Part shown: positions 1 to 64,000 of the stretch, in pieces | How positions within the stretch are numbered: the stretch's first letter is position 1 | How the letters are laid out: each line of letters opens with the position of its first letter | Source of the DNA: Ceratodon purpureus | Lineage: Eukaryota; Streptophyta; Bryopsida; Pseudoditrichales; Ditrichaceae | Direction of reading: 5' to 3' | DNA length: 64,000 nucleotides | Assembly (NCBI GenBank): GCA_014871385.1 | Contig: CM026426.1 | Span: forward strand, 103,247,235 to 103,311,234 | Made by a program: the position numbers and the translations under genes | Notes under the pieces: generated by a model | Database searches by the model: none | Seen by the model: the letters and a program-made list of their open reading frames with translations, nothing else | What the model was told of the DNA's origin: nothing

Positions 1-76
1 TTTCATATATACATACATAATATCTCATTTAGTTTAATTTTGTCTGAAATTTTCCACTAAGACGTCTTATTCGCAG

Positions 77-3000
77 GTTGCTCAGTCTCCAGAGGGACAA
101 TCACAATTTGATGCAGTTCTTAAAGGGTTGCTCCAGCGCATTCTGGACAGCAACAAACGTGTACAGGAAGCTGCGTGCTCCGCATTTGCCACTCTTGAAG
201 AGGTACTGTAACTGCATTTTGGTGTTTTATCGTAGGTGTTTTCGCTTGGTTCGTCGATATTTTTGACGTCTAAATATCGTCGGAAGGATCAACGTTGGGC
301 CTAGGGGTCCATCTTCTTTGTCTTCTTCTGGTTATTATCAAGTGTTAGCATATGTTAACTCCAAAGATTCGATCCGTTTGTCGAACCCAGGAAGCTGCTG
401 AAGACCTAGCACCTAGACTGGGACCTATACTACAACATCTTATGTATGCCTTTGGAATTTACCAGGTGCGTAATAGAGAAACAACAGACGTGAATGATGG
501 ATCATGATTTGTGGATTTGTGCTCAATCATTCGGATGCACACTATATTTATTTTGATGGCCAAGAGTTTCTTGTTAGAATTCAATTTTATGACTTATGAA
601 ATTGATTAGTTGAACTTAGCAGCTTTTCTTCCACTGCTATTCAATCTATGCTATCAGTGTCAACTAACCACTTTTTACATAAAATCCAAGCTTGATGATC
701 TTTGTTGGTTTGGACAGAGGCGAAACCTTCGTATTTTATATGATGCCATCGGCACATTAGCAGACGCTGTTGGCAGTGAACTTAACAATGTATGAAATCT
801 CTTCCTCTTTTTCGTCTAATTTATGTATTCTTTCAGATGTCAAGAGTTCATGGCATGTTGCCGATGGCTTATGTATGCATTTGCTATCATCCATTTGACT
901 GCAAAATCTGTGAGGAAGTACCTGTTTGTAATATAATGGTTGTGACTCTATGTACTAAGACAGCATTTCTATCTTCATTTGATTGTTTGATCCTGCAGCC
1001 AAAATACTTGGAAATTTTAATGCCTCCATTGATTTCCAAGTGGCAGCTTCTGCCAGACTCGGACAGAGACTTGTTTCCTCTTCTTGAGTGCTTTACTTCA
1101 ATAGCGCAGGTACAGTCACAGAACCCATATTTTTTATTTTTCATATATCTTTAGTCTTTTTTTGGTCTTTAATTTTATTACGTATTTCCAATATTGGTGT
1201 TAGTCTTCCGGTTAAAAGGATTTTCATACCATTCGCTCCTTTATTTCGTCTCTTGAGAGTATTAGATGAGCTGTGGTTATATTAGGACTAACGTTGTTTG
1301 TGTATTGGCAGGCCCTTGGTGATGGTTTTTCCCAGTATGCGGAACCTGTGTTTCTTAGGTGCATAAATCTCATTCGCACACATCTAGTTGCAAAGGTATA
1401 TTGAGGTATCTTCTCACGTTAATGACGATTTGTAGTTTGTATTTTTTGTTTTAACTGTATAATTGCCAGGTTGCACTCAATATCGGTTGTTAGATATGTT
1501 GTTGAGAATCTAACATTGTGCATACACCTTCTTGCAGACGGATCCTCAGAGAGCTGGTGTAAGTTACGACAAGGAGTTCATTGTTTGCTCCTTGGATCTG
1601 CTATCTGGTCTTGCAGAGGGCCTTGGCAGCAGCATCGAGAGCTTGGTAATATTTCTCCTTCCTTTGGTCCTGAGATTCCCAATTCCAGAGCTAGTCCAGA
1701 CGTTTTGAATCAAAATCTTGATATCCATGATACTTACGATGGATCTTGTGGTTTAGGTTTCAAGGAGTGATATTCGAGACCTTTTACTTCAGTGTTGTGC
1801 CGATGAAGCCCCGGATGTGCGTCAAAGTGCTCTGGCTCTCTTAGGTGACCTTGTCAAGGTATCGTCGGGGTGGGGTTTATTCAGTTTGTTTTTACCATTG
1901 ATTTTGCTATGCTGCAAAATCATGGGATCCAGATTTTCCAAGGTATTTTTTTGGTTATTTGTGTATTCTACTGATACGACCTTGTGGTTTAAACAGGCAT
2001 GCGCAGTTCATTTGCAGCCCCGTCTTGCAGAGTTTCTCAGCTTAGCAGCTAAACAACTGGTGGGTGTTTGTATCTCGCATGAACTTTGTAATATGTGGAT
2101 TTGCCATCAGTTGTTGATTTTTGTATCTACAGCATACTTATGAGTTGTGTGTATGGGTGCGAGTATGGCAGGGTCAAGATGCTAAAGAAAACGTTTCAGT
2201 TGCCAATAACGCTTGTTGGGCCATTGGTGAGGTCGCCATAAAGGTAATATTCGAATACCCTAGTGTATTTTGATTCTACAGACAGGATTGCGTTTCAGTA
2301 TTGGACAAAGGTAGGTGTTGGAAATTTTAATCCTTCGACCTCTGTATGCGGTTCCACTATGTCCTAATTAGTGGTAGGAGGTCTCTAATTACAGGAATAT
2401 ATTCGATGACTTGTTTCGTGCAGTCTTGCCCGTTATGAAAAACTCAGTGTATTGTTGTCTGGGCTTTTGATTATTGCAGGTTAGGAATGAGATTGCACCC
2501 ATTGTGATGACCGTCATCTCATCACTGGTGCCTATCCTTGCGAACCGTGAGGTATGGGATCAACGTTACCTTGAAGAGATTTAGGTTTGAAATATAACGC
2601 GCTTTTAATACACCCCAATTTTCAAAGTAGTAAGCCCGATCTTGGGAACTTGGGTAAGAAATGATTTCAAAAACATAAGGAGAAATGTGCAGGGTTTAAA
2701 CAAGTCACTTCTGGAGAATAGCGCCATCACCTTGGGCAGACTTGGATGGGTTTCTCCTGAGCTAGTAGCTCCTCATATGGAGCATTTTATGGAGCCTTGG
2801 TGTCGCGCATTGTGCACGTAAACCTCCTTCTCCCATCTCCTGTTCTTCCTGCAGCTTCACTTTTTAAACTTGCTTTGTACACATGTACTCTTGATGCGAA
2901 AGTGTTCATAAGATCACCCATGGATAGGTTACTATTCCAGATTGTCTTATTTTGAGCATTTACGTGAATATTTGAATATATTATCGAGAAATCGTTTCCC

Positions 3001-4407
3001 AGTGCTTATTTTCCCCTTGAATATCTAATGCTGCAGGATACGAGATGACTTTGAGAAGGAAGATGCATTCCGGGGTCTGTGTGCTATGGTATGTTTGCTT
3101 GGTATAGTTATTTAAGTTTCTTGGTACTTGCAGATATCCAGGTTGGTTTGGAGTGTAGACTCAGAGCTGTTCTTAATAATTTTTTTATTTTTTTTATTTT
3201 TTTTATTTTTTTAATTTTTTTTTCATATGTTAATCCTGCCATAGAGCTTAGAAGTAAAGGTGGGTATTCAAGCCAATCCTGACACTGGTCTGCAACATCT
3301 TCAACGTGTTGTCTTAGGTACGGCTGAATCCAGGAGGTGCAGTGAACGCATTTGTTCCCATGTGTGAAGCCATCGGGAGTTGGCATGTAAGAAGTTTCGC
3401 ACATCTTGTTGTGTTCTGCAATTTTCCTTTTTATATCGTACACCGAGACCTTTGCTTTGTCAAGAAAATACCAAGACTCTAGAGCAATAAATAGCCAGGG
3501 GTGTTCTTCTCCTGTTTGTCATAGTGGCACTGCCACAACTGATACGGTTTACATGTTTAACCCAGTCTTTGACACTCCGTAGAGTTATTTCGTTCTGGAA
3601 TTTGTGTACTTTCTAGAGCTACTTTGGCCTAATTGGTTGTGCCTTTACTGATATGGATTTTATGGAACTGAACTGTCCCCTTTTCCCCCTCCCTTTAATT
3701 GTTTGATGCAGGAAATTCGAAGCCAAGAGCTCTCTTCAGAGATTGCGCAAGTATTACTTGGATATAAACAGGTATGAAAATATGTATGCAATATTTATCT
3801 ATAATTCATTGTCGATGGTCTGCTGTTAGGATCCCACTATTCTAGCCATTGGGGATGCCACTTCCTGCTTATGGAGTAGTCTAGATTTCGGGTTTCCAGA
3901 TTATGTCTTGGTTACATATGAATCATTTACAGCATTCTTGGAAAGTCTTGTTTAATAGGTCGAAAGAGACAACTTCTGTGTCAAAAGTCCTGTTTAACCG
4001 ATTCAACACTGTTCATAAAGTTGTCATTAGAGAAGTCGAGAGGCTAATATATTGGGCAAGTAAAGTTTAGTTTCTACGTTAGCTGGAGCTGTTATATGGC
4101 CTTCAACCTCATCGTTGAACCTTTTCTGCCTCATTTTCGAGGTTTTCTGGTCCTTTATTATGCATCAAGTTAACCCTTAGCTGTTGATAACTTTCAGTCT
4201 GCCTACTTTAATCTGGACCCTAAACCTATGTTTGCAGCCCTTTGAGCCAATTTTGCATTTTTTTTCTTTTTCTTTTCTTTTATGAGCTGAAATTGATGGA
4301 AGATTTTTGTAATGCAGATGCTGTCTCAAACTAGCTCATGGGAACAGTACTTTGGAGCTCTTGATGGGACATTGCGCGAGAAGCTGGCGAAAACATATGC
4401 GCTTTGA
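77..4407 (+). CDS. TRN1: Transportin-1 / importin beta-2 (C-terminal part, 15 exons, 5' end outside window)
   Basis: Nuclear import receptor of the karyopherin-beta family. It carries M9/PY-type cargoes, such as hnRNP and SR proteins, through the nuclear pore and releases them on RanGTP. The exons I can join in frame are 77-202, 391-465, 718-789, 999-1109, 1312-1395, 1538-1645, 1757-1858, 1997-2059, 2133-2243, 2480-2551, 2693-2817, 3037-3088, 3318-3386, 3712-3771 and 4318-4407 (TGA at 4405-4407). Every junction is GT-AG. The peptide consists of HEAT repeats with landmarks of plant transportin: [72 protein letters not shown] and the C-terminal end KLAKTYAL. Only the last 400 or so residues of a roughly 890-residue protein are present, because the window starts inside an intron. 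No stop or frameshift interrupts the joined exons, so this looks like a working host gene. Confidence 0.93.
3181..3222. repeat. T-rich microsatellite in a transportin intron
   Basis: Runs of seven to nine T separated by single A, (T7-9 A)n, lie in the intron between 3089 and 3317 of the transportin gene. It is a simple repeat with no coding content. Confidence 0.85.
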
Positions 4408-6071
4408 GACTTGTAATCTCATGTTTGTTTTTCCTGATGTTGAAATCATCCTGCCCCAATCCTGCTCGTAAGTTTTACCAGATGGCTGCCATGGATTTGG
4501 ATACACGCGGCCCATTTAATCGTGCCTGTCCCGACAAGAGCTTGTCAATAGTGAGAGTCAGATATAGATCCACCCTAATTTACCTATACCAAAATTTATG
4601 AGGCCTGCCTTTTAGTCACCCTGGTCTTTATATATTCTTGGTCTGGTTGCTTGGAGGTGGGGCTTTAGAGATTTATATTGATATTGTTTCCCTTAGAGGA
4701 TACCTGATCTCCGATTTGGCATCTACGTAATGGCTGTGTGGCCCCAGCATCACAACAGGCGGTTTGATGCATTATTACAAAGTAAAATGCAAAGCTAGAC
4801 CCCTGGTGGTGCTGTCAATTGTAGCTTGAACATGAGGGGCCACTTCGCACTTCAAGCCTTCAACCACTGAGTGGTTAGCACAGATTAGAGTTCTAGCGTT
4901 TTTGTAACCAGGAGGCGACATGCCCCCTCATTCTAATGTATGTGTAAGTGGGAGGAGAGAGAAGTGAGGAGTTAATTTTGTTACAGCGGGAATATCTCCC
5001 ATAGGTTTTTCCACACCGGCTGAGCTTCGCCTGAAGAGAAGCCTATTGACGATTATTTGTTCAGTAAGATTTGTTGATGTTCCAATCATGAGTTATTGTG
5101 TAGTGTTTTATGTGTGAACATCCTTCTATTTGTTGATTATGTTATGACGTTTTGATCTTATATTTAATAATAAAATTGAACAGATTTTTGGTTTCTAGTG
5201 CAATTGCACCTAGATACATGGCTGAGAAACTCTGAAAATTATTTGAGAGTGACCTCTAAAGAAGTATTCAGGATTTATTCCCATGTACACTTGATCTGAC
5301 ATTTGGACCTAGAAATCATTGTTTTCACAGATGTGTAAAGTGATCCATTCCATCTTGTTGCCATGGTGAGCAGTTTGAATCTGAATTGCTTCTAAGGTGA
5401 GTAAGATGGTATAAAACATGTCCCCAGAGATACAGTGTCCCTCGTTCAACTTGCAAATTCCTTGTTTGATTAGAGAAATTCAAGATGTTTAACTCTTTTA
5501 ACCCCTTTAGGATGTTGGGTTCTGGAGATATTGTGAGAGTTTCGGGCGTATTTTCAGGTATGTGTGGGGCGGGGCCATTTCAGCAACGGCTTGGTATGCT
5601 GAGACGGAGGGCAAATTTTTTGTTGGAAGCCCATCGAAGTGCTGAACAGACTAGTGAAAACGGAAATGGATTATCTGATGTGTTGAATTAGTAGGAAATT
5701 TTCAAGCAGGAGGGGGTGCGGAGGATCTCATGTATGAGCAGATGAGAGTATTGGTAGATGTCAGAGAAAGCGGGTACATGGTGCAGAAGTGGGCGACGGG
5801 GTGTACAAGTCCCCACGCGCAACCTTCACCAGCTGTGCCTGTGGGGGGCCGGGAGGCATCGACAGTGACACTCCAGCGCTTCAACCTGTACGAAGCAACC
5901 TGTATGCCATGCTGCTGGAAAATTGATCGTATGAACATGCGTACACACTGAAAACTGATCATGCACATGTATCTTTGTTTCCTCAATAGTATGATGATCT
6001 CGAAGCAGCAAATGTTTGCACGTATTGTTGGTGCCTTGGGTGGCCGAGCTACTTAGGAGATCGATTTCTCA
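4408..6071. other. 3' flank of transportin; no further gene seen
   Basis: The stretch begins with the 3' untranslated region of the transportin gene. An AT-rich stretch with AATAATAAAA-like sequence near 5165 could act in polyadenylation. A 68-codon open frame at 5485-5691 and overlapping frames at 5730-5990 show no recognisable domain, and I do not call them genes. Confidence 0.5.
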
Positions 6072-6340
6072 AGAGACATAGGAACAGTCTTAATCGATAT
6101 GTGACGCTCCTGCTCATCAATCCTGGTGTCCGTGTAGCGCAAGTGCTTCTCACTATATTTAAGGTCCAGAGTATTCACATCGTGCGTTTGCTGAAACAAC
6201 ATGTCCATGAGCAGCGTACGTCTTCCCATGGTTCAGGTGCCCTATCAACGCCACATTCCTGATCAGCGTCGGGTTCGCCATCAACCAGGCTAGCAAAAAA
6301 TCCGTCGACACATACGTATGCACCTCCTTCGCCAGCAGGG
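6072..6340 (-). pseudogene. Fragment of the U5 snRNP GTPase gene SNU114/CLO (G-domain start)
   Basis: On the minus strand two adjacent frames give TYVSTDFLLAWLMANPTL, then RNVALIGHLNHGKT (the P-loop region). After a one-base frame change near 6211-6221 the sequence continues LMDMLFQQTHDVNTLD, EKHLRYTDTRIDEQER and ISIKTVPMSL. This is the characteristic start of the GTP-binding domain of Snu114 (116K; CLOTHO/GFA1 in plants), the EF2-like GTPase of the U5 spliceosomal particle. About 85 of roughly 980 residues are present. The homology stops abruptly on both sides and a frameshift breaks the P-loop, so this is a relic and not a gene. A captured exon or retro-copied fragment is likely, because an LINE relic lies next to it. 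The ordinary EF2 gene is a less good match, since the YTDTRxDEQER motif is typical of Snu114. Confidence 0.83.
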
Positions 6341-6689
6341 GAATGCTTGGACATGAGCGATGAGCCGTGAGCCATGTGCCGTGAGCGAAATACCATGAGC
6401 CGTGAGTGGATGAAGTACTTTATATAGTATGTGCATTTCATTCATCAATTGACTGTGAACTCATCCAAAACGAATGAACAAATTGCAAATGAATAGAGCA
6501 AACTTGAAATAAAATGATAATTGGTGTTCCAGCTTGTCGAAATTAATCATTAGGATTGGAAAGCTTAGGTTAAGGAAAACGGCCCACTGCTACCTCGAGA
6601 TACACTTGCAGGCCATGGCCACAAAAATTAGGTTGTCACGCGGACATTGGATTGGGGGTGGATCGAACAGACACTTAATTCACGTTGGT

Positions 6690-7829
6690 CTCCTTACCGG
6701 AGACCGAAGTTTCTCTCTCTTCTCTCTCTCTCTTAGCAATAATCTTGTATGCGGTACATAACGAGGAGATAGGCCGGTAGTTATTGAGGAGAGTGGTGTC
6801 TCCTCCCTTAGGGAGGAGCGCTATTTTACTGGTCTTGAGTATGGCCGGTAGGTGATTCGATTGCATGGTTGTTTGGACAAAGACTAACAAGTTGTCTTGG
6901 ATGTCCAGCAGTTACTTGAAAAATTCCGTCGGCAGTATGTCTGAACCAAGAGCTTTGTTCTTCGAGAGGCTAGGCACAACATCTTGGAGCTCAAGAAGAA
7001 TAATAGGTTTGTCGAGGCACTCATTTTGGTCTGGAGTAACAAACCGGGGCACACTTGTGAAGCAGTCATTTCTGGCAACTTCATTTTGTTCTCTTATTGT
7101 GTTGGCCATATGTAGAGCCTGGTGGTATTGGTTAACATACCAATGCATATCCTCCTCCCTTGCATGTACCATGCCCCCGTCCCGTAGTTTTGTGATAGCT
7201 ACGGGCCTCCTAGGGCCGCTTTAGAAGGCGAAAAAATCTTTATTGCACCTATCACCAATCCAAGTCTAGAGTGCCGATTGCTGGTCATACTTCTTTTCCA
7301 TCTTTTCTTGTCGAATTTTGTGAAGGTTGGCTTGTGCATAATTTAGTTGTCTCCGCGCATGATTGTCTTGCTAATTGGTGTGGAGATTAAGCTCTGCTAA
7401 GAAAACATCTTCGAATTGAGTTTCGAATTCTACGGCATGCTCATATCTTCTGTGAATGATTAGCTGATCACTGCATGATTTCACTGCAGCCATGGCATCT
7501 GCGATTTGGTCCCCATAGGGGGCCTATGGGCGGAACATGAGTGCATCCCGCCAAGCTTGGAGCAGCTGCGCCCTACCTTCTTCAATTTTTAACGAGTATT
7601 TATTGAAAGCTTGGGAGTATTTGATTCGGGCGCCTGTCCTTGTAATCTTGAGGAAGACCGGAGAATGGTCCGACAGATGAGGTGTGGAGCGCCAAACTCC
7701 TGAGTGACCCCCAATAGCTTGGATTCTCAGACTAACATAGAAGCGATCTAGTCTCGATATAATAGAATTTGTACCATGTCTCCTGTCGGATCCGAGAAAG
7801 TTAGAATAAACCGGATAATCCCCAACCAC
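6690..7829 (-). mobile_element. Truncated LINE (non-LTR retrotransposon), endonuclease C-terminus plus start of reverse transcriptase
   Basis: Read on the minus strand from 7829 downward, the first open frame contains SRLDRFYVS and LSDHSPVFLKI, the end of an APE-type endonuclease with its catalytic SDH. A second frame (7172-6912) has a version of the SKNKAxGSDxLPTEFFK motif. A third (6890-6675) has KIALLPKGGDTTLLNNYRPIS, which is reverse transcriptase motif 0/1. The order endonuclease then RT matches plant L1-like LINEs. The 5' part (first ORF and most of the endonuclease) and everything after the start of the RT are missing; the RT frame runs into a GA/CT simple repeat at about 6711-6735. 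Several frameshifts and stops show the copy is dead. Confidence 0.85.
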
Positions 7830-8156
7830 ACTTAGGATTCAATTGATTTTTCATTTTTTTGGTTAATTAGGTAAAAATAGGCTAGACACTATCCGGATTA
7901 GGAGTTAATCAGAACCGGATACTCAAAGATCATTAAAACAATTAACTCGGGCGGTAGTCTCAGATCCAGATCCGAGAACTCGGATGAGGAATTCGGATAG
8001 AGAACTTGGACCGAGAGTTCGTTCCGGGAATTGACCGCTTTAGTAACCACGTGCAGGATCCGATCCGATGCGGGAGTCATCATGACCGGATGACGTTTGG
8101 CGCGATGCGGTGGCGGCTGCAATTACACGCCGCCTTGGCGTTAATGATTCCCTTAG

Positions 8157-8164
8157 TATATAAG
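8157..8164 (+). promoter_or_regulatory. TATA box candidate of the CGGAT retroelement
   Basis: TATATAAG stands about 200 bases upstream of the gag-like reading frame, after a GC-rich stretch. It is followed by a non-coding leader, which suits an element promoter. Confidence 0.45.
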
Positions 8165-8349
8165 CGGGGATGTTAGGGTTTGAAGTTCTTTTTGTGGACT
8201 GTGAGTAGGGAGTGAACGAGTGGTGAAGTGTTTTGTCTTTTCCGATTCACCGGCAGTTGGATTGTCGGGTTTCTTGCTATCAGGTCGTAAAGGGGGAGAA
8301 TTAAGGCTTAGCCATGGCGCCAATACAGCTTAGGGTCCTCAGTCCCGCA

Positions 8350-9656
8350 GTTCCGAAGACAGAGAGAAAGATGAACAAACTGATAGATGATCTCACTTAG
8401 ATGAGATGCCAGGGGCTGCTTTCCCGGCCTGGTTGCTGAGGGATGAGGCGATGGTGAGAGAAGTAGTAGAGGGGCTAGATAATAGATGGAATCACTTGAT
8501 CCAAGGTCACCCAACTCAGTGGACCACAGATATGTGGGGCCTGGGCGGACACTTACGATTTCATTCAGGAGGGATATGGTTGGGCGACCAGAACGGATAA
8601 GTATATTCAAGATAGGTTCCACGAACAAATCCACAGGAATAATGGATTTGTCATAGGTGTGCAAGGATAGAAGAGAGCGAGACAGGTCTTAGCCTTTCTC
8701 ATTCCGATTATGTATCCGTCGAAACCGGAACAAGTCACCATCACGATTGGGAACACAATCTTTGGAGCTTTCACTGGCGAGCGGCTTGTGAAGTGGGCCC
8801 AGATCGTATCAAATGTCGTGCAGAAGTTACTGTCCAGAGTCGGAAAGAAGCCGACTCCAATTACCCTGTTCCTGTTTCACCTCTACCATGCAAAGGACTT
8901 CTCATGGATAAGGATAAGTGTAACTACAATATCGCAAAGGATCTCCTCAATTTCAAGGAGGCACATGTAGGAGAGGGGGAGCAACACGAGGAGGATACCA
9001 ATACAGCGTCCACGAAAGATCAGGAACCGGATGTGGAGGCGCTCCCGTTAACTACTCCAGCAAAGTCTCACTCCAAGTCGCGATCGAAACGAGCTACATT
9101 CCACCACGCACAACCCTCAACGGCCCGGGACAACACAGCGAGGGAGGTAGTCAGTTCCGAGCGAGGTTTTCCGGATGACCCATTCCGTGCACTTCGGAAG
9201 GGAACGCGGGACGTTCAGGCTACTTACAAACGGATTGAGTCAATGTTCTGGAGGGTGTGTACGTCGTTGGGGGGCTGTAAGTCGGAGGAAGTCTTACGGG
9301 AGATCGAGTTTTTGAAGGATGCACCTTAGCTGCGGGCCGAGAGAAGCAGCAACTGGAGCAACAACTAGAGCTCCAGATCAATTGGACCGGGAGACGTAGT
9401 CAACAAGGCCCGGATGTTCGATAAGAGCGTAATGACCGCGGCCAATGAACCCGATAAGGAGAAGATCATTACAATTTTGGCCAGGTACGAGTTCTCGATG
9501 AACAAGACCCTGAAGTTGATGAAGAAGTTGCTCTGCCCGGAAACCCGAAGTCAGGGGGTCGATCCGAGATTACCCGGATCTCCCTCTCAGACAATGGTAG
9601 GAGAATCTCGCGGGGCAGTGTTCAAGGCCCCGCAGGAGCAGACTCAGTCGCTTTAG
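8350..9656 (+). pseudogene. Gag-like protein of the CGGAT retroelement, N-terminal and middle part
   Basis: The frames chain as WNHL..HPTQWTTD, DTYDFIQEGYGWATRTDKY, a TAG stop, LAFLIPIMYPSKPEQVTITI, IFGAFTGERLVKWAQ and FLFHLYHAKDF. After a frame change come a basic, serine-rich tail region and KGTRDVQATYKRIESMFWRV. The same order (DTYGFHKDG, PIFHPEKPKRITIKWASIFV, FLIHLYRHKALL) occurs in the minus-strand protein of the retroelement at 52026-53072, so this is a protein family and not chance. I infer a capsid/gag role from its place after a promoter-like leader and the lack of other genes; no zinc knuckle was seen. Frameshifts and stops break it. Element A interrupts it further downstream. Confidence 0.5.
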
Positions 9657-9830
9657 ACTTGGAATGATCAAGGGACGGTTCCGGCCGGAGTTCAATCTCC
9701 GAGTATTTTTGGTCCGCCTTGGACAATTGCGGACCTGATACGGATTGTGAAGGCTAGACCGGCATCTCCCGGAGCTAGTGTCGCTGAGCAGAGTTGCCCA
9801 ATCTCCCTTGCCTAGACGGAAATCACAGAA

Positions 9831-9864
9831 ACATTAGGGGAAAAATGAGGTCTCCAACGGGCCT
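9831..9864 (+). repeat. Left terminal inverted repeat of element A
   Basis: Begins ACATTAGGGG and ends TCTCCAACGGGCCT. It pairs with the reverse complement of 21147-21180 (27 of 34 matches). Confidence 0.75.
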
Positions 9865-10787
9865 TGTAAGACAGCCCGGGTTAGGTGGGCTGCCTGCCCA
9901 AAACCCCCTCTGTCGCTGTCAGCAGGGGTCTGAAACGCTGCCCGAAGCGGCCTTTTGGAGACGGACGGGAGTTGCGTGGCACAGTTGGTCCTCGTTGGCG
10001 AGAGGGCGTGGACGGTGGTTGTTGAGCGCCAAGGAATGGGATTTATTGCTCGGCGATTAATGAAGTGCCTCGATCCGTTGCCTCGATCCACGGATTGTTC
10101 AAGTTGTTGCCACAACGGTCTGGGCGCGATGGCGCCACCGGCTCTACGCCGTTCAACACCAAGAAAACGAAGCGCCCTGTTCTGCTTCAAGCAAGTTGTT
10201 GTTGGCACTGTGGGACGCACAATCGTATGTGATTTGCGAGAAAGATTCCGAGTGGCGATGGCGCCCCAGACCGGAGGAGCAAAATTGAGATTGCAATTCA
10301 TTTCTTCGCAGCGTCCGCTGGCAGCGACGGCGGCGAGGGGTTGTTCTCAGTCGGCGACCAAGGTTTCAACGAAGAGATGAAAACTGATGTACTTGAAGGG
10401 AAGGTAAGTTAACCTAATTCGATAAACCTTGGTGGGGTGTTCAGGGGCTACTGGGTTTTTGAGCAATTTGAATTTCAATTTCATTAGCCCTTGCTGCCAC
10501 AACGGCATAAGGCAATGTAGGTTTCGTGGTCGATAGCGCTTGTAGATGCCACGCAGGTCTATCGAATTAGGTTCGGAGTATTCGAGGTTGTGAATTTAGT
10601 TTTTCATTGGGTGTAGGAGGTGTCCCAAGATCATAACAAGTTCTCTCGAATAACAGCAAATCACCAAGTGTGACCAGGGGTGATTCAATCAAGATTACCG
10701 ACTATCGGGTCCACGATGGCAGCAAGGGCTGAACGAAGCAATCAGTACATTCCCTAAGTTGTACTGGACACACGCTATGCCCCGGTC
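9865..10787. other. Left non-coding region of element A
   Basis: Subterminal sequence with several variants of the word TGCTGNCAGC, for example near 9915 and 10315. A 141-codon open frame at 9955-10380 overlaps a similarly long frame on the other strand and has no recognisable domain, so I do not call it. It probably holds the promoter and leader of the transposase gene. Confidence 0.4.
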
Positions 10788-13700
10788 ATGAGACGAGGTT
10801 CTACGCAAGTGGAGCTGTGCATGAGGAGCTTGTTTCTATCACAGAGGTTGCGTGGAGACACGAACATTGACTTGTGGATCAATGGAGACATTTACCCTGT
10901 TGATCCAATGACAGGGAAGCCACCTCCAATGAAGTCGCTAAAAGAGTTCCTTGAATTCATATGTCATGGAGAGCAGGGTCTTCGCGGATATACACACAGG
11001 CTGCTGGATCATTGTGTACATGGTCCTATGTAGGAGGAGACGTGGATCCAGTTGGCACAGTTGAGCGAAGAAGTGCTTCAGCTTAGAGGCGAAGCTCTGG
11101 CCAGCAACTCAAGGGCAGCCCAAGATGTCCAATTGGGGAGAATGCGTTGCCTTGAGGTAGAGAAGAAATGCAGGGATTTGCAAGCTGAATTACAGGCTGT
11201 CCGTGATTGCCATGCCCAAAGGGTGGAGCAATTGGAGCGCCATGTGCGGGGTCTCCAAGAAGACGTTGACCGCTGCCAGCGGAGGGCCAGCTTCGAGAAG
11301 GAGACCCCCATGGGCATGCGAAATAGGAGGAGGGCTCTCAGAGGGATTCACGAGTTAAAACCTGGATCAGGTGGATCAAAAGCAAGAGTGAAGCTAGTGC
11401 GGACAATACTGCAACCAGATGTGGTGCACTTTGTTGTCCAGGGGAAACGAGAGAATCAGAATAACTCTCCACTTCGGGGGATAAAGAGTCCCAAAAAAGG
11501 ACTGCACTGCACTATCTCGAATTTTGTCACGGCATGAAGGTGTAGCGCTCGCTTCTCAGCCTGCAATGGCACATGTTCAGTCAGATATTGCGAAAAATGT
11601 GCTCAAATCGATTGGTAAGAGTATTGGACCGGACAAAATTCTTGCTGCCTGCGACCAGGCAGGGGTTTCCCATCGGGAATATGGTGCTCTCTACAAATCT
11701 GTGAAGGCTCCCATTGCTGCTCTAAACAAAGGAGTCTCCGGGAGTATTTTGCCGAGCCCCTATCACGTGAAATTGCTTCGGCAGGAGTTAAATGCAAACC
11801 TGCCACAGTATATTGGCGAATACTACCATGCTGAAGGTCGACTTACGCTGCCAGCAAGTTCTAAGAAGAACAAGAAGTCCGAGGACATGGTAAAGGAAGT
11901 CGTTTTGACTGACAAGAATTCCCTATTCACAGACCTTGAGGTGGTCCAAAGGAGCATGGTGATCTTCTACGGCATCACGGAAGAAGGTAACGTAATCACC
12001 TCAGACTGTTGTTTTCAGAGTTTGCTGCCAGCAGGGTTATTTATCAATTAACCGTGACTTACACATCCACTCGCCATGTTAAAACAGAGTTAAGAGGGGC
12101 ACCGCTGGTATTTGTCATGAAATTGGACGAGGCCGAGATTGTCAATGGCAAGAAGTTTGAACGGGTCAGCATCACATTGATGAATAGGGCGCTCGACCCA
12201 GACATTCAGAGAAACCATGCCCTGTTTTTCTCAGTCCAGTCGGAGCAGGAAATCTGGCCAGTGGCAACCTTTCAAGTGGAGAAAGAGTCGTACGAAGTTC
12301 TATCGTGGATATTTGGGAAATCCAAATTTCCATCTGTGATTGCAGCACAGTCCAGTGGCGAGAAACTCACGGTCCCTGAAGTTGGAGAATTCCATGTGGA
12401 ATGGCATCTCGCTGCGGACATGAAGACGATCAAGTGTATGTACGGGCTTCAGTCGGGGCCGTCGTGTGCGATGAACTGCATATACTGCGAGCAGAAGAGG
12501 GCTAAGCCTACCGTAGGGACAACAAGCCAGGCGAGTGCTGCCATCAGAAAACGTGGGAAACCGAACTGGGTGGGGGGACTGTTTGCCAACTCTGTGGAGC
12601 CAGAACCATGTGACATGCGTGCACATACAAGGTGGAGGCCTATCTTGCCAATTCCGTTGCAAAGAGTGCACATTTGTACACTTCACGCCCTAGTTCGCCT
12701 AGCGGAGAAGATTGTGCATCAACACATCATTTATGTCTGGAACATACAAGATCAAAGACTGAGGGCTACAGCCATAGAGCAAATGGAGAAGTCCTTGTCA
12801 GCTATCGGGGCTCACTGTGGCAATGTGGAGATTAGAAAGGATCCGAAACTGAGTGGCAGCACATGGAATGTGCCACAGAAGCCATCTTTCAGTGGGGTTG
12901 TTGCCAGCAGACTATTTAAACCAAGCGTATGGTCTGGAAACGACAAGGCCTGGAAAGACATATGTCAAGCACAGAGCAATAATAGTGGCGGCGGTGCACA
13001 TCGTAGGGCAAGGGCTGCTATGTGGCAAGCCTTTGAAGAGGTTCTACCATATTTCAGCGGCTTGGTGCTGACAGCAGAACAACGACTCCAGTTCAAAGGG
13101 AAGATAGAAACGTGGGGGAGAACATTTTTGGAGGCCTTCGGAGAGGAGCATGTGTTGCACTACATGGTGAGTTATATGAACGAGGTTTGGGATGAATTAG
13201 GGGTTGATGGCTGACCTCACTTTTGTCAATTTTCTATCCAGGACTAACCTTGGAGTGGCTGTTGACAGCATGTAATTGTCAAGCATGGTAGTTGGTTTGT
13301 GGAGGAATACGGTAGTCTGGCCGTATGGAGTTGCCAGGGTATGGAGAAATCCCATCATCAAGCGAAGGCAGCGAATCAAGCGCATACAGCTCACGGTGGT
13401 GGCAAAGAGCGCATCAGTGTTATTTTGCAACAATTCCAACATTGGTACCGAAATATACAGCATCGGTATAAGAAGAAATTAGAGTGCACCAGGGTTCTAA
13501 ATACCCCGGACGATCAGGCCCGCATGGAGGCTACACGTAGAAGGCGAGAACAGTGGCATCGATCAAATGCTGCCAGGGCTTTGGAGAATTGGCGGTCAAG
13601 GCGACGGCGTGTTGGCAAAGCTTGGGTGTGTGATAACACCGTTGGAGGTGATGGAGCCAACAATGATCAAGCAAGAGGATCTGCCAACGAAGATGACCCC

Positions 13701-13808
13701 GGGGAGGAGGGCATCAATGTGGATCTTGAGGAAGGACGCAAATCAACTGACGGTGACGACGCTGGCAACAACGTGGACAGCGATGACGCTGGCAACGAGC
13801 CTGTATGA
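10788..13808 (+). pseudogene. Transposase-like gene of element A (frameshifted, at least three exons)
   Basis: The pieces in order are: 10788-11033 (WINGDIYPVDPMTGKPPP); 11052-11537, a coiled coil with repeated leucines and arginines, then RALRGIHELKPGSGGSKARV; a frame change; 11524-11986; a 32-base intron 11987-12018; 12019-13166; an intron 13167-13268; and 13269-13808. The third part resembles a transposon protein family of animals, fungi and algae that I know only as uncharacterised: VEWHLAADMKTIKCMYGL, then a C-x2-C cluster (NCIYCEQK), then IPLQRVHICTLHALVR. The last exon gives HVIVKHGSWFVEEYGSLAVWS and a basic then acidic tail. I infer a DDE-type enzyme from this resemblance; catalytic acids were not assigned. 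The stops and frame changes upstream of 11524 suggest this copy is damaged. Confidence 0.55.
11987..12018 (+). other. Candidate 32-base intron in the element A transposase gene
   Basis: It starts GTAACGT and ends TTGTTTTCAG. Removing exactly these 32 bases joins two long coding frames (ITEEG into FAASRVIYQLTV). It could instead be a frameshifting insertion. Confidence 0.45.
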
Positions 13809-13839
13809 ATTGAGTACAAATTATGCGTTCTAAACTCAT

Positions 13840-14480
13840 TGGATGGACATCTATAATGTAGCAAGTTTTTTATTTTTTTTAATTTTTTTGATCGGAGTAG
13901 ACAGTGGTTCTTCTTTAACATGTTTTTTGGTTTCATTCTAGAATAGCCATTTACGGATAGATTTATCAAAAAATGAGGATTTTTTCGAGCACTTCCCTAG
14001 AATGGCTTATCCATTGCTAAGTTAATCTCGATAATTATTAAAGAGGCACCCATGGAGAAGAAGGGGAGTCCACTGACAGTGAGGTCGCTGGCAGCAATGA
14101 GGACAGTGACGACGCGAGCAATGGCCGTGTGTGACTTGACCGCAATGTGCCTTGGTAATTATGTTATACCTATCTAGAATGTGGCAAGTTTTTATTTATT
14201 TTTTAATTTTTTTAATCGGAGTAGACATTTGCGACTAGCCATTTACGAATAGATTTATAAAAAAATTCGGATTTTATCCAGGAATTGCCTAAAATGGCTT
14301 ATCCATTGCTATGTTAATCTCGATAATTATTAAAGAGGCACCCATGGAGAAGGCAGTAACCCCACTGACAGTGAGGTCGCTGGCAGCAATGAGGACAGTG
14401 ACGACGCGAGCAATGGCCGTGTGTGACTTGACCGCAATGTATTTTGGTAATTATGTTAGAGCTATGTAGAATGTGGCTGG
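13840..14480 (+). repeat. Tandem direct repeat, period about 292 bases, 2.3 copies
   Basis: GGCTTATCCATTGCTA occurs at about 14003 and again 292 bases on. Both copies continue through AATCTCGATAATTATTAAAG, the ACTGACAGTGAGGTCGCTGG block and the CGGAGTAGACA stretch. A partial, more diverged third copy lies at 13840-13995. The unit overlaps the 3' end of the transposase gene (it carries a copy of its GACAGTGACGACG acidic tail), so it arose by local duplication of the gene end. Confidence 0.85.
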
Positions 14481-16111
14481 CAACAATGTTTTTTTTGAAT
14501 GAGTTAGGCCATGTTTCTCCCCTAAACTTGTTTTGTGGATAGCTCACTAAAGTGCCTAGTCCATGCAATTATTAATCTTCATAATTAATGGTCTTAGTAA
14601 TCATATGTACCGGTCACGCTCAAATTAAGATTTTAATTTCTAAGACGATTTTCTAAGTACCCACATCAAATGGGGATGTGTGGTTTAGGGCCATGGCAAT
14701 CATTTGCATGGAGTGGCAATTAAGGGAGAAATGAGAGCTTTGCACCAACTCCTCAACCTCCCTTCATTAAACTCTGTTTGAGACTCTCAACTCCCTCTAA
14801 GCCCCCCAAACCTCCCCTAAAAGCGTTCCAATATCCTCTTGAAGTAAACCCGGCCTAGTTTCCAAGGACGCACATGTGGTTGACTCGGGCAGGAAGGCCT
14901 CTCTCTTTTCCTGCCTTGTTCCCATACGACACCCTCCGTTGACTCCAACACCTCTTCAGCTCCTCTGTCTTCTTTAGTCGTCCTCTTGCTGTCAGCAAGC
15001 GCCCTCGCGATTGCAATTACCTTGGCAGTTTTGTGGGCGCCGTGGGGAAGTTGGATGTTCAGAGGGCGGTACAGTCACGCACCCCCTTTGGGTCGTTGAG
15101 GATCGCGTGAGGAGACGAAGAGTACCGCCAGCAACGACTTTGAAGGAAGGGGCCGTTGCGGTCGACTGCACGAAGCAGCTGCAGCGTGAGGAGCGAGCCG
15201 TCGAGGAGGGCCGTGGAGATTCAACGGCAGGTGGAGCAAGGGGGTCGTGAGCGGTTTTGGAGGAGCAAGGTCGGGAGCGAGGAGCAGCAGCAGGGTCGAG
15301 AGCTGCGGGGAGGTACAGCAAGGTCGGGAGCGAGGAGCAGCAGCAGGGTCGAGAGCTGCGGGGAGGTACAGCAAGGAGGACGAAGGAAGAGCAGCAACGT
15401 CGTTGGCAAGAAGAAACGGAAGCGCAAGCACTGTGGTGGGCCACGGAAGGTGATAGAGCGGGGCGGCGCTGCATTACACGGAGCTCGCGTTGAGGGTCAC
15501 GTGAGGAGCGGCCGTGGAGCTGAAGGCGAGTTCTTGAGGTTGGGAGCTACAGCGCAAGGTGTGGGGAGGAGCAGCACGGTCGGGAGCCCGAGGGGAGGGG
15601 GGTACAGCACAAGGAGCAGGGTGGAGCTCTCGAATAGTGAGGAGCAGGCGTGGAGCTCATTGGCGAAGTGAGGAGCGGGCGTGGAGCTGCAGCGTGAGGA
15701 GCGGAGTGGAGAAGAACCGAGGCCAGCCGGAGAGAGGGGAGGGTGAGCTATAGCAGAAGAAGCGGGGTCGAGCAGCAGGGCTGGGAGCGTGGGGTGAGGT
15801 GGAGGTTTCTCGGCTGCAGAATCTAGAGGCGCATTGTCACGCGCGGCGAGAGGGGCTTCAAGCTGCACCGTCTTCCACCGTTGACAGTGAAGCATTGCGA
15901 GGTTAGTGATCTGATCGTGTCTATTTTTTTGCAACCTTGCTCCTCCTTATGTTGCGGTTGGCCATGTTGGAGCGTACCGACCATGGTGAAGAGAATAGAG
16001 TTGCTCAGCAATGGCTGCTAGGGTCGCGGGGGGTAATGGTTTAGAGATGTGTAGCTTAAATCTCTAATCTGCAAGAATAATACCCTGTCCGTTTCTCTGC
16101 TTTCAGCTGCC
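14481..16111. other. Non-coding spacer of element A, with a GA-rich block
   Basis: No convincing gene. From 15000 to 15800 the plus strand is strongly G/A-rich (GGAGCAGCAG and similar), which opens long frames on both strands; I treat these as artefacts of composition. The perfect palindrome TGCTGTCAGCA is at 14987-14997. The stretch probably contains the promoter and leader of the RING gene that follows. Confidence 0.5.
15268..15373 (+). repeat. Perfect 53-base tandem duplication in the GA-rich block
   Basis: The unit beginning AGGTCGGGAGCGAGGAGCAG occupies 15268-15320 and 15321-15373. Confidence 0.9.
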
Positions 16112-18102
16112 ATGCGCGATCCCCCTTTCGTAAAACATGTTGTTTTTGCACTACCAGCGCCAGGGATGTCGAGCCGTAGGAAGGGAAAGGAGGCCGTCGT
16201 GAAGAAGGAGGTCGTCGAGGTTGCTGACAGCAAGGAGGATGGCAACTATGTTGAGACGCCGTGGGATGACGCCTTCGACTTGGACGGCTTACCCCCTGCA
16301 CTTCATGCACAGCTCCACCACCTCGCCCCATTTCTGCTGGGTAGGCAGGCTCCGGATTACGATAAGGACTTCTTCCACCGCACCTTGCAGCTCTCCAACA
16401 AGGGGCTCATGTTCAGTGACCTCAGCGGCGACAAGCATTGCAGGAAGGCCGACTTCATCGACAGATGGCCAGAGCGTTCTTCTGGGCGGCACTACGTTGC
16501 TGACTGTGAGGATCCGGAGGCCCAGAGGAAATACTGCGAGATGTACCGGTGGACTTATGGAGGTGACCCCGAAAACTGGGCATTCGGGACCTCCATTCTT
16601 CGGGCTTGCCACCTCTACTTTGAGAAGGGCGTGGATGTCAACTTCGCCCAGAAGGCGGAGGCAATTGTGAAGGGGCGTGAGAAGCTGCCACGGCGTAATC
16701 CGCAGAAGTTGACACCCCCGGCCTTGAGGGAGCAGATTGAAGCCATTATCGACTTCCTCGCTGGCCACATCCCCGGTGCTGGCAGCAAGGGCAAGGGAGG
16801 AGGGGCGGAGTGGAGCGGAGGAGCCAAGCGAGTTGGAGCCACCTCCAAGGCTTTGATCACGGCCGCGGAGGCGAAGAAGGTCAGGGGACCTAGATCCCTG
16901 CCCCTTCCTGCCAAGGCCGTGGCTGAGAAGAAGTCCGTGAAGGCCCTTGCTGCCGCTGCCATCAAGGTGCAGCCCTTGGTGGCAACGGATCCGAAGCAGG
17001 TTCTGGAGCAGTAGCGCCTCAAGAAGAAGTCCTTGGAGGCGGCACTTCTGAAGGTGGAGGCCAGCCGGGACCGCGTGAAGGTCGACCTTGCAATCCAGCG
17101 GGACTACATCAAAGCCAAGGAGGCCGAGGAGTCCAAGCTCTATGACGACATCTTCTCCGCCCGCGAGGCCTCGAAGAAGGCCGCGGCTGATGGCAACGAC
17201 CAAGAGAAGAGGCGCTTTGATCACGCGGCCCGCTTAGGCCAAGACAAGCAGGGGCTTGCAAGCAAGGCACTCCTTGAGGCCCAAGCCCGCATTGACAGGG
17301 TCTACAAGAAGTTGGAGGAGATGGAAGCCGATGAGCAGAGACGCCACGCCGAGGTCTCCGCGCAGACAGCGGAGATCTCGGCCTTGGAGTTGACTTCAGC
17401 TTTCTTGCGCCCGAAGAAGGTGCTGGCTCGTTATCCATTGGAGTTCCTGGTGTTGCCAATAGCCCTGAACGACCCATGCCCCTTCTGCGAGCGTTACTTC
17501 GTTGACACCTGCTGCGTACCTTTGTTCTGCGGCTGCTTGGCACATCCCCATTGTATATTTGAGGCAGTCTTCTCCCAAGACGCCCGGTGCCGTCGATGCG
17601 AGCGGGGGATGACTGGAGGATGGCTTGGGCAGTGGGGCTTCGACCTCGACTCCAAGGCCGCGGTGGAGTTACGTCTCACGGAGGAGATCTTCCTGGCCGA
17701 GCCTGCTTCACCACGTGCTGGCAGCAAGAGGCCCGCTGCCCCCTCTGTGGCCGCGCTTCCGTGGAAGAAGACCAAGGGCGACCAAGGTTTGTTGCCCCTT
17801 AACCTATCTGCCCATTGCTACTTGCCTAATTCGTTATAACATCCGAATAATTCTTATTTTCTAATTCTTGTTTGCTGGCAGCAACTACAGAGGATGCTCT
17901 CCCCGACTCAGACTCCCTGGCGTTCGATCCCACTCAACGCTCTCCTCATGAGACCCAGGCAGCCCTATCCGGAGAAGGGAACAAGGGCTCTTCCGCCACC
18001 ACGCAAGGACCAGGTGCAGCTGAGAAGAACGAGGACGACACCAACATGGAGGGACTGTCCAGCCTTGTTGAGGCAATTGCCACAGATGCAGCCGTGGAGT
18101 AG
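16112..18102 (+). CDS. Coiled-coil RING-finger protein of element A
   Basis: Exon 1 is 16112-17786, then an intron 17787-17881 (GTTTGT...GGCAG), then exon 2 17882-18102. One TAG at 17012-17014 interrupts exon 1 exactly where CAG would fit (VLEQ, stop, RLKKKSLEA); apart from it the frame is open throughout. The domains in order are: a basic N-terminus (SSRRKGKEAVVKKE); a conserved region with DPEAQRKYCEMYRWTYGGDP; a Lys/Ala-rich linker; a long coiled coil; and a RING-type zinc finger with C-P-F-C, C-G-C, H-P-H-C and C-R-R-C. The tail carries a basic SKRPAAP...KKTK patch, and exon 2 is acidic. RING fingers usually make E3 ubiquitin ligases. The same architecture occurs in element B (59263-60848), so it looks like a transposon accessory gene. 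The ATG at 16112 is the first in frame; one at 16166 (MSSRRKG) is equally plausible. Confidence 0.75.
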
Positions 18103-19078
18103 ATTCCCACCTTAGATAGTTCCGTAGGCCGGGTTAGGGGTTTGCTGGCAGCGACTTTTGGTCCGGACTTTTATGGGCTACATTTCTTAAACTTTTCCGA
18201 ACTTGAAAACAATTTGCCTCTGGACTGCCATGTCTCTTTGAAAGATATGGCATTCTTGTAACCATTCCTTTTTATTCGCAACTGTATTTCTTCTTTATTG
18301 TGGACTGCTGACAGCAAGGGCTGCTCTTTAGCCGCCATTTTTTTTTTCTTCTTATTTCATTATTCGCCACCATGGTCCCTTTCAATTTTGGCCATTGTTG
18401 TTATTTACCATCTGCGACCTACTTCATCTCTTATGTACAACTGTTTTTTATTTTTATCTTGTTCTATTAGAATCAAGCGTGGTTCTTTTTTTATTTGTAA
18501 CCTTCACTTTTTCGTCTTTGTTGGCACCAAGGGCTGCATTGTGCCCGCCATTGCCAGTTCAGAGCACCAGGTTCACGAAGGAGCCAGCCTCTTCGGAGGA
18601 AGTAACAAACTTTACATTCCTTCCTAATTACTTCATATTTGTCAAGTGCCAAACTCCATTTTGTGCCTCTGAAGGATCATGAGCTCTATTGTATGCAATT
18701 GTTTTTCTTTTCTTATTTTGCGCTGGCAGCAGGCTCCAGCGTCAATGGCGCCACCACAAGTTCGAAGCAATTTTGCGATTCAGACCCAGGCCCTCTGAAA
18801 CCCCGGCCATTCTTCAGACTTCTTGTATTTTATTCTATTTTTCATTTTGCACCCTAGGATTCATTTCTTAATCGCAACTGTTTTTCTTTTCTATTTCCGC
18901 TGGCAGCACGAAGATCAAGGGTACTTCAAATCTGCCTCTATATAACACGTCAATAGAGGAAGTCCCACAGAAAGTCCTGAATGGTAAGCAAAACCACTAC
19001 TTGAACTCACTAACGACTTCGAGAAGAACCTAATGACTTCCGACATACTGTAACTACCCATCCCCGAAATCACTTTTC
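18103..19078. other. Non-coding region of element A between convergent genes
   Basis: T-rich sequence with several short open frames and no recognisable protein. It contains repeated CTGGCAGC words (near 18143, 18723 and 18900) and the exact palindrome TGCTGACAGCA at 18306-18316. Both 3' untranslated regions probably lie here. Confidence 0.5.
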
Positions 19079-20412
19079 CTACAGCTCCACAATCTTCATC
19101 CATTTGGAAACCGTGACATCCGCAGCTGTAAGGTGTCTCTCATGGCGCTGGTTGATCTGCATCCAACAAATCCTGTCATTTTCGTTTGCTCGCAGCAAGG
19201 AGCTCTGAACAGCCAATTCCCAACACATGTAAACGACTAGATGAATTCGGCTAGACTCGTACCTTTTTCTCACGAACACCGTTGGCCTCTATCAAAACGA
19301 GGTTGTACTGTCCAGGTACGTCATCTCCAAGTGCCATTGCAATTTCGTGCCGCAGGTGGGATACTGGCCAACCCTTGCCAACTTCGAATGTTGGCAGCAG
19401 GTTCCCCCTAAACATACAAGACACTTCCACCATCACCTCCTCTGGTAGGTGATCCAACGCTTCCCACTGACTGTTGGCAACCCCCCTATACCTTGTATAC
19501 ATGAACCTGGTGTATAATGTTTGTCTTCCCACGTGATAGCGGAAAACAATGCTGGTCCTGTTGGCAACGCACTTGATGACATCTTGGCCAATGTGGAACT
19601 TCTCGTTCCACCCTGGGTTCATTAGACTGCTCAGCAGAGCCTCGGATGGACTACTCAAAACAAACAGTGTAGGTGTCCGCCTAATGCTGTCAGCAGCTAC
19701 CGCAAACAAATCAACCATAACATGGATTGGCATAAACCATTGGTGGTGGACGAAGCTGCTACCAGTTGTTGCTTTCATAGCATTTGCAAAATCGAGAGTG
19801 AGCTTTGTTCTAAACGCCTCAGATGTGTGCATGTCTGGCAAAGGCCACTCCACATCGTTGAACCCTGGAAGCGGGAGTGCTTCAACCTTCCCGTACAGCG
19901 TGTCACCTGTTGGAGGCAAATAGAGACTGGCACCAAGGAAGAATGTACCTATGTCCAGCAACTCCGCGTGGCTCTGTCGATTCTGTGTTGCCTCCCCAAT
20001 CTCAACATAGAGCACAAGAATGGGACCAAGGATAGATGCGGGATGTACCCAATCCTCCGAAAGCGACGCGTACAGGTAGTTTGCCATTCCCAAATTGGTT
20101 GTTGCCTCCGCAGGATCCAAGCGCAGATGCCTTGGTTGATATGCATGTTGCACAAGCACCTTATCGAGGTCGCATGCTCCATGCTCCGTGGAGATCCAGG
20201 AGAAATCTCTGATCTGCGCTTTGAAGGCCCCCCGAAAATTTCTCCACCATGTCGCCTTGCCTCTCTACCCCATCCGACGCTGGTTGCAGCATAACCCATG
20301 AATCACGATCCACCCTCATGGGGATCCAGTTGCCCTCCAAGTCTTGAGTATTATGCATGATGACACTTTGTACGAGGGAGTTTGGCCGTGTAGCCATACC
20401 ACTAGAATGCAT
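19079..20412 (-). pseudogene. Third gene of element A, unknown function (two exons seen, frameshifted near its start)
   Basis: The main exon is 20159 down to 19263. It is followed by an intron (19205-19262, GTACGA...TTCAG on the minus strand) and a last exon, 19204-19079, ending in TAG. An open frame at 20412-20161 (DSWVMLQPASDGVERQGDMV) appears to be the preceding part, one frame off, so either a frameshift near 20180 or an unseen intron separates them. The protein is globular with no motif I recognise: HLRLDPAEATTNLGMANYLY, ILGPILVLYVEIG, HHQWFMPIHVMVDLF, and a C-terminal stretch (GKGWPVSHLRHEIAMAL, YNLVLIEANGV) that looks ubiquitin-fold-like only in a loose way. It is transcribed against the RING gene. 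It is not the SET gene that occupies the corresponding place in element B. Confidence 0.5.
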
Positions 20413-21146
20413 GAAGTTTTTGACTGTGAACTCAAAAACTTACAAATGGTGTCGTCGCTGTCATCAACCGCCAGAACTACACGCTGTCAACACACCCTCC
20501 GCCATCACGAACGGCTGAAACCTGCGTCCACGGCCTCGCAACCAAGGTACGACCTACCCTAAAACCTCATTCCGAAACCCCAATTCCCAACTCAGGTACT
20601 CTCTCCAACCTATGTGGATGGCTGACCGCTGGCAGCGTTGGAAGACCACTACAGCTAAACCCTAAATCTCTACTGCACAATGCGTGACCACCCACAACCG
20701 AAATCGAACAACTTCGCCCAGCCTTTGGAGGCCTCCACCGCTCCATCCTGCTTGACAACGCAACGACAACAACTCTCTCAGGGGAACGCATGAGGTTCGG
20801 AATGACCGTTGGCAGCATTTCGACATCAACACCTTGTGCACGTTGCATCTCAAAGGGGGAGCGGCAATTCGATTTCGGTAGGTGGCCTGTGGAGTCAGTT
20901 TTGCAGGAGTTCATAAAGCCCACCACCGCTGACATCCTTCTGCAATGCTCGAATTCCGTGCGCGAAGAGGCTCCGTTCTCGACCTGCGGGACTACACGCG
21001 CGGGGGAGGGAAGCCTTCCTGCGCGACTATTGGCCGGACCCCCCCATTCGCGATTTGGCTCGCTTTTGGCGACCTGCTGGCACAGTTGGAGCCAGCAGGT
21101 AAAGTGCACGGGCATGCCCAAAATTTTGGCACAAATAACATGGAAA
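20413..21146. other. Right non-coding region of element A
   Basis: Probable 5' region of the minus-strand gene. A 199-codon minus frame (21166-20567) runs into the terminal repeat, is mirrored by open frames on the other strand and has no recognisable domain. Words of the CTGGCAGC/GTTGGCAGC type recur near 20628 and 20810, and GCTGGCACAGTTGGAGCCAGC near 21076 forms a short inverted repeat. Confidence 0.4.
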
Positions 21147-21180
21147 AGGCGCGTTGGAGACCCCAAACTGCTCCTAATGT
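21147..21180 (-). repeat. Right terminal inverted repeat of element A
   Basis: Contains AGGCGCGTTGGAGACC and ends CTCCTAATGT. It is the reverse complement of the left end at 27 of 34 positions. Confidence 0.75.
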
Positions 21181-21183
21181 GAC

Positions 21184-21800
21184 AATCAGGAGGAGGTTAC
21201 CGAGGAGCAGACAATCACGAAAGAGGTTACTCGGATCGTGCAGTCGATTGCCGCCCCAAGAGTCGGAGACGTGGTAATTCCGATCCATCAGGGAGAGTTG
21301 GCCGGAAGTGAGTGGAGAAGATCCATGTCTCTACCCGGGCATACCCGAGTAGTTTAGGAAGGAGCTCTTAGTCCTTCTCCCACGGCCCGAACTGTTACTG
21401 TCACCCCCACCCCCGCCGGAACGCCTGCGGAGAAATCTTCGAGTGTTTCATCTGGAACCCAGCGCATGTTGTGGAAGAGGAAGGATCCGGTCAAGCCCGG
21501 CACAATTGACTTGGGTTCCAATGACGATTCGGATTCTTACGCGAGTTGTCCATCCGCGACGACTGGAATGCATACTCGTACCCCGACGTCGGGCAGCACT
21601 CCTACTCCGCTGGGTACTCCAACCAAGTCACCCAAGTCACCCAAGACCCGGATCGTCAACTGGTCATTGGTTGTCAAGTCCAAGGAGATGAAGGCCGAGG
21701 CGAAGGCAAAGTGACAGGCGGCACGAGCTGCGAAGACGGGAGGGTCAGAGCCGAGGACGACGCGGTCAAAGGAGAATAGGAAGAAGACAAAGACGCAGTA
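21184..21800 (+). pseudogene. Gag-like protein of the CGGAT retroelement, C-terminal part
   Basis: Beyond element A the frame resumes as QEEVTEEQTITKEVTRIVQ and IAAPRVGDVVIPIHQGEL, then a TAG stop. It continues with a Thr/Pro/Ser-rich region (TVTVTPTPAGTPAEKSSS) and a basic end (SPKSPKTRIVNWSLVVKSKE). The composition suits the disordered, nucleic-acid-binding tail of a gag-like protein. No zinc knuckle is present. The interrupted frame is the main evidence that element A jumped into this gene. Confidence 0.45.
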
Positions 21801-22029
21801 GATTCTCTGCACCGAAACAACTTGTCACTTTCCGGATTTATAGGAGTAGGAATCGGACTGGAGATCCGGGTTAATCGTAAAGTAGGATTCTAGGTTGATG
21901 ATTAGAAATTAGGGTTTTTGTTGAAACCTTCGGCGCCGCCGCTTTTAAGAAAGCCCCTGCTTACTTAAGTGGGGCATGCAATGTAGGCCGGGTCTTTGTT
22001 TTGCAAAATTCCTTCCTATATTCCTTATC

Positions 22030-22035
22030 AATAAA
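22030..22035 (+). promoter_or_regulatory. AATAAA polyadenylation signal of the CGGAT retroelement
   Basis: AATAAA is followed by GT-rich sequence (GTATTTGTGTTTTGTA), as in a plant LTR R region. Confidence 0.4.
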
Positions 22036-22493
22036 GTATTTGTGTTTTGTATACACTTTGCGTGATTTCCATCTCAGTGCGAATGATCCGAGAGGATGAT
22101 GAGAGTTCTACTGTAGATCGGATAGGAAGGTGACGGAAGTTGTTGACAAGACCCGAATCGGGACGGTCTTGAGATTGAGCAGAAGGATTGGGCAAGTTGT
22201 CGTAGGAGTTGAAACCTCACTGTTCCAACTCCAACCTAAGTCTCACGCGGAATAGCCGTCGCTAGAGTCGTAGCGGATCAAGGGGTACTTGATCGGGCTC
22301 CCTCAACTTCCGGAGAGGTTCCGCAGTACGTGAGCAGGGGTTCGGATAGTGGCACGGGTCGCCTCGGGATAACCGGATTTTAGTTCTCTCGGATTCGGAT
22401 CGGTTTGTTGTTGTATTCTCACGGATTGGAAGGAATGACTAGCAGGACAATATAGTGGCGTGACACCAACAACCAGACCAACACGAGAATTAT

Positions 22494-23369
22494 TTAACCC
22501 CTAAAGTTCTGAGGGTATTTTTCATCAAAACTGCCTCAAAACAGCCCCTCTTCAAAGCAAGGTGCATTTTGCAAAGTTGAGGTCTTAATTAGTACATCTA
22601 ACCATAAGATCTTGTAGCTAACTTCTATGTCTACATGTCTACCAAATCTTACACACTCATTCCTCACCAATTGCAAGATCATAACGTTCAAAGTTGAAAA
22701 CAAGTTTTTTTTCCCTGCAGAAAAAAGGGAACAACAGAGTTTTGAAGGCCCCAAGAACCATTTTTTTGCATTATGGATTTTGAAGGTTTTGATACACGTC
22801 AAATAATACTAAGTTAGCTAATTGTATTAAAAAAATTATATTAAAAAAAGTTGTGGAAGGTTGCCAAAAAAATCATTTTCCGCTAGGGGGTAACCTGAAA
22901 TTCACAAACAAAGGCCGTTTTTTGACAATAAAAATAGCATATAAAAAAATTGGATTAAAAATCCGAACGGTGGGAACATGCTTTACTACCTTTCCTATAC
23001 ATGGAAATTTTTATTTTTGAAAAATATCAAAATCTCAATTTTTGGTGGAATTTCAAAGTTTCGTCTTTGGGCAGATTTTGGTAGATTTTGGGAATTTTGG
23101 GCAGTTCTGAACAGTTTTGGGCAGAATTTGCTGCATTCACAGTGGCTGTGAGCTTGCCCAAAGTTTGGCTGAATGCAACTTTTGACACTCAAAACCCTGT
23201 AACTTTTTTTTCGGTATGTTCAAAAAATAAAATAAAATTCTACAGAGTCCACTTCAAAATGCCTACCTACATTGTTTTTTTCAAAGATTTAGGAATTAAA
23301 TTGGATTTCTAGGAACCTGCCCAAATTTGAAAAACGCCCATTCCAGGACTATTGTCCTTTAGGGGTTAA
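22494..23369. mobile_element. piggyBac-type MITE, 868 bases between TTAA target duplications
   Basis: TTAA occurs at both ends (22494-22497 and 23366-23369). Inside it are inverted repeats CCCCTAAAG (22498-22506) and CTTTAGGGG (23357-23365). Similarity resumes further in: GGGTATTTTTCA on the left against GGGCGTTTTTCA on the right, reverse complemented. The exact TTAA duplication and CCC-starting tips are the signature of piggyBac elements. No transposase is present; the inside is AT-rich, with short ORFs I reject. It splits an open frame at 22490/23370. Confidence 0.85.
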
Positions 23370-23715
23370 CGAAGCTCTCTAGAAGTACTCGAAGCTTGAT
23401 CTGGCCAATCCGTTGCAGTCCGGGGTGCAGTTTGATGCTCGAATTGCCCTGGATCTCGAAGAGGTGTGCAAAGTTCTTGACGACATGGGACCTTTTGCCA
23501 GGGTTGTCACGGTCGTCCGGGACGCTTGGGACGTGGGGACGTCCGCGGACGTCCGCCAGCGCCAGGGGACGTCCTGTGACTTAGAAAAAAAAAATCACCC
23601 GCATAGGTTTCACCCCGGGGTGAAACCACATCTTCTACGCGGCGGAGGGGTTGCGGGGGAGGGTGCGGCCGTCGCCGGGGAGCGGGGGGGGGCCGTCGGA
23701 CGCGTCGGGAAGGGG

Positions 23716-24116
23716 CCGTCCCCGGCGACGGCCCCTTGCCGTCGCCGCGGTGGGGGGGGGGCCGTCCCCGGCGACGGCCCCTAGCCGTCGCCGCGGTGGG
23801 AGAGGGCCGTCCCCGGCGACGGCCCCTTGCCGTCGCCGCGCTGGGGGGGGCCGTCCCCGGCGACGGCCCCTAGCCGTCGCCGCGGTGGGAGAGGGCCGTC
23901 CCCGGCGACGGCCCCTTGCCGTCGCCGCGGTGGGGGGGGCCGTCCCCGGCGACGGCCCCTTGCCGTCGCCGCGCTGGGGGGGGCCGTCCCCGGCGACGGC
24001 CCCTTGCCGTCGCCGCGGTGGCGGGGGGCCGTCCCCGGCGACGGCACCTTGCCGTCGCCGCGGTGGGGGGGGCGTCCCCGGCGACGGCCCCTTGCCGTCG
24101 CCGCGGAGACGGCCGC
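23716..24116 (+). repeat. GC-rich tandem array, nine copies of a 44-45-base unit
   Basis: GCCGTCCCCGGCGACGGC, itself an imperfect palindrome, begins near 23716, 23761, 23806, 23850, 23895, 23939, 23983, 24028 and (degenerate) 24071. Each is followed by CCCTTGCCGTCGCCGCGG or CCCTAGCCGTCGCCGCGG, then a G run. The period is constant, so open frames exist on both strands here; they are low-complexity Pro/Arg/Gly translations and not genes. Confidence 0.9.
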
Positions 24117-25229
24117 AAATTTTTTTAAAAAAAATCCCGAATCTTAAAATCTTCATAACTTCTTCAAAACGTCTCCAAATCGGGCTTATGAGGTGTTTTT
24201 TGGCATCTACATTTCCTGTAGATGCCAAAAAACATCTCATAAGTCCAATTTGGACAAGTTTTGAAGAAGTTACGGGAATTTGGAGATTTCGGGGAGTTGA
24301 GGGGTCGGCCGTCGGCGGGGACGGGGGGCCGACCCCCGGGGACGGCCGTGGGGACGGCAGGCCGTCCCCGGCGACGGCCGCGGGGACGGCCGCAAATTTT
24401 AAAAAAAAATCCCGAATCTTAAAATCTTCATAACTTCTTCAAAACGTATCCAAATCGGGCTTATGAGGTGTTTTTTGGCATCTACATTTCCTGTAGATGC
24501 CAAAAAACATCTCATAAGTCCAATTTGGACAATTTTTGAAGAAGTTACGGGAATTTGGAGATTTCGGGGAGTTGAGGGGTTGGCCGTCGGCGGGGACGGG
24601 GGGCCGACCCCCGGGGACGGCCGTGGGGACGGCAGGCCGTCCCCGGCGACAGCCGCGGGGACGGCCCCCCGTCCGCTTGGAGGCGGGGTCTCGCATGGCC
24701 TTCCTTCTTCTCTTGCGTTTTCTCTAGAGGCGGCCATCCCTCCCCTCCTCCTCTCGTCCAACCATGACAAAAAAAATTCTATTTCTAGATACTCTAAAAA
24801 CAAAATCAATACCGAATTAGAAATTTCAGACATATCCCTGAAATTATGGAAAATGTCCAAAAGATTTTGTAATCGGGATTGTGGGATCCGCCTTGATGTT
24901 GGGGTATACTTTAGAAAGAGATATTTATGCCGTTCAATTGTTGGTGCTCTACTATGGTTTGCAAACATAATCTCAATGTTTAGAAGGAAGAATCCATTTG
25001 ATTTGGAAATGAAATTATGACCCATGGGCCTATAGACGAGGGAGGTATACGATGGGGGGTACAACTTAAAAGGTAATGAGAAGCTTATAAAAAATAATAT
25101 TCTTTTATTTGAAGACATTAGGTAATAAAATTAAAAGAGAACTCGACATGGATTTCTCTTACATTAATATGACACGTTTGTATGTTTTTGGCTTTAATTT
25201 TATATGGCAAGACAAATCCCTTTTTCCAT
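24110..25229 (+). repeat. Left arm of a 1.1-kb inverted repeat inside the hAT element
   Basis: It reads almost base for base as the reverse complement of 26820-27938. It contains two tandem copies (about 283-bp period, starting near 24118 and 24400) of a segment holding the hairpin TTTTTGGCATCTAC-ATTTCCT-GTAGATGCCAAAAA and a GGCCGTCGGCGGGGACGG block, then a unique 500-base AT-rich part. Long open frames on the reverse strand here (239 codons) are mirrored in the other arm and have no recognisable domain. Confidence 0.9.
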
Positions 25230-26819
25230 AAATGGAACATTGGAATTAAATAAAGGATAAACTTGAAATTAAGAAATGAATTTGAATGAGAGGATTTGGA
25301 AGGTATGTTGTAGAGGACGTAACACTTAAAAATTAGATTTCAAATCAAATTAGATAGAAGTTGAAATTGTGTGAAGGAGGTTGGAGGACACATTAAATAG
25401 AATTGAGGATTGTAAAGTTGAATTAGAAGTTGAAGATGGTGGACAAAAAATTCATTATAAGTGATAGAGGATAGAAATTTAAATACAACAAATTTTAGTT
25501 CTAATAATAAATAAATTGATTAATTAATTAAAAAACCAAGCAATCTGACAAGGATGGATGTTTAATTTTAAAAGGTGAATGAATTTTGAAGGTTTGGGAG
25601 TTGACATTAAGAGAACTGTTTCTTGCTTTTGAAATGAAAGATATGCTAGTATTACATTTGAGTACTTGGGCAAGTGAATGCCACATTGTTTGCCTTCCAT
25701 TCCTTTTAGACAAACACCAAGTCTATATGGCTTAAAGTTTAACAAATCTCGTCAATTTTTTATTCTGAGACTTATGATTTCTTTCCATCTTAAAGGTGAT
25801 TCATAATCATTATTTTTATGAATGAAAGACATAACATGTGGATTCATCTAAATGTGGAAATACAAACACATACTTCATAGCCAAAAATTTATATTTGTTT
25901 ATTTATTTATTTAAGTATTTAATTATTTTGTATTCTTTTCTTAGTCTCCGATTCTACCTTTTATTTTTATACTTTTTCCATTTGCCTTCTATGCTATCTT
26001 CTTGTTATTTTATTATTACACTATTATTCCATTCTATACTCTGAACTTTTTATTATTACACTATTTTTCCATTCTATCGTCTCTTTAGTTTTTCATCTTA
26101 ACATTATTCTTCCATTTTATCTTCTCATTTTCCTATCCTTCCATTCCTCTCCCATCATCTATTTATTTATTTAATATTCCTCTAATCTGTCTCCCATTCT
26201 ATCTTTTTACTTTTGCCTATCGGAAGAAAGGAAAAATAAATAAAAGATTAGGGGATTATATTATGTACAAGACAATAATAAAAAACAGACAATTGAAATA
26301 AAATACAATATGACAGTAAATGAAACATAACAAATAACCGCGAGACAGACAAACTACAATGGGAAAAGGTTTGAAGGAAATAGATGTGTATAGAGAAGAT
26401 AGATATCAAGGGAAAAAACAAAAAATAAAAAAAGTACATGAGAGGTAATAATAAATCAAAAAGATAATTAGAATAAAAGATCAAATAAAAAATAATAATA
26501 ATAATTGCAAGAGTGGAAATGACATACAAGAAGAAATGAGGAGTATGAAGTGAATAGAAAAAACCATGTCATGGTGATAACATTATGGCAAAAGAAGAAA
26601 CTAAATAAAAATATCCAACTTAGAAAGGACTTTTTTCTTAAAGATTAAAGGATTAGATAAAGCACGAGACAATAATTGGAAAATAGTTAATTAAAATTAC
26701 ATAGAATAAAATGGTATTTGAAAACATAAGAAATAAGTTCAATAACACTAAGATATACAAACTACAGTGGGCATAATTTTAAATACCCAAGAAAGCAATT
26801 AATTAGGAAAAGAGCATTT
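25230..26819. other. AT-rich loop between the inverted arms
   Basis: About 1.6 kb, T-rich on the left (25870-26220) and A-rich on the right (26230-26720). Words such as CATTCTATCTTTT on one side and AAAAGATAGAATG-like words on the other allow further weak fold-back. No gene. Similar GAATGGAAGA/GATAGAATGG sequence recurs in the second hAT element (49.56-50.5 kb). Confidence 0.6.
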
Positions 26820-27938
26820 TCATGGAAAAAAGGATTTGTCTTGCCTTATAAAATTAAAGCCAAAAACATACAAACTTGTCATATTAATGTAAGAGAAATC
26901 CATGTCGAGTTCTCTTTTAATTTTATTACCTAATGTCTTCAAATAAAAGAATATTATTTTTTATAAGCTTCTCATTACCTTTTAAGTTGTACCCCCCATC
27001 GTATACCTCCCTCGTCTATAGGCCCATGGGCCATAATTTCATTTCCAAAACAAATGGATTCTTCCTTCTAAACATTGAGATTATGTTTGCAAACCATAGT
27101 AGAGCACCAACAATTGAACGGCATAAATATCTCTTTCTAAAGTATACCCCAACATCAAGGCGGATCCCACAATCCCGATTACAAAATCTTTTGGACATTT
27201 TCCATAATTTCAGGGATATGTCTGAAATTTCTAATTCGGTATTGATTTTGTTTTTAGAGTATCTAGAAATAGAATTTTTTTTGTCAAGGTTGGACGAGAG
27301 GAGGAGGGGAGGGATGGCCGTCTCTAGAGAAAACGCAAGAGAAGAAGGAAGGCCATGCGAGACCCCGCCTCCAAGCGGACGGGGGGCCGTCCCCGCGGCC
27401 GTCGCCGGGGACGGCCTGCCGTCCCCACGGCCGTCCCCGGGGGTCGGCCCCCCGTCCCCGCCGACGGCCGACCCCTCAACTCCCCGAAATCTCCAAATTC
27501 CCGTAACTTCTTCAAAAATTGTCCAAATTGGACTTATGAGATGTTTTTTGGCATCTACAGGAAATGTAGATGCCAAAAAACACCTCATAAGCCCGATTTG
27601 GATACGTTTTGAAGAAGTTATGAAGATTTTAAGATTCGGGATTTTTTTTTAAAATTTGCGGCCGTCCCCGCGGCCGTCGCCGGGGACGGCCTGCCGTCCC
27701 CACGGCCGTCCCCGGGGGTCGGCCCCCCGTCCCCGCCGACGGCCGACCCCTCAACTCCCCGAAATCTCCAAATTCCCGTAACTTCTTCAAAACTTGTCCA
27801 AATTGGACTTATGAGATGTTTTTTGGCATCTACAGGAAATGTCGATGCCAAAAAACACCTCATAAGCCCGATTTGGAGACGGTTTGAAGAAGTTATGAAG
27901 ATTTTAAGATTCGGGATTGTTTTTTTTTAATTTGCGGC
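26820..27938 (-). repeat. Right arm of the 1.1-kb inverted repeat inside the hAT element
   Basis: Reverse complement of 24110-25229 with only scattered differences; for example, one arm has a GTAGATG/GTCGATG change in a hairpin near 27842. A transcript through both arms would form a double-stranded stem of about 1.1 kb. Confidence 0.9.
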
Positions 27939-29040
27939 CGTCCCCGCGGCCGTCGCCGGGGACGGCCGGCCGTCCCCACGCGGTCGCCCACGCGGTCGGC
28001 CGCGGGATCGGACGGCCCTCCGCGGCCAACCATGCCGGCCGCGGGCCATCTGATCCCGCGGCCGTCGCCGTTGCCGACCGCGGGGTCGGCCAAGGGGACG
28101 GCCGCGGGATCGGGAGGCCCGCGGTCGGCCGCGCCGCTCGAGCGGTCCCCGATGGCCTGCGCGGAGGTCGATCCGGGCCGTTGGATCCCGCGGCCGTCCC
28201 CGAGGCCGTCCCCGCGGTCGGCCACGGCGACGGCCGTGGGATCCGACGGCCCAGGAGGGCCGCCCACATCCGACGGCCCGCGATGTGCCAGCACGGCCGC
28301 ATCTTGGCCGTCGGATCGACGTGCGGCCGTCCCCAACGACCCCGCGGCCGTCTCCGCGGCCGTCCCCGCGGCCGTCCCCACGAACGGACGGCCGAGATGG
28401 GGCGTGGTGGCGGGATCGGCCGATCGGACGGCTGGGGAATGTTTTTACCCCTCCGGGGTCGCAAAATTATTACCGCGACGTAATTCTCGAGCGTCGGGGA
28501 CGCCACGTCCGGGACGGGGGACGTCCGGGTCGGACGTCTTGACGTCCGGAGCCGGGTCGGACGTCTATTTGAACAACCCTGCCTTTTGCCTTTGTCAAGG
28601 GCTAGACTAAGATGTTTGTAGTCTTTGGCTTCGACACAAAGGAGAAGGAAATGTTCATTCATAAACGGCAAATCAAGATGGTCGGTGAGAGGATTTTGCG
28701 TGAGGTTGAGGAGGAGCTCAACAAGGAAGATGAGTCACCATGAACAAATAAGGTGTTAAATCTGGTCCCCCCCTCGCTATGGCCACTCGATGCGGAGTCG
28801 AAGCACCAACTTCAGATCAAGTCAAGACTGTCGAGTAGCACGTGGAAGGTGCATACGATGCAATACCTTTTTGATTGTTACTCCAAGTTCCAAAGGAGTT
28901 CTCTCATTAACTCGAGGCCTAATGTTTATGTGTCCCTTATGTATCTGATTGCACAATCAGCCGGGGATAAATTCAAAACCTTCTCGGACTTTCCATGTTT
29001 GAAACGGCTGCTACAGCCATATGTGGACGAAGCAGAATAG

Positions 29041-30645
29041 GGTTCTGTGAAGGATTAGTCTAGCAGTGGGAACTGCCACGCGAGCTATTCTTACCTCCAA
29101 TCTCTTTTGGAGACAGCGATGAAGTCAGACGAGGTGCGGGTCATTGACGTCTGGGGAGGTTGGAACGTCACGGCACTTGCGTTGGTAAGTCAGTGCTCTC
29201 TCTCTCTCTTATGTAGTTATTGTTCTCTCATGGATCGTCGGCATGCAGCCGATGCTCACTACATCTTTCGTATTTCTACTCTCCTACTATTCCTTAACCA
29301 TTTCATTCTGTGCTTCTAGAGATAAACCATTTGACTGTAATAGAGAATGTGCGTCCCGAGGAAGAGAGGTACGACGCACACTGTCAGGTGAGGAGTATGA
29401 CATTTATTCCGTGTGACTATAACGTGCCTATTGAAGCTCCAATCCAGAAGACCCAGGGCAGAGCACGCTCGTCTGTCCCCTCCACTGCGAGAACAATGAC
29501 AGCCACTCTCACACCTGCGGACTTGGGTGTAAATGTGCAGAAGGTTCATTTGATCGGGAAGGGCAGATTTCTAGGTTCGGGGAAGTCTGCCGAAGTTCCA
29601 ATACTGGTTCTTGAGGAATTTGACAACAAGGGCTAGGAGCCACCAAACGAAGACGACCTTGAAGTCAAAGCTTAGGGTTCACTCGCGACCGGCGAAGCGG
29701 AGGTCAAGGTCGAGGATGAAATGGTGGACTACAAACGAGATCCCAATGAGATCACATTTGATTATTCTAATCCTCGTTACGTAAACCTTCCTCTGTCGCA
29801 AGTTGAGGGGAAGGAAGGAACAAACTCCCTTCGATTTGGTTATAAATCTCCTCTGATCCATGACACAGAGACTTCTATTGAGGAGCCTCTTGTTCAGCTT
29901 GACCAGGTTAGGCCTGCAACAACGATGGAGGTATCTCTTTCATTGAGGCGTGAAAAGGAGGAAGTTGTCCGATTTGCACCAACCCAGGAGCCGACAATGA
30001 GCATTGAAGGGCAAGGGCTTGCTACGCCAGTTGGCGGGCCGCCGATGGGAGACAAGCAAACTCCATCCAACCCTCCCGCCAAATCCAAGGTTGGGCTAAC
30101 AATCACATTCTTCAAGGATGGTGTCAAGGGCGCAACACGAAGGATTGGGCTAGACGAGAACCCTGAAGGCAGGACACGCGGAGCGAAGAGAAGTGAGGTC
30201 GATGATCCTACTTAGACCACTTCTCTTCCGAGCAACAATTGCTGCGATTCCGCAAGGGTTCAGAAAGGGGAAGAGTCTTTTAGGATGAAGAAACCGAAGG
30301 ATCGGAAGAAAAAGAGTTCATCCAAGAGGGGCACATCTGGGGACCAGCACATGAGTCCAAAAGATGTTGACGCTCTTGAGATCGTGATGTCGCCCCCGCA
30401 GAAGTCTTCTAAAGGTCATAAGCCAAAACCAGAGGAGGTTAGTTTATCGAGCGGTGGCCTAGTCCATCTTTTAGTTGCCTGCATTGAGAATTTAGTGTAG
30501 AGTTCCGGCGCTAGGTTTTGTGTAGATGTTTGTGAAGCCAATTTCAAATAAATCCTCGATAAATGCCAAGTTCTAGGCTTTCCCTTTCTACATAGTTATT
30601 GTTTGGATGTCGGCTGTCCGCCGGCTGTCGTCCTAACCGTCACGT
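29041..30645 (+). pseudogene. Unassigned coding-like stretch upstream of the HAD fragment
   Basis: Plus-strand open frames follow one another: 29310-29636 (RSMTFIPCDYNVPIEAPIQ, a Lys/Gly-rich end), 29721-30215 (KRDPNEITFDYSNPRYVNLP, GPPMGDKQTPSNPPAKSK) and 30285-30500 (MKKPKDRKKKSSSKRG, then a serine/lysine-rich part). They are divided by single TAG stops at 29634-29636, 29673 and 30213, and by probable introns (a GTAAGT at 29183). The composition is charged and disordered, with no domain I recognise. Their order and strand suggest the N-terminal, disordered part of the protein that ends in the HAD fragment. Confidence 0.35.
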
Positions 30646-31320
30646 TTGTCTTTTGTGTTGTTTGCTATCACTCCAGAGTCCGCGGACAACGAAGTCCATG
30701 GAAAATCACGCAAAGACATATCTAGTGCAGGTCTGGAGCAGCGTCCTCCGCCTGTAGATGCAGATCTCGTAGCCCAAGGCCATGCTAGTATTCAGGTACA
30801 CAAACTAGTGTTGAAGTACTTCCTCGTTCTGGATATTAATGGCTTGCTATTAGTTCAGAAGAAGGACGGCAATAAGTGGAATACTACGATGAAACCGGGT
30901 TTAGTGGACTAGTGGGGCCTAGTATTCCACTTATTCCACTTATCCTAGTATTCTTAGAGGGGACGGGGGGGGGTCTTCAATGAACACTCTTTTGGTTGAT
31001 GATTCCCCATATAAGAACGTCGCAAACACTCCATGGAACGTTGTGCACCCCACACCATATACCTAAAAGTCGAAGGAGTCGGACGTTAAGGGGAACTATC
31101 TCATCCGAAAATTGATTCCTTGGCTTGCGCAATTGAAAGAATCCAAACTCCTTGTGCCCGAGTACTGCCAAAAACACTCCCAATTTGGTCAGCATGGTTT
31201 GGTTCCGGGGGATGAAGAATATGTTCGCTTCTCTTCATATAATGAGTGTGGTAGACGAAAGAGGAAATAGAATGAATAGAATCTGGTAACGATAACATGT
31301 ACATGTTTCGGTCGGCAGCC
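30646..31320 (+). pseudogene. HAD/NIF-type (FCP1-like) phosphatase fragment with its middle deleted
   Basis: The frame at 30646-30912 ends with YFLVLDINGLLLVQKKDG, the first HAD motif in the form (LDxNGLL) seen in plant NIF-like HAD proteins. About 75 bases later the frame resumes with NTLLVDDSPYKNVANTPWN, the last HAD motif (DDSPYK). LIRKLIPWLAQLKESKLL and EYCQKHSQFGQ follow, as in the end of that domain. The roughly 100 residues that normally lie between (substrate loop and lysine motif) are missing, and stops occur at 30910 and 31062. An active enzyme cannot come from this copy. The family dephosphorylates proteins such as the polymerase II C-terminal domain, or has unknown substrates in plants. 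Confidence 0.65.
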
Positions 31321-32883
31321 TGCCGATGGGATCTTCAGTGATGTAGAACTATACTATAAATAAAAAAATTCTACTTTTAAGTATATTAATTTGTTATTGA
31401 GTATCGAGACTATGTATTCTATCATGGATGTCCTATTCTATCTTCTGTTGTAGACCACAGTCTGTATGAATTGTACGCACATGATTGAACACCCATGTTT
31501 ACTTGGAATTTGCCCTTCATTGTTCAGCAGTCACTAGAGGATGATGCCGTGTTTGAAGTGGTGTGGCGACCTTCCCTTCTTAGTACGCTCTTGGAGCAGT
31601 CTCCAACATCTCCTGATGGTGATGCTGACGAAGAAGAATATCTGGCAGCGCAAGCCGAGAATCAAAGTGATCACTAGTAGGAATTTTGTCTTCTGAGGCA
31701 ATGTAATAAATGTCATTATGTCCAGATTGAGTCTAATGTGACTCCACTAATGACCAAAGTCTCCGAATCCATAATCTGAAAGTCACTGCAGTGCGTTGTC
31801 ATGCTCTAGCAGGTCAGTGGTCGATGAGCAGTTACTGAACCCGAGCTGTACTTCTACCCGATGGGTACCCAGTACGAGGACTTTTCCATTAAGTTTTTAT
31901 TCTGAATGTACGTACTCTGTGGTTTATCTTTTTAGCGACAAATCCCACATCTGGAATTGCAGCAGGGTTCAACCCCCACACCTCCGTTCAAATTCTTATT
32001 CCCGAAGATTTCACCTGACCAAGCATGCAAGTACATTTCAAGACTTTCTTTGCATGTTTCTATTTTGCAGATCAAGTGCAAAATGGTGACATCTATGGGT
32101 TTCAATAATCCAGAGTGGAAGAAGTTGTTTTCTTTGCTTCAGTGTATGTCCCCGATTACTTCATTATGAAAGGGTCTGCTCATTCACGTTCTTCCAAGGA
32201 TTGATTTTGAGGTATTCCTCACCGGGGTCATTTGGAAGCTAATATGTTCACCATAGAAGGATATGGTTGATACTACATCGCAGAATGACAAATCATTTTG
32301 ATCATTTAGACGTTTGCCGTTAAGTTGACTTCACAATTATATCAAAGATTTTGGTGATGTTTTATTGTTATTGTTTTTCTGATATATGTTCATTCAGATC
32401 ACGTTGGATATCGATTTTCGATAAACTTCAAGATGATGAAGCTATTTTTACATGCGACAAAGTTGTTTGCAAAGAATTGCATGAGACAAAATATTTAATA
32501 AATGTAATTGTCCATTGACAGTTGCTGCGATACAACTCAGTTCTAATTGCATGTAAAACTAGGACACCCTGTGAACTATTCCTAATGTACTATAGTCATC
32601 TAGCACTATAATTCACTTTGAAGGCAATTATTTGACACAATAAAACAAAAAAATTAAAAATTCTCAACCAGAGGGGGCATAAACTCAATAGTCTTCGCTA
32701 CCATCTCTGCCGGAAAACCTCACTTATCCTGTGGTATCATTTTCCATTTTCTAAATTAGGAAGGTTATTGCCTCGCTCATTTTAGTGCACATACATCGGT
32801 TCACGAGAAATAAACAAGGCTAAAGTGATGACTTACAATGCGTTGTCGTGGGCGTTATTTGCATATCACATACTAAGAACTCC
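31321..32883. other. Unassigned region after the HAD fragment
   Basis: A short acidic frame at 31495-31677 (SPTSPDGDADEEEYLAAQ) could be the C-terminus of the preceding gene. Pieces at 31840-32170 (ELYFYPMGTQYEDFSIKF, FLFPKISPDQACKYISRL) look protein-like but carry stops, and I cannot place them. From 32200 to 32880 nothing is recognised. Confidence 0.35.
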
Positions 32884-33084
32884 TCAATCCCTTTTTCCAT
32901 CAATATATTTTCCCAGTTCTTTTCGTAAGGAAAACTTCACTTGAATGGATTCTTTGGACTCATGGACTTCCTGAAATGACATTCCCACAAAAGGCTTACT
33001 ACCTTCTGAAGTTTTATCACATACTGATTGCGTCTCAGAGTTTCTTTCTTGGTATCCACTCCCATAGTGCTTTGCGTCATCCAC
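32884..33084 (-). pseudogene. Possible MuDR-type N-terminal domain fragment
   Basis: The frame contains PFVGMSFQEVHESKESIQVK, which resembles the start of the MuDR/Mutator N-terminal domain (VGMxFxSxxEFKxAI). Only about 30 residues match and there is no transposase core near it. Treat as a weak lead. Confidence 0.25.
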
Positions 33085-33619
33085 AAGTGTTGTACTTGCT
33101 TCACATGTTCATCCAAAAAAACTTGAATCCTTACCGCTAATTTCAGTCCTCTGTTTCAGCCTCACACACAGATGAGAGTAATAACTATTGTTTATAACAA
33201 GTACACACCGACTGTGAAGGTTTGTTGTATTTCAGTTTTGGACAAACCATACCTTCTTTGTGAAACACTTCTGGTCCGTATATCTCTGGAAAATATTTCT
33301 TCCTGTCCCTCTGTATGGGAAGAGCGTTTGAGAGTGTGCCACTCGGAGTATGAGTAGGGTGTCACCTGACAGGTTCTAATTAAGAAAATCACCCACAGTT
33401 ATCTGTCAAGTGGGATGGAAACCAACATTCATGCAGTTTGAACGAAATATACAGTTTTTGATCATGTGTTGTTACTGCTCCTGTTTTATGAAAAAAATTA
33501 GGAAAATGAATCAAAAAATAAATAAATTTAATTAGAAAAATGAATTAGTTGAATTAAAAAATGAATGTATTGAATTAGGAAAATGAATTAATTAAATTAG
33601 GAAAATTATTTAATTATGA
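33085..33619. other. No gene seen
   Basis: Short mirrored open frames only. The end (33480-33610) is A-rich, with ATGAATTA-type repeats. Confidence 0.4.
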
Positions 33620-34062
33620 GGCCCTTCAAACCCATCGAGCGGAGCGAGAAGGGTTTGAATAAGGGCAACGGGACTGGTAGGACTCGATGCCCGTTAAGTA
33701 ATTTTAGGGTTCACTCAAAACAATGATAGCCGGGTAGCTAGGGTTGATCTCATTGAATTTTGGGTCTTATAGCCCCCTATTTTATCAAGCAAATAATATT
33801 AAAAATAAATAAATTTCAAACGTATCAAAATCAAAAAATTTGGATACAAAAATATAAGGCCCTTCAAACCCATCGAGCGGAGCAAGAAGGGTTTGAATAA
33901 GGGCAACCGTTCGGGTAGGACCTGTTGCCCGTTAAGTAATTTTAGGGTTCATTCAGAACAACGATAACATGGTAGCTAGGTTTGATCTCATTTAATTTTG
34001 GGTTTTATAGCCCCTATTTATCATTCAAATAATGTTAAAAATAAATAAAACTCAAAATTATC
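33620..34062 (+). repeat. Direct tandem repeat, 238-base period, two copies
   Basis: Both copies begin GGCCCTTCAAACCCATCGAG (33620 and 33858) and continue to AGCCCC(C)TATTTATCA. Each opens with a hairpin, CCCTTCAAACCC pairing with GGGTTTGAATAAGGG 20 bases on. The AT-rich ends suggest a solo transposon-derived unit. Confidence 0.88.
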
Positions 34063-34266
34063 AAAATCAAAGAAATAGGATGCAAAAAACCATTTATACA
34101 AAATCATTTATCATTAAATAATCACTTGACCCAATCAAGCAAATTAATTTTTCATTTTTAGAAAATCCCAAATGTAATTGTTAACTTTCTAAACGTTAAT
34201 TTGTAAATATTTTCGTTATGAAGTTTATCATTAAATTATTTAATTAAAATATTCAGTGTATAAAGC

Positions 34267-34308
34267 AAAAAATAAAAAATAAAAAATAAAAAATAAAAAA
34301 TAAAAAAT
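34267..34308 (+). repeat. (AAAAAT)n microsatellite
   Basis: Seven or so copies of the hexamer AAAAAT. Confidence 0.9.
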
Positions 34309-34435
34309 CAGTGAGTACTAAGGTTCTGGCTTTACAGTGGCAGCAGGGATCAAATTTTCATTACTGACTCAGTTTCCGTCAGATTTCTATCCCTTACAGC
34401 TCCACCCATTTGGTCTATAATGAAGCAGAATCAGC

Positions 34436-34711
34436 CTATGAAATCCCTCGCCCACCCTGAATGACCCACTTCCTCTGTATCAACCTCCTTTTTGCCAAGT
34501 ACCATGGCGGTGTATGATATTCTTCAATCAACCAAGGTGGTATACTGATATTAAGACCTTGCCTCCTACGCAACGCCTCCTCCTCTGAGACCAATTCTTG
34601 ATGAATTCTGGGTAAGTCCTTTTTCACTGAGGCCTCATCCAAAACGAGTCTCATGTTGTCACGTACTGCATTGCAAAACGGTACTAAAACATTCTTGTCA
34701 CCTTCATTCAT
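34436..34711 (-). CDS. Hypothetical exon, unknown function
   Basis: A 91-codon frame with protein-like composition: NEGDKNVLVPFCNAVRDNMR, then a charged helical stretch (QELVSEEEALRRRQG), then an aromatic-rich part (PPWLIEEYHTPPWYLAKRR). It is not recognised. It may be the first exon of a gene running leftward, or part of the unit at 35.8-37 kb. Confidence 0.3.
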   Translation of the reverse strand: MNEGDKNVLVPFCNAVRDNMRLVLDEASVKKDLPRIHQELVSEEEALRRRQGLNISIPPWLIEEYHTPPWYLAKRRLIQRKWVIQGGRGIS

Positions 34712-35824
34712 CTTCTATTTTCAAATCAGTAGTAAGAAAATGGGGGCGTGAATCACATTTAATAACATCTACAGCACTTATACAGTTCAGCTGTTAAATA
34801 CATTCATTTAATCAATCGTCTGTACACTCATCAAAACAACAATAAAAATGTTATACAACGACGGGTTACAAATGAAGAGGGAAATGAATGTTCCTACAAT
34901 CCTTTATATACGTTACGGTACAGTTCGGAACTGCGAGTTATGCCACAGAGACGTCCACTTTTACCGGATATGAATCACGTTAGTCACTATACTCCACTAC
35001 TGTGTGTGGTAGTGGGTACTTACTCTTTTTGCATGCTAGAAAAATTTATTGGTCTAGGTACAAAACATTCTATCTTTTGGACAGACCTACTTGAGTTAGG
35101 AAAGTGCACTTACTTTGACTATAACGCCATGTTCTTCAATCCATTCTTGAAATCTCCGACCTCTCATATTTGCCCATTGAATCCTTACTGTCGACTTACG
35201 TCAGAAATGTATTAATCATAGAACACGCTGTGTACATGTTAAGAACTGAAAGTCATATGTTGGCATAAGTAGTAATATACGCGCCTGTAATATTTTCTCA
35301 AAGTAAAGTAATCTAACTTCCTTGTATTAATCGAAAGGCACAATCTGTGTAGCCATCGGAGAGGAAAGCACAAGCTTAACTGACACTGAATTCCAAACCT
35401 ACTAATCTCAAAATAACAAACTAATCCTATACTTACCATTAAGACTTCATCCATACTTGGAAAGCAAAGTGGTACAACAATGAAATATAGAAACATAATA
35501 TTTTCCGTCAGAGAAGCATCTGCACGGGATAGTATAGACTTTATCAAAACGACATACAATGTAAAGTACAATTCAATGTACAATATGTCAGTTGCTCTTA
35601 TAAAGAGTTTTTTCTATAGAAAAAAATTACAGAAGTCTACTGAATACTTCAATACATCCACTCTTCTGAACACTCAACTCAGACATGGTTCTTCTTCCCG
35701 TATACCGTAGTGGAACGTAACCGAAACCGCAAGTTCGTAATGCAAAATGTTAAAATGTAATTCTTCGCATTAAAACATAAGTTTGTATCCGAAATTATAT
35801 TAACAGTAAATCCGTAAAACAGTT
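34712..35824. other. No gene seen
   Basis: AT-rich sequence. Mirrored frames at 34940-35215 and 35239-35710 show no domain. Confidence 0.4.
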
Positions 35825-36970
35825 AACGAACTCCGAATCCAATCCCGCGTGAGAATGTCTGTACATCTCTACAAAGTTGACCACCCTGAACCTGCAAAAA
35901 ACAGTTTTAGCAACCTTGTTATACTATGACATACACTTTTCATCTTCATAGGATCCAGGGGATGGTACTGTAAAGGAACAATGAAAAAAAACCGGCTGTG
36001 CTATAAGAAGTACTTGAGATTTATACAGAATCTAGTTTAAAAATTCTTGCACACAAATACGCGTCGAAATTATAAACCTTACCACAACTTCCTTTGCTCG
36101 TCCTCTCACTACAGGGCAAATCTCACTACAAACAAGTACCCTCATTTTTGTTCTATTTATATATTGGTTTACCATCATAGAACTACTCACCTGTAGCTTG
36201 AAACTGGTCACTAAGTCTTCCTCCTTCTCCTTTCCCTTCATGCTTCTTTTTTTCCCGTCGTCCTCTTGGCCTGGAATGTCTTCCTCGGTTGGCTTCCGTA
36301 TCCACAACAATCAAGCTGAAGTCTATAGATTCCAGTGATGAAAACCCATATTTCGGTGGATTCATTATAGTGTCAGTCTTCATCTTCTTCTTTGGACACT
36401 CCTCCTCTACATCTTCATCAATCAAACCTACTTGTTGAGCCCATTTCTTCACATGATCGTCCTTCACTCCATCTACTGGAAAACCATGTATGTACTCCCA
36501 CTTCTGTAGAGGTGTGTACGAGGGAGTGGAAGATAATTTAATTTCAGTGCTCGCTTGTGACAAGGACCACCTTCATCGACAATGCTATTAACTTCCGCGT
36601 TCGTGACTGGAACTGTGTTATCGGCTTGCAAGAGAGCTGGGTTGGTATACATTGCATCATCGTCAATGTCATCATTGCTTATAACAATAGCATCAGGTGG
36701 ATGAGAATGGTCTGCGATTTCTCCACGATGGACATTACTCTGTGTGTGTCCAGAATCAACTTCTTCGCCGACTTCCTCCTCCTCCAAGGTATATGTAACA
36801 AAATGTAATAGAATATGTAACAAAATGTTGCTCGCGTCCTCTACTACGTTCAATAGGTCATTACGACGTGAGCCGGTATCCTCTGAGTCATTCTGGTTGA
36901 TATGCTCTCCTCCGACTCGAACTTCTCCTCCATTTCCACTTAGAGATACGATGTAGTTACCAACTTCCAC
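35825..36970 (-). pseudogene. Multi-exon gene of unknown function (frameshifted)
   Basis: From the right: 36970-36560 is acidic (TYTLEEEEVGEEVDSGH, VISNDDIDDDAMYTN). It passes through a one-base frame change near 36545-36563 into ASTEIKLSSTPSYTPLQKWE, IHGFPVDGVKDDHVKKWAQQ, a bipartite basic patch (ECPKKKMKT) and a Lys/Arg-rich end. A donor GTGAGT follows at about 36190. Small in-frame pieces with good splice sites follow: EICPVVRGRAKEVV at about 36128-36086 and VQGGQLCRDVQTFSRG at about 35893-35825. The pattern suits a nuclear DNA-binding or regulatory protein, but no known domain is visible. Confidence 0.4.
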
Positions 36971-37890
36971 ATCAACTTCTTGAGATAGTAGGTTAGGTCC
37001 TCCAGATGAGTTGTGGAGCTCTCCAGCTTCTTCGCCGCTGATGACAGATCCACTTGGATTATCAGACCCTGTAAAACCACCCCCAAATAAAAATTAAAAT
37101 AATGTATGCACTGCCCTACATGTCACAATGGTAACGCACAAAATGTGTTCTCCCGGCATAACCTATTTTTTCCACGAGGTCAACACAGTAGAATTGCTTA
37201 CCTGTTGATGTCATATTAGACACTGATTGTTGGAAAATGCTATTCGGACTATAAGTCATCCCATTGTCTCTGATCACCAACACCAGGTAAACATGTTAAA
37301 AAGAGAATCTGTACAAATATCAAACTCGTATTCAGCAACCTCCATTTTCGTCTCAAGAAAACTCTACTTACAGATATACTTAAAGTAGATGCTATTATTT
37401 CCTTCATCAAGGTTTGTGTACCAACGCTATGGCAGATCATACGAAAAACTTCAAAAACTCATATAAGTGCAGATTGGTCGGGAAAGTTTACAATGATATT
37501 CATAAGTCTCTGGTACAGAAGCCTCTGGTACAGAAGCCTCACCTCCTTCGGGGGCTTGGTCAGATGGAGAAGATGGGCATTCCCTGTTCATGAGTCCGTA
37601 TCTCATATTGAAGCAATCTGACTGCCGAAACCCTAGTTTGCTGCAGCCTAGGGTTTCCTTTGCTCCTCCTCCTAACCCTACTCGCCACCTTGTGCTGCTC
37701 CGGCTGTCAGTTTGTCTCTCCTTCTGGTGCTGTGCACGCCCTAGAGGCCTCGCTGCCTCCTTTCCTATCACCCCTTCCTCCCTTGGTCTCTTCTATTCTA
37801 CCGCCCCCTCTCAATCACTCACTCTGGTCCATCAAAAAAGATCTAGCTGAGTAGTAGGAAGAAGGTAATAAGGCCTTGGCCCTCCTCTAC
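36971..37890. other. No certain gene
   Basis: Possible upstream exons of the minus-strand gene near 37020-37080. The rest has mirrored frames rich in Pro/Ser with no domain. Confidence 0.3.
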
Positions 37891-38062
37891 CCAACATTTT
37901 TCATCCAATTTGGATGAAAAACCTGGTTTGCTATCTTCATCCATGTTGGATGAATATACTGCTCGCCGACTTCCATCCAAAATGAATGAAAGTTCTGGTC
38001 TTCCTTGTTCGGCAGCTGGATCTCCTAATCGCCCATTTTCATCCATAGGGGATGAAATTATC
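37891..38062. repeat. Row of short palindromes of the form TTCATCC-N-GGATGAA
   Basis: Four palindromes about 40-65 bases apart: TTTTCATCCAATTTGGATGA near 37898, CTTCATCCATGTTGGATGAA near 37937, the decayed TTCCATCCAAAATGAATGAA near 37971, and TTTTCATCCATAGGGGATGA near 38037. They lie where the 3' LTR or 3' leader of the Ty3 element would be expected. Confidence 0.7.
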
Positions 38063-38494
38063 CTGTTGGACAGTTACTGTCTTGGTCCATTACAGTTGAA
38101 CTGCTCCTCCTGTTGCTCCATTTCTTGTTCCTGTTTTACCTAGATAATTTCCACAACCCTACACAATACTGCTAACTACTTCCTTTCTTTCTCTCCTGCC
38201 CCTTTTTTGATTCCTTCCTCTTTTTCAATTGTTTTTTCTTTTTGATTTTTCTTCTTTTTTCACTAATTTTTTCCTGTATTTCGCCCTCTTCTCCTTTTTC
38301 TAAACTCTGGTCTCTATTCCACCTGTTCTGCTGGTCCTGGTCCTCTTCCTGCCCTTCTTCTTCTTTGTTATCATGGTCTTGTCTGGTCCTGTCTTGGTGG
38401 TCTTGATCTTCGTCTTGGTCTTGTCTGGTCCTCCCTTGATGGTCTTGATGTGCGTCATGGTCCTTGGTGCGTCTGCTGTCCTGGTCTTGTGATC

Positions 38495-38588
38495 CTGGTG
38501 CCTACCGCTGTCTGGTGCTGGCACTGTCCTCGTCACCCGAACTGGTGCCTACCGCTGTCTGGTGCTGGCACTGTCCTCGTCACCCGAA
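38495..38588 (+). repeat. Perfect 47-base tandem duplication
   Basis: The unit beginning CTGGTGCCTACCGCTGTCTG fills 38495-38541 and 38542-38588. Confidence 0.9.
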
Positions 38589-38599
38589 CTCGTACCTTC

Positions 38600-39330
38600 C
38601 TAGCCTGCTTGCATACTATCCCCCTTTTGCTGTTTGACTAGTCCCTTGGTGGAATCACTTGGTGTTACTATAACAAGCTGGTCCTGGTCATAGAACCTAT
38701 AGGGCTTCAACTTGTTGATGTTCACAATCACCGGGTCAGGCTCAAAATTCTGCACTGAAACTAACAAAGCAGTATTGTTAGGTAGTCTGTACTGGACCCT
38801 ATAAGGCCCAAACCACCAGCTCTTGAATTTACCCACATGCTCTTTGTGTCCCTTGGGGTACCACAGTACACAGTCCCCAATCTGAAAATCCTTCCTCTTG
38901 TAATGCTGCTGGCTCCAAGGCAACTTGTTCCACTGTCTGCCACCTCCTATGCATCCTGCCTGGTGGTGTCCACCTGCTCCAAGTCTGCTATCCTGGCCTA
39001 TAGCACTCGAGCTGGTGTATAATTTGTGTCCATACTGATCCTCCTAGTCGGAACTAAGTATTATGTGGGCATCAAAGGATGGAGCCCATACACTAGTTGA
39101 AATGGTGTATACCCAGTGGTCACCTTGAAAGCAATCATGAACAATAACAGCATTGTGTGCAAGTGTTCATCCCAGTTTGTCCTCTTCTCATTGACTAGTT
39201 TGCTGAGCAGTTGGCCAATTACCTTGTTGGTCAACTCTGCCTGGCACCTCTTGTGCAGTACCCCCTTGATCAGGGTGTATGGTTGTGCCTTGAGGACCGA
39301 TTTCCGCTACTCCTCCTTAGTCAGATCCTG
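38600..39330 (-). pseudogene. Ty3 integrase remnant, catalytic core deleted
   Basis: From the right: a stretch like the end of the integrase zinc-binding region (QPYTLIKGVLHKR, about 39260-39290) is joined directly to AELTNKVIGQLLSKLVNEKR, which belongs near the end of the catalytic core. EHLHTMLLLFMIAFKVTTGY and TPFQLVYGLHPLMPT follow. The C-terminal domain comes next (GDCVLWYPKGHKEHVGKFKS, WFGPYRVQYRLPNNTALL). The roughly 150 residues with the first two catalytic Asp are gone. TAG and other stops occur between the pieces. Confidence 0.7.
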
Positions 39331-39531
39331 CCGTACAACACCAGTTCTAAGGTAAGAACTGACATCCTCTAACCATTCTGGCTTCACCTAAAACAAACTG
39401 GCGTCACTTGTCTAGTCGTCAACACCAGTTGCTGGTTCTTTATTTGGCAGTTTGTATAGCGCATCTCCTACTCCATCATTCTTCCCTGGTTTAGGCACCA
39501 CAGTGAAATCATACTCTTGAAACAGCAGCAG

Positions 39532-40740
39532 TCACCTCGCAATCATGCCCGACACCTGCGGTTTATTGACTAGATACACCTGTGCCCTATGGTCAACATA
39601 AAAAACAAACTTATTGCCCAGCAAATAATGTCTATACTTGTTCAGAGCATAAACCACGGCTAAGGCTTCTCTTTCAGTAGTACTATAATTTTTCTCAGCA
39701 GAGTTTACAAGTCTGCTGGCATAAGAAATCGGCTCGTCACACTTCCCTGTTGGGTTCTGGGCCAGCATCACCCCCACTGCAATATTCAAAGCATCAGTAT
39801 GCACATGAAACTTCAAGTCCCACCAGGGGGCAATCAGGATCGGTGCATTCTGGTACTGCTCCTTAATCTTCAGCCATGCCTGCTCACACTGGTGGGACCA
39901 GATAAAGTCCTTAGTTTTCCTCATCAGTCTGGTGATGGGCTCCATGATATGAGCATAGGCCTTCATGTAACACCTGTTGAACTGGGCAAAACCGTTAAAA
40001 ACTTGGATATCAACTAGTTTCTGGGGTCTAGACATTTTCTAAATGGCCTCAATTTTCTTGGGGTCCGGAAACTTACCTTCCTTGGACACAATATGACCCA
40101 AGATAATACCAAAAAACACCAGTAATGCTCATTTTTCAGGATTCAGGCTTATGCCATACTCGTGACATTTTTGAAAACGCTGTTTCAACTTGACCAGATG
40201 ACTGACTATGTCACTATAAACACTGAAATCATCCAAAAACAGTTTCATGAATACACCAATAAAATCACAAAAAGCACGGTTTACTGCCCTCTGGTAGGTT
40301 GGTGGAGCATTCTTTAGTCCAGTGGGCATCACCACCCAGACAAACGCCCCCTAGTCTGTCACAAAGGCAATCTTGTACTCGTTAGCTGGTGCTATCTGAA
40401 TCTGGTGGTACCCGGAGTACCCGTCCAAAATGAGTACATCTTATGTCCTGCAACAGAATCCAACACCTCCTCAGTAAATGGCAGTGGGTAAGGATCCTTT
40501 TTAGTAACAGCATTCAACTTCTGAAATTGATGCAAATTCTCAATTTTCCGTTTTTCTTAGGCACAATAATAATGGGTGATAACCAGGTGGCATCCTTCAC
40601 TGGTGCTGTAAACCCGGCGGGGAGCAGTTTGTCCGAATCCTGCTTCATAATACTAGCGTAGTTTGGATTCATCCAATATCTGGCCTGGTGTGCTGGTGAT
40701 ATGTCCTTCTCCTGCTCTATCCTATTGCGCTATTGATGGC
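39532..40740 (-). pseudogene. Ty3 reverse transcriptase and RNase H
   Basis: The RT palm is seen as VMPTGLKNAPPTYQRAVNRA followed by VFMKLFLDDFSVYSD (40335-40129), with FLDD as the catalytic Asp pair. The thumb/connection and RNase H follow (40035-39532): FIWSHQCEQAWLKIKEQ, FHVHTDALNIAVGVMLAQ (first RNase H Asp), YSTTEREALAVVYALNKYRH (catalytic Glu) and FVFYVDHRAQVYL. Upstream (about 40740-40340) the fingers can be read in pieces, such as HQFQKLNAVTKKDPYPLPF, separated by stops. It copies the element's RNA into DNA; this copy cannot do so. Confidence 0.85.
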
Positions 40741-41149
40741 GGAATACCCTTGTAGGTCCAGGCTTGTACTCCATGAAGAGGGCCTCTGCTTCCCTGGCCT
40801 GCTCTGGACTGATATGTGCATTACTTTGCATGTACTAGTGTTCCTCCTCTGTCCCAGATTCATCTTCCTTAACTGCTCAGACTCTGGTAGGGTCCAGGCA
40901 GCAATCTTCAACTTCAACACCTTCTCCCTGGCTGGTGTCTCATCTACTTCAATATCACCCTCTTTGAAGGTATAGAGCTGGTCTGGATAAGCTCAACCTG
41001 GTGCCCCCTCCTGGTTTGCATACTGGTCCTAGCTCTGCTCCAGGTCCTTGGACAAGTCTTTCTTCGGGTTCTGGACCTTGTCCTGGTCCTGGTCTTGCGC
41101 CTTAGTCTCGTCCTAGTCCTTAGACTTGACCTTCAATTGGTCCTCTTCT

Positions 41150-41292
41150 GGTCCTTGGCTTTTAACTGAACCTGATCCTGGTCCTTGAGCTTGAACTAGT
41201 CCTGGTCCTTGGCCTTGAATTGGTCCTGGTCCTTGGCCTTGAATTGGTCCTGGTCCTTGGCCTTGCACTAGTCCTGGTCCTGGTCTAGTCAT
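41150..41292 (-). repeat. 24-base tandem repeat coding Gly-Pro-Gln-rich sequence in the Ty3 polyprotein
   Basis: The plus-strand unit GGTCCTGGTCCTTGGCCTTG plus four more bases occurs about five times. On the minus strand it reads GPGPIQGQ repeated. It lies between the protease and RT domains and is built from the element's favoured word. Confidence 0.85.
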
Positions 41293-41684
41293 GGTATAGT
41301 GACTGTCCTGATGGCCATTAGATCCTGCTCTGTAGCCAACCATCTTGCTTCCTCCTCGTCTGTTAGTCGTGCAGTGAAATTATAACAGACCAGGACCTCA
41401 AGCAGTTTAGGCCTGGGCCCCTTCCTCTGATTGACTGAGACAGTTTTAACCGTCCCATTTCCTCTGATTGTAACCAGATTATTACCTCAGTCATGAATTA
41501 CCCTAGCATCAATTAACCAAGGACGACCTAGCAACATACTATATGCTTCATTGACCTCCTTGTTTTTAATTACAGTCAAAGTGATAAGGTAAGGGATACA
41601 ATGAATGTGAATCTTCACGTTCCGAATCATCCCCACCGGATCTACCATTGTCTGGTCTTCCATCCTCAGTCTGAAGCGTGCAGG

Positions 41685-41975
41685 CTAGGGGTTCTTCAGT
41701 CCGTATCGCATAAGCTCCTCCTCAGTGACCAGGTTGACACCAGATCCACCATCCAGCAGTACATTGTCCAGGGTCCCGTTGCCAACCTGCACAGTCAACA
41801 CCGGTAGTTCCCTCTCAACATCTATAGCCAGACTGCTAATTAAATCCGGCTTACCTGCCGTACTGGTCCTCGGCTTCACTGCTGGTGTCTGGTCTAGTCT
41901 AGAATTCTTGTCTGGTCCCAACTTCGGGAACAGATGTGCCTTGACATATTCAGTGATGTTTGGAGATACCTTCAA
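41685..41975 (-). pseudogene. Ty3 aspartic protease
   Basis: The frame contains ELPVLTVQVGNGTLDNVLLD followed by GGSGVNLVTEEELMRYGL. VLLDGGSGVNLV is the retroviral-type protease active site in the D-[TSG]-G form (here DGGSG). A frame change or stop joins it to the flanking gag and pol parts. Protease matures the Gag-Pol protein. Confidence 0.75.
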
Positions 41976-42714
41976 TACACTATAATTGGATTGTCCAATA
42001 TCTTCCTGCCCACCAGAATTGTATAGTACTGCCCCTAGTTCCCTCCTGTACTGGTCCCTGCCGGTATTGCTGGTCCAGGTTGCTCAGTCTTCGGACCATA
42101 ATCCAGGGCGTCAGAAACTGGAAATCATGCCCAATCATTGTCTAGTAAATTACCCTCCGCTGTGTCCTTATCTTCTGGTGCTTGAACTGTTTTTGCCAGC
42201 TCTGCTACTCTAGCATCCTCCTCCTCCATAAGCTGAATTTCCTTCAAGGTCTCTATTATAGAGTTCTTGAGTCGTTCCTCAGCCTGCAAGTCTTCTCTGT
42301 TCCTGACCTTCCCTGATTCTGGTACTTTGGACTGGTCTTCAATTGGAGGCAGTCGTGCCTTCCACCTATGTGCCCTAGTCATTCTGGCTACGTTTACCTG
42401 GTCCTCTGGATCCTCCAGTAACTCTATCTCCACATTGTTTACCTGGTGGTCTGATTTCTTTATTCTCTGGTCCCTCGAAACTAGTCCCACTAGGCCTTCA
42501 GAGGGCAATTCCAACTCCTGTGCTCTGTGCCTCCACATAAAAAACAACATCCAGACTTTTCACCATAACTTCCATGTTGGCCATTACCTGCTCTGATATT
42601 AGATGACCGCTAATACCCCTGGTTGTAGTTACTGTTGTAGGTGGCTGCTAGCTTTGGGGCAGACACCTCATTCAGCCCTACTGGTTCCTCTCCTTCTTTC
42701 TTCAAACCTGAGCC

Positions 42715-45115
42715 CCTTTACTTTGCTGGGTTGTACAAGCAGTTAGCATCGTCATGGCCCATCTTCTTGCATGTGCCACAGATTTGCCTAGGGACGTCCT
42801 CACCTGGTTTCTTCTTGGTCACAATTGTTCGCTTATAGGTGGTCTCCACCTTCTTAACTTCGATCTTGGTTGGCTTGCCATTTGAATCGGTGCAGTTTTC
42901 TTCACACCTTAGAGCAGCATCCACCAATTCTGTTAGGGTCTTGACTGGTGCTATACTGGTCGTAATATTGATGTACTCCAGTGAACCTGCCCTGAAATTA
43001 GTGATTCAAAATCCTTCTCCAGGATCTGACTGCAGACACTTGATTAGGGTCATAAACCTGTCATAGTAATCCTGCACCTTCTCCCTATCTGCCTGCTTGA
43101 AGGACTTCAATTGATTCATCGATTGTCTGGTCCCTATACCTTCTTCTGAAGCTTGCCTAGACCTCCTCCCATGAGCAGTAAAGGTGACTCTCTAGAAAAT
43201 TCTCATACCAGGCTCCGACCTTGTCCAGTAAGGCGGTATCCATTAGGTTGATGATAACCTGCTCATCAGTTTCTCCATTGTGCCACAAAGTGCGCTCAAA
43301 CTGACGAATATGAGCAACAGGATTTGTACCTTCTTTGACTTGGAGTATGGCAGTGGCTTCCTATGTGCCATACTTACTAATCCTGATAAATGGTGGTCCA
43401 ACTAGTCCTCCAACTAGTGGATAAACAGGTCCTCCAACTGGTCGATAAACTAGTCCTCCAACTGGTCGGTAAACTGGTCCTCCAACTTGTGGGTAAAGTG
43501 GTCCTCCAACTGGTGAGTAAACTTTTGGTACACCTGGTCTTCCAACTGGTGTGTACACTGGTAGTACCCCGGGTCTTCCATCTAGTAAGTGTACTGAGGG
43601 TATACCTGGTCTTCCAAGTGGTTGGTAAGTTGATGGCACCGATTGTTCTGGATAACTACTGGCTGCTGTGGCCACTGGTACTCCAATTCCCACTGGAGGT
43701 GTGGTCCCATATGATGTTCCTCCAACGGCTTCTGCTGGTCTTCGGAATTCTAACCCTACATTGGTGGCTCCTGCTCCCACATCTGCTCCCCCACCAGGCC
43801 AGTACACTGACTGGGGTGCCTCTGGCTGGTATAGATCACCAGTCAGGTGATCCACATAGGTCATTGATACTCCTCCTTCTCCCGATGGACTTGCTGGTCT
43901 TCTCTGGTGGTGGAAATGGCTCTCGCCTGGTCCCTGAGGTATAGCAGTTGCTGTAACTGGTACCCCCATCACCTCTGCTGATCTTTCCGGACCAGATTTT
44001 TCACCCTGTACCTCATATTGTTCATATCCTGGCCACAGGCTCTCCTTATGTTGGGCCTATAGCTTCAGGCTTTCTTCCCTCAACACATCATGCCACATGT
44101 ATAAGGTAGACTGGCGGGTTGCTTCTTGTCTCTCCTCCTCCTTTTTCTTCTGGTCCTCCAGTCTCTGGGCCTCCTGCCATAGACGCATGGCATCCTGGCG
44201 TAGCAGGTCCTGCTGCATGGCCTCCTGCTTCTCTGCTGCCTGCTTGATTTCTTCCCTCCTTTGAGCCTCCTGCCAGGATCTAAGGGCTTCCTGCCTCTGT
44301 CTCTCCTGGTCCTGCTCTTCTATCCTCTTAGTCTCCTGCCATAGCCTCATGGCTTCCTTCATTTGAATTTCTTCCCTGTTCTTCTGCTTCCAAGCCTGCA
44401 TGGTTTCCTTGAACCTGGTGGCTTGTCCTAGCTCCTCCATCTGGTGTCTGTACACCTCTTCCATGGTCTGCTGGTCCCTTCTGGCCTGCTCCGCCTGCCT
44501 CCTGGCCTGCTGTCTGGCCTTAATCTGCTCCAGCTACCTTCTATCTTCCTCCTCTTCATCCTGCTCTAGTCCTTGGAACTGGTCCTGGACAAACTGTATT
44601 GCCTGCTTCCTGGTGGTCTGTTGTCCTTGTCTGCTGGTCGTGGTCGGGTCTGAAGTGGGTACTGCTTCTCCTGAGGCCCTGTCTTCACTCCTGACCTGGT
44701 CCAGTTTCTTCTTCAGTATCTCCAGCATCTCCACCAAGTCTCCTAGTGTTTGTATTCCTGGTCTTGGTGTATTAGGTCGGCTGGTGCTTCTCCTCTCCTC
44801 TTCTTGAAACCGGTCGTATGCTACTGCTGTCTCTAGTTGAAAATTCCAACTATGTTGGGTGTCTCCACCTCCTAGTCTTCGAAACTCCCTTCTGCTGGTC
44901 ATGGGTGATGGCAGTGAGCCATCATACCTCCTGATCTCCTCATCCTCATGCCAGTTCTTGAAACTGGGACCAAGTTTGCACTTAGCTGATCCTGTCCTCC
45001 AGCTTATTCCAAGCAGTGTCTTCTGGCTTGAATTCTTGCCCACCAGGTCCATGTCAATCAAATCCCTGGTCTTTCCTTTGGCAATGCTCTCCTCAGAGCT
45101 GGGTTGCCCTCCCAT
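42715..45115 (-). pseudogene. Ty3 Gag with zinc knuckle
   Basis: From the right: a charged N-terminus (SSEESIAKGKTRDLIDMDLV); a long Gln/Glu/Arg coiled-coil region (44464-44057, QEAMRLWQEAQRLEDQ-type repeats); a Gly-Pro-Val repeat region (43361-43972); and the capsid-like part at about 43360-43010 (AHIRQFERTLWHNGETDEQV, WYENFLESHLYCSWEEV). The last part is a CCHC knuckle in the frame at 42927-42718, ICGTCKKMGHDDANC (C-x2-C-x4-H-x4-C), which binds RNA. The frame is broken at least by TAG near 44532, TAA near 45127 and several shifts. Confidence 0.8.
43385..43625 (-). repeat. Tandem Gly-Pro-Val repeats in Ty3 gag
   Basis: About seven copies of a 30-36-base unit with CCAACTGGT or CCAACTAGT; the protein reads PVGGPVYRPVGG and PVGRPGVPKVYSP. 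CTGGT/CTAGT variants between copies show G-to-A change on this strand. Confidence 0.8.
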
Positions 45116-46131
45116 GTTCCTTCCTGGTTAAACTGCTACTCTCTGCTGCTCCCTAAGCTCGTATCTAGCCAGCCTCTGTGCTGCTTGTCTTCTAGCCAAT
45201 TCTTCCTTGTCCCACTCTTAGTAGCCGCCTTCCATGATAGGTCAGTTATCGCTTATCCCTCTTGGTCCTTCATGCTGGTGGTCTTCTGGTCTGTCTGCTT
45301 CTCCAGTAAGTCCACTATGCCCCTCCACTTGAGCTCATGGATAGGTACTGTGGATCGTTGTCCTGGCCCTCCTCTAGTCCCTGTGTGCTAGTCCTTTGTA
45401 CTCCTGGTCTTTGTCAGTACATCCGTCTGCCACCCTTATCTGGTCCTTTGTGGATCTGTCAGTAGCTAGTGCTCCTACTTGGGTTGGTCCTAACTGCCTT
45501 TAGGTTGTCAAGTTCGTCCTTAGTCTAGAATTCTACGAGATTTTAAAGCAATACAGTTTTGTAGTCTTTTCCTTGAGGTCTGTCCTGGTCCCTCCAGTCT
45601 TCCCTTTATAGTTTTTCAGTGAATCTGGTCTAGGTTTACACTCTCGTTGTCCAGTTCGACTGTTTTACCTAAATCTAGTGATTTACAGGTCCATTTTTCT
45701 TTCCAAAGTCCTATCACTGGTCCCTAGGTTCCTTTTTTCATTTAATCCTGGTGTTCGTTTTTTACTGCTCCCTTTTTTACCTCAAATTTTCACTGGATCA
45801 TTTTACTGTCTACATATCTACGTAGACAGTAGATCTATGACTATTTTACTGACTGCTCCATTTTTTACTACTGGTCAAACATCCTACCTACTACTCCTTG
45901 CAATGCAACCTCAAATCAGTGGGAATCAGTGACTTATAAGGATCTGGCTGACTATCCTCCTTTTGCTGTAGAGTTGTCCTCAGCTCCTGGGACGCGCCTC
46001 TTCTCCAGCTGGCTTTTGACCGCTCCCGCCTAAGCTTGACTGCACTGGTCCTGTTGTCACTAATGAAACGCCTCCCTTGACTGCTTTGGAAACTCGTACT
46101 GGTCTAGATGTGGTCACTATAACCTTCACTA
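45116..46131. other. Ty3 5' leader side; no gene seen
   Basis: It continues the CTGGTC word pattern up to the insertion point of element B, with only fragmentary frames. It would contain the 5' untranslated region and possibly part of the 5' LTR. Confidence 0.45.
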
Positions 46132-46152
46132 GGGTGAAAGTACGTTAGACCC
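46132..46152 (+). repeat. Left 21-bp terminal inverted repeat of element B
   Basis: Begins GGGTGAAAGTACG and ends TTAGACCC. Exact inverse of 63154-63174. Confidence 0.92.
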
Positions 46153-46979
46153 TTGTACTTTTGTATGTCACAATGAAAAAATGTCAAAGTACTTGAATTT
46201 GTACTTTGAATAACTCAATGTTGGAGGTCTTTTTCTGTTGATTGGTTGTATTTCCTATGTCATACAATACTTAAGGAGGACTAATCTGATAAGAGTTATG
46301 AAAAATAAAGGAAGCACATATGTATAATTGATACTTTTCCACAACTGTAGTCGGATGTCACAAAGTACAAAAGTAATGCAAAAGTACAAAGTTCATGCAT
46401 TAATCAAAGTCGAAATAAAGCTGGCGCCTGTTAGAGAATACCTGATCTGGAGGCCACTAAAACGGGAAATGAATTGCGATGCTAGCACAATTAGAATTTT
46501 GTAGATCTAAAGAAGAAGTAACAGTTTTTTGCAGTGAAAAAGTTTTGCAAAAGTTGTTTAATTTTTAATTTTTCTGGCAGATTCTGGAAGAGCACAAACC
46601 AACCCAAGATGGCCAACCGTCGAATCAGCCAAAAAATTCTCTACCGGATACATCTTATTTTACTAGTGGCTGCGTGGAAGCTTGTATTTGTAGTGCTTAA
46701 AGTACTCTTTGTACTCCAACAGAAGTATGTGGCAGTCCACGTTGGCTGTCAGCGTTTTCATCGGACGCCGAGTCTCAAATAGTTGGTTACTGCGGGGCAT
46801 CATTATGCGTCGAGGCGGCGCTCCGGTCTCCATCACTCAGTCCTCTCATGAGCTAGTGGAGGGGGTTCTCTTTCGATCCTTCCTTCTACTGATTTTATTT
46901 TTTTGCCCACACTTGCGTGGTGTTTAGGTGGTTCAAAAGTTCAGATCGATTTTTTCTGTAAGTGTTCATTTTGCTTCTC
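46153..46979. other. Left non-coding region of element B
   Basis: AT-rich with many GTAC words (AAAGTACTTG, TTGTACTTTG, CAAAGTACAAAAG, AAAGTACTCTTTGTACTCC). Short frames near 46534-46927 are not recognised. It probably holds the transposase promoter and first exon or exons. Confidence 0.5.
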
Positions 46980-47101
46980 TCCACCTTCAAGACGCTGCAA
47001 AACTTTCCTTTGGAGGATCTACTCATGGGAAATACTGCATAGAGACGGCATGTACGAAAGGTGTAGCACAACGTGGTACCCGTATTCCTTCGGAAGGTAC
47101 T
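46980..47101 (+). pseudogene. Transposase gene of element B, 5' exon cut by a retroelement
   Basis: After a possible acceptor (CACCTTCAAG) the frame reads DAAKLSFGGSTHGKYCIE and GVAQRGTRIPSEG, then hits the insertion at the GTACT duplication. Across the retroelement it rejoins 53685 onward as EGTPACQP (then TAG). The protein part is not recognised by itself. Confidence 0.4.
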
Positions 47102-48049
47102 TAATTGTCACTAAATACCATCCAAAGTAAACCACTCCGTGTTCGTTCCCACGAAGACCTATAGTTTTCCTCCTTTTAGACCATAAGGGAAATCACCACC
47201 CGGTTCCAACCGTCTTCCATCCCACGGCCGGTTGTCTTGAACCGGTAGTTTTTGCCTCGTTCCTATTTTCCGGCTTTTTAGACTAGTGGCCGGTTCCCAC
47301 TGACCCGTCTATACTTTCAAGTGGCTGGATTTTCCACCGTCCCGAGACTTAAAGTGGCTGGACACCCCACTATACCTACCTACCACCCGGAGAGTGGAGT
47401 AATAATCCTTCCGTATGGCTAGAGACCGGCCCGGATAGCTACTCAGTACCGGTTACAGATACGGAAATCTTACTACAATGACGTCACCGCACGGTTGTAC
47501 AGTATCCTAACTACATCATCTCCCTTCTCGATTGGTTTGCAGTAGGTAATCTGACTTTTATCCTATCTACAGGAAGCGACCGGTCCGCTCTCGGATTCCG
47601 GTGTACACACGACTCTCCGTGTCCTTAAGACTACCAGCCTTGCTGCAGTACGTCTCTCCTTCCCTCCAGGCTCCTTCCGATATTGAAAACCGTCAACACT
47701 CGGCGCTTGACACCTTCCCAATCTCTCCGGGCGCTCTTCCAACCACCACACTGTTCAACTCTCCTCCAGAACACTATTGGAGACAATGGTACCAACAAAC
47801 CGTTACGATAACAGACCCGTCAGTCAGCCAGTCGATACAACAAATCCAAAGTATATTCTCAATTGCAACAACAAAACGGCGTACAAAACAAGGCCGCGGC
47901 CTTGGAAAAATGTCAAGGTTAAGTACTAATCCTAATGGGCCTATAGCAAACAAGTGGCCAACCAAGATCCAGAATTTCCGGATCTTGGATCCCGGGTATC
48001 CCAGATCGGTGGCCGCCTTCTATTCCTAGTTACTCCCGCTATCTATCCG
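47102..48049. other. Downstream non-coding region of the CCGGT retroelement
   Basis: Rich in ACCGGT (near 47240, 47433 and 47579). Frames at 47563-48029 on both strands have no domain. Confidence 0.45.
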
Positions 48050-48797
48050 GATTGACAGCCGGGTGCAATCGAGCCCCATCGTTAGTCGCTGCCATTTTAT
48101 CCGATCCTTATCCTGACCCCTACTCCTTATTCTTCTCGAACCTTGGGCTGTGCCGGGTTCCATCCGGTAGTTTGTTCTTCTGTACCTCCTTCTTCAGCTT
48201 CTTCAGTGAGGTACCGGCCCCCGGGGTATCTGGTACCGGATGGTCAATCGCCTTCCGGACTCGTCCTACCTGTGTCGCCGGTGAGGGAGACTGTGCAGCC
48301 ACCGGTGTTACACCAAGGTCCACCCGCATACGTTCCGGGGATGGAGATCCCTGTACCGGAGCAAAGCCAGCTCCCGGTGGTGGTCCCTAGTCCCCCTCCA
48401 AATGGATGTTCTCCGGGTCAACAACCTCAACTCCTTCCAGATTGGGCAGGTTGTGAAGACTGTCCAAGGTGTCCGGAAGAGGATCCGCCAATGGTTGTCC
48501 ATGCTCCGGTTGAACTGGCCGGATGGTCAACTGTACTGGAGAAGCTAAGGGTGGAACCTGTGCCAACTTCATGGTTGGTGCCGATGGTCTAGGCTCCTCT
48601 CGATCTGCCGGTGGCCCTGGTGGTCTTGACGGACCGTCCTTTCCATTGTAGAGGATGTCCACTAGGTTCCTCATCTTCAACCAAGTCTCCTTCATCACCT
48701 GCGTCCGGTCGTGCATGAATTTCACAATCAATGTCCGAGCCGGATCCGGTTGACGGGTCAGGAACGCCTGGTAGACGGCGCACTGATTTGCCACATT
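48050..48797 (-). pseudogene. Gag-like protein of the CCGGT retroelement, C-terminal part
   Basis: On the minus strand after the hAT insertion: NQCAVYQAFLTRQPDPARTL, DRTQVMKETWLKMRNLVDIL, then a Pro-rich disordered part (GPSRPPGPPADREEPRP) and, one frame on, VGRVRKAIDHPVPDTPG and a basic end (SLKKLKKEVQKNKLPDG). This matches the layout of the CGGAT relative: a folded part, then a disordered basic tail. A stop near 48388 and a frame change break it. Confidence 0.5.
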
Positions 48798-48995
48798 CAG
48801 GGTTGTCATAATAGACGGACGGGCCATAAAATTGTCGTGTAGTCACGTGACGAACGTGACGAACGGTTATCGGACGGACGCTTATCGGACGGGCTCCCCC
48901 GCGCGAGCAAAATTATTGTCCTCACAGTTTACTACTGTTTACCATGGGTGGCGCCCGTCGTCGCGTCTGCTCGCGCCCGTAGGCACGCGCGCAAG

Positions 48996-49019
48996 CAAAA
49001 AAAAAAAAAAAAAAAAAAT

Positions 49020-49051
<32 letters not shown>

Positions 49052-49068
49052 TTTTTTTTTTTTTTGTT
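48996..49068. repeat. Poly(A)-poly(T) hairpin-prone run
   Basis: About 22 A, then TG, then a long T run broken by single G. The two halves can pair. Frames of Phe/Lys only come from this run. Confidence 0.85.
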
Positions 49069-49074
49069 TTTGGT

Positions 49075-49310
49075 GCGCGCGCCAGAGTGCTTGCGCCCGT
49101 TCGCACGCGCCCGAGAGCTTGCGCCCGTTTGGACGCGCCCGAGAGCTTGCGCGAGACTTTCACAAAGAAATTGTTCATTTCATTTTGGTGATAGTTCATC
49201 CTTTGGGCATGTGCATGTAGGCATGCACATAAGAAAAAATAAAGCACCAAAATGAAATGAACAACTTCTTGGTGGAGGTTGGGTGCGTGCGTGTCGGTGT
49301 GCGTAGAAAA
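49075..49310. repeat. GC-rich subterminal repeats of the hAT element (left side)
   Basis: CGCGCCCGAGAGCTTGCGC occurs twice around 49108-49150, and TTCATTTCATTTTGGTG (49166-49190) is inverse to CACCAAAATGAAATGAACAA (about 49245-49264). The same motifs return in direct order at 50.8-51.3 kb. Confidence 0.75.
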
Positions 49311-49559
49311 AACTAGCACAAAAATGAAATGAAACCAAACTCCCAAAACTCATGTAGATATGTTCTTGTATGATTTGAATCCTGATTTTTGTACTATAAA
49401 AGTTATTCTTGTTAAATATAGTTTTATATTTTGTTCATGATTGCATTCATTAATTAAATATGTAAATAACTTATATTTCATGTTATTCTTGAATTTATTT
49501 ACCATGTTTCATTCAATTGCACATATAATAAGTTTACATAACAAATATAGGAAAAAAAA

Positions 49560-50510
49560 ATACATCATAGACTTGGAATGATAAAATAAATACATGATAG
49601 CCTAAGAATGGAAGAAAAAGAAAACAAGAAGATAGAATGGAATAGTAATGAACTTAAAAATAACAAGATGATAGAATACAAGACAATTAGAAAAATAAAT
49701 AAAAATAAAAGATAGAATGGGTGACTAATGGAAGAATAAACAAATAAATAAATACATGATAGACTAAGAATGGAAGAAAAAAAAAACAAGAAGATAGAAT
49801 GGAATAATAATGAACTTAAAAAGGACTAGATGATAAAACGGAAGACAATCGGAAAAATAAAATTAAAAAAAGATGGAATGGGTGACTAATGGAAGAATAA
49901 ATTAAAAAAATAGATACATCATCCACTAGAAATGGAAGAAAAAGAAAATAAGAAGATAGAACGGAATAATAATGAACTTAAAAAGAACAAGATGATAGAA
50001 TAGAAGACAATTGGAAAAATAAATTAAAATAAAAGATGGCATGGGCGACTAATCGAATAATAATTAAATAAATAAATACATCATCCTCTAGAAATGGAAG
50101 AAAAGGAAAACAAGAAGATAGAATGGAATTATAATGAAGTTAAAAGGGACGAGATGATAGAATGGAAGACAATTGGAAAATTTAATAAATAAAAAAAAAA
50201 AAGATAGAATGTGAAACCAATGGAAGAATAAATAAATAAATAAATACATGATAAACTAAGAATGGAAGAAAAGGAAAACAAGAAGATAGAATGGAATTAT
50301 AATGAAGTTAAAGGGATGAGATGATAGAATGGAAGACAATTGGAAATTTTAATATATAAAAATAAAAGATAGAATGTGAGACCAATGGAAGGCTAATAAA
50401 ATAAATAAATACATCATCCACTGGATATAGAAGAAAAGGAAAACGAGAAGATAGGATGGAAGAAGAATAGAAAAATCAACAAATAAAGGGATAGAATGGG
50501 AGAAATATAA
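49560..50510 (+). repeat. AT-rich tandem array, period about 160-165 bases, about five copies
   Basis: GATAGAATGGAATAATAATG-type units start near 49630, 49795, 49957, 50118 and 50287. Each continues with AATGGGTGACTAATGGAAGA and AAATACATCAT/GATAGACTAAGAATGG. No gene. Confidence 0.85.
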
Positions 50511-50799
50511 AAAAAAGTCATGGATAAAAAGCCATCAAGTGTGATGAACGACATAGTCAACAATGAATTGACGTTTCAATAGATTATGATTTAATCAACG
50601 CGAAGATAGTGGAAATGTACACAAAATGTTTTAGTTTAAACAAAATTAAACTAACTCCAAAATCTTCTACTAATCTAATTATCTATGCCTTTTGCTACTA
50701 TTTTTATTCTAATATCATATTACAAAAATATTCTCATCACTCATCGATCTCCATCACATCGCGTACTGAGCAATTGAGCTCCCTGGTCTAGCAACAATT

Positions 50800-51740
50800 A
50801 TTTGTGCATAAAATTGCAATGAACACCTTCTTGATGGAAGTCCGATGCAAGCTATCGGGCAAATGCGGACGGGCGCCAGTACTCGGGCGCGAGCATATCG
50901 GCGAGTGAAAGGAGAAAGTAGCACCAAAATGAAATGAACAACAACTTGGTGGAAGTCTGGCGCATGCCATCGGGCGAGTGCGGACGGGCGCGAGCATACA
51001 GGCCAGTGCAAAAAAAAATAAAAAAAAAATAAAAAAAAATATATATATATATTTTAAAAAAAACTTTGGCTGGTTTCTGTGTGCGCGTTTCCCAATACGC
51101 TCGCGCACGTCTACACGCGCCCGAGTGCGGACGGGCGCGAGCATACGGCGGAGTGCAAAAAAAAAAAAAAAAAAAAAAAAAATTATTTTTTAAAAATCCT
51201 TTGGCTGGTTTCTATGTGCGCATTTGCTGATATGCTTGCACCCGTCTGCGCGCGCCCGAATGCTCGAACTCAATGGTGGGAGTAGCAACACTATGAAATG
51301 AACAACAACTTGGTGGAAGTCCGGCGCTCGCCATCGGGCGAGCGCGGACGGGCGAGTGCAGACGGGCGCGAGCATACAGGCGAGTGCAAAAAAAAAAATT
51401 TTAAAAAAAAAAATAAAATAAAAAAAAATATTATTATTATTTTTTTTTTGAAAACTTTGGCTGGTTTCTGTGCGCGCGTTTCGTGATACGCTCGCGCCCG
51501 TCTGCGCGCGCCCGAATGCGGACGGGCGGGAGCATACGGGCGAATGCAGAAAAAAAAAAAAAAAAAAAAAATTGAAATTTTTTTGGTTGGTTTCTGTGTG
51601 CGCGTTTCCTGATACGCTCGCGCCCGTGTGCGCGTGCGTGAGTGCGGACGGGCGCGAGCATACGAGCGAGTGTGAAATTTTTATTTTATTTTATTTTTTT
51701 TATTTTTTTATTTTTTTTTTCTTCCCACCCGCCTGTATGC
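50800..51740 (+). repeat. GC-rich repeats of the hAT element (right side), 3-4 copies
   Basis: The block AACAACTTGGTGGAAGTC...GCGGACGGGCGCGAGCATAC followed by an A run, then TTTGGCTGGTTTCTGTGTGC and GATACGCTCGCGCCCGTCTG, recurs from about 50820, 50938, 51300 and in part from 51450 and 51590. Confidence 0.85.
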
Positions 51741-51926
51741 TCGCGCCCGAATGGACGCGCGTGAGCGCGAGCGCGCGCAAAAGTCAGCGCTAGGTAAATT
51801 CGTTTTACCCTTACCGTGAGTCAATGTCAATGCCCTTATGTGACGGACACGGGGGTGTGTCTTGTCACCATGACGGACGAACGGACTAACGGACGGTCGG
51901 TCTATTATGACAACCTTGGCCACATC

Positions 51927-53072
51927 GACCGGAAGGGCTAAGGTAGCCTTGACCTCTACAACCGACTGGATGGCATGGGTTGCCCGGTCACAGGCGTCCT
52001 GGAAGTCCCTTTGGGCATCATGCACCTAGTGTTGGAGTTTGATGATCCTCTCCCGGTACTGATCCATCTGGTCGACATGCTGGGCCTGCATGCTGGCCAG
52101 GTCCCGGTGTTTGTGAAGAACCGCAATGCATTCTGCCAACCGGTCAGTGCCCGTAAGTTGAATTACCTCCTTTACCAACTGGCTTTCGAGCTGCCTATTT
52201 TCCTGTAGGTACCGGACATACGCCGTCATCTGTTCCGACAGGTTGAACAAGTCTTGACACGGATCCTCGGTGTGGACCGGTGGCCCAATTTGTTTGAGGA
52301 CTTCCGTATTCAGATTACGCCTAGCCGGTGTGGGAGTCCGGGGAGAACCAGACGGCTGCCCCTTCTCCGGGCAGGGCCGGGGTTTCTTAGCCGGAGTGGG
52401 TGAAACCTCTATCACATCGTCCTCGTCCTTGTTCTCGGACATCTCCTCCCGTTCTGCGTACCGTTGGAGGCTTTTCAGTTCGTCATACTCCAAGATCTCC
52501 TTAGGGGTCAACAGCGCCTTGTGACGGTAAAGGTGAATAAGGAAAGACGGAAGGGAGGTGGCCTGCTTCTTGGTCTTCCTTAGGTTGGCTACCTGCCGGT
52601 CGACTATTGTTTTAATCATAAGACCCCAGTCCACTGAAATCTCACCGTCCATGGCTCCAACGAAGATGGATGCCCATTTGATGGTGATCCGTTTGGGCTT
52701 TTCCGGATGGAAAATTGGGTTCATAAACCCTATCACCTTCTTGGCTCTCGGGTCCTTGATGTCCTCCAGGTCCCACCCCTCCTTCTTGTCTCCGGTCGTC
52801 TTGATGTAGTTGTAGACGAAATCCCGGGACTCCGGAGCTGAAACTTCCCCATCCTTGTGGAAGCCATACGTATCCCTCTAGTCCTGCGCCGTCCACTGTT
52901 CCGGCTCCCCACGGATGGTATTTCGATTGTCGGGGTTTTTGACGAAGATCTCCTGCGCCGGAAGGGCCTGCCTCCACCCCCACGCCTTGTCCTGTAGTAA
53001 CTCACAGCCCATGACCTCTAAGGAATTCCGGAGGAGTTCCCACTCTTCGTCATCTACCGGCATCAACGACAT
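51927..53072 (-). pseudogene. Gag-like protein of the CCGGT retroelement, N-terminal and middle part
   Basis: From the right: MSLMPVDDEEWELLRNSLEV, ALPAQEIFVKNPDNRNTI, EQWTAQD, TAG, RDTYGFHKDGEVSAPESRDF; then 52736-52026 with PIFHPEKPKRITIKWASIFV, DWGLMIKTIVDRQVANLRKT, FLIHLYRHKALLTPKEILEY, a basic Pro-rich linker (SPTPAKKPRPCPEKGQPSG), and a helical segment (FNLSEQMTAYVRYLQENRQL, DLASMQAQHVDQMDQYRERI). A TAG follows and the frame goes on (DFQDACDRATHAIQSVVEV) to the hAT site. It aligns block by block with the protein of the CGGAT retroelement. I infer gag from position and the absence of other genes. Confidence 0.55.
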
Positions 53073-53679
53073 GACCCGTTATACCTTCAACAACTGTCCC
53101 TCTTCGACCGGCTCTTCCCCCTTTCTAACCATACTGCTTAAACGTCCTCATGGTCACTCCAGTAACACCTGCACGCACGATCCTCACCACAATCCCTCGA
53201 CTAACGGAAACACTTCCGTCTCACCGTCTCTCTTCTACCGTCCTAACCCTAAATGCAAACTACGCCGAGGAGCACAAGGATCCGCCGCTTCACAAAACGA
53301 CAAAAGAAAGGAGGAGCACGGTTGCCCTTCCTCCTTTTATACCCTCACTCACCTCAACCCGTTCGTAGCTCATCATGGCGGACGGTCGTAGCCCTTCATC
53401 ATTGGACGGTCGCGGCCGGCGGCGCTTTAATTGTCGCAGCCATCTTTTCCTTGTGAATCACACCCTCCGGCTGTCGCCCTAAGTGTGCTTGGTCAGGGTT
53501 TCGTCGCATAGACGGTGCTCCTTCTTATCCGGCTCCGTACGACCGGATTTGAACCGGTTGCCCTTCCGGTTCTCTTATTCCTTCAACCGTCTTAAACGGT
53601 TGTTACCTATATCTACTTAATACTTCCGTGTTTCTAACCCAGAATTTTTAAATTTTATCATTTTTTTCTACCGGAGTTA
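53073..53679. other. Promoter/leader side of the CCGGT retroelement
   Basis: The 5' region on the minus strand, rich in ACCGG/CCGGT (for example GGATTTGAACCGGTTGCCCT near 53542). Small mirrored frames only. Confidence 0.4.
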
Positions 53680-53684
53680 GTACT

Positions 53685-55950
53685 CCAGCGTGCCAACCGT
53701 AGAAATCACTTTCCACAAGAGGGATTGAGTCGTCCTGGTCCAGCTGAACGTGCTGCTGATGTCGAGGCCCTTGAGGCTCAAAGAGTTTAACCGCTAGTGT
53801 AGCTCGAGAGAGAAAAAGCAGGCAGAGAGTACGTGACCGGGAGAGGGTAGCAGAGTCTCTAGTTCTAGCTCATAACACGGCAGAGCAAGCTGCAGCTCAG
53901 TCTTTTACAGTGAGAGAGAATAGTAGGATTGCGTTGAGAGTCTGTCAAGGTATTGTTGAAGAGTTGAAACAGTGTCCTAATCTAGCTGGGCGGAGAGATG
54001 TCATGGAAAGAGTCCTTCGTCATTCTACAGTTTCTTCCTTTTTGCCTGATTGTTATCACCATCCACAAGAAGCACGAGCTAGGGATGCTTTCATTGATAA
54101 CTTTAAGAATGAGCTTTGTTTAGTGAAGGTTGCAAATTCTCATGACTACTTAGCTCAGAAATCTGCTCTTTTTGAGATGTTGCCGTCAGTTCTGGCTGTA
54201 ATGTCCGAGTGGGTGCCTTGTCTAGACTTTTGGACACAACTAAAGAGAGTATTAGCATTGCTTTGAGAAGGAGGTTGCCAGATGAGGATTCTCACGGGTT
54301 TATTCCGAAGTTGCGTTTGTCTCGGCAGCCGAGGGCGGGTATTTCTGATTATGTCAAAGAGTGCATTCTTCACTGGTGGGAGATACAGACCAAAGTTTCA
54401 CCAAACAAGGACATTGTTAGACATAGAATAGGGCGCAAACTCTGGCTGGAACCTCATCCTACTCACTATCGCTGTGAAACGCAAGTAAGTTTACCTATAC
54501 AATCTATCCATCTCCGTTTTAAAACTTGGCAATGTGTACTACGCAGAGTGCTATAGTTGGTGATGTAATCACTAGAATGTACTCTTCCTCCACCTTTGTC
54601 ATCAAAGAGTACATTATGTTGCAGTATTTTGTGCTGTGTAGTTTCTGGACTTTATCTAGGAGTAGAGTTGTATTCTCCTGGCTGTGGGACAATCAAATTC
54701 GTACTTGTGATTGTGCATCTAGTATTTAGCGTACAGCCGTTTACGTGATCAAGTTTTGATAGTTCCGAGATGTACTCACAGTGTGCTAGTCCTACTGAAT
54801 GTAACAAGTTTGAGTACACCTTGTATCCTTTTCGAACTATGTATCATGGCATGCTAATTTCATATGTCGTCCAGAGTACCATTTGTATTACACTTCTACT
54901 TCAAAGTAAATCAAGTAATTTAGAAGTACTTTAATTAGTACTAGGATGTGGTTATCTTGTAGAATATATAGAAGATCCATGTCTTCTCCATGTACTTTGT
55001 TAGTCGGTATCCGTCGCTCACTCGGGGGTGCTTGATGCGGTGGAATTTTTTCGAAACAGCTCACGGGAAGGGGGAGTGGGATGGTGCAGGTGCAGTCGTG
55101 AAAAGGGCGCTGAGAGCGGAACAAATACAAAACCCCCTAAGGCCGCTTCAGATTGCTGGGCACGTTGTCGATTTTTTGAAGGAAAATTACTATGAGCGTG
55201 TTTCCAGCACATACGCTCAGTCAACAACTAACCCAATTTCTCGCATCTTCTGGAACATAGGAGAATTTGAAGTAGATCACAGAGACAATAGTGTTAAATG
55301 TCGTACTTTTCCTGGCTCTAAGAATTTGCACTCTGTCATGGGATTCTCTGTGTCTGACCCTACTCTTCTTAGAACTCGTGAATTATCTTGCTTTTGCATC
55401 CCTTGTGTCGATGGTGATTGTAATAACTGTGAGAACTCCTCTCATGTGCTAGAGTGGAAGGTACAGCGTCTGCAGCCGCTTAGTACCGGCGTTGTAGCAA
55501 GCCAGCTGGATTTGCTTGATGACGACGCCAATTGGATTCATGATGGAACTTCTGTGGAGATAGGTGACTTGGTGTGCGTGGGTGACAATTTCATGATCCC
55601 GGCAAAGAGTGACAACAAACATGGAGTGGATTATTACATACTGCAATGTCAACGTACGAAGTTTGTATTGCAGGAGGGTTTGTCATGTCCATGGGGCGGA
55701 GTTTTTTCTGCCCGAGATAAGGTGATCCGAGCTAAGTATTATAAAAAAATATGGAAGAAGAGATAAAACATACGTATTTTGTGACCGGGGGGTTGATGCA
55801 CATGTAGATGCTCATCTAGTTAGAGCTTGCAAGTTCCCAATGGTTCTTCAGCCCATAGAGTTAAAGGTAGTCCCGTCTATAAGATCACAGCTGAGTCAAA
55901 GCGGATCTGTGAGGATGCGTTGAGGGACTGGTGGGCATTTAACAAAGAAT
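53685..55950 (+). pseudogene. Transposase gene of element B, main part (catalytic centre lost)
   Basis: The frame continues GLSRPGPAERAADVEALEAQ, stops at TAA and TAG codons, then a charged stretch and, at 53910-54266, ENSRIALRVCQGIVEELKQC and LVKVANSHDYLAQKSALFEM. After a shift come ESISIALRRRLPDED and YVKECILHWWEIQTKVSPNK up to a donor-like CAA|GTAAGT at 54483. The next coding block (about 55030-55766) starts RWNFFETAHGKGEWDGAGAV, a motif known from uncharacterised transposon proteins of animals and algae, then ELSCFCIPCVDGDCNNC, and a possible BAH-like end (VEIGDLVCVGDNFM, DYYILQCQRTKFVLQ). It closes with KRICEDALRDWWAFNKE after one more frame change. The part between 54484 and 55000 has no catalytic core, so it is probably deleted. 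Confidence 0.55.
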
Positions 55951-56144
55951 AGAAACCCACATTGAAGCATAGTAAATGTATTTCCTGAAGCTTAATACAA
56001 ACACTGAATGCAATTGCCGTAAGATCAACCGACAGTTTAATATGTCCAATATGTCCATTGTGTACAATATTCAAAATATGTACAATATGTCTTTTAGAAA
56101 TGTACTATATGTATACATTGTGTACAGTAAGTGCTCAGTGTACA

Positions 56145-57260
56145 TTAGTTAGAACAAGTACTGGTTACTTCTACTTTTCCCCTGCATACAGAACTCTCAC
56201 ACTTGCATTCAAAGTACGGCAGGTCAAGGTCCTCTCTACTGAAGTCAGTTCCATAATCCCATGTCAGTTCCATAATCCCATGTCAGTTCCTCCAATGGCT
56301 GAATTTTCCGCTTCGTAAAGAAAGCTAGCTGGTAAAAGCTCCTGTCTTACCTCCCAACTAGGACTGGAACATCGACTAGGTTCGCATCTTCGCACCTCTA
56401 GATACAGAAAATAAAAGGTTAGGAGTGTGGAAATGCACGTATAAAACGGCTGAGACTAGGAAGAGCAATTCCAAGTGGGACCCACCGGTGGTTGAGGAAT
56501 CTGGCCACATTTCCGAACCGGGTTGCATCCAGGCATAAAGCAGAGTTGTCGTCCAGCACTCGTTCGGCAGCCCAATCGGCATCAATTTGTAAGCTGTAAG
56601 TCGAGCCACCTTTCAGACTGCGGTTCCTATACATCTGTTCAGCGTGTGTCAAGATTTCTCCTGTCATCTCAAAGACAAACGCACCTCTAGGGATCGTACT
56701 GCTGCCCGGATACCCCATCCCATGTGGGCTGTACGGAAAACTTCTACTGCGTATCTCATCCCCTGCTGTACAACATGGTTCCCACAATCGCTACGACATC
56801 CGCACTTAGCATTACACTCAGAAATGAAGGCGCCCGACTTGTGAACCCCACATGTGACAACACTCTCAATACGGCGTAGCTTAGTAGAATAGCACTTTAG
56901 AGTATTTGTACAGTCGTAGGCCTCATGTATGCGTCGTCGGAGAAAAGAATCCGTGAGGAATCCGCCTGCCCTGTATAGAAATCTACCGCCGTTGGCACTT
57001 GTTGCACATTGACATGCACACTTGGCGGTCCTGATGGGCATGAACAGTAGGACCCCACACAGAGACTGGACAGCGTAGGATTCACATGTGCAAGGTCGTA
57101 TACAATGCTCTTGTTGATGTACTGAAAACTAGGCAAAGGAAAATCAGATTTCACAAGAGGGATTGGGGTCTTCTCTAGTCCCCTAGACAAATCTTCAATC
57201 ATATAACTGGACTGGCCTTGGTAGGTTTCCCATCTCAACAGTCCACATTCCCACAAATGT
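56145..57260 (-). pseudogene. SUVR1/2/4-like histone H3K9 methyltransferase (pre-SET, SET, post-SET)
   Basis: From the right: DLSRGLEKTPIPLVKSDFPL and FQYINKSIVYDLAHVNPTLS (SUVR signature before pre-SET). After a frame change come the pre-SET Cys cluster (KCACQCATSANGGRFLYRAG; ECNAKCGCRSDCGNHVVQQG), then GWGIRA. One frame on is the SET domain: PRGAFVFEMTGEILTHAEQM, LDATRFGNVARFLNHR. An intron (56396-56485) falls between the Arg and CEDANLVDVPVLVG. The last exon has FFTKRKIQPLEELTWDYG and post-SET FECKCESSVCRGK, with TAA at 56145-56147. SAM- and catalysis-related NH and Y motifs are all present. A 19-bp tandem duplication (56252-56289) shifts the frame just after ELTWDYG, so this copy is broken. 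It lies inside element B between the transposase and RING genes. The family methylates H3K9 and supports transposon silencing in plants. Confidence 0.85.
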
Positions 57261-57398
57261 TATGCGACAATGTGCATTCATTGAAGTGAACCCCGCAAAC
57301 GAGGCTACAATACAATGTTGGGCCAAAGTTAACTGCATGGCATAAACGCACACACACAGACTACCAAAATTGACATAGAATTTCTATCTTCAGCGCTC

Positions 57399-58450
57399 CT
57401 ACTTCCGGCCCTTGGACGCCGCCCCACCTACCTTACGTTTCTTCTCCCCTTTCTTCTTTCTTGAGCTCCCGGGAGAGGCCTCATCACCGCCATCTACAGC
57501 CTCTGGCTGCTCCTTCGCACGAGCCCTTGTGATCCTTTCTGTCGGAGTGTGGGTTTTCGGTTCTACAAATTCCCCACCAGCAAGAGCTTCGTGAAAAAGC
57601 TGAGTCACGCTCTTATCCACGGAGTGTAGATTTTCAAGGGCAACCTCTTGGCAAGGAGGATTCTGCTGACTGGGGACAGGTTGATTCTCTTTCTTTCCGC
57701 GACTCTCTACTCCCCTCTGGATATCACTTGTAATGGGGAAAGGAGTCAGTAATGGAAAGTAACTTAAGAAAACAGAGTACGCCTAATAAATCTATTAAGA
57801 GTCGGCATACTAAAAAACTGTGAAGAAGTCTTATCTGTGGTTTCCAATGCGGCACTTTCAGCATTTGTCAAGTTGTGTTTCCTCCCGGGTAGACATCGGG
57901 ACTCGGGAACAGGTTATGGCGGTGGAGATGTAACCTCCATGTGCATGTCCACCATCTGTAGGGGAGCAACGACCTCATCTCTGTCCTCCATATGTATTAC
58001 TCAGATTGGAGATTCCCACTTCTCCTTCCCCCCGGGTTGCTCTTCATTACGCTCCTCTACGATTACGGGACTGATGAAGTCTGGGTGGTACGACTTCAAA
58101 ACCGGCAACGTACCCTCCGAAGATTCTACAGCCGCATCCTCCTCACCCTTTTGAGTTGACGTGGTTGTCCCAGAACTGGAGGGGAGCCTAGGCATCTTCA
58201 GGTCACCGTCTTCATCACTTGAGGACTCATCTTCAGAGTCCAGCTCTGGCTCTGAAGGTCGTTTTCTGCCAGCACCTTCTCCCTCTAAGCACTCAAAGAC
58301 GGTTGGTTCATCCCTTTTCCGCTTCGCTCCAGTCGCATTAATCTTCGACAACGTCCTAGAAGGGGCGTGTTGCAACGGTGTCGCCAACACTCTGTCAAGT
58401 GGCACAGCGGGTTGAGGATCGTAAACCTGACTCGACCTCTCTTCTAGCAA
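57399..58450 (-). CDS. Acidic/basic disordered protein, or N-terminal part of the SUVR-like gene
   Basis: Two minus-strand frames. The first, 58450-58001, has RKRDEPTVFECLEGEGAGRK, an acidic serine stretch (EPELDSEDESSSDEDGDLK) and VLKSYHPDFISPVIVEERNE. The second, 57620-57399, has SVTQLFHEALAGGEFVEPK, PTERITRARAKEQ and a lysine-rich end (SRKKKGEKKRKVGG) closed by TAG. The region between is probably an intron or shifted coding. The nuclear-type composition suits a regulatory N-terminus, and SUVR proteins have long disordered N-terminal parts. The stop at 57399 would need an intron (or decay) for a fusion, so a separate gene is also possible. Confidence 0.45.
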
Positions 58451-59262
58451 GATAGAAAGCGATGCAGCAGGCGCATGGAAGGAGAAGCTCGAAGACTCTA
58501 CGCCAAGAACGCACTAAAAATAAAATTTAGTTTAATTAAAAAGTACTAACTCTATAGAAATGGATCAGCAAAAGGACTATCTAGTACCCTGAACGGGACT
58601 CTAATGTATTTTATGCACTGACAATATACCTAGAATACTAACAGTATGCTAAGTGTTATACACCAGGTACTTAAAATGCACAAAAGTAGAGTGAGTATAA
58701 GAATTCTGTACATAGGCTATGAATTTAGTACAAGGGCACAGTGGCTCTATCACTGCATTCGCAAGGAACCATACATTTAGGACTATAACAAGGAAGCCGA
58801 TTAAAGTATATACATAGTTTTAGTACACTAGAAATTCAGCTCCTTTAGACAATGTACCCTTACTGACCACAATGTACTGAATATACTATACACGAGGAAA
58901 GAAGTGCACGAGCAAGTGGACTGTATCCAAGAAGAGTACATTCACAAAGCATGGCCGCAACTTGAAGGTTTAATTCAAGACGTAAGTACATCTACACTCT
59001 GTTAAGTGCACAATAAGTTTGCAAATTTGAAAACTTAGTACTTTAATTATACAATATACACGGATATCACAAATTTTGACCCGAGTGTACTGAGCAAATC
59101 ATTCGCATATACATTAAAACTGAACGTACCATTCGACGGCATCATCTCCTTTGCACAACCTGCCCTCGCCTGGAGAACTCTGCTCTCCTCCTCTACCACG
59201 CCTAGCTGCCTCCCTCGGTCACGCATTTCTGGAGATGAATGTCCCCACCCAAAGCTATTGTA
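58451..59262. other. GTAC-rich spacer between minus-strand genes of element B
   Basis: No coding content. GTAC words are very dense (AAAAGTACTAAC, GGTACTTAAAATG, TTTTAGTACACTAG, AATGTACTGAATA, GTAAGTACATC, TTAGTACTTTAATT). Promoter and untranslated regions probably lie here. Confidence 0.6.
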
Positions 59263-60848
59263 CTAGTCCGGATGGGGAATTGCTCCGCAGCCCTTGGCAA
59301 CGCAAAATTGACAATTGACGAACACCACAGAGGCACAGAAAGGATGGTAAAGGTGTTGACAACAAGATAAAACTACATCATTACAAGGGAAGGGAAAAAG
59401 ACAAAGGCAGCAGGCTGTAATTTCGACTGCAGCAAGAGCGCCTTGACTCCCAACGATGGCCGCATCACTGGACTCCGAGTACACCATAGGGCGCGGCTAG
59501 ATGGACGCATTGCTCTTCCCTCGCTTCAACAGGAAGTTCTTCGCTGACAACGCATCAAATAATTTCTGTCTCCCCTCTAGCATTGCTGCCATCCCCTCAA
59601 GCTCCAATTCTGTGGCTTTTTGTTCATCCAAGTCTACACGCATCTGAGCCGCTTCCTCCTCAAGCTGCTCCTGAATCCCTTCCATCTTGATTTTCTCCCG
59701 AATTTAGCTTAATCCCTCTGCCTCAAGCACGTCGATGCGGACACTTTTCTCTTGAATCTGATGCTTGCAACTATCCACTAAGCAGGTTCTTTGCTTGCAC
59801 TTCGACCTCGCAGCCTCCGTCCTCTCCAAACACTGGACCTTCTTCACAGCCATTGCCTTTAACTCCAAGTGCAACACTCTAATCAACCCCTCTAACTCCT
59901 TCAGCCTCTCATGCACTAATCCCTTCCTCCAGCCCACTAATCCCTCACTACGATCCTGTACACTACCCTGCACGCACACCTAGAACCCATTCCACTCTCA
60001 AAATTTCCATCACAATCCCCTGTCTCTCCAAGGCGGGACCCTAAACCCCCTTCTCCTCGCTCTGTCTTCGTAGGCAGCGGCTTCCTCTTGCTGTCAAATG
60101 TCCCGCCCCCACGCTCCCCCTCCGTTCCAGGCTCCACTTTGATACTGCGCCACTCATTTCCCCGCACATCCACGGGCCCCTTCCCTTCAAAACTCTTCCT
60201 CAACACCAGCAGTTTGGAGAGGTCTTGCTTGTACCTTGAGCGTTGGCGTTTGTTTGTCTTTGCCCCGAAGGCACACCAATCCACAAAACCAGCCCCTTCC
60301 TCGTATTCGAAAGTGACCCCCTCCGCGAACTTAACCTTCACATTATACGGGATTTCTCCAGGTCCATGCTGATACAGGATAGGGTGGAGGAACTTCACCC
60401 GCGCCACGACCTCAGGAACCTTGCAATAAAGCCAACAAAATCCCGCGCGCCCTGCATTTCCATAACGACCTCCGAAGAGCTTCTTCACAGCCTCGGCGCG
60501 TACCGTGTTCTTCCGGAACCGATGAGGGTTGTCACCTTCCAGGGGGACGTTGTACTCCCTGTGGAAATCCGCTCTACCAAGTACGCGAGGGGGCGCCTTC
60601 AGATGCCGGATTTCGGCTTCGACATCCTCTACCGACTGGATTTTCTTCACAGATCTGCCAACCTTCTTCTGCTTAGATGCCGGAACAGCCTCCTCGTTGC
60701 GGACCGCGTCATGGTTTCCCCCTTCCTCATCGCTGCACGCCTCCGTCACGGACTCCTCCCTCCTGCTCGATACGCCGCTCTTTGATTGCACTGGCCTTCT
60801 CCGCCGATTCCCACCCGACGCTGTCCGCGCTTCCAAACTCTCCTCCAT
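59263..60848 (-). pseudogene. Coiled-coil RING-finger protein of element B (frameshifted)
   Basis: It starts with ATG at 60848. The N-terminus is basic/acidic (RTASGGNRRRRPVQSK). A conserved region follows: GRADFHREYNVPLEGDNPHR, LFGGRYGNAGRAGFCWLYCK, HGPGEIPYNVKVKFAEGV, FVDWCAFGAKTNKRQRSRY. After a frame change near 59950-59980 comes a coiled coil (RLKELEGLIRVLHLELKAMA, EQLEEEAAQMRVDLDEQKAT), interrupted by stops at 59704 and 59497. The end is a RING-H2 finger: C-x2-C (CLCL), then C-Q-H-L-Y-H-P-F-C, then C-Q-F-C. The order N-domain, coiled coil, RING is the same as in element A (16112-18102), with a similar length. RING proteins commonly act as E3 ubiquitin ligases, so a role in removing a host factor is conceivable but unproven. 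Confidence 0.7.
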
Positions 60849-61219
60849 GGTGACCCTAAACCCTTAGAAAAAACTGATGGCTATGGCATACCCCTCGATG
60901 ACAATCCCAGCCCCGTAACCCAACGCTCTCTCAAACCCAAGACCCTACCAACCTCGCTATTGCTAAACCCCTCCTTCAATGTCCAGGACGGGCGGAGCAA
61001 TGCACGGCAACAATAACTCATTCAAAACGAAGAATCTCTAACCCCCGCCAAACTGAGGTGCGAGACGACGACCGGTGGTCACCGGTTTCCTAGTAAAGCT
61101 GCGGATGCACCAATTGGTGACCACCGGTTGCTAGTAGAATTGACACCTAACTCACCAACTGAAATGAATAACTCAGTCACTAATGCTTCACGCCTGGGTT
61201 CTAGGAAATCTACATACGG
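60849..61219. other. Upstream region of the RING gene of element B
   Basis: It includes a pair of related segments, GGTCACCGGTTTCCTAGTA and GACCACCGGTTGCTAGTA (about 61078-61135), that also form an inverted arrangement (CCGGTGGTCACCGG). These may be the end of a further nested insertion that covers the AT-rich array. No gene. Confidence 0.4.
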
Positions 61220-62570
61220 GTCTGTTTTTATGAAAAAATATTAGGAATTTAAATGAAATGGACAGCTCACATGGTGGGTGAGTGATAGACTTAGGAAGAT
61301 TGAAAAAGAAAATAAAAAATAAAATAAATAAAAAATAAATAAAATAAATAAAATATATATATATATATATATTTATATATTGATATATAAAATAAAATAA
61401 AACAAGAATGAATTCATGAAGAAAAATAAAATGGAAAACTTAATCCATTAACTTGATCATAAATGATTCAAAAAAAATAAAAATAAATAAATAAAATTAA
61501 AAATTAAAAAATAAATAAATAAAAAATGAAGTGATGAAGAAGAAAAAAAAGAAAATTTATCAATCGAGTAGAACTATAAAAACAAACAAAACAAGACAAT
61601 AAAATAAAATGAATGCAAATGAAGTGGAAAACTAAGAAGGTGATTCAATGAGAGATTTAGGAAGTCTATGGTGAAAGATGTCTACGAAAGGGTTGAACAA
61701 TAAAAAACAACTAAATAAATAAATAAAGATAAGATCCAATAAAAAAGAATGAATGAATAGATGAAGATGATTAAACTTAAAATTGAATCAATATATTAGA
61801 ACTTTAAAAATAAACCCAAAATAATGCAAAAAATTAAAATAAATGCAAATTAAGTGGAGAATTCCAAAGGTGAATATATGACATAAATAGAAAGATAGTA
61901 AAGAATGTCTACAAAAGGGTTGAACAATAAAAGACAATTAAATAAACAAATAAATATAGGACCGAATAAAAGTACGAATGAATGAATAAAGAGAAAAAAA
62001 AATAAAAATTGATCAATTGTGTAGAACTTTAAAAAATAACCAAAAATAAAAAATAAAAAATGCAAATGAAGTAGAAGCTCACAAGGTGAGTAGATGATAG
62101 ATTTAGGGAGTTGGTAAAACAAGTCTATAAAAGGATTGAACAATCAAATAGAATTTAAAAAAGATCTAGGACCCAATAGAAAAAATGAATGAATGGATGA
62201 AGAAGGAAAAACTAAAAATTGAATCAGTGGATTAGGACTATTCAAATAAATAATAAAATTAAAATAAATAATAATGAAATAAAATAAATGGAATTGAAGT
62301 AGAGAATTCATAAGGTGAATAAATGTTTTTTTTTGGTGGATGGGATAGGATGTCTAAAGAAGGATTGAACAATAAAGGAAAATTAAATAAATAGAGAGGA
62401 TAAGGGTAGGAATAAAAAAAAAAATGATGAACATTTGGATGTAGGACAAATAATGAAAAATAAATTAATATATTGATACTTATAAAAAAATAAAAATAAA
62501 ATAAAGATAAAATGAATGCAAATTAAATGGAGAACTCACATGGTGAGTAAATGATAGATTTAATTAAGGG
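61220..62570 (+). repeat. AT-rich tandem array, period about 225-235 bases, 4-6 degenerate copies
   Basis: Landmarks recur: GGGTTGAACAATAAAA near 61691, 61919 and in changed form near 62134 and 62364; AAATGAATGCAAATGAAGTGG near 61610 and relatives; CTCACAAGGTGAGTAGATGA near 62087 and relatives. Long A/T runs and a (TA)n stretch (61354-61382) are included. Probably an insertion separate from element B's own sequence, as GTAC words are absent here. Confidence 0.8.
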
Positions 62571-63153
62571 TTAAGATGTCCTATATACCTACGTTTAATG
62601 TCCCTAATACCATGTCTTGTATCACAAATGTATCCTATGGACAATCATTGAACAAGTATTTCAATCACCCTACACCTTATATTTACAAGTTCAATAGGGA
62701 CACCAAAATTCAAATTATATACAAATTTTCATCACAATAAGCACACCATGTATCCGGTTTCATCAAATATTCATCCAAAATAAGCATAAATTCTACTTAA
62801 CCATAGCTCAAGGCACATAAAAAAATAAAGTTACCAAGTTCTACATCTCAAATCCGTGGCTGCAAGGAAGATCCACATCACAACATTGTTCACATTGGAT
62901 GCTGCAGCCTACTTCAAAGCAGCCAGCTTGTCACCGTCATCTTTTCCCCAGGAATCCTGCACACTATGCTCGCAGCCACTCTGTCCACGTGACGCCGACG
63001 TCCTCCCATTGGTGAAGCCAAATTGGACGATGCTCGTGCCATCAACCATATCCCTTTATCCAACGGCCATTGGTGACTCGGACTTAGTACTCGTGGCAGA
63101 ATACAGTACTTCGGAGTACAACTGGTACAACAGGTTTTTGCCAAAAGTGACAT
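62571..63153. other. Right non-coding region of element B
   Basis: A 101-codon frame at 62856-63161 runs into the terminal repeat and has no domain; I do not call it a gene. GTAC words return close to the end (ACAGTACTTCGGAGTACAAC, GGTACAAC). Confidence 0.45.
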
Positions 63154-63174
63154 GGGTCTAACGTACTTTCACCC
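63154..63174 (-). repeat. Right 21-bp terminal inverted repeat of element B
   Basis: Begins GGGTCTAACGTACT and ends TTTCACCC. Exact inverse of 46132-46152. Confidence 0.92.
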
Positions 63175-64000
63175 ACTGTCACAGATCTGGTCACTGTGAC
63201 TACCACTGTCACAGATCTGGTCACTAGAACTGACAGATCTGCTCCTCTCAAACCCTGGATCGCCACTGTACATGTCACCCCTGAAATAGTACAGATCTCG
63301 TACTGTTCTGGTGTGTGCAGCTTGAGCCACATGGTTTGAACTTAAGCAAGGTCGCCAATGTGAAAGGAGTTTTTTTTTCTTAGTCCTTCAAAAATGAATA
63401 CTATTCTAAATATCTCTGAAATCTTGCGAAATTTTTTGTACTCCCCATGAAATTGCCCTAAATCCTGGCCCTAGATTTGAAACTGCCAATTTAGATCTAT
63501 TCAAATCGTGTTGGTATTTTCCTAGATCCAATACATTTTTCTACTCTCTTTGGTCTGATCTGCAATATCCACTCATTTAAACACCACAGCTACAAGACCC
63601 ACCAGGCAAATTGAATAACCTGGTCCCTCAACCACTCATTTCTGCAATTCCATCCACTGTAGATTATACACATTTTTAGTTATTGTTTGGAAAACAACCT
63701 AGGTGCTGAAGTTATATCCGTTTACCAGTTGTAATTAGCCGTACCAAAGAAGAATTCCAACTACAAATTGGAACACAATTGTATGGTATACTAACAGTGT
63801 CCTTACAAAGAACATGTGAACAAAAAAATACGAACACATTATGGACTACCCAACTGTGACGAAAAAGCGTGACTAGGAATGTCTTCTAGATTGTAACTCG
63901 AACTGAAAATTATCCAATGACAATTTCTTTACCTCAGATCAATCATTACTGTTTAGAAAACACTAGGTAATAAGGGAGTATATAAACACGAGAAAATCTG
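63175..64000 (-). other. Probable continuation of the Ty3 element (5' leader/LTR side) right of element B
   Basis: CTGGTC words resume at once: CACAGATCTGGTCACTGTGA and, 30 bases later, CACAGATCTGGTCACTAGAA, a short direct repeat. The left side of element B ends with GTGGTCACTATAACC. This suits one interrupted sequence. No gene; the last 500 bases are AT-rich without features I recognise. Confidence 0.45.

Follow-up and report, generated by a model that had tools for sequence, protein, structure and literature searches.

A family of terminal-inverted-repeat DNA transposons carrying their own SUVR-type SET gene and a RING-like gene occupies dozens of sites in the Ceratodon purpureus genome, a conclusion supported by independent copies. 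The family is represented in a 64,000-nucleotide stretch of this genome (the window), where perfect 21-bp inverted repeats, GGGTGAAAGTACGTTAGACCC, bound a 17-kb element. A search of the window for the 21-bp end with up to six mismatches returns only one further match, which has six. An earlier note, made from the window's letters alone, described these repeats as enclosing the relic of a transposase together with a SUVR-type SET gene and a RING gene with a coiled coil. Tblastn with relatives confirms this content, the RING-like pattern lying under the Pfam cut-offs. The features of the element are as follows.

46128..46131 and 63175-63178 (no strand): probable 4-bp target duplication with one mismatch, ACTA on the left flank and ACTG on the right (flank reading)
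46132..46152 (+): left terminal inverted repeat, 21 bp (repeat match, exact 21-mer genome search)
46132..47061 (no strand): GTAC-rich non-coding part at the left end (96.8% identity to copy C11B, 1-931)
47062..53714 (no strand): nested insertion of 6,653 bp, not original element (imperfect 8-bp duplication at flanks; alignment to C11B)
53716..54485 (+): transposase N-terminal exon, its frame broken near 53787 and again near 54176 (P0002, 83-90%; tblastn match 53716-54551)
54978..54987 (+): internal-deletion junction, about 1.0 kb of C11B (2189-3209) missing, including the D174 and D257 codons of the transposase
54987..55949 (+): transposase C-terminal exon, stop at 55764-55766 (P0003 residues 268-586, 70%; P0001, 71%)
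56163..57259 (-): SUVR-type pre-SET/SET/post-SET gene (Pfam PF00856, 8.1e-6; P0053, 88-95%; tblastn match 57202-56163)
57402..57782 (-): probable upstream SET exon (equivalent ORF of C11B matched at 71-82% in copies C7a and C8)
58004..58513 (-): probable second RING exon, or a separate one (equivalent ORF of C11B matched at 65-69% in C7a and C8)
58514..59129 (-): intron-like GTAC-rich stretch (13 GTAC against 3.7 expected)
59130..60848 (-): coiled-coil RING-like gene, one frameshift plus stops (P0158, 92-94%; tblastn match 60848-59050)
61298..62562 (no strand): A/T-rich tandem-repeat stretch, present in C11B too
63154..63174 (-): right terminal inverted repeat, 21 bp, perfect (repeat match, exact 21-mer genome search)

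The window copy is dead: its SET and RING genes are frameshifted, its transposase lacks two of the catalytic aspartates, and the copy is split by an insert of 6.65 kb. Relative to its relatives, the SET gene has three frame changes, one of them at a 19-bp tandem duplication near 56270. The transposase C-terminal exon retains the third catalytic-type residue (HGKGE). Copy C11B, which is uninterrupted, aligns to 46132-47061 and next from 53715. The breakage of all three genes in this copy had been overlooked in the earlier note.

In the 362.5-Mb genome, the exact 21-mer occurs five times forward and five times reverse (backwards control 0), and the degenerate end pattern GGGTGNNAGTAYNYTAGACC occurs 98 times forward and 108 times reverse (control 0). 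These control counts dispose of a chance inverted repeat. Eight of the ten exact ends form four inward-facing pairs (the window, C6 74.756-74.768 Mb, C11 15.414-15.425 Mb and C2 7.844-7.941 Mb), and transposase, SET and RING sequence lies inside all four; the three genes also adjoin both unpaired exact ends (C5; C6 94.25 Mb). Independent copies, mostly 11.2-15.2 kb, carry the genes in one order between terminal inverted repeats that are GGGTGNNAGTAYNYTAGACC-like and, in several, perfect over 21 bp. All 11 copies read at both ends contain the three genes. The target duplication has a fixed length of 4 bp and is exact in eight of these 11, the exceptions being C6A, C8 and the window (one mismatch). 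Searches did not locate the ends of C7b, C10a, C10b and C12. Among the first 100 of the 206 listed degenerate ends, 20 inward-facing pairs lie less than 50 kb apart; ten have a scored SET, and the one pair read from the other ten has all three genes.

Genome candidates were scored for 145 of 720 SET, 73 of 1810 RING, and 74 of 1511 and 72 of 1025 other matches; locus counts are lower bounds, and the shares 59/74, 28/37, 31/108 and 85/145 refer to scored rows. A scored partner accompanies 85 of the 145 scored SET loci in the expected arrangement and none in any other, giving at least about 85 mobile SET genes per host SUVR, or 145:1 if the loci for which no partner was scored belong to elements too. 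For eight of the 73 scored RING rows, the 30 kb downstream contain no scored SET; the window's own RING accounts for two of the eight. Fifteen transposase rows are without a scored SET; among the six read, SET is in place at four, and none is found within about 2 kb at two. Relatives were also compared for same-source gene pairs (52 transposase, 31 SET and 23 RING rows, named plant and animal SETs left out), and two pairs were kept; the pair P0042/P0158 was rejected, 2787 bp being too short for both genes. Scans of viral contigs and genome contigs for relatives found none.

These results agree with the earlier proposal that the SET gene is part of the element and not of the host: the gene is multi-copy, the 21-bp ends enclose SET and RING in independent copies, and no end pair without SET was encountered where the DNA was read. 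The converse reading, a host SUVR or segmental duplication flanked by inverted repeats that arose by chance, is refuted and has a probability close to nil; no point in its support was found. The host SUVR lies on C1, the sole scored locus matching Ceratodon SUVR at 89-100% (72 of 1025 candidates scored), and the SET loci are scattered, accompanied by transposase and RING as well as by inverted repeats and 4-bp target duplications.

Phylogeny places the mobile genes beside the SUVR subfamily. SET trees were built with 24 unnamed SETs, 20 SUVR, five others and the window, and, in smaller form, with 16 unnamed SETs, 15 SUVR, three others and the window. In the smaller tree, element-type SETs, a label for unnamed short SET proteins of which some have an observed or likely place in an element, form a single clade (support 100/100) that is sister to moss SUVRs (95/82). 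The tree suggested in the earlier note thus sets them apart from the host SUVR. The clade falls on the SUVR side relative to SETDB2; an alternative topology that unites all SUVRs apart from the element clade is not rejected (p-AU 0.214). P0053 sits in an element, being identical to copies C5 and C11B, and P0059, P0062 and the P0096-like sequence are likely located in elements as well.

In relatives, the SET protein has the pre-SET, SET and post-SET parts and catalytic motifs of the SUVR subfamily, the window copy itself being broken. Pfam SET exceeds its cut-off in the window (8.1e-6) and Pre-SET stays under it; both PF00856 and PF05033 (Pre-SET) exceed theirs in P0063, and alignment with EHMT2 reveals that the catalytic motifs are kept in P0062. 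The probable upstream exon has no Pfam match over cut-off. Upstream of SET, Pfam detected no WIYLD domain in the parts of the window that were scanned, which were pieces and not spliced full-length proteins.

Substitution patterns indicate that the SET gene is kept by selection in the element family. Across 12 loci picked by SET or end matches, dN/dS is 0.14-0.23 among family-1 lineages and 0.30-0.40 elsewhere, with one pair at 0.68; these are simple Nei-Gojobori point estimates, and no ratio was obtained for pairs in which dS was saturated. The SET gene might instead be a functionless passenger, one of the gene fragments that plant DNA transposons frequently carry, taken up from the host by chance, and the two of six transposase loci read without SET within about 2 kb fit such an origin. 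The genes nevertheless form one clade in fixed position and order, and dN/dS is 0.14-0.40 in all of the more diverged pairs with a ratio except one. Passenger capture is largely refuted, because a SET dN/dS near 1 would be expected and was not found, and it is retained as a very improbable explanation.

The transposase is predicted to be of the DDE type with an RNase H-like fold. Its predicted fold is integrase-like, with D174, D257 and E297. Foldseek by itself produced no convincing match to a transposase; a second fold comparison matched integrases and Mos1. PDB profile searches with the transposase found nothing, and a Pfam scan returned no family above cut-off. Superfamily exclusions rest on motif, termini or target-duplication length. 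The CMCT clade, including Lanisha, is rejected on the 40-residue D257-E297 spacing of P0003, its lack of CxxC, its single H and the GGG..CCC termini; the clade definition includes mostly CA..TG termini (PMC12730594). Zisupton and Kyakuja (KDZ), with target duplications of 8 and 7 bp, respectively (PMC12730594), differ from the 4 bp seen here. So do Harbinger, with a canonical 3 bp, and its relatives, with 0, 2 or 3 bp (PMC12730594), HarbingerS being set apart by target-duplication length as described.

The RING assignment is looser. A RING-like cysteine pattern falls below every Pfam cut-off in the window and in relatives, the best RING-model match scoring 0.0052-0.071 in four of five relatives scanned and 0.76 in the window, and the scan of P0158 gave no match. 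The predicted structure is poor (pLDDT 55.6), a fold search with this model yields nothing at E 0.001 or better, and the matches from PDB profile searches are weak (E 0.034 or worse).

The earlier note had GTAC words filling spacers and introns from end to end, which holds in part for this copy. Enrichment is strong overall (z 8.9; z 4.2 at 46132-48000), but 48001-53700 shows none (z 1.2; AGTAC/GTACT z 1.7) and 61001-63174 a weak one (z 1.6; AGTAC/GTACT z 3.6). The alignment to C11B attributes the gap at 48001-53700 to the nested insertion. Across the non-coding parts of three families, AGTAC words reach 3.7-5.0 times expectation.

The best explanation, favored by a modest margin over its being wrong, is that a captured SUVR-type SET gene is kept beside the RING-like gene and aimed through the AGTAC words at the element's own copies. 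Capture would have occurred, most simply once, before the families in the genome diverged. An element protein, either the transposase or the RING protein, might bind AGTAC words, which are packed into introns, spacers and ends, and in this way direct the SET protein to the element's own copies, where it would write H3K9-type methylation. Such methylation might restrain or hide the element instead of harming its haploid host. The enzymatic activity of SET, its targeting and its benefit are putative throughout, and so are the roles proposed in the earlier note, namely silencing of rivals, of the element or of host genes, or acting as a decoy. A more ambitious joint reading, which is speculative, joins an AGTAC address and a RING/coiled-coil reader to a SUVR-type writer of H3K9 methylation as a complete self-addressing heterochromatin system, maintained through family diversification at high copy number, with mobile SETs perhaps setting much of moss H3K9me.

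The SET/RING pair might instead oppose host silencing, as VANC does for VANDAL elements; for example, a RING protein on AGTAC words could take away a silencing factor of the host, or competition between the SET protein and the host SUVR could be at work. This is a minority explanation that deserves attention. The layout resembles VANDAL21, in which a short motif is crowded in non-coding parts beside an element-encoded chromatin factor (PMC5735166), a RING protein could conceivably destroy a host factor, and transposition is recent. However, purifying selection on SET and the catalytic motifs in P0062 suggest methylation over pure competition. A role in transposition or target-site choice, in which SET marks or reads chromatin to favor heterochromatin insertion or licenses excision, is improbable. 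Copies are dense on C6 (110.5 Mb), which has 92 of the 145 scored SET loci and makes up 30% of the assembly, but poor removal on a sex chromosome could explain this excess equally well, and family-1 frames are more broken there (without stops in eight of 27 on C6 versus seven of 10 elsewhere; hand count, Fisher p 0.056).

H3K9 methylation is usually viewed as targeting transposons, yet here a plant DNA transposon lineage keeps an H3K9-type methyltransferase gene under selection. Because mosses are haploid-dominant and include laboratory strains amenable to gene targeting, they allow a direct test of whether a transposon benefits when it silences its own copies, those of rivals or the host. Mobile SET genes matter for histone methyltransferase counts and H3K9me maps in moss genomes. 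If the more ambitious self-addressing reading is true, they may set much of the moss H3K9me pattern, notably on the giant sex chromosome.

Known systems offer partial parallels. SETMAR links a SET domain with a transposase, but is a single domesticated primate fusion gene and is not known as a mobile family; VANC is not known to be a SET protein. VANDAL21/VANC shares with the moss element a plant host and a short word crowded in introns, spacers and ends beside an element-encoded chromatin regulator (PMC5735166). VANDALs are MuDR-type, the VANDAL21 motif is YAGTATTAY and not AGTAC, and VANC causes loss of DNA methylation (PMC5735166). The likeness seen here is one of motif crowding, and a motif-binding protein would be an analogy. 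Arabidopsis SUVR4, an H3K9 methyltransferase, is a SET protein of the same subfamily, but is a host gene with an N-terminal ubiquitin-binding WIYLD domain (PMC7218100), the domain not detected in the window pieces scanned. Klebsormidium Gypsy elements likewise captured a silencing-type methyltransferase in a streptophyte host, their Dnmt3 being under purifying selection (Ka/Ks below 0.2), but they are LTR retrotransposons with a DNA methyltransferase fused into Pol (PMC5890265). Fungal DNA transposons of several lineages (KDZ, Plavaka and others) carry TET/JBP, an epigenetic-mark enzyme that is a DNA dioxygenase and not a histone methyltransferase (PMC12730594). The HarbingerS and MuDR DNA transposons of Phytophthora are described as carrying their own SET histone methyltransferase gene (Kojima and Jurka 2014, cited in PMC12730594); this likeness is one of description, and the host belongs to another kingdom. 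The earlier note knew of no described plant-lineage DNA transposon with this gene set, and a check of the open literature narrows that claim. SET-carrying DNA transposons are already on record in oomycetes (PMC12730594), and the moss element differs from them in the plant SUVR type, the additional RING-like gene and the AGTAC words.

The element at 46132-63174 of the window is bounded by 21-bp inverted repeats without mismatch, at the positions where the earlier note had placed them. The transposase relic, SUVR-type SET gene and coiled-coil RING gene that it described between them were recovered by tblastn with relatives as queries, in the order transposase (two parts, forward strand), SET and RING-like (both reverse strand). 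The window copy is damaged: its transposase lacks the middle, corresponding to 2189 to 3209 of the related copy C11B, where codons D174 and D257 lie, and frame breaks interrupt both SET and RING, the latter also carrying stops. A 6,653-bp insert (47062-53714) is flanked by an 8-bp duplication, imperfect in that each copy differs once from the uninterrupted sequence. GTAC words had been said to run from end to end; their enrichment breaks off between about 48 kb and about 53.7 kb, because of this insert, and resumes after it. The insert has no clear terminal inverted repeat. It includes a 162-bp tandem array, as well as a 283-codon open frame (52029-52877) for which no Pfam match exceeded the cut-off.

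Elsewhere in the window, a separate inverted repeat (24127-25232 / 26819-27924) has 1,106-bp arms, 99% complementary and 1,586 bp apart. ORFs at 16112-17839 and 11524-13214 resemble genes of another element, the former ending in what we read as a RING-like cysteine pattern. Neither has a Pfam match above cut-off, or similarity at 1e-5 to the proteins compared.

The gene set recurs in independent copies. All four pairs of exact ends (the window, C6A of 11,387 bp, C11B of 11,361 bp, and a 97-kb copy on C2) enclose all three genes; in the C2 copy RING and transposase lie near opposite ends, with SET between them. The C2 element (C2:7843942-7941153), whose perfect 21-bp ends are still flanked by ACCC/ACCC, was apparently swollen through later insertions. 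Ten more loci were fetched, C5 through its end and nine through SET matches. Both ends were located in C5, C7a, C8, C2a, C7c and C6c (11.2 to 15.2 kb), and a search for ends in C7b, C10a, C10b and C12 found none. One end pair without a scored SET, when read (12,529 bp), also held all three genes. Thus the ends do enclose SET and RING in other copies: transposase, SET and RING sequence is present in 11/11 copies with both ends read, most of which were picked by SET or exact ends and so form no random sample. Exact 4-bp target duplications flank 8 of these 11 (CTTA, AACT, TCAG, AACA, CCTC, TATT, ACCC, GGGT); the window's flanks are ACTA/ACTG, not an exact duplication, and C6A and C8 have none. 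C6A and a copy at 94.25 Mb on C6 share 15 identical bases outside one end (AGGAGGTCAAAGACA), which may reflect origin of one by duplication, or the location of both in one repeat.

One arrangement recurs among scored matches. SET converges on transposase within 6 kb in 59/74 transposase rows (0.09 expected), at 456-1443 bp; every scored SET inside that distance has this arrangement. For the other 15 transposase rows no SET was scored; six of these were read, and four have one. At least one partner accompanies 85/145 SET rows, and both accompany 33. RING lies 5' on the same strand in 28/37 SET rows at 74% or more (at 1.84-1.98 kb in 23 of the 28), and in 31/108 less similar rows, with only 73 RING rows scored.

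The window occupies C6:103247235-103311234 in an assembly of 362.5 Mb, of which C6 is 110.5 Mb. Ceratodon purpureus has a 360 Mb genome with U and V sex chromosomes each above 100 Mb, according to a review (PMC8000587), and C6 is probably its sex chromosome. C6 is 30% of the assembly but holds 92/145 scored SET loci; by hand count, stop-free family-1 SET stretches number 8/27 on C6 against 7/10 elsewhere (Fisher p 0.056).

Phylogeny bears on the origin of the SET gene. On C1 lies the genome's SUVR gene, whose exons each match C. purpureus M758_1G137900 (P0075) at 89-100%; all remaining scored matches to that gene are at 41-56%. A first SET-domain tree places the window in a single clade with 24 unnamed element-type SETs (SH-aLRT 90). 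A second tree, with fewer rows and better-filled columns, gives a clade of 17 element-type SETs including the window (100/100), sister (95/82) to a group of four SUVRs, two of them unnamed and the others from Ceratodon and Sphagnum. Element-type SETs thus form one clade with host SUVR outside it, which is most simply explained by one capture event preceding the divergence of the families. An alternative tree grouping all SUVRs apart from the element clade is not rejected (p-AU 0.214).

Between family-1 lineages (C11B/C5/C6A, C7a, C7b and C8), dN/dS is 0.14-0.23 for SET, 0.07-0.11 for RING and 0.04-0.10 for transposase (0.09-0.16 for its N-terminal exon). Within the close group C11B/C5/C6A, where changes are few, the values are 0-0.35, 0.31-0.87 and 0.28-0.39, respectively. 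SET gives 0.30-0.40 in other families and 0.68 in one close pair. The family moved recently, since C11B and C5 differ by a SET dS of only 0.006 and each has its own target duplication. Between C10a and C10b, dS ranges tenfold, from 0.096 (SET) to 0.966 (RING), a spread that suggests exchange between elements.

In each of three diverged families, represented by 3, 2 and 1 copies, GTAC-containing words top the 6-mer list. AGTAC occurs at 5.0, 3.7 and 4.2 times dinucleotide expectation in their non-coding DNA (sequence unmatched by relatives, including unmatched exons), at 2.3, 1.1 and 1.9 times in coding DNA, and at 1.45 times in 80 kb of background. This layout is also that of VANDAL21: the introns, spacers and ends of that element carry YAGTATTAY, which its VANC protein binds (PMC5735166). 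Chiefly because of that likeness, we propose that an element protein might read AGTAC words and bring the SET protein to them.

The earlier note knew of no plant-lineage DNA transposon with this gene set. No moss or plant precedent was found in the open literature, outside which most subscription papers and Repbase Reports lie, but SET methyltransferase genes are carried by HarbingerS and MuDR transposons of Phytophthora (Kojima, PMC12730594) and Dnmt3 genes lie within Gypsy elements of Klebsormidium (PMC5890265). Transposons with epigenetic methyltransferase genes are therefore a known kind; the present family is set apart by the plant host, the SUVR type, the RING-like partner, the word crowding, the transposase type and the 4-bp duplications.
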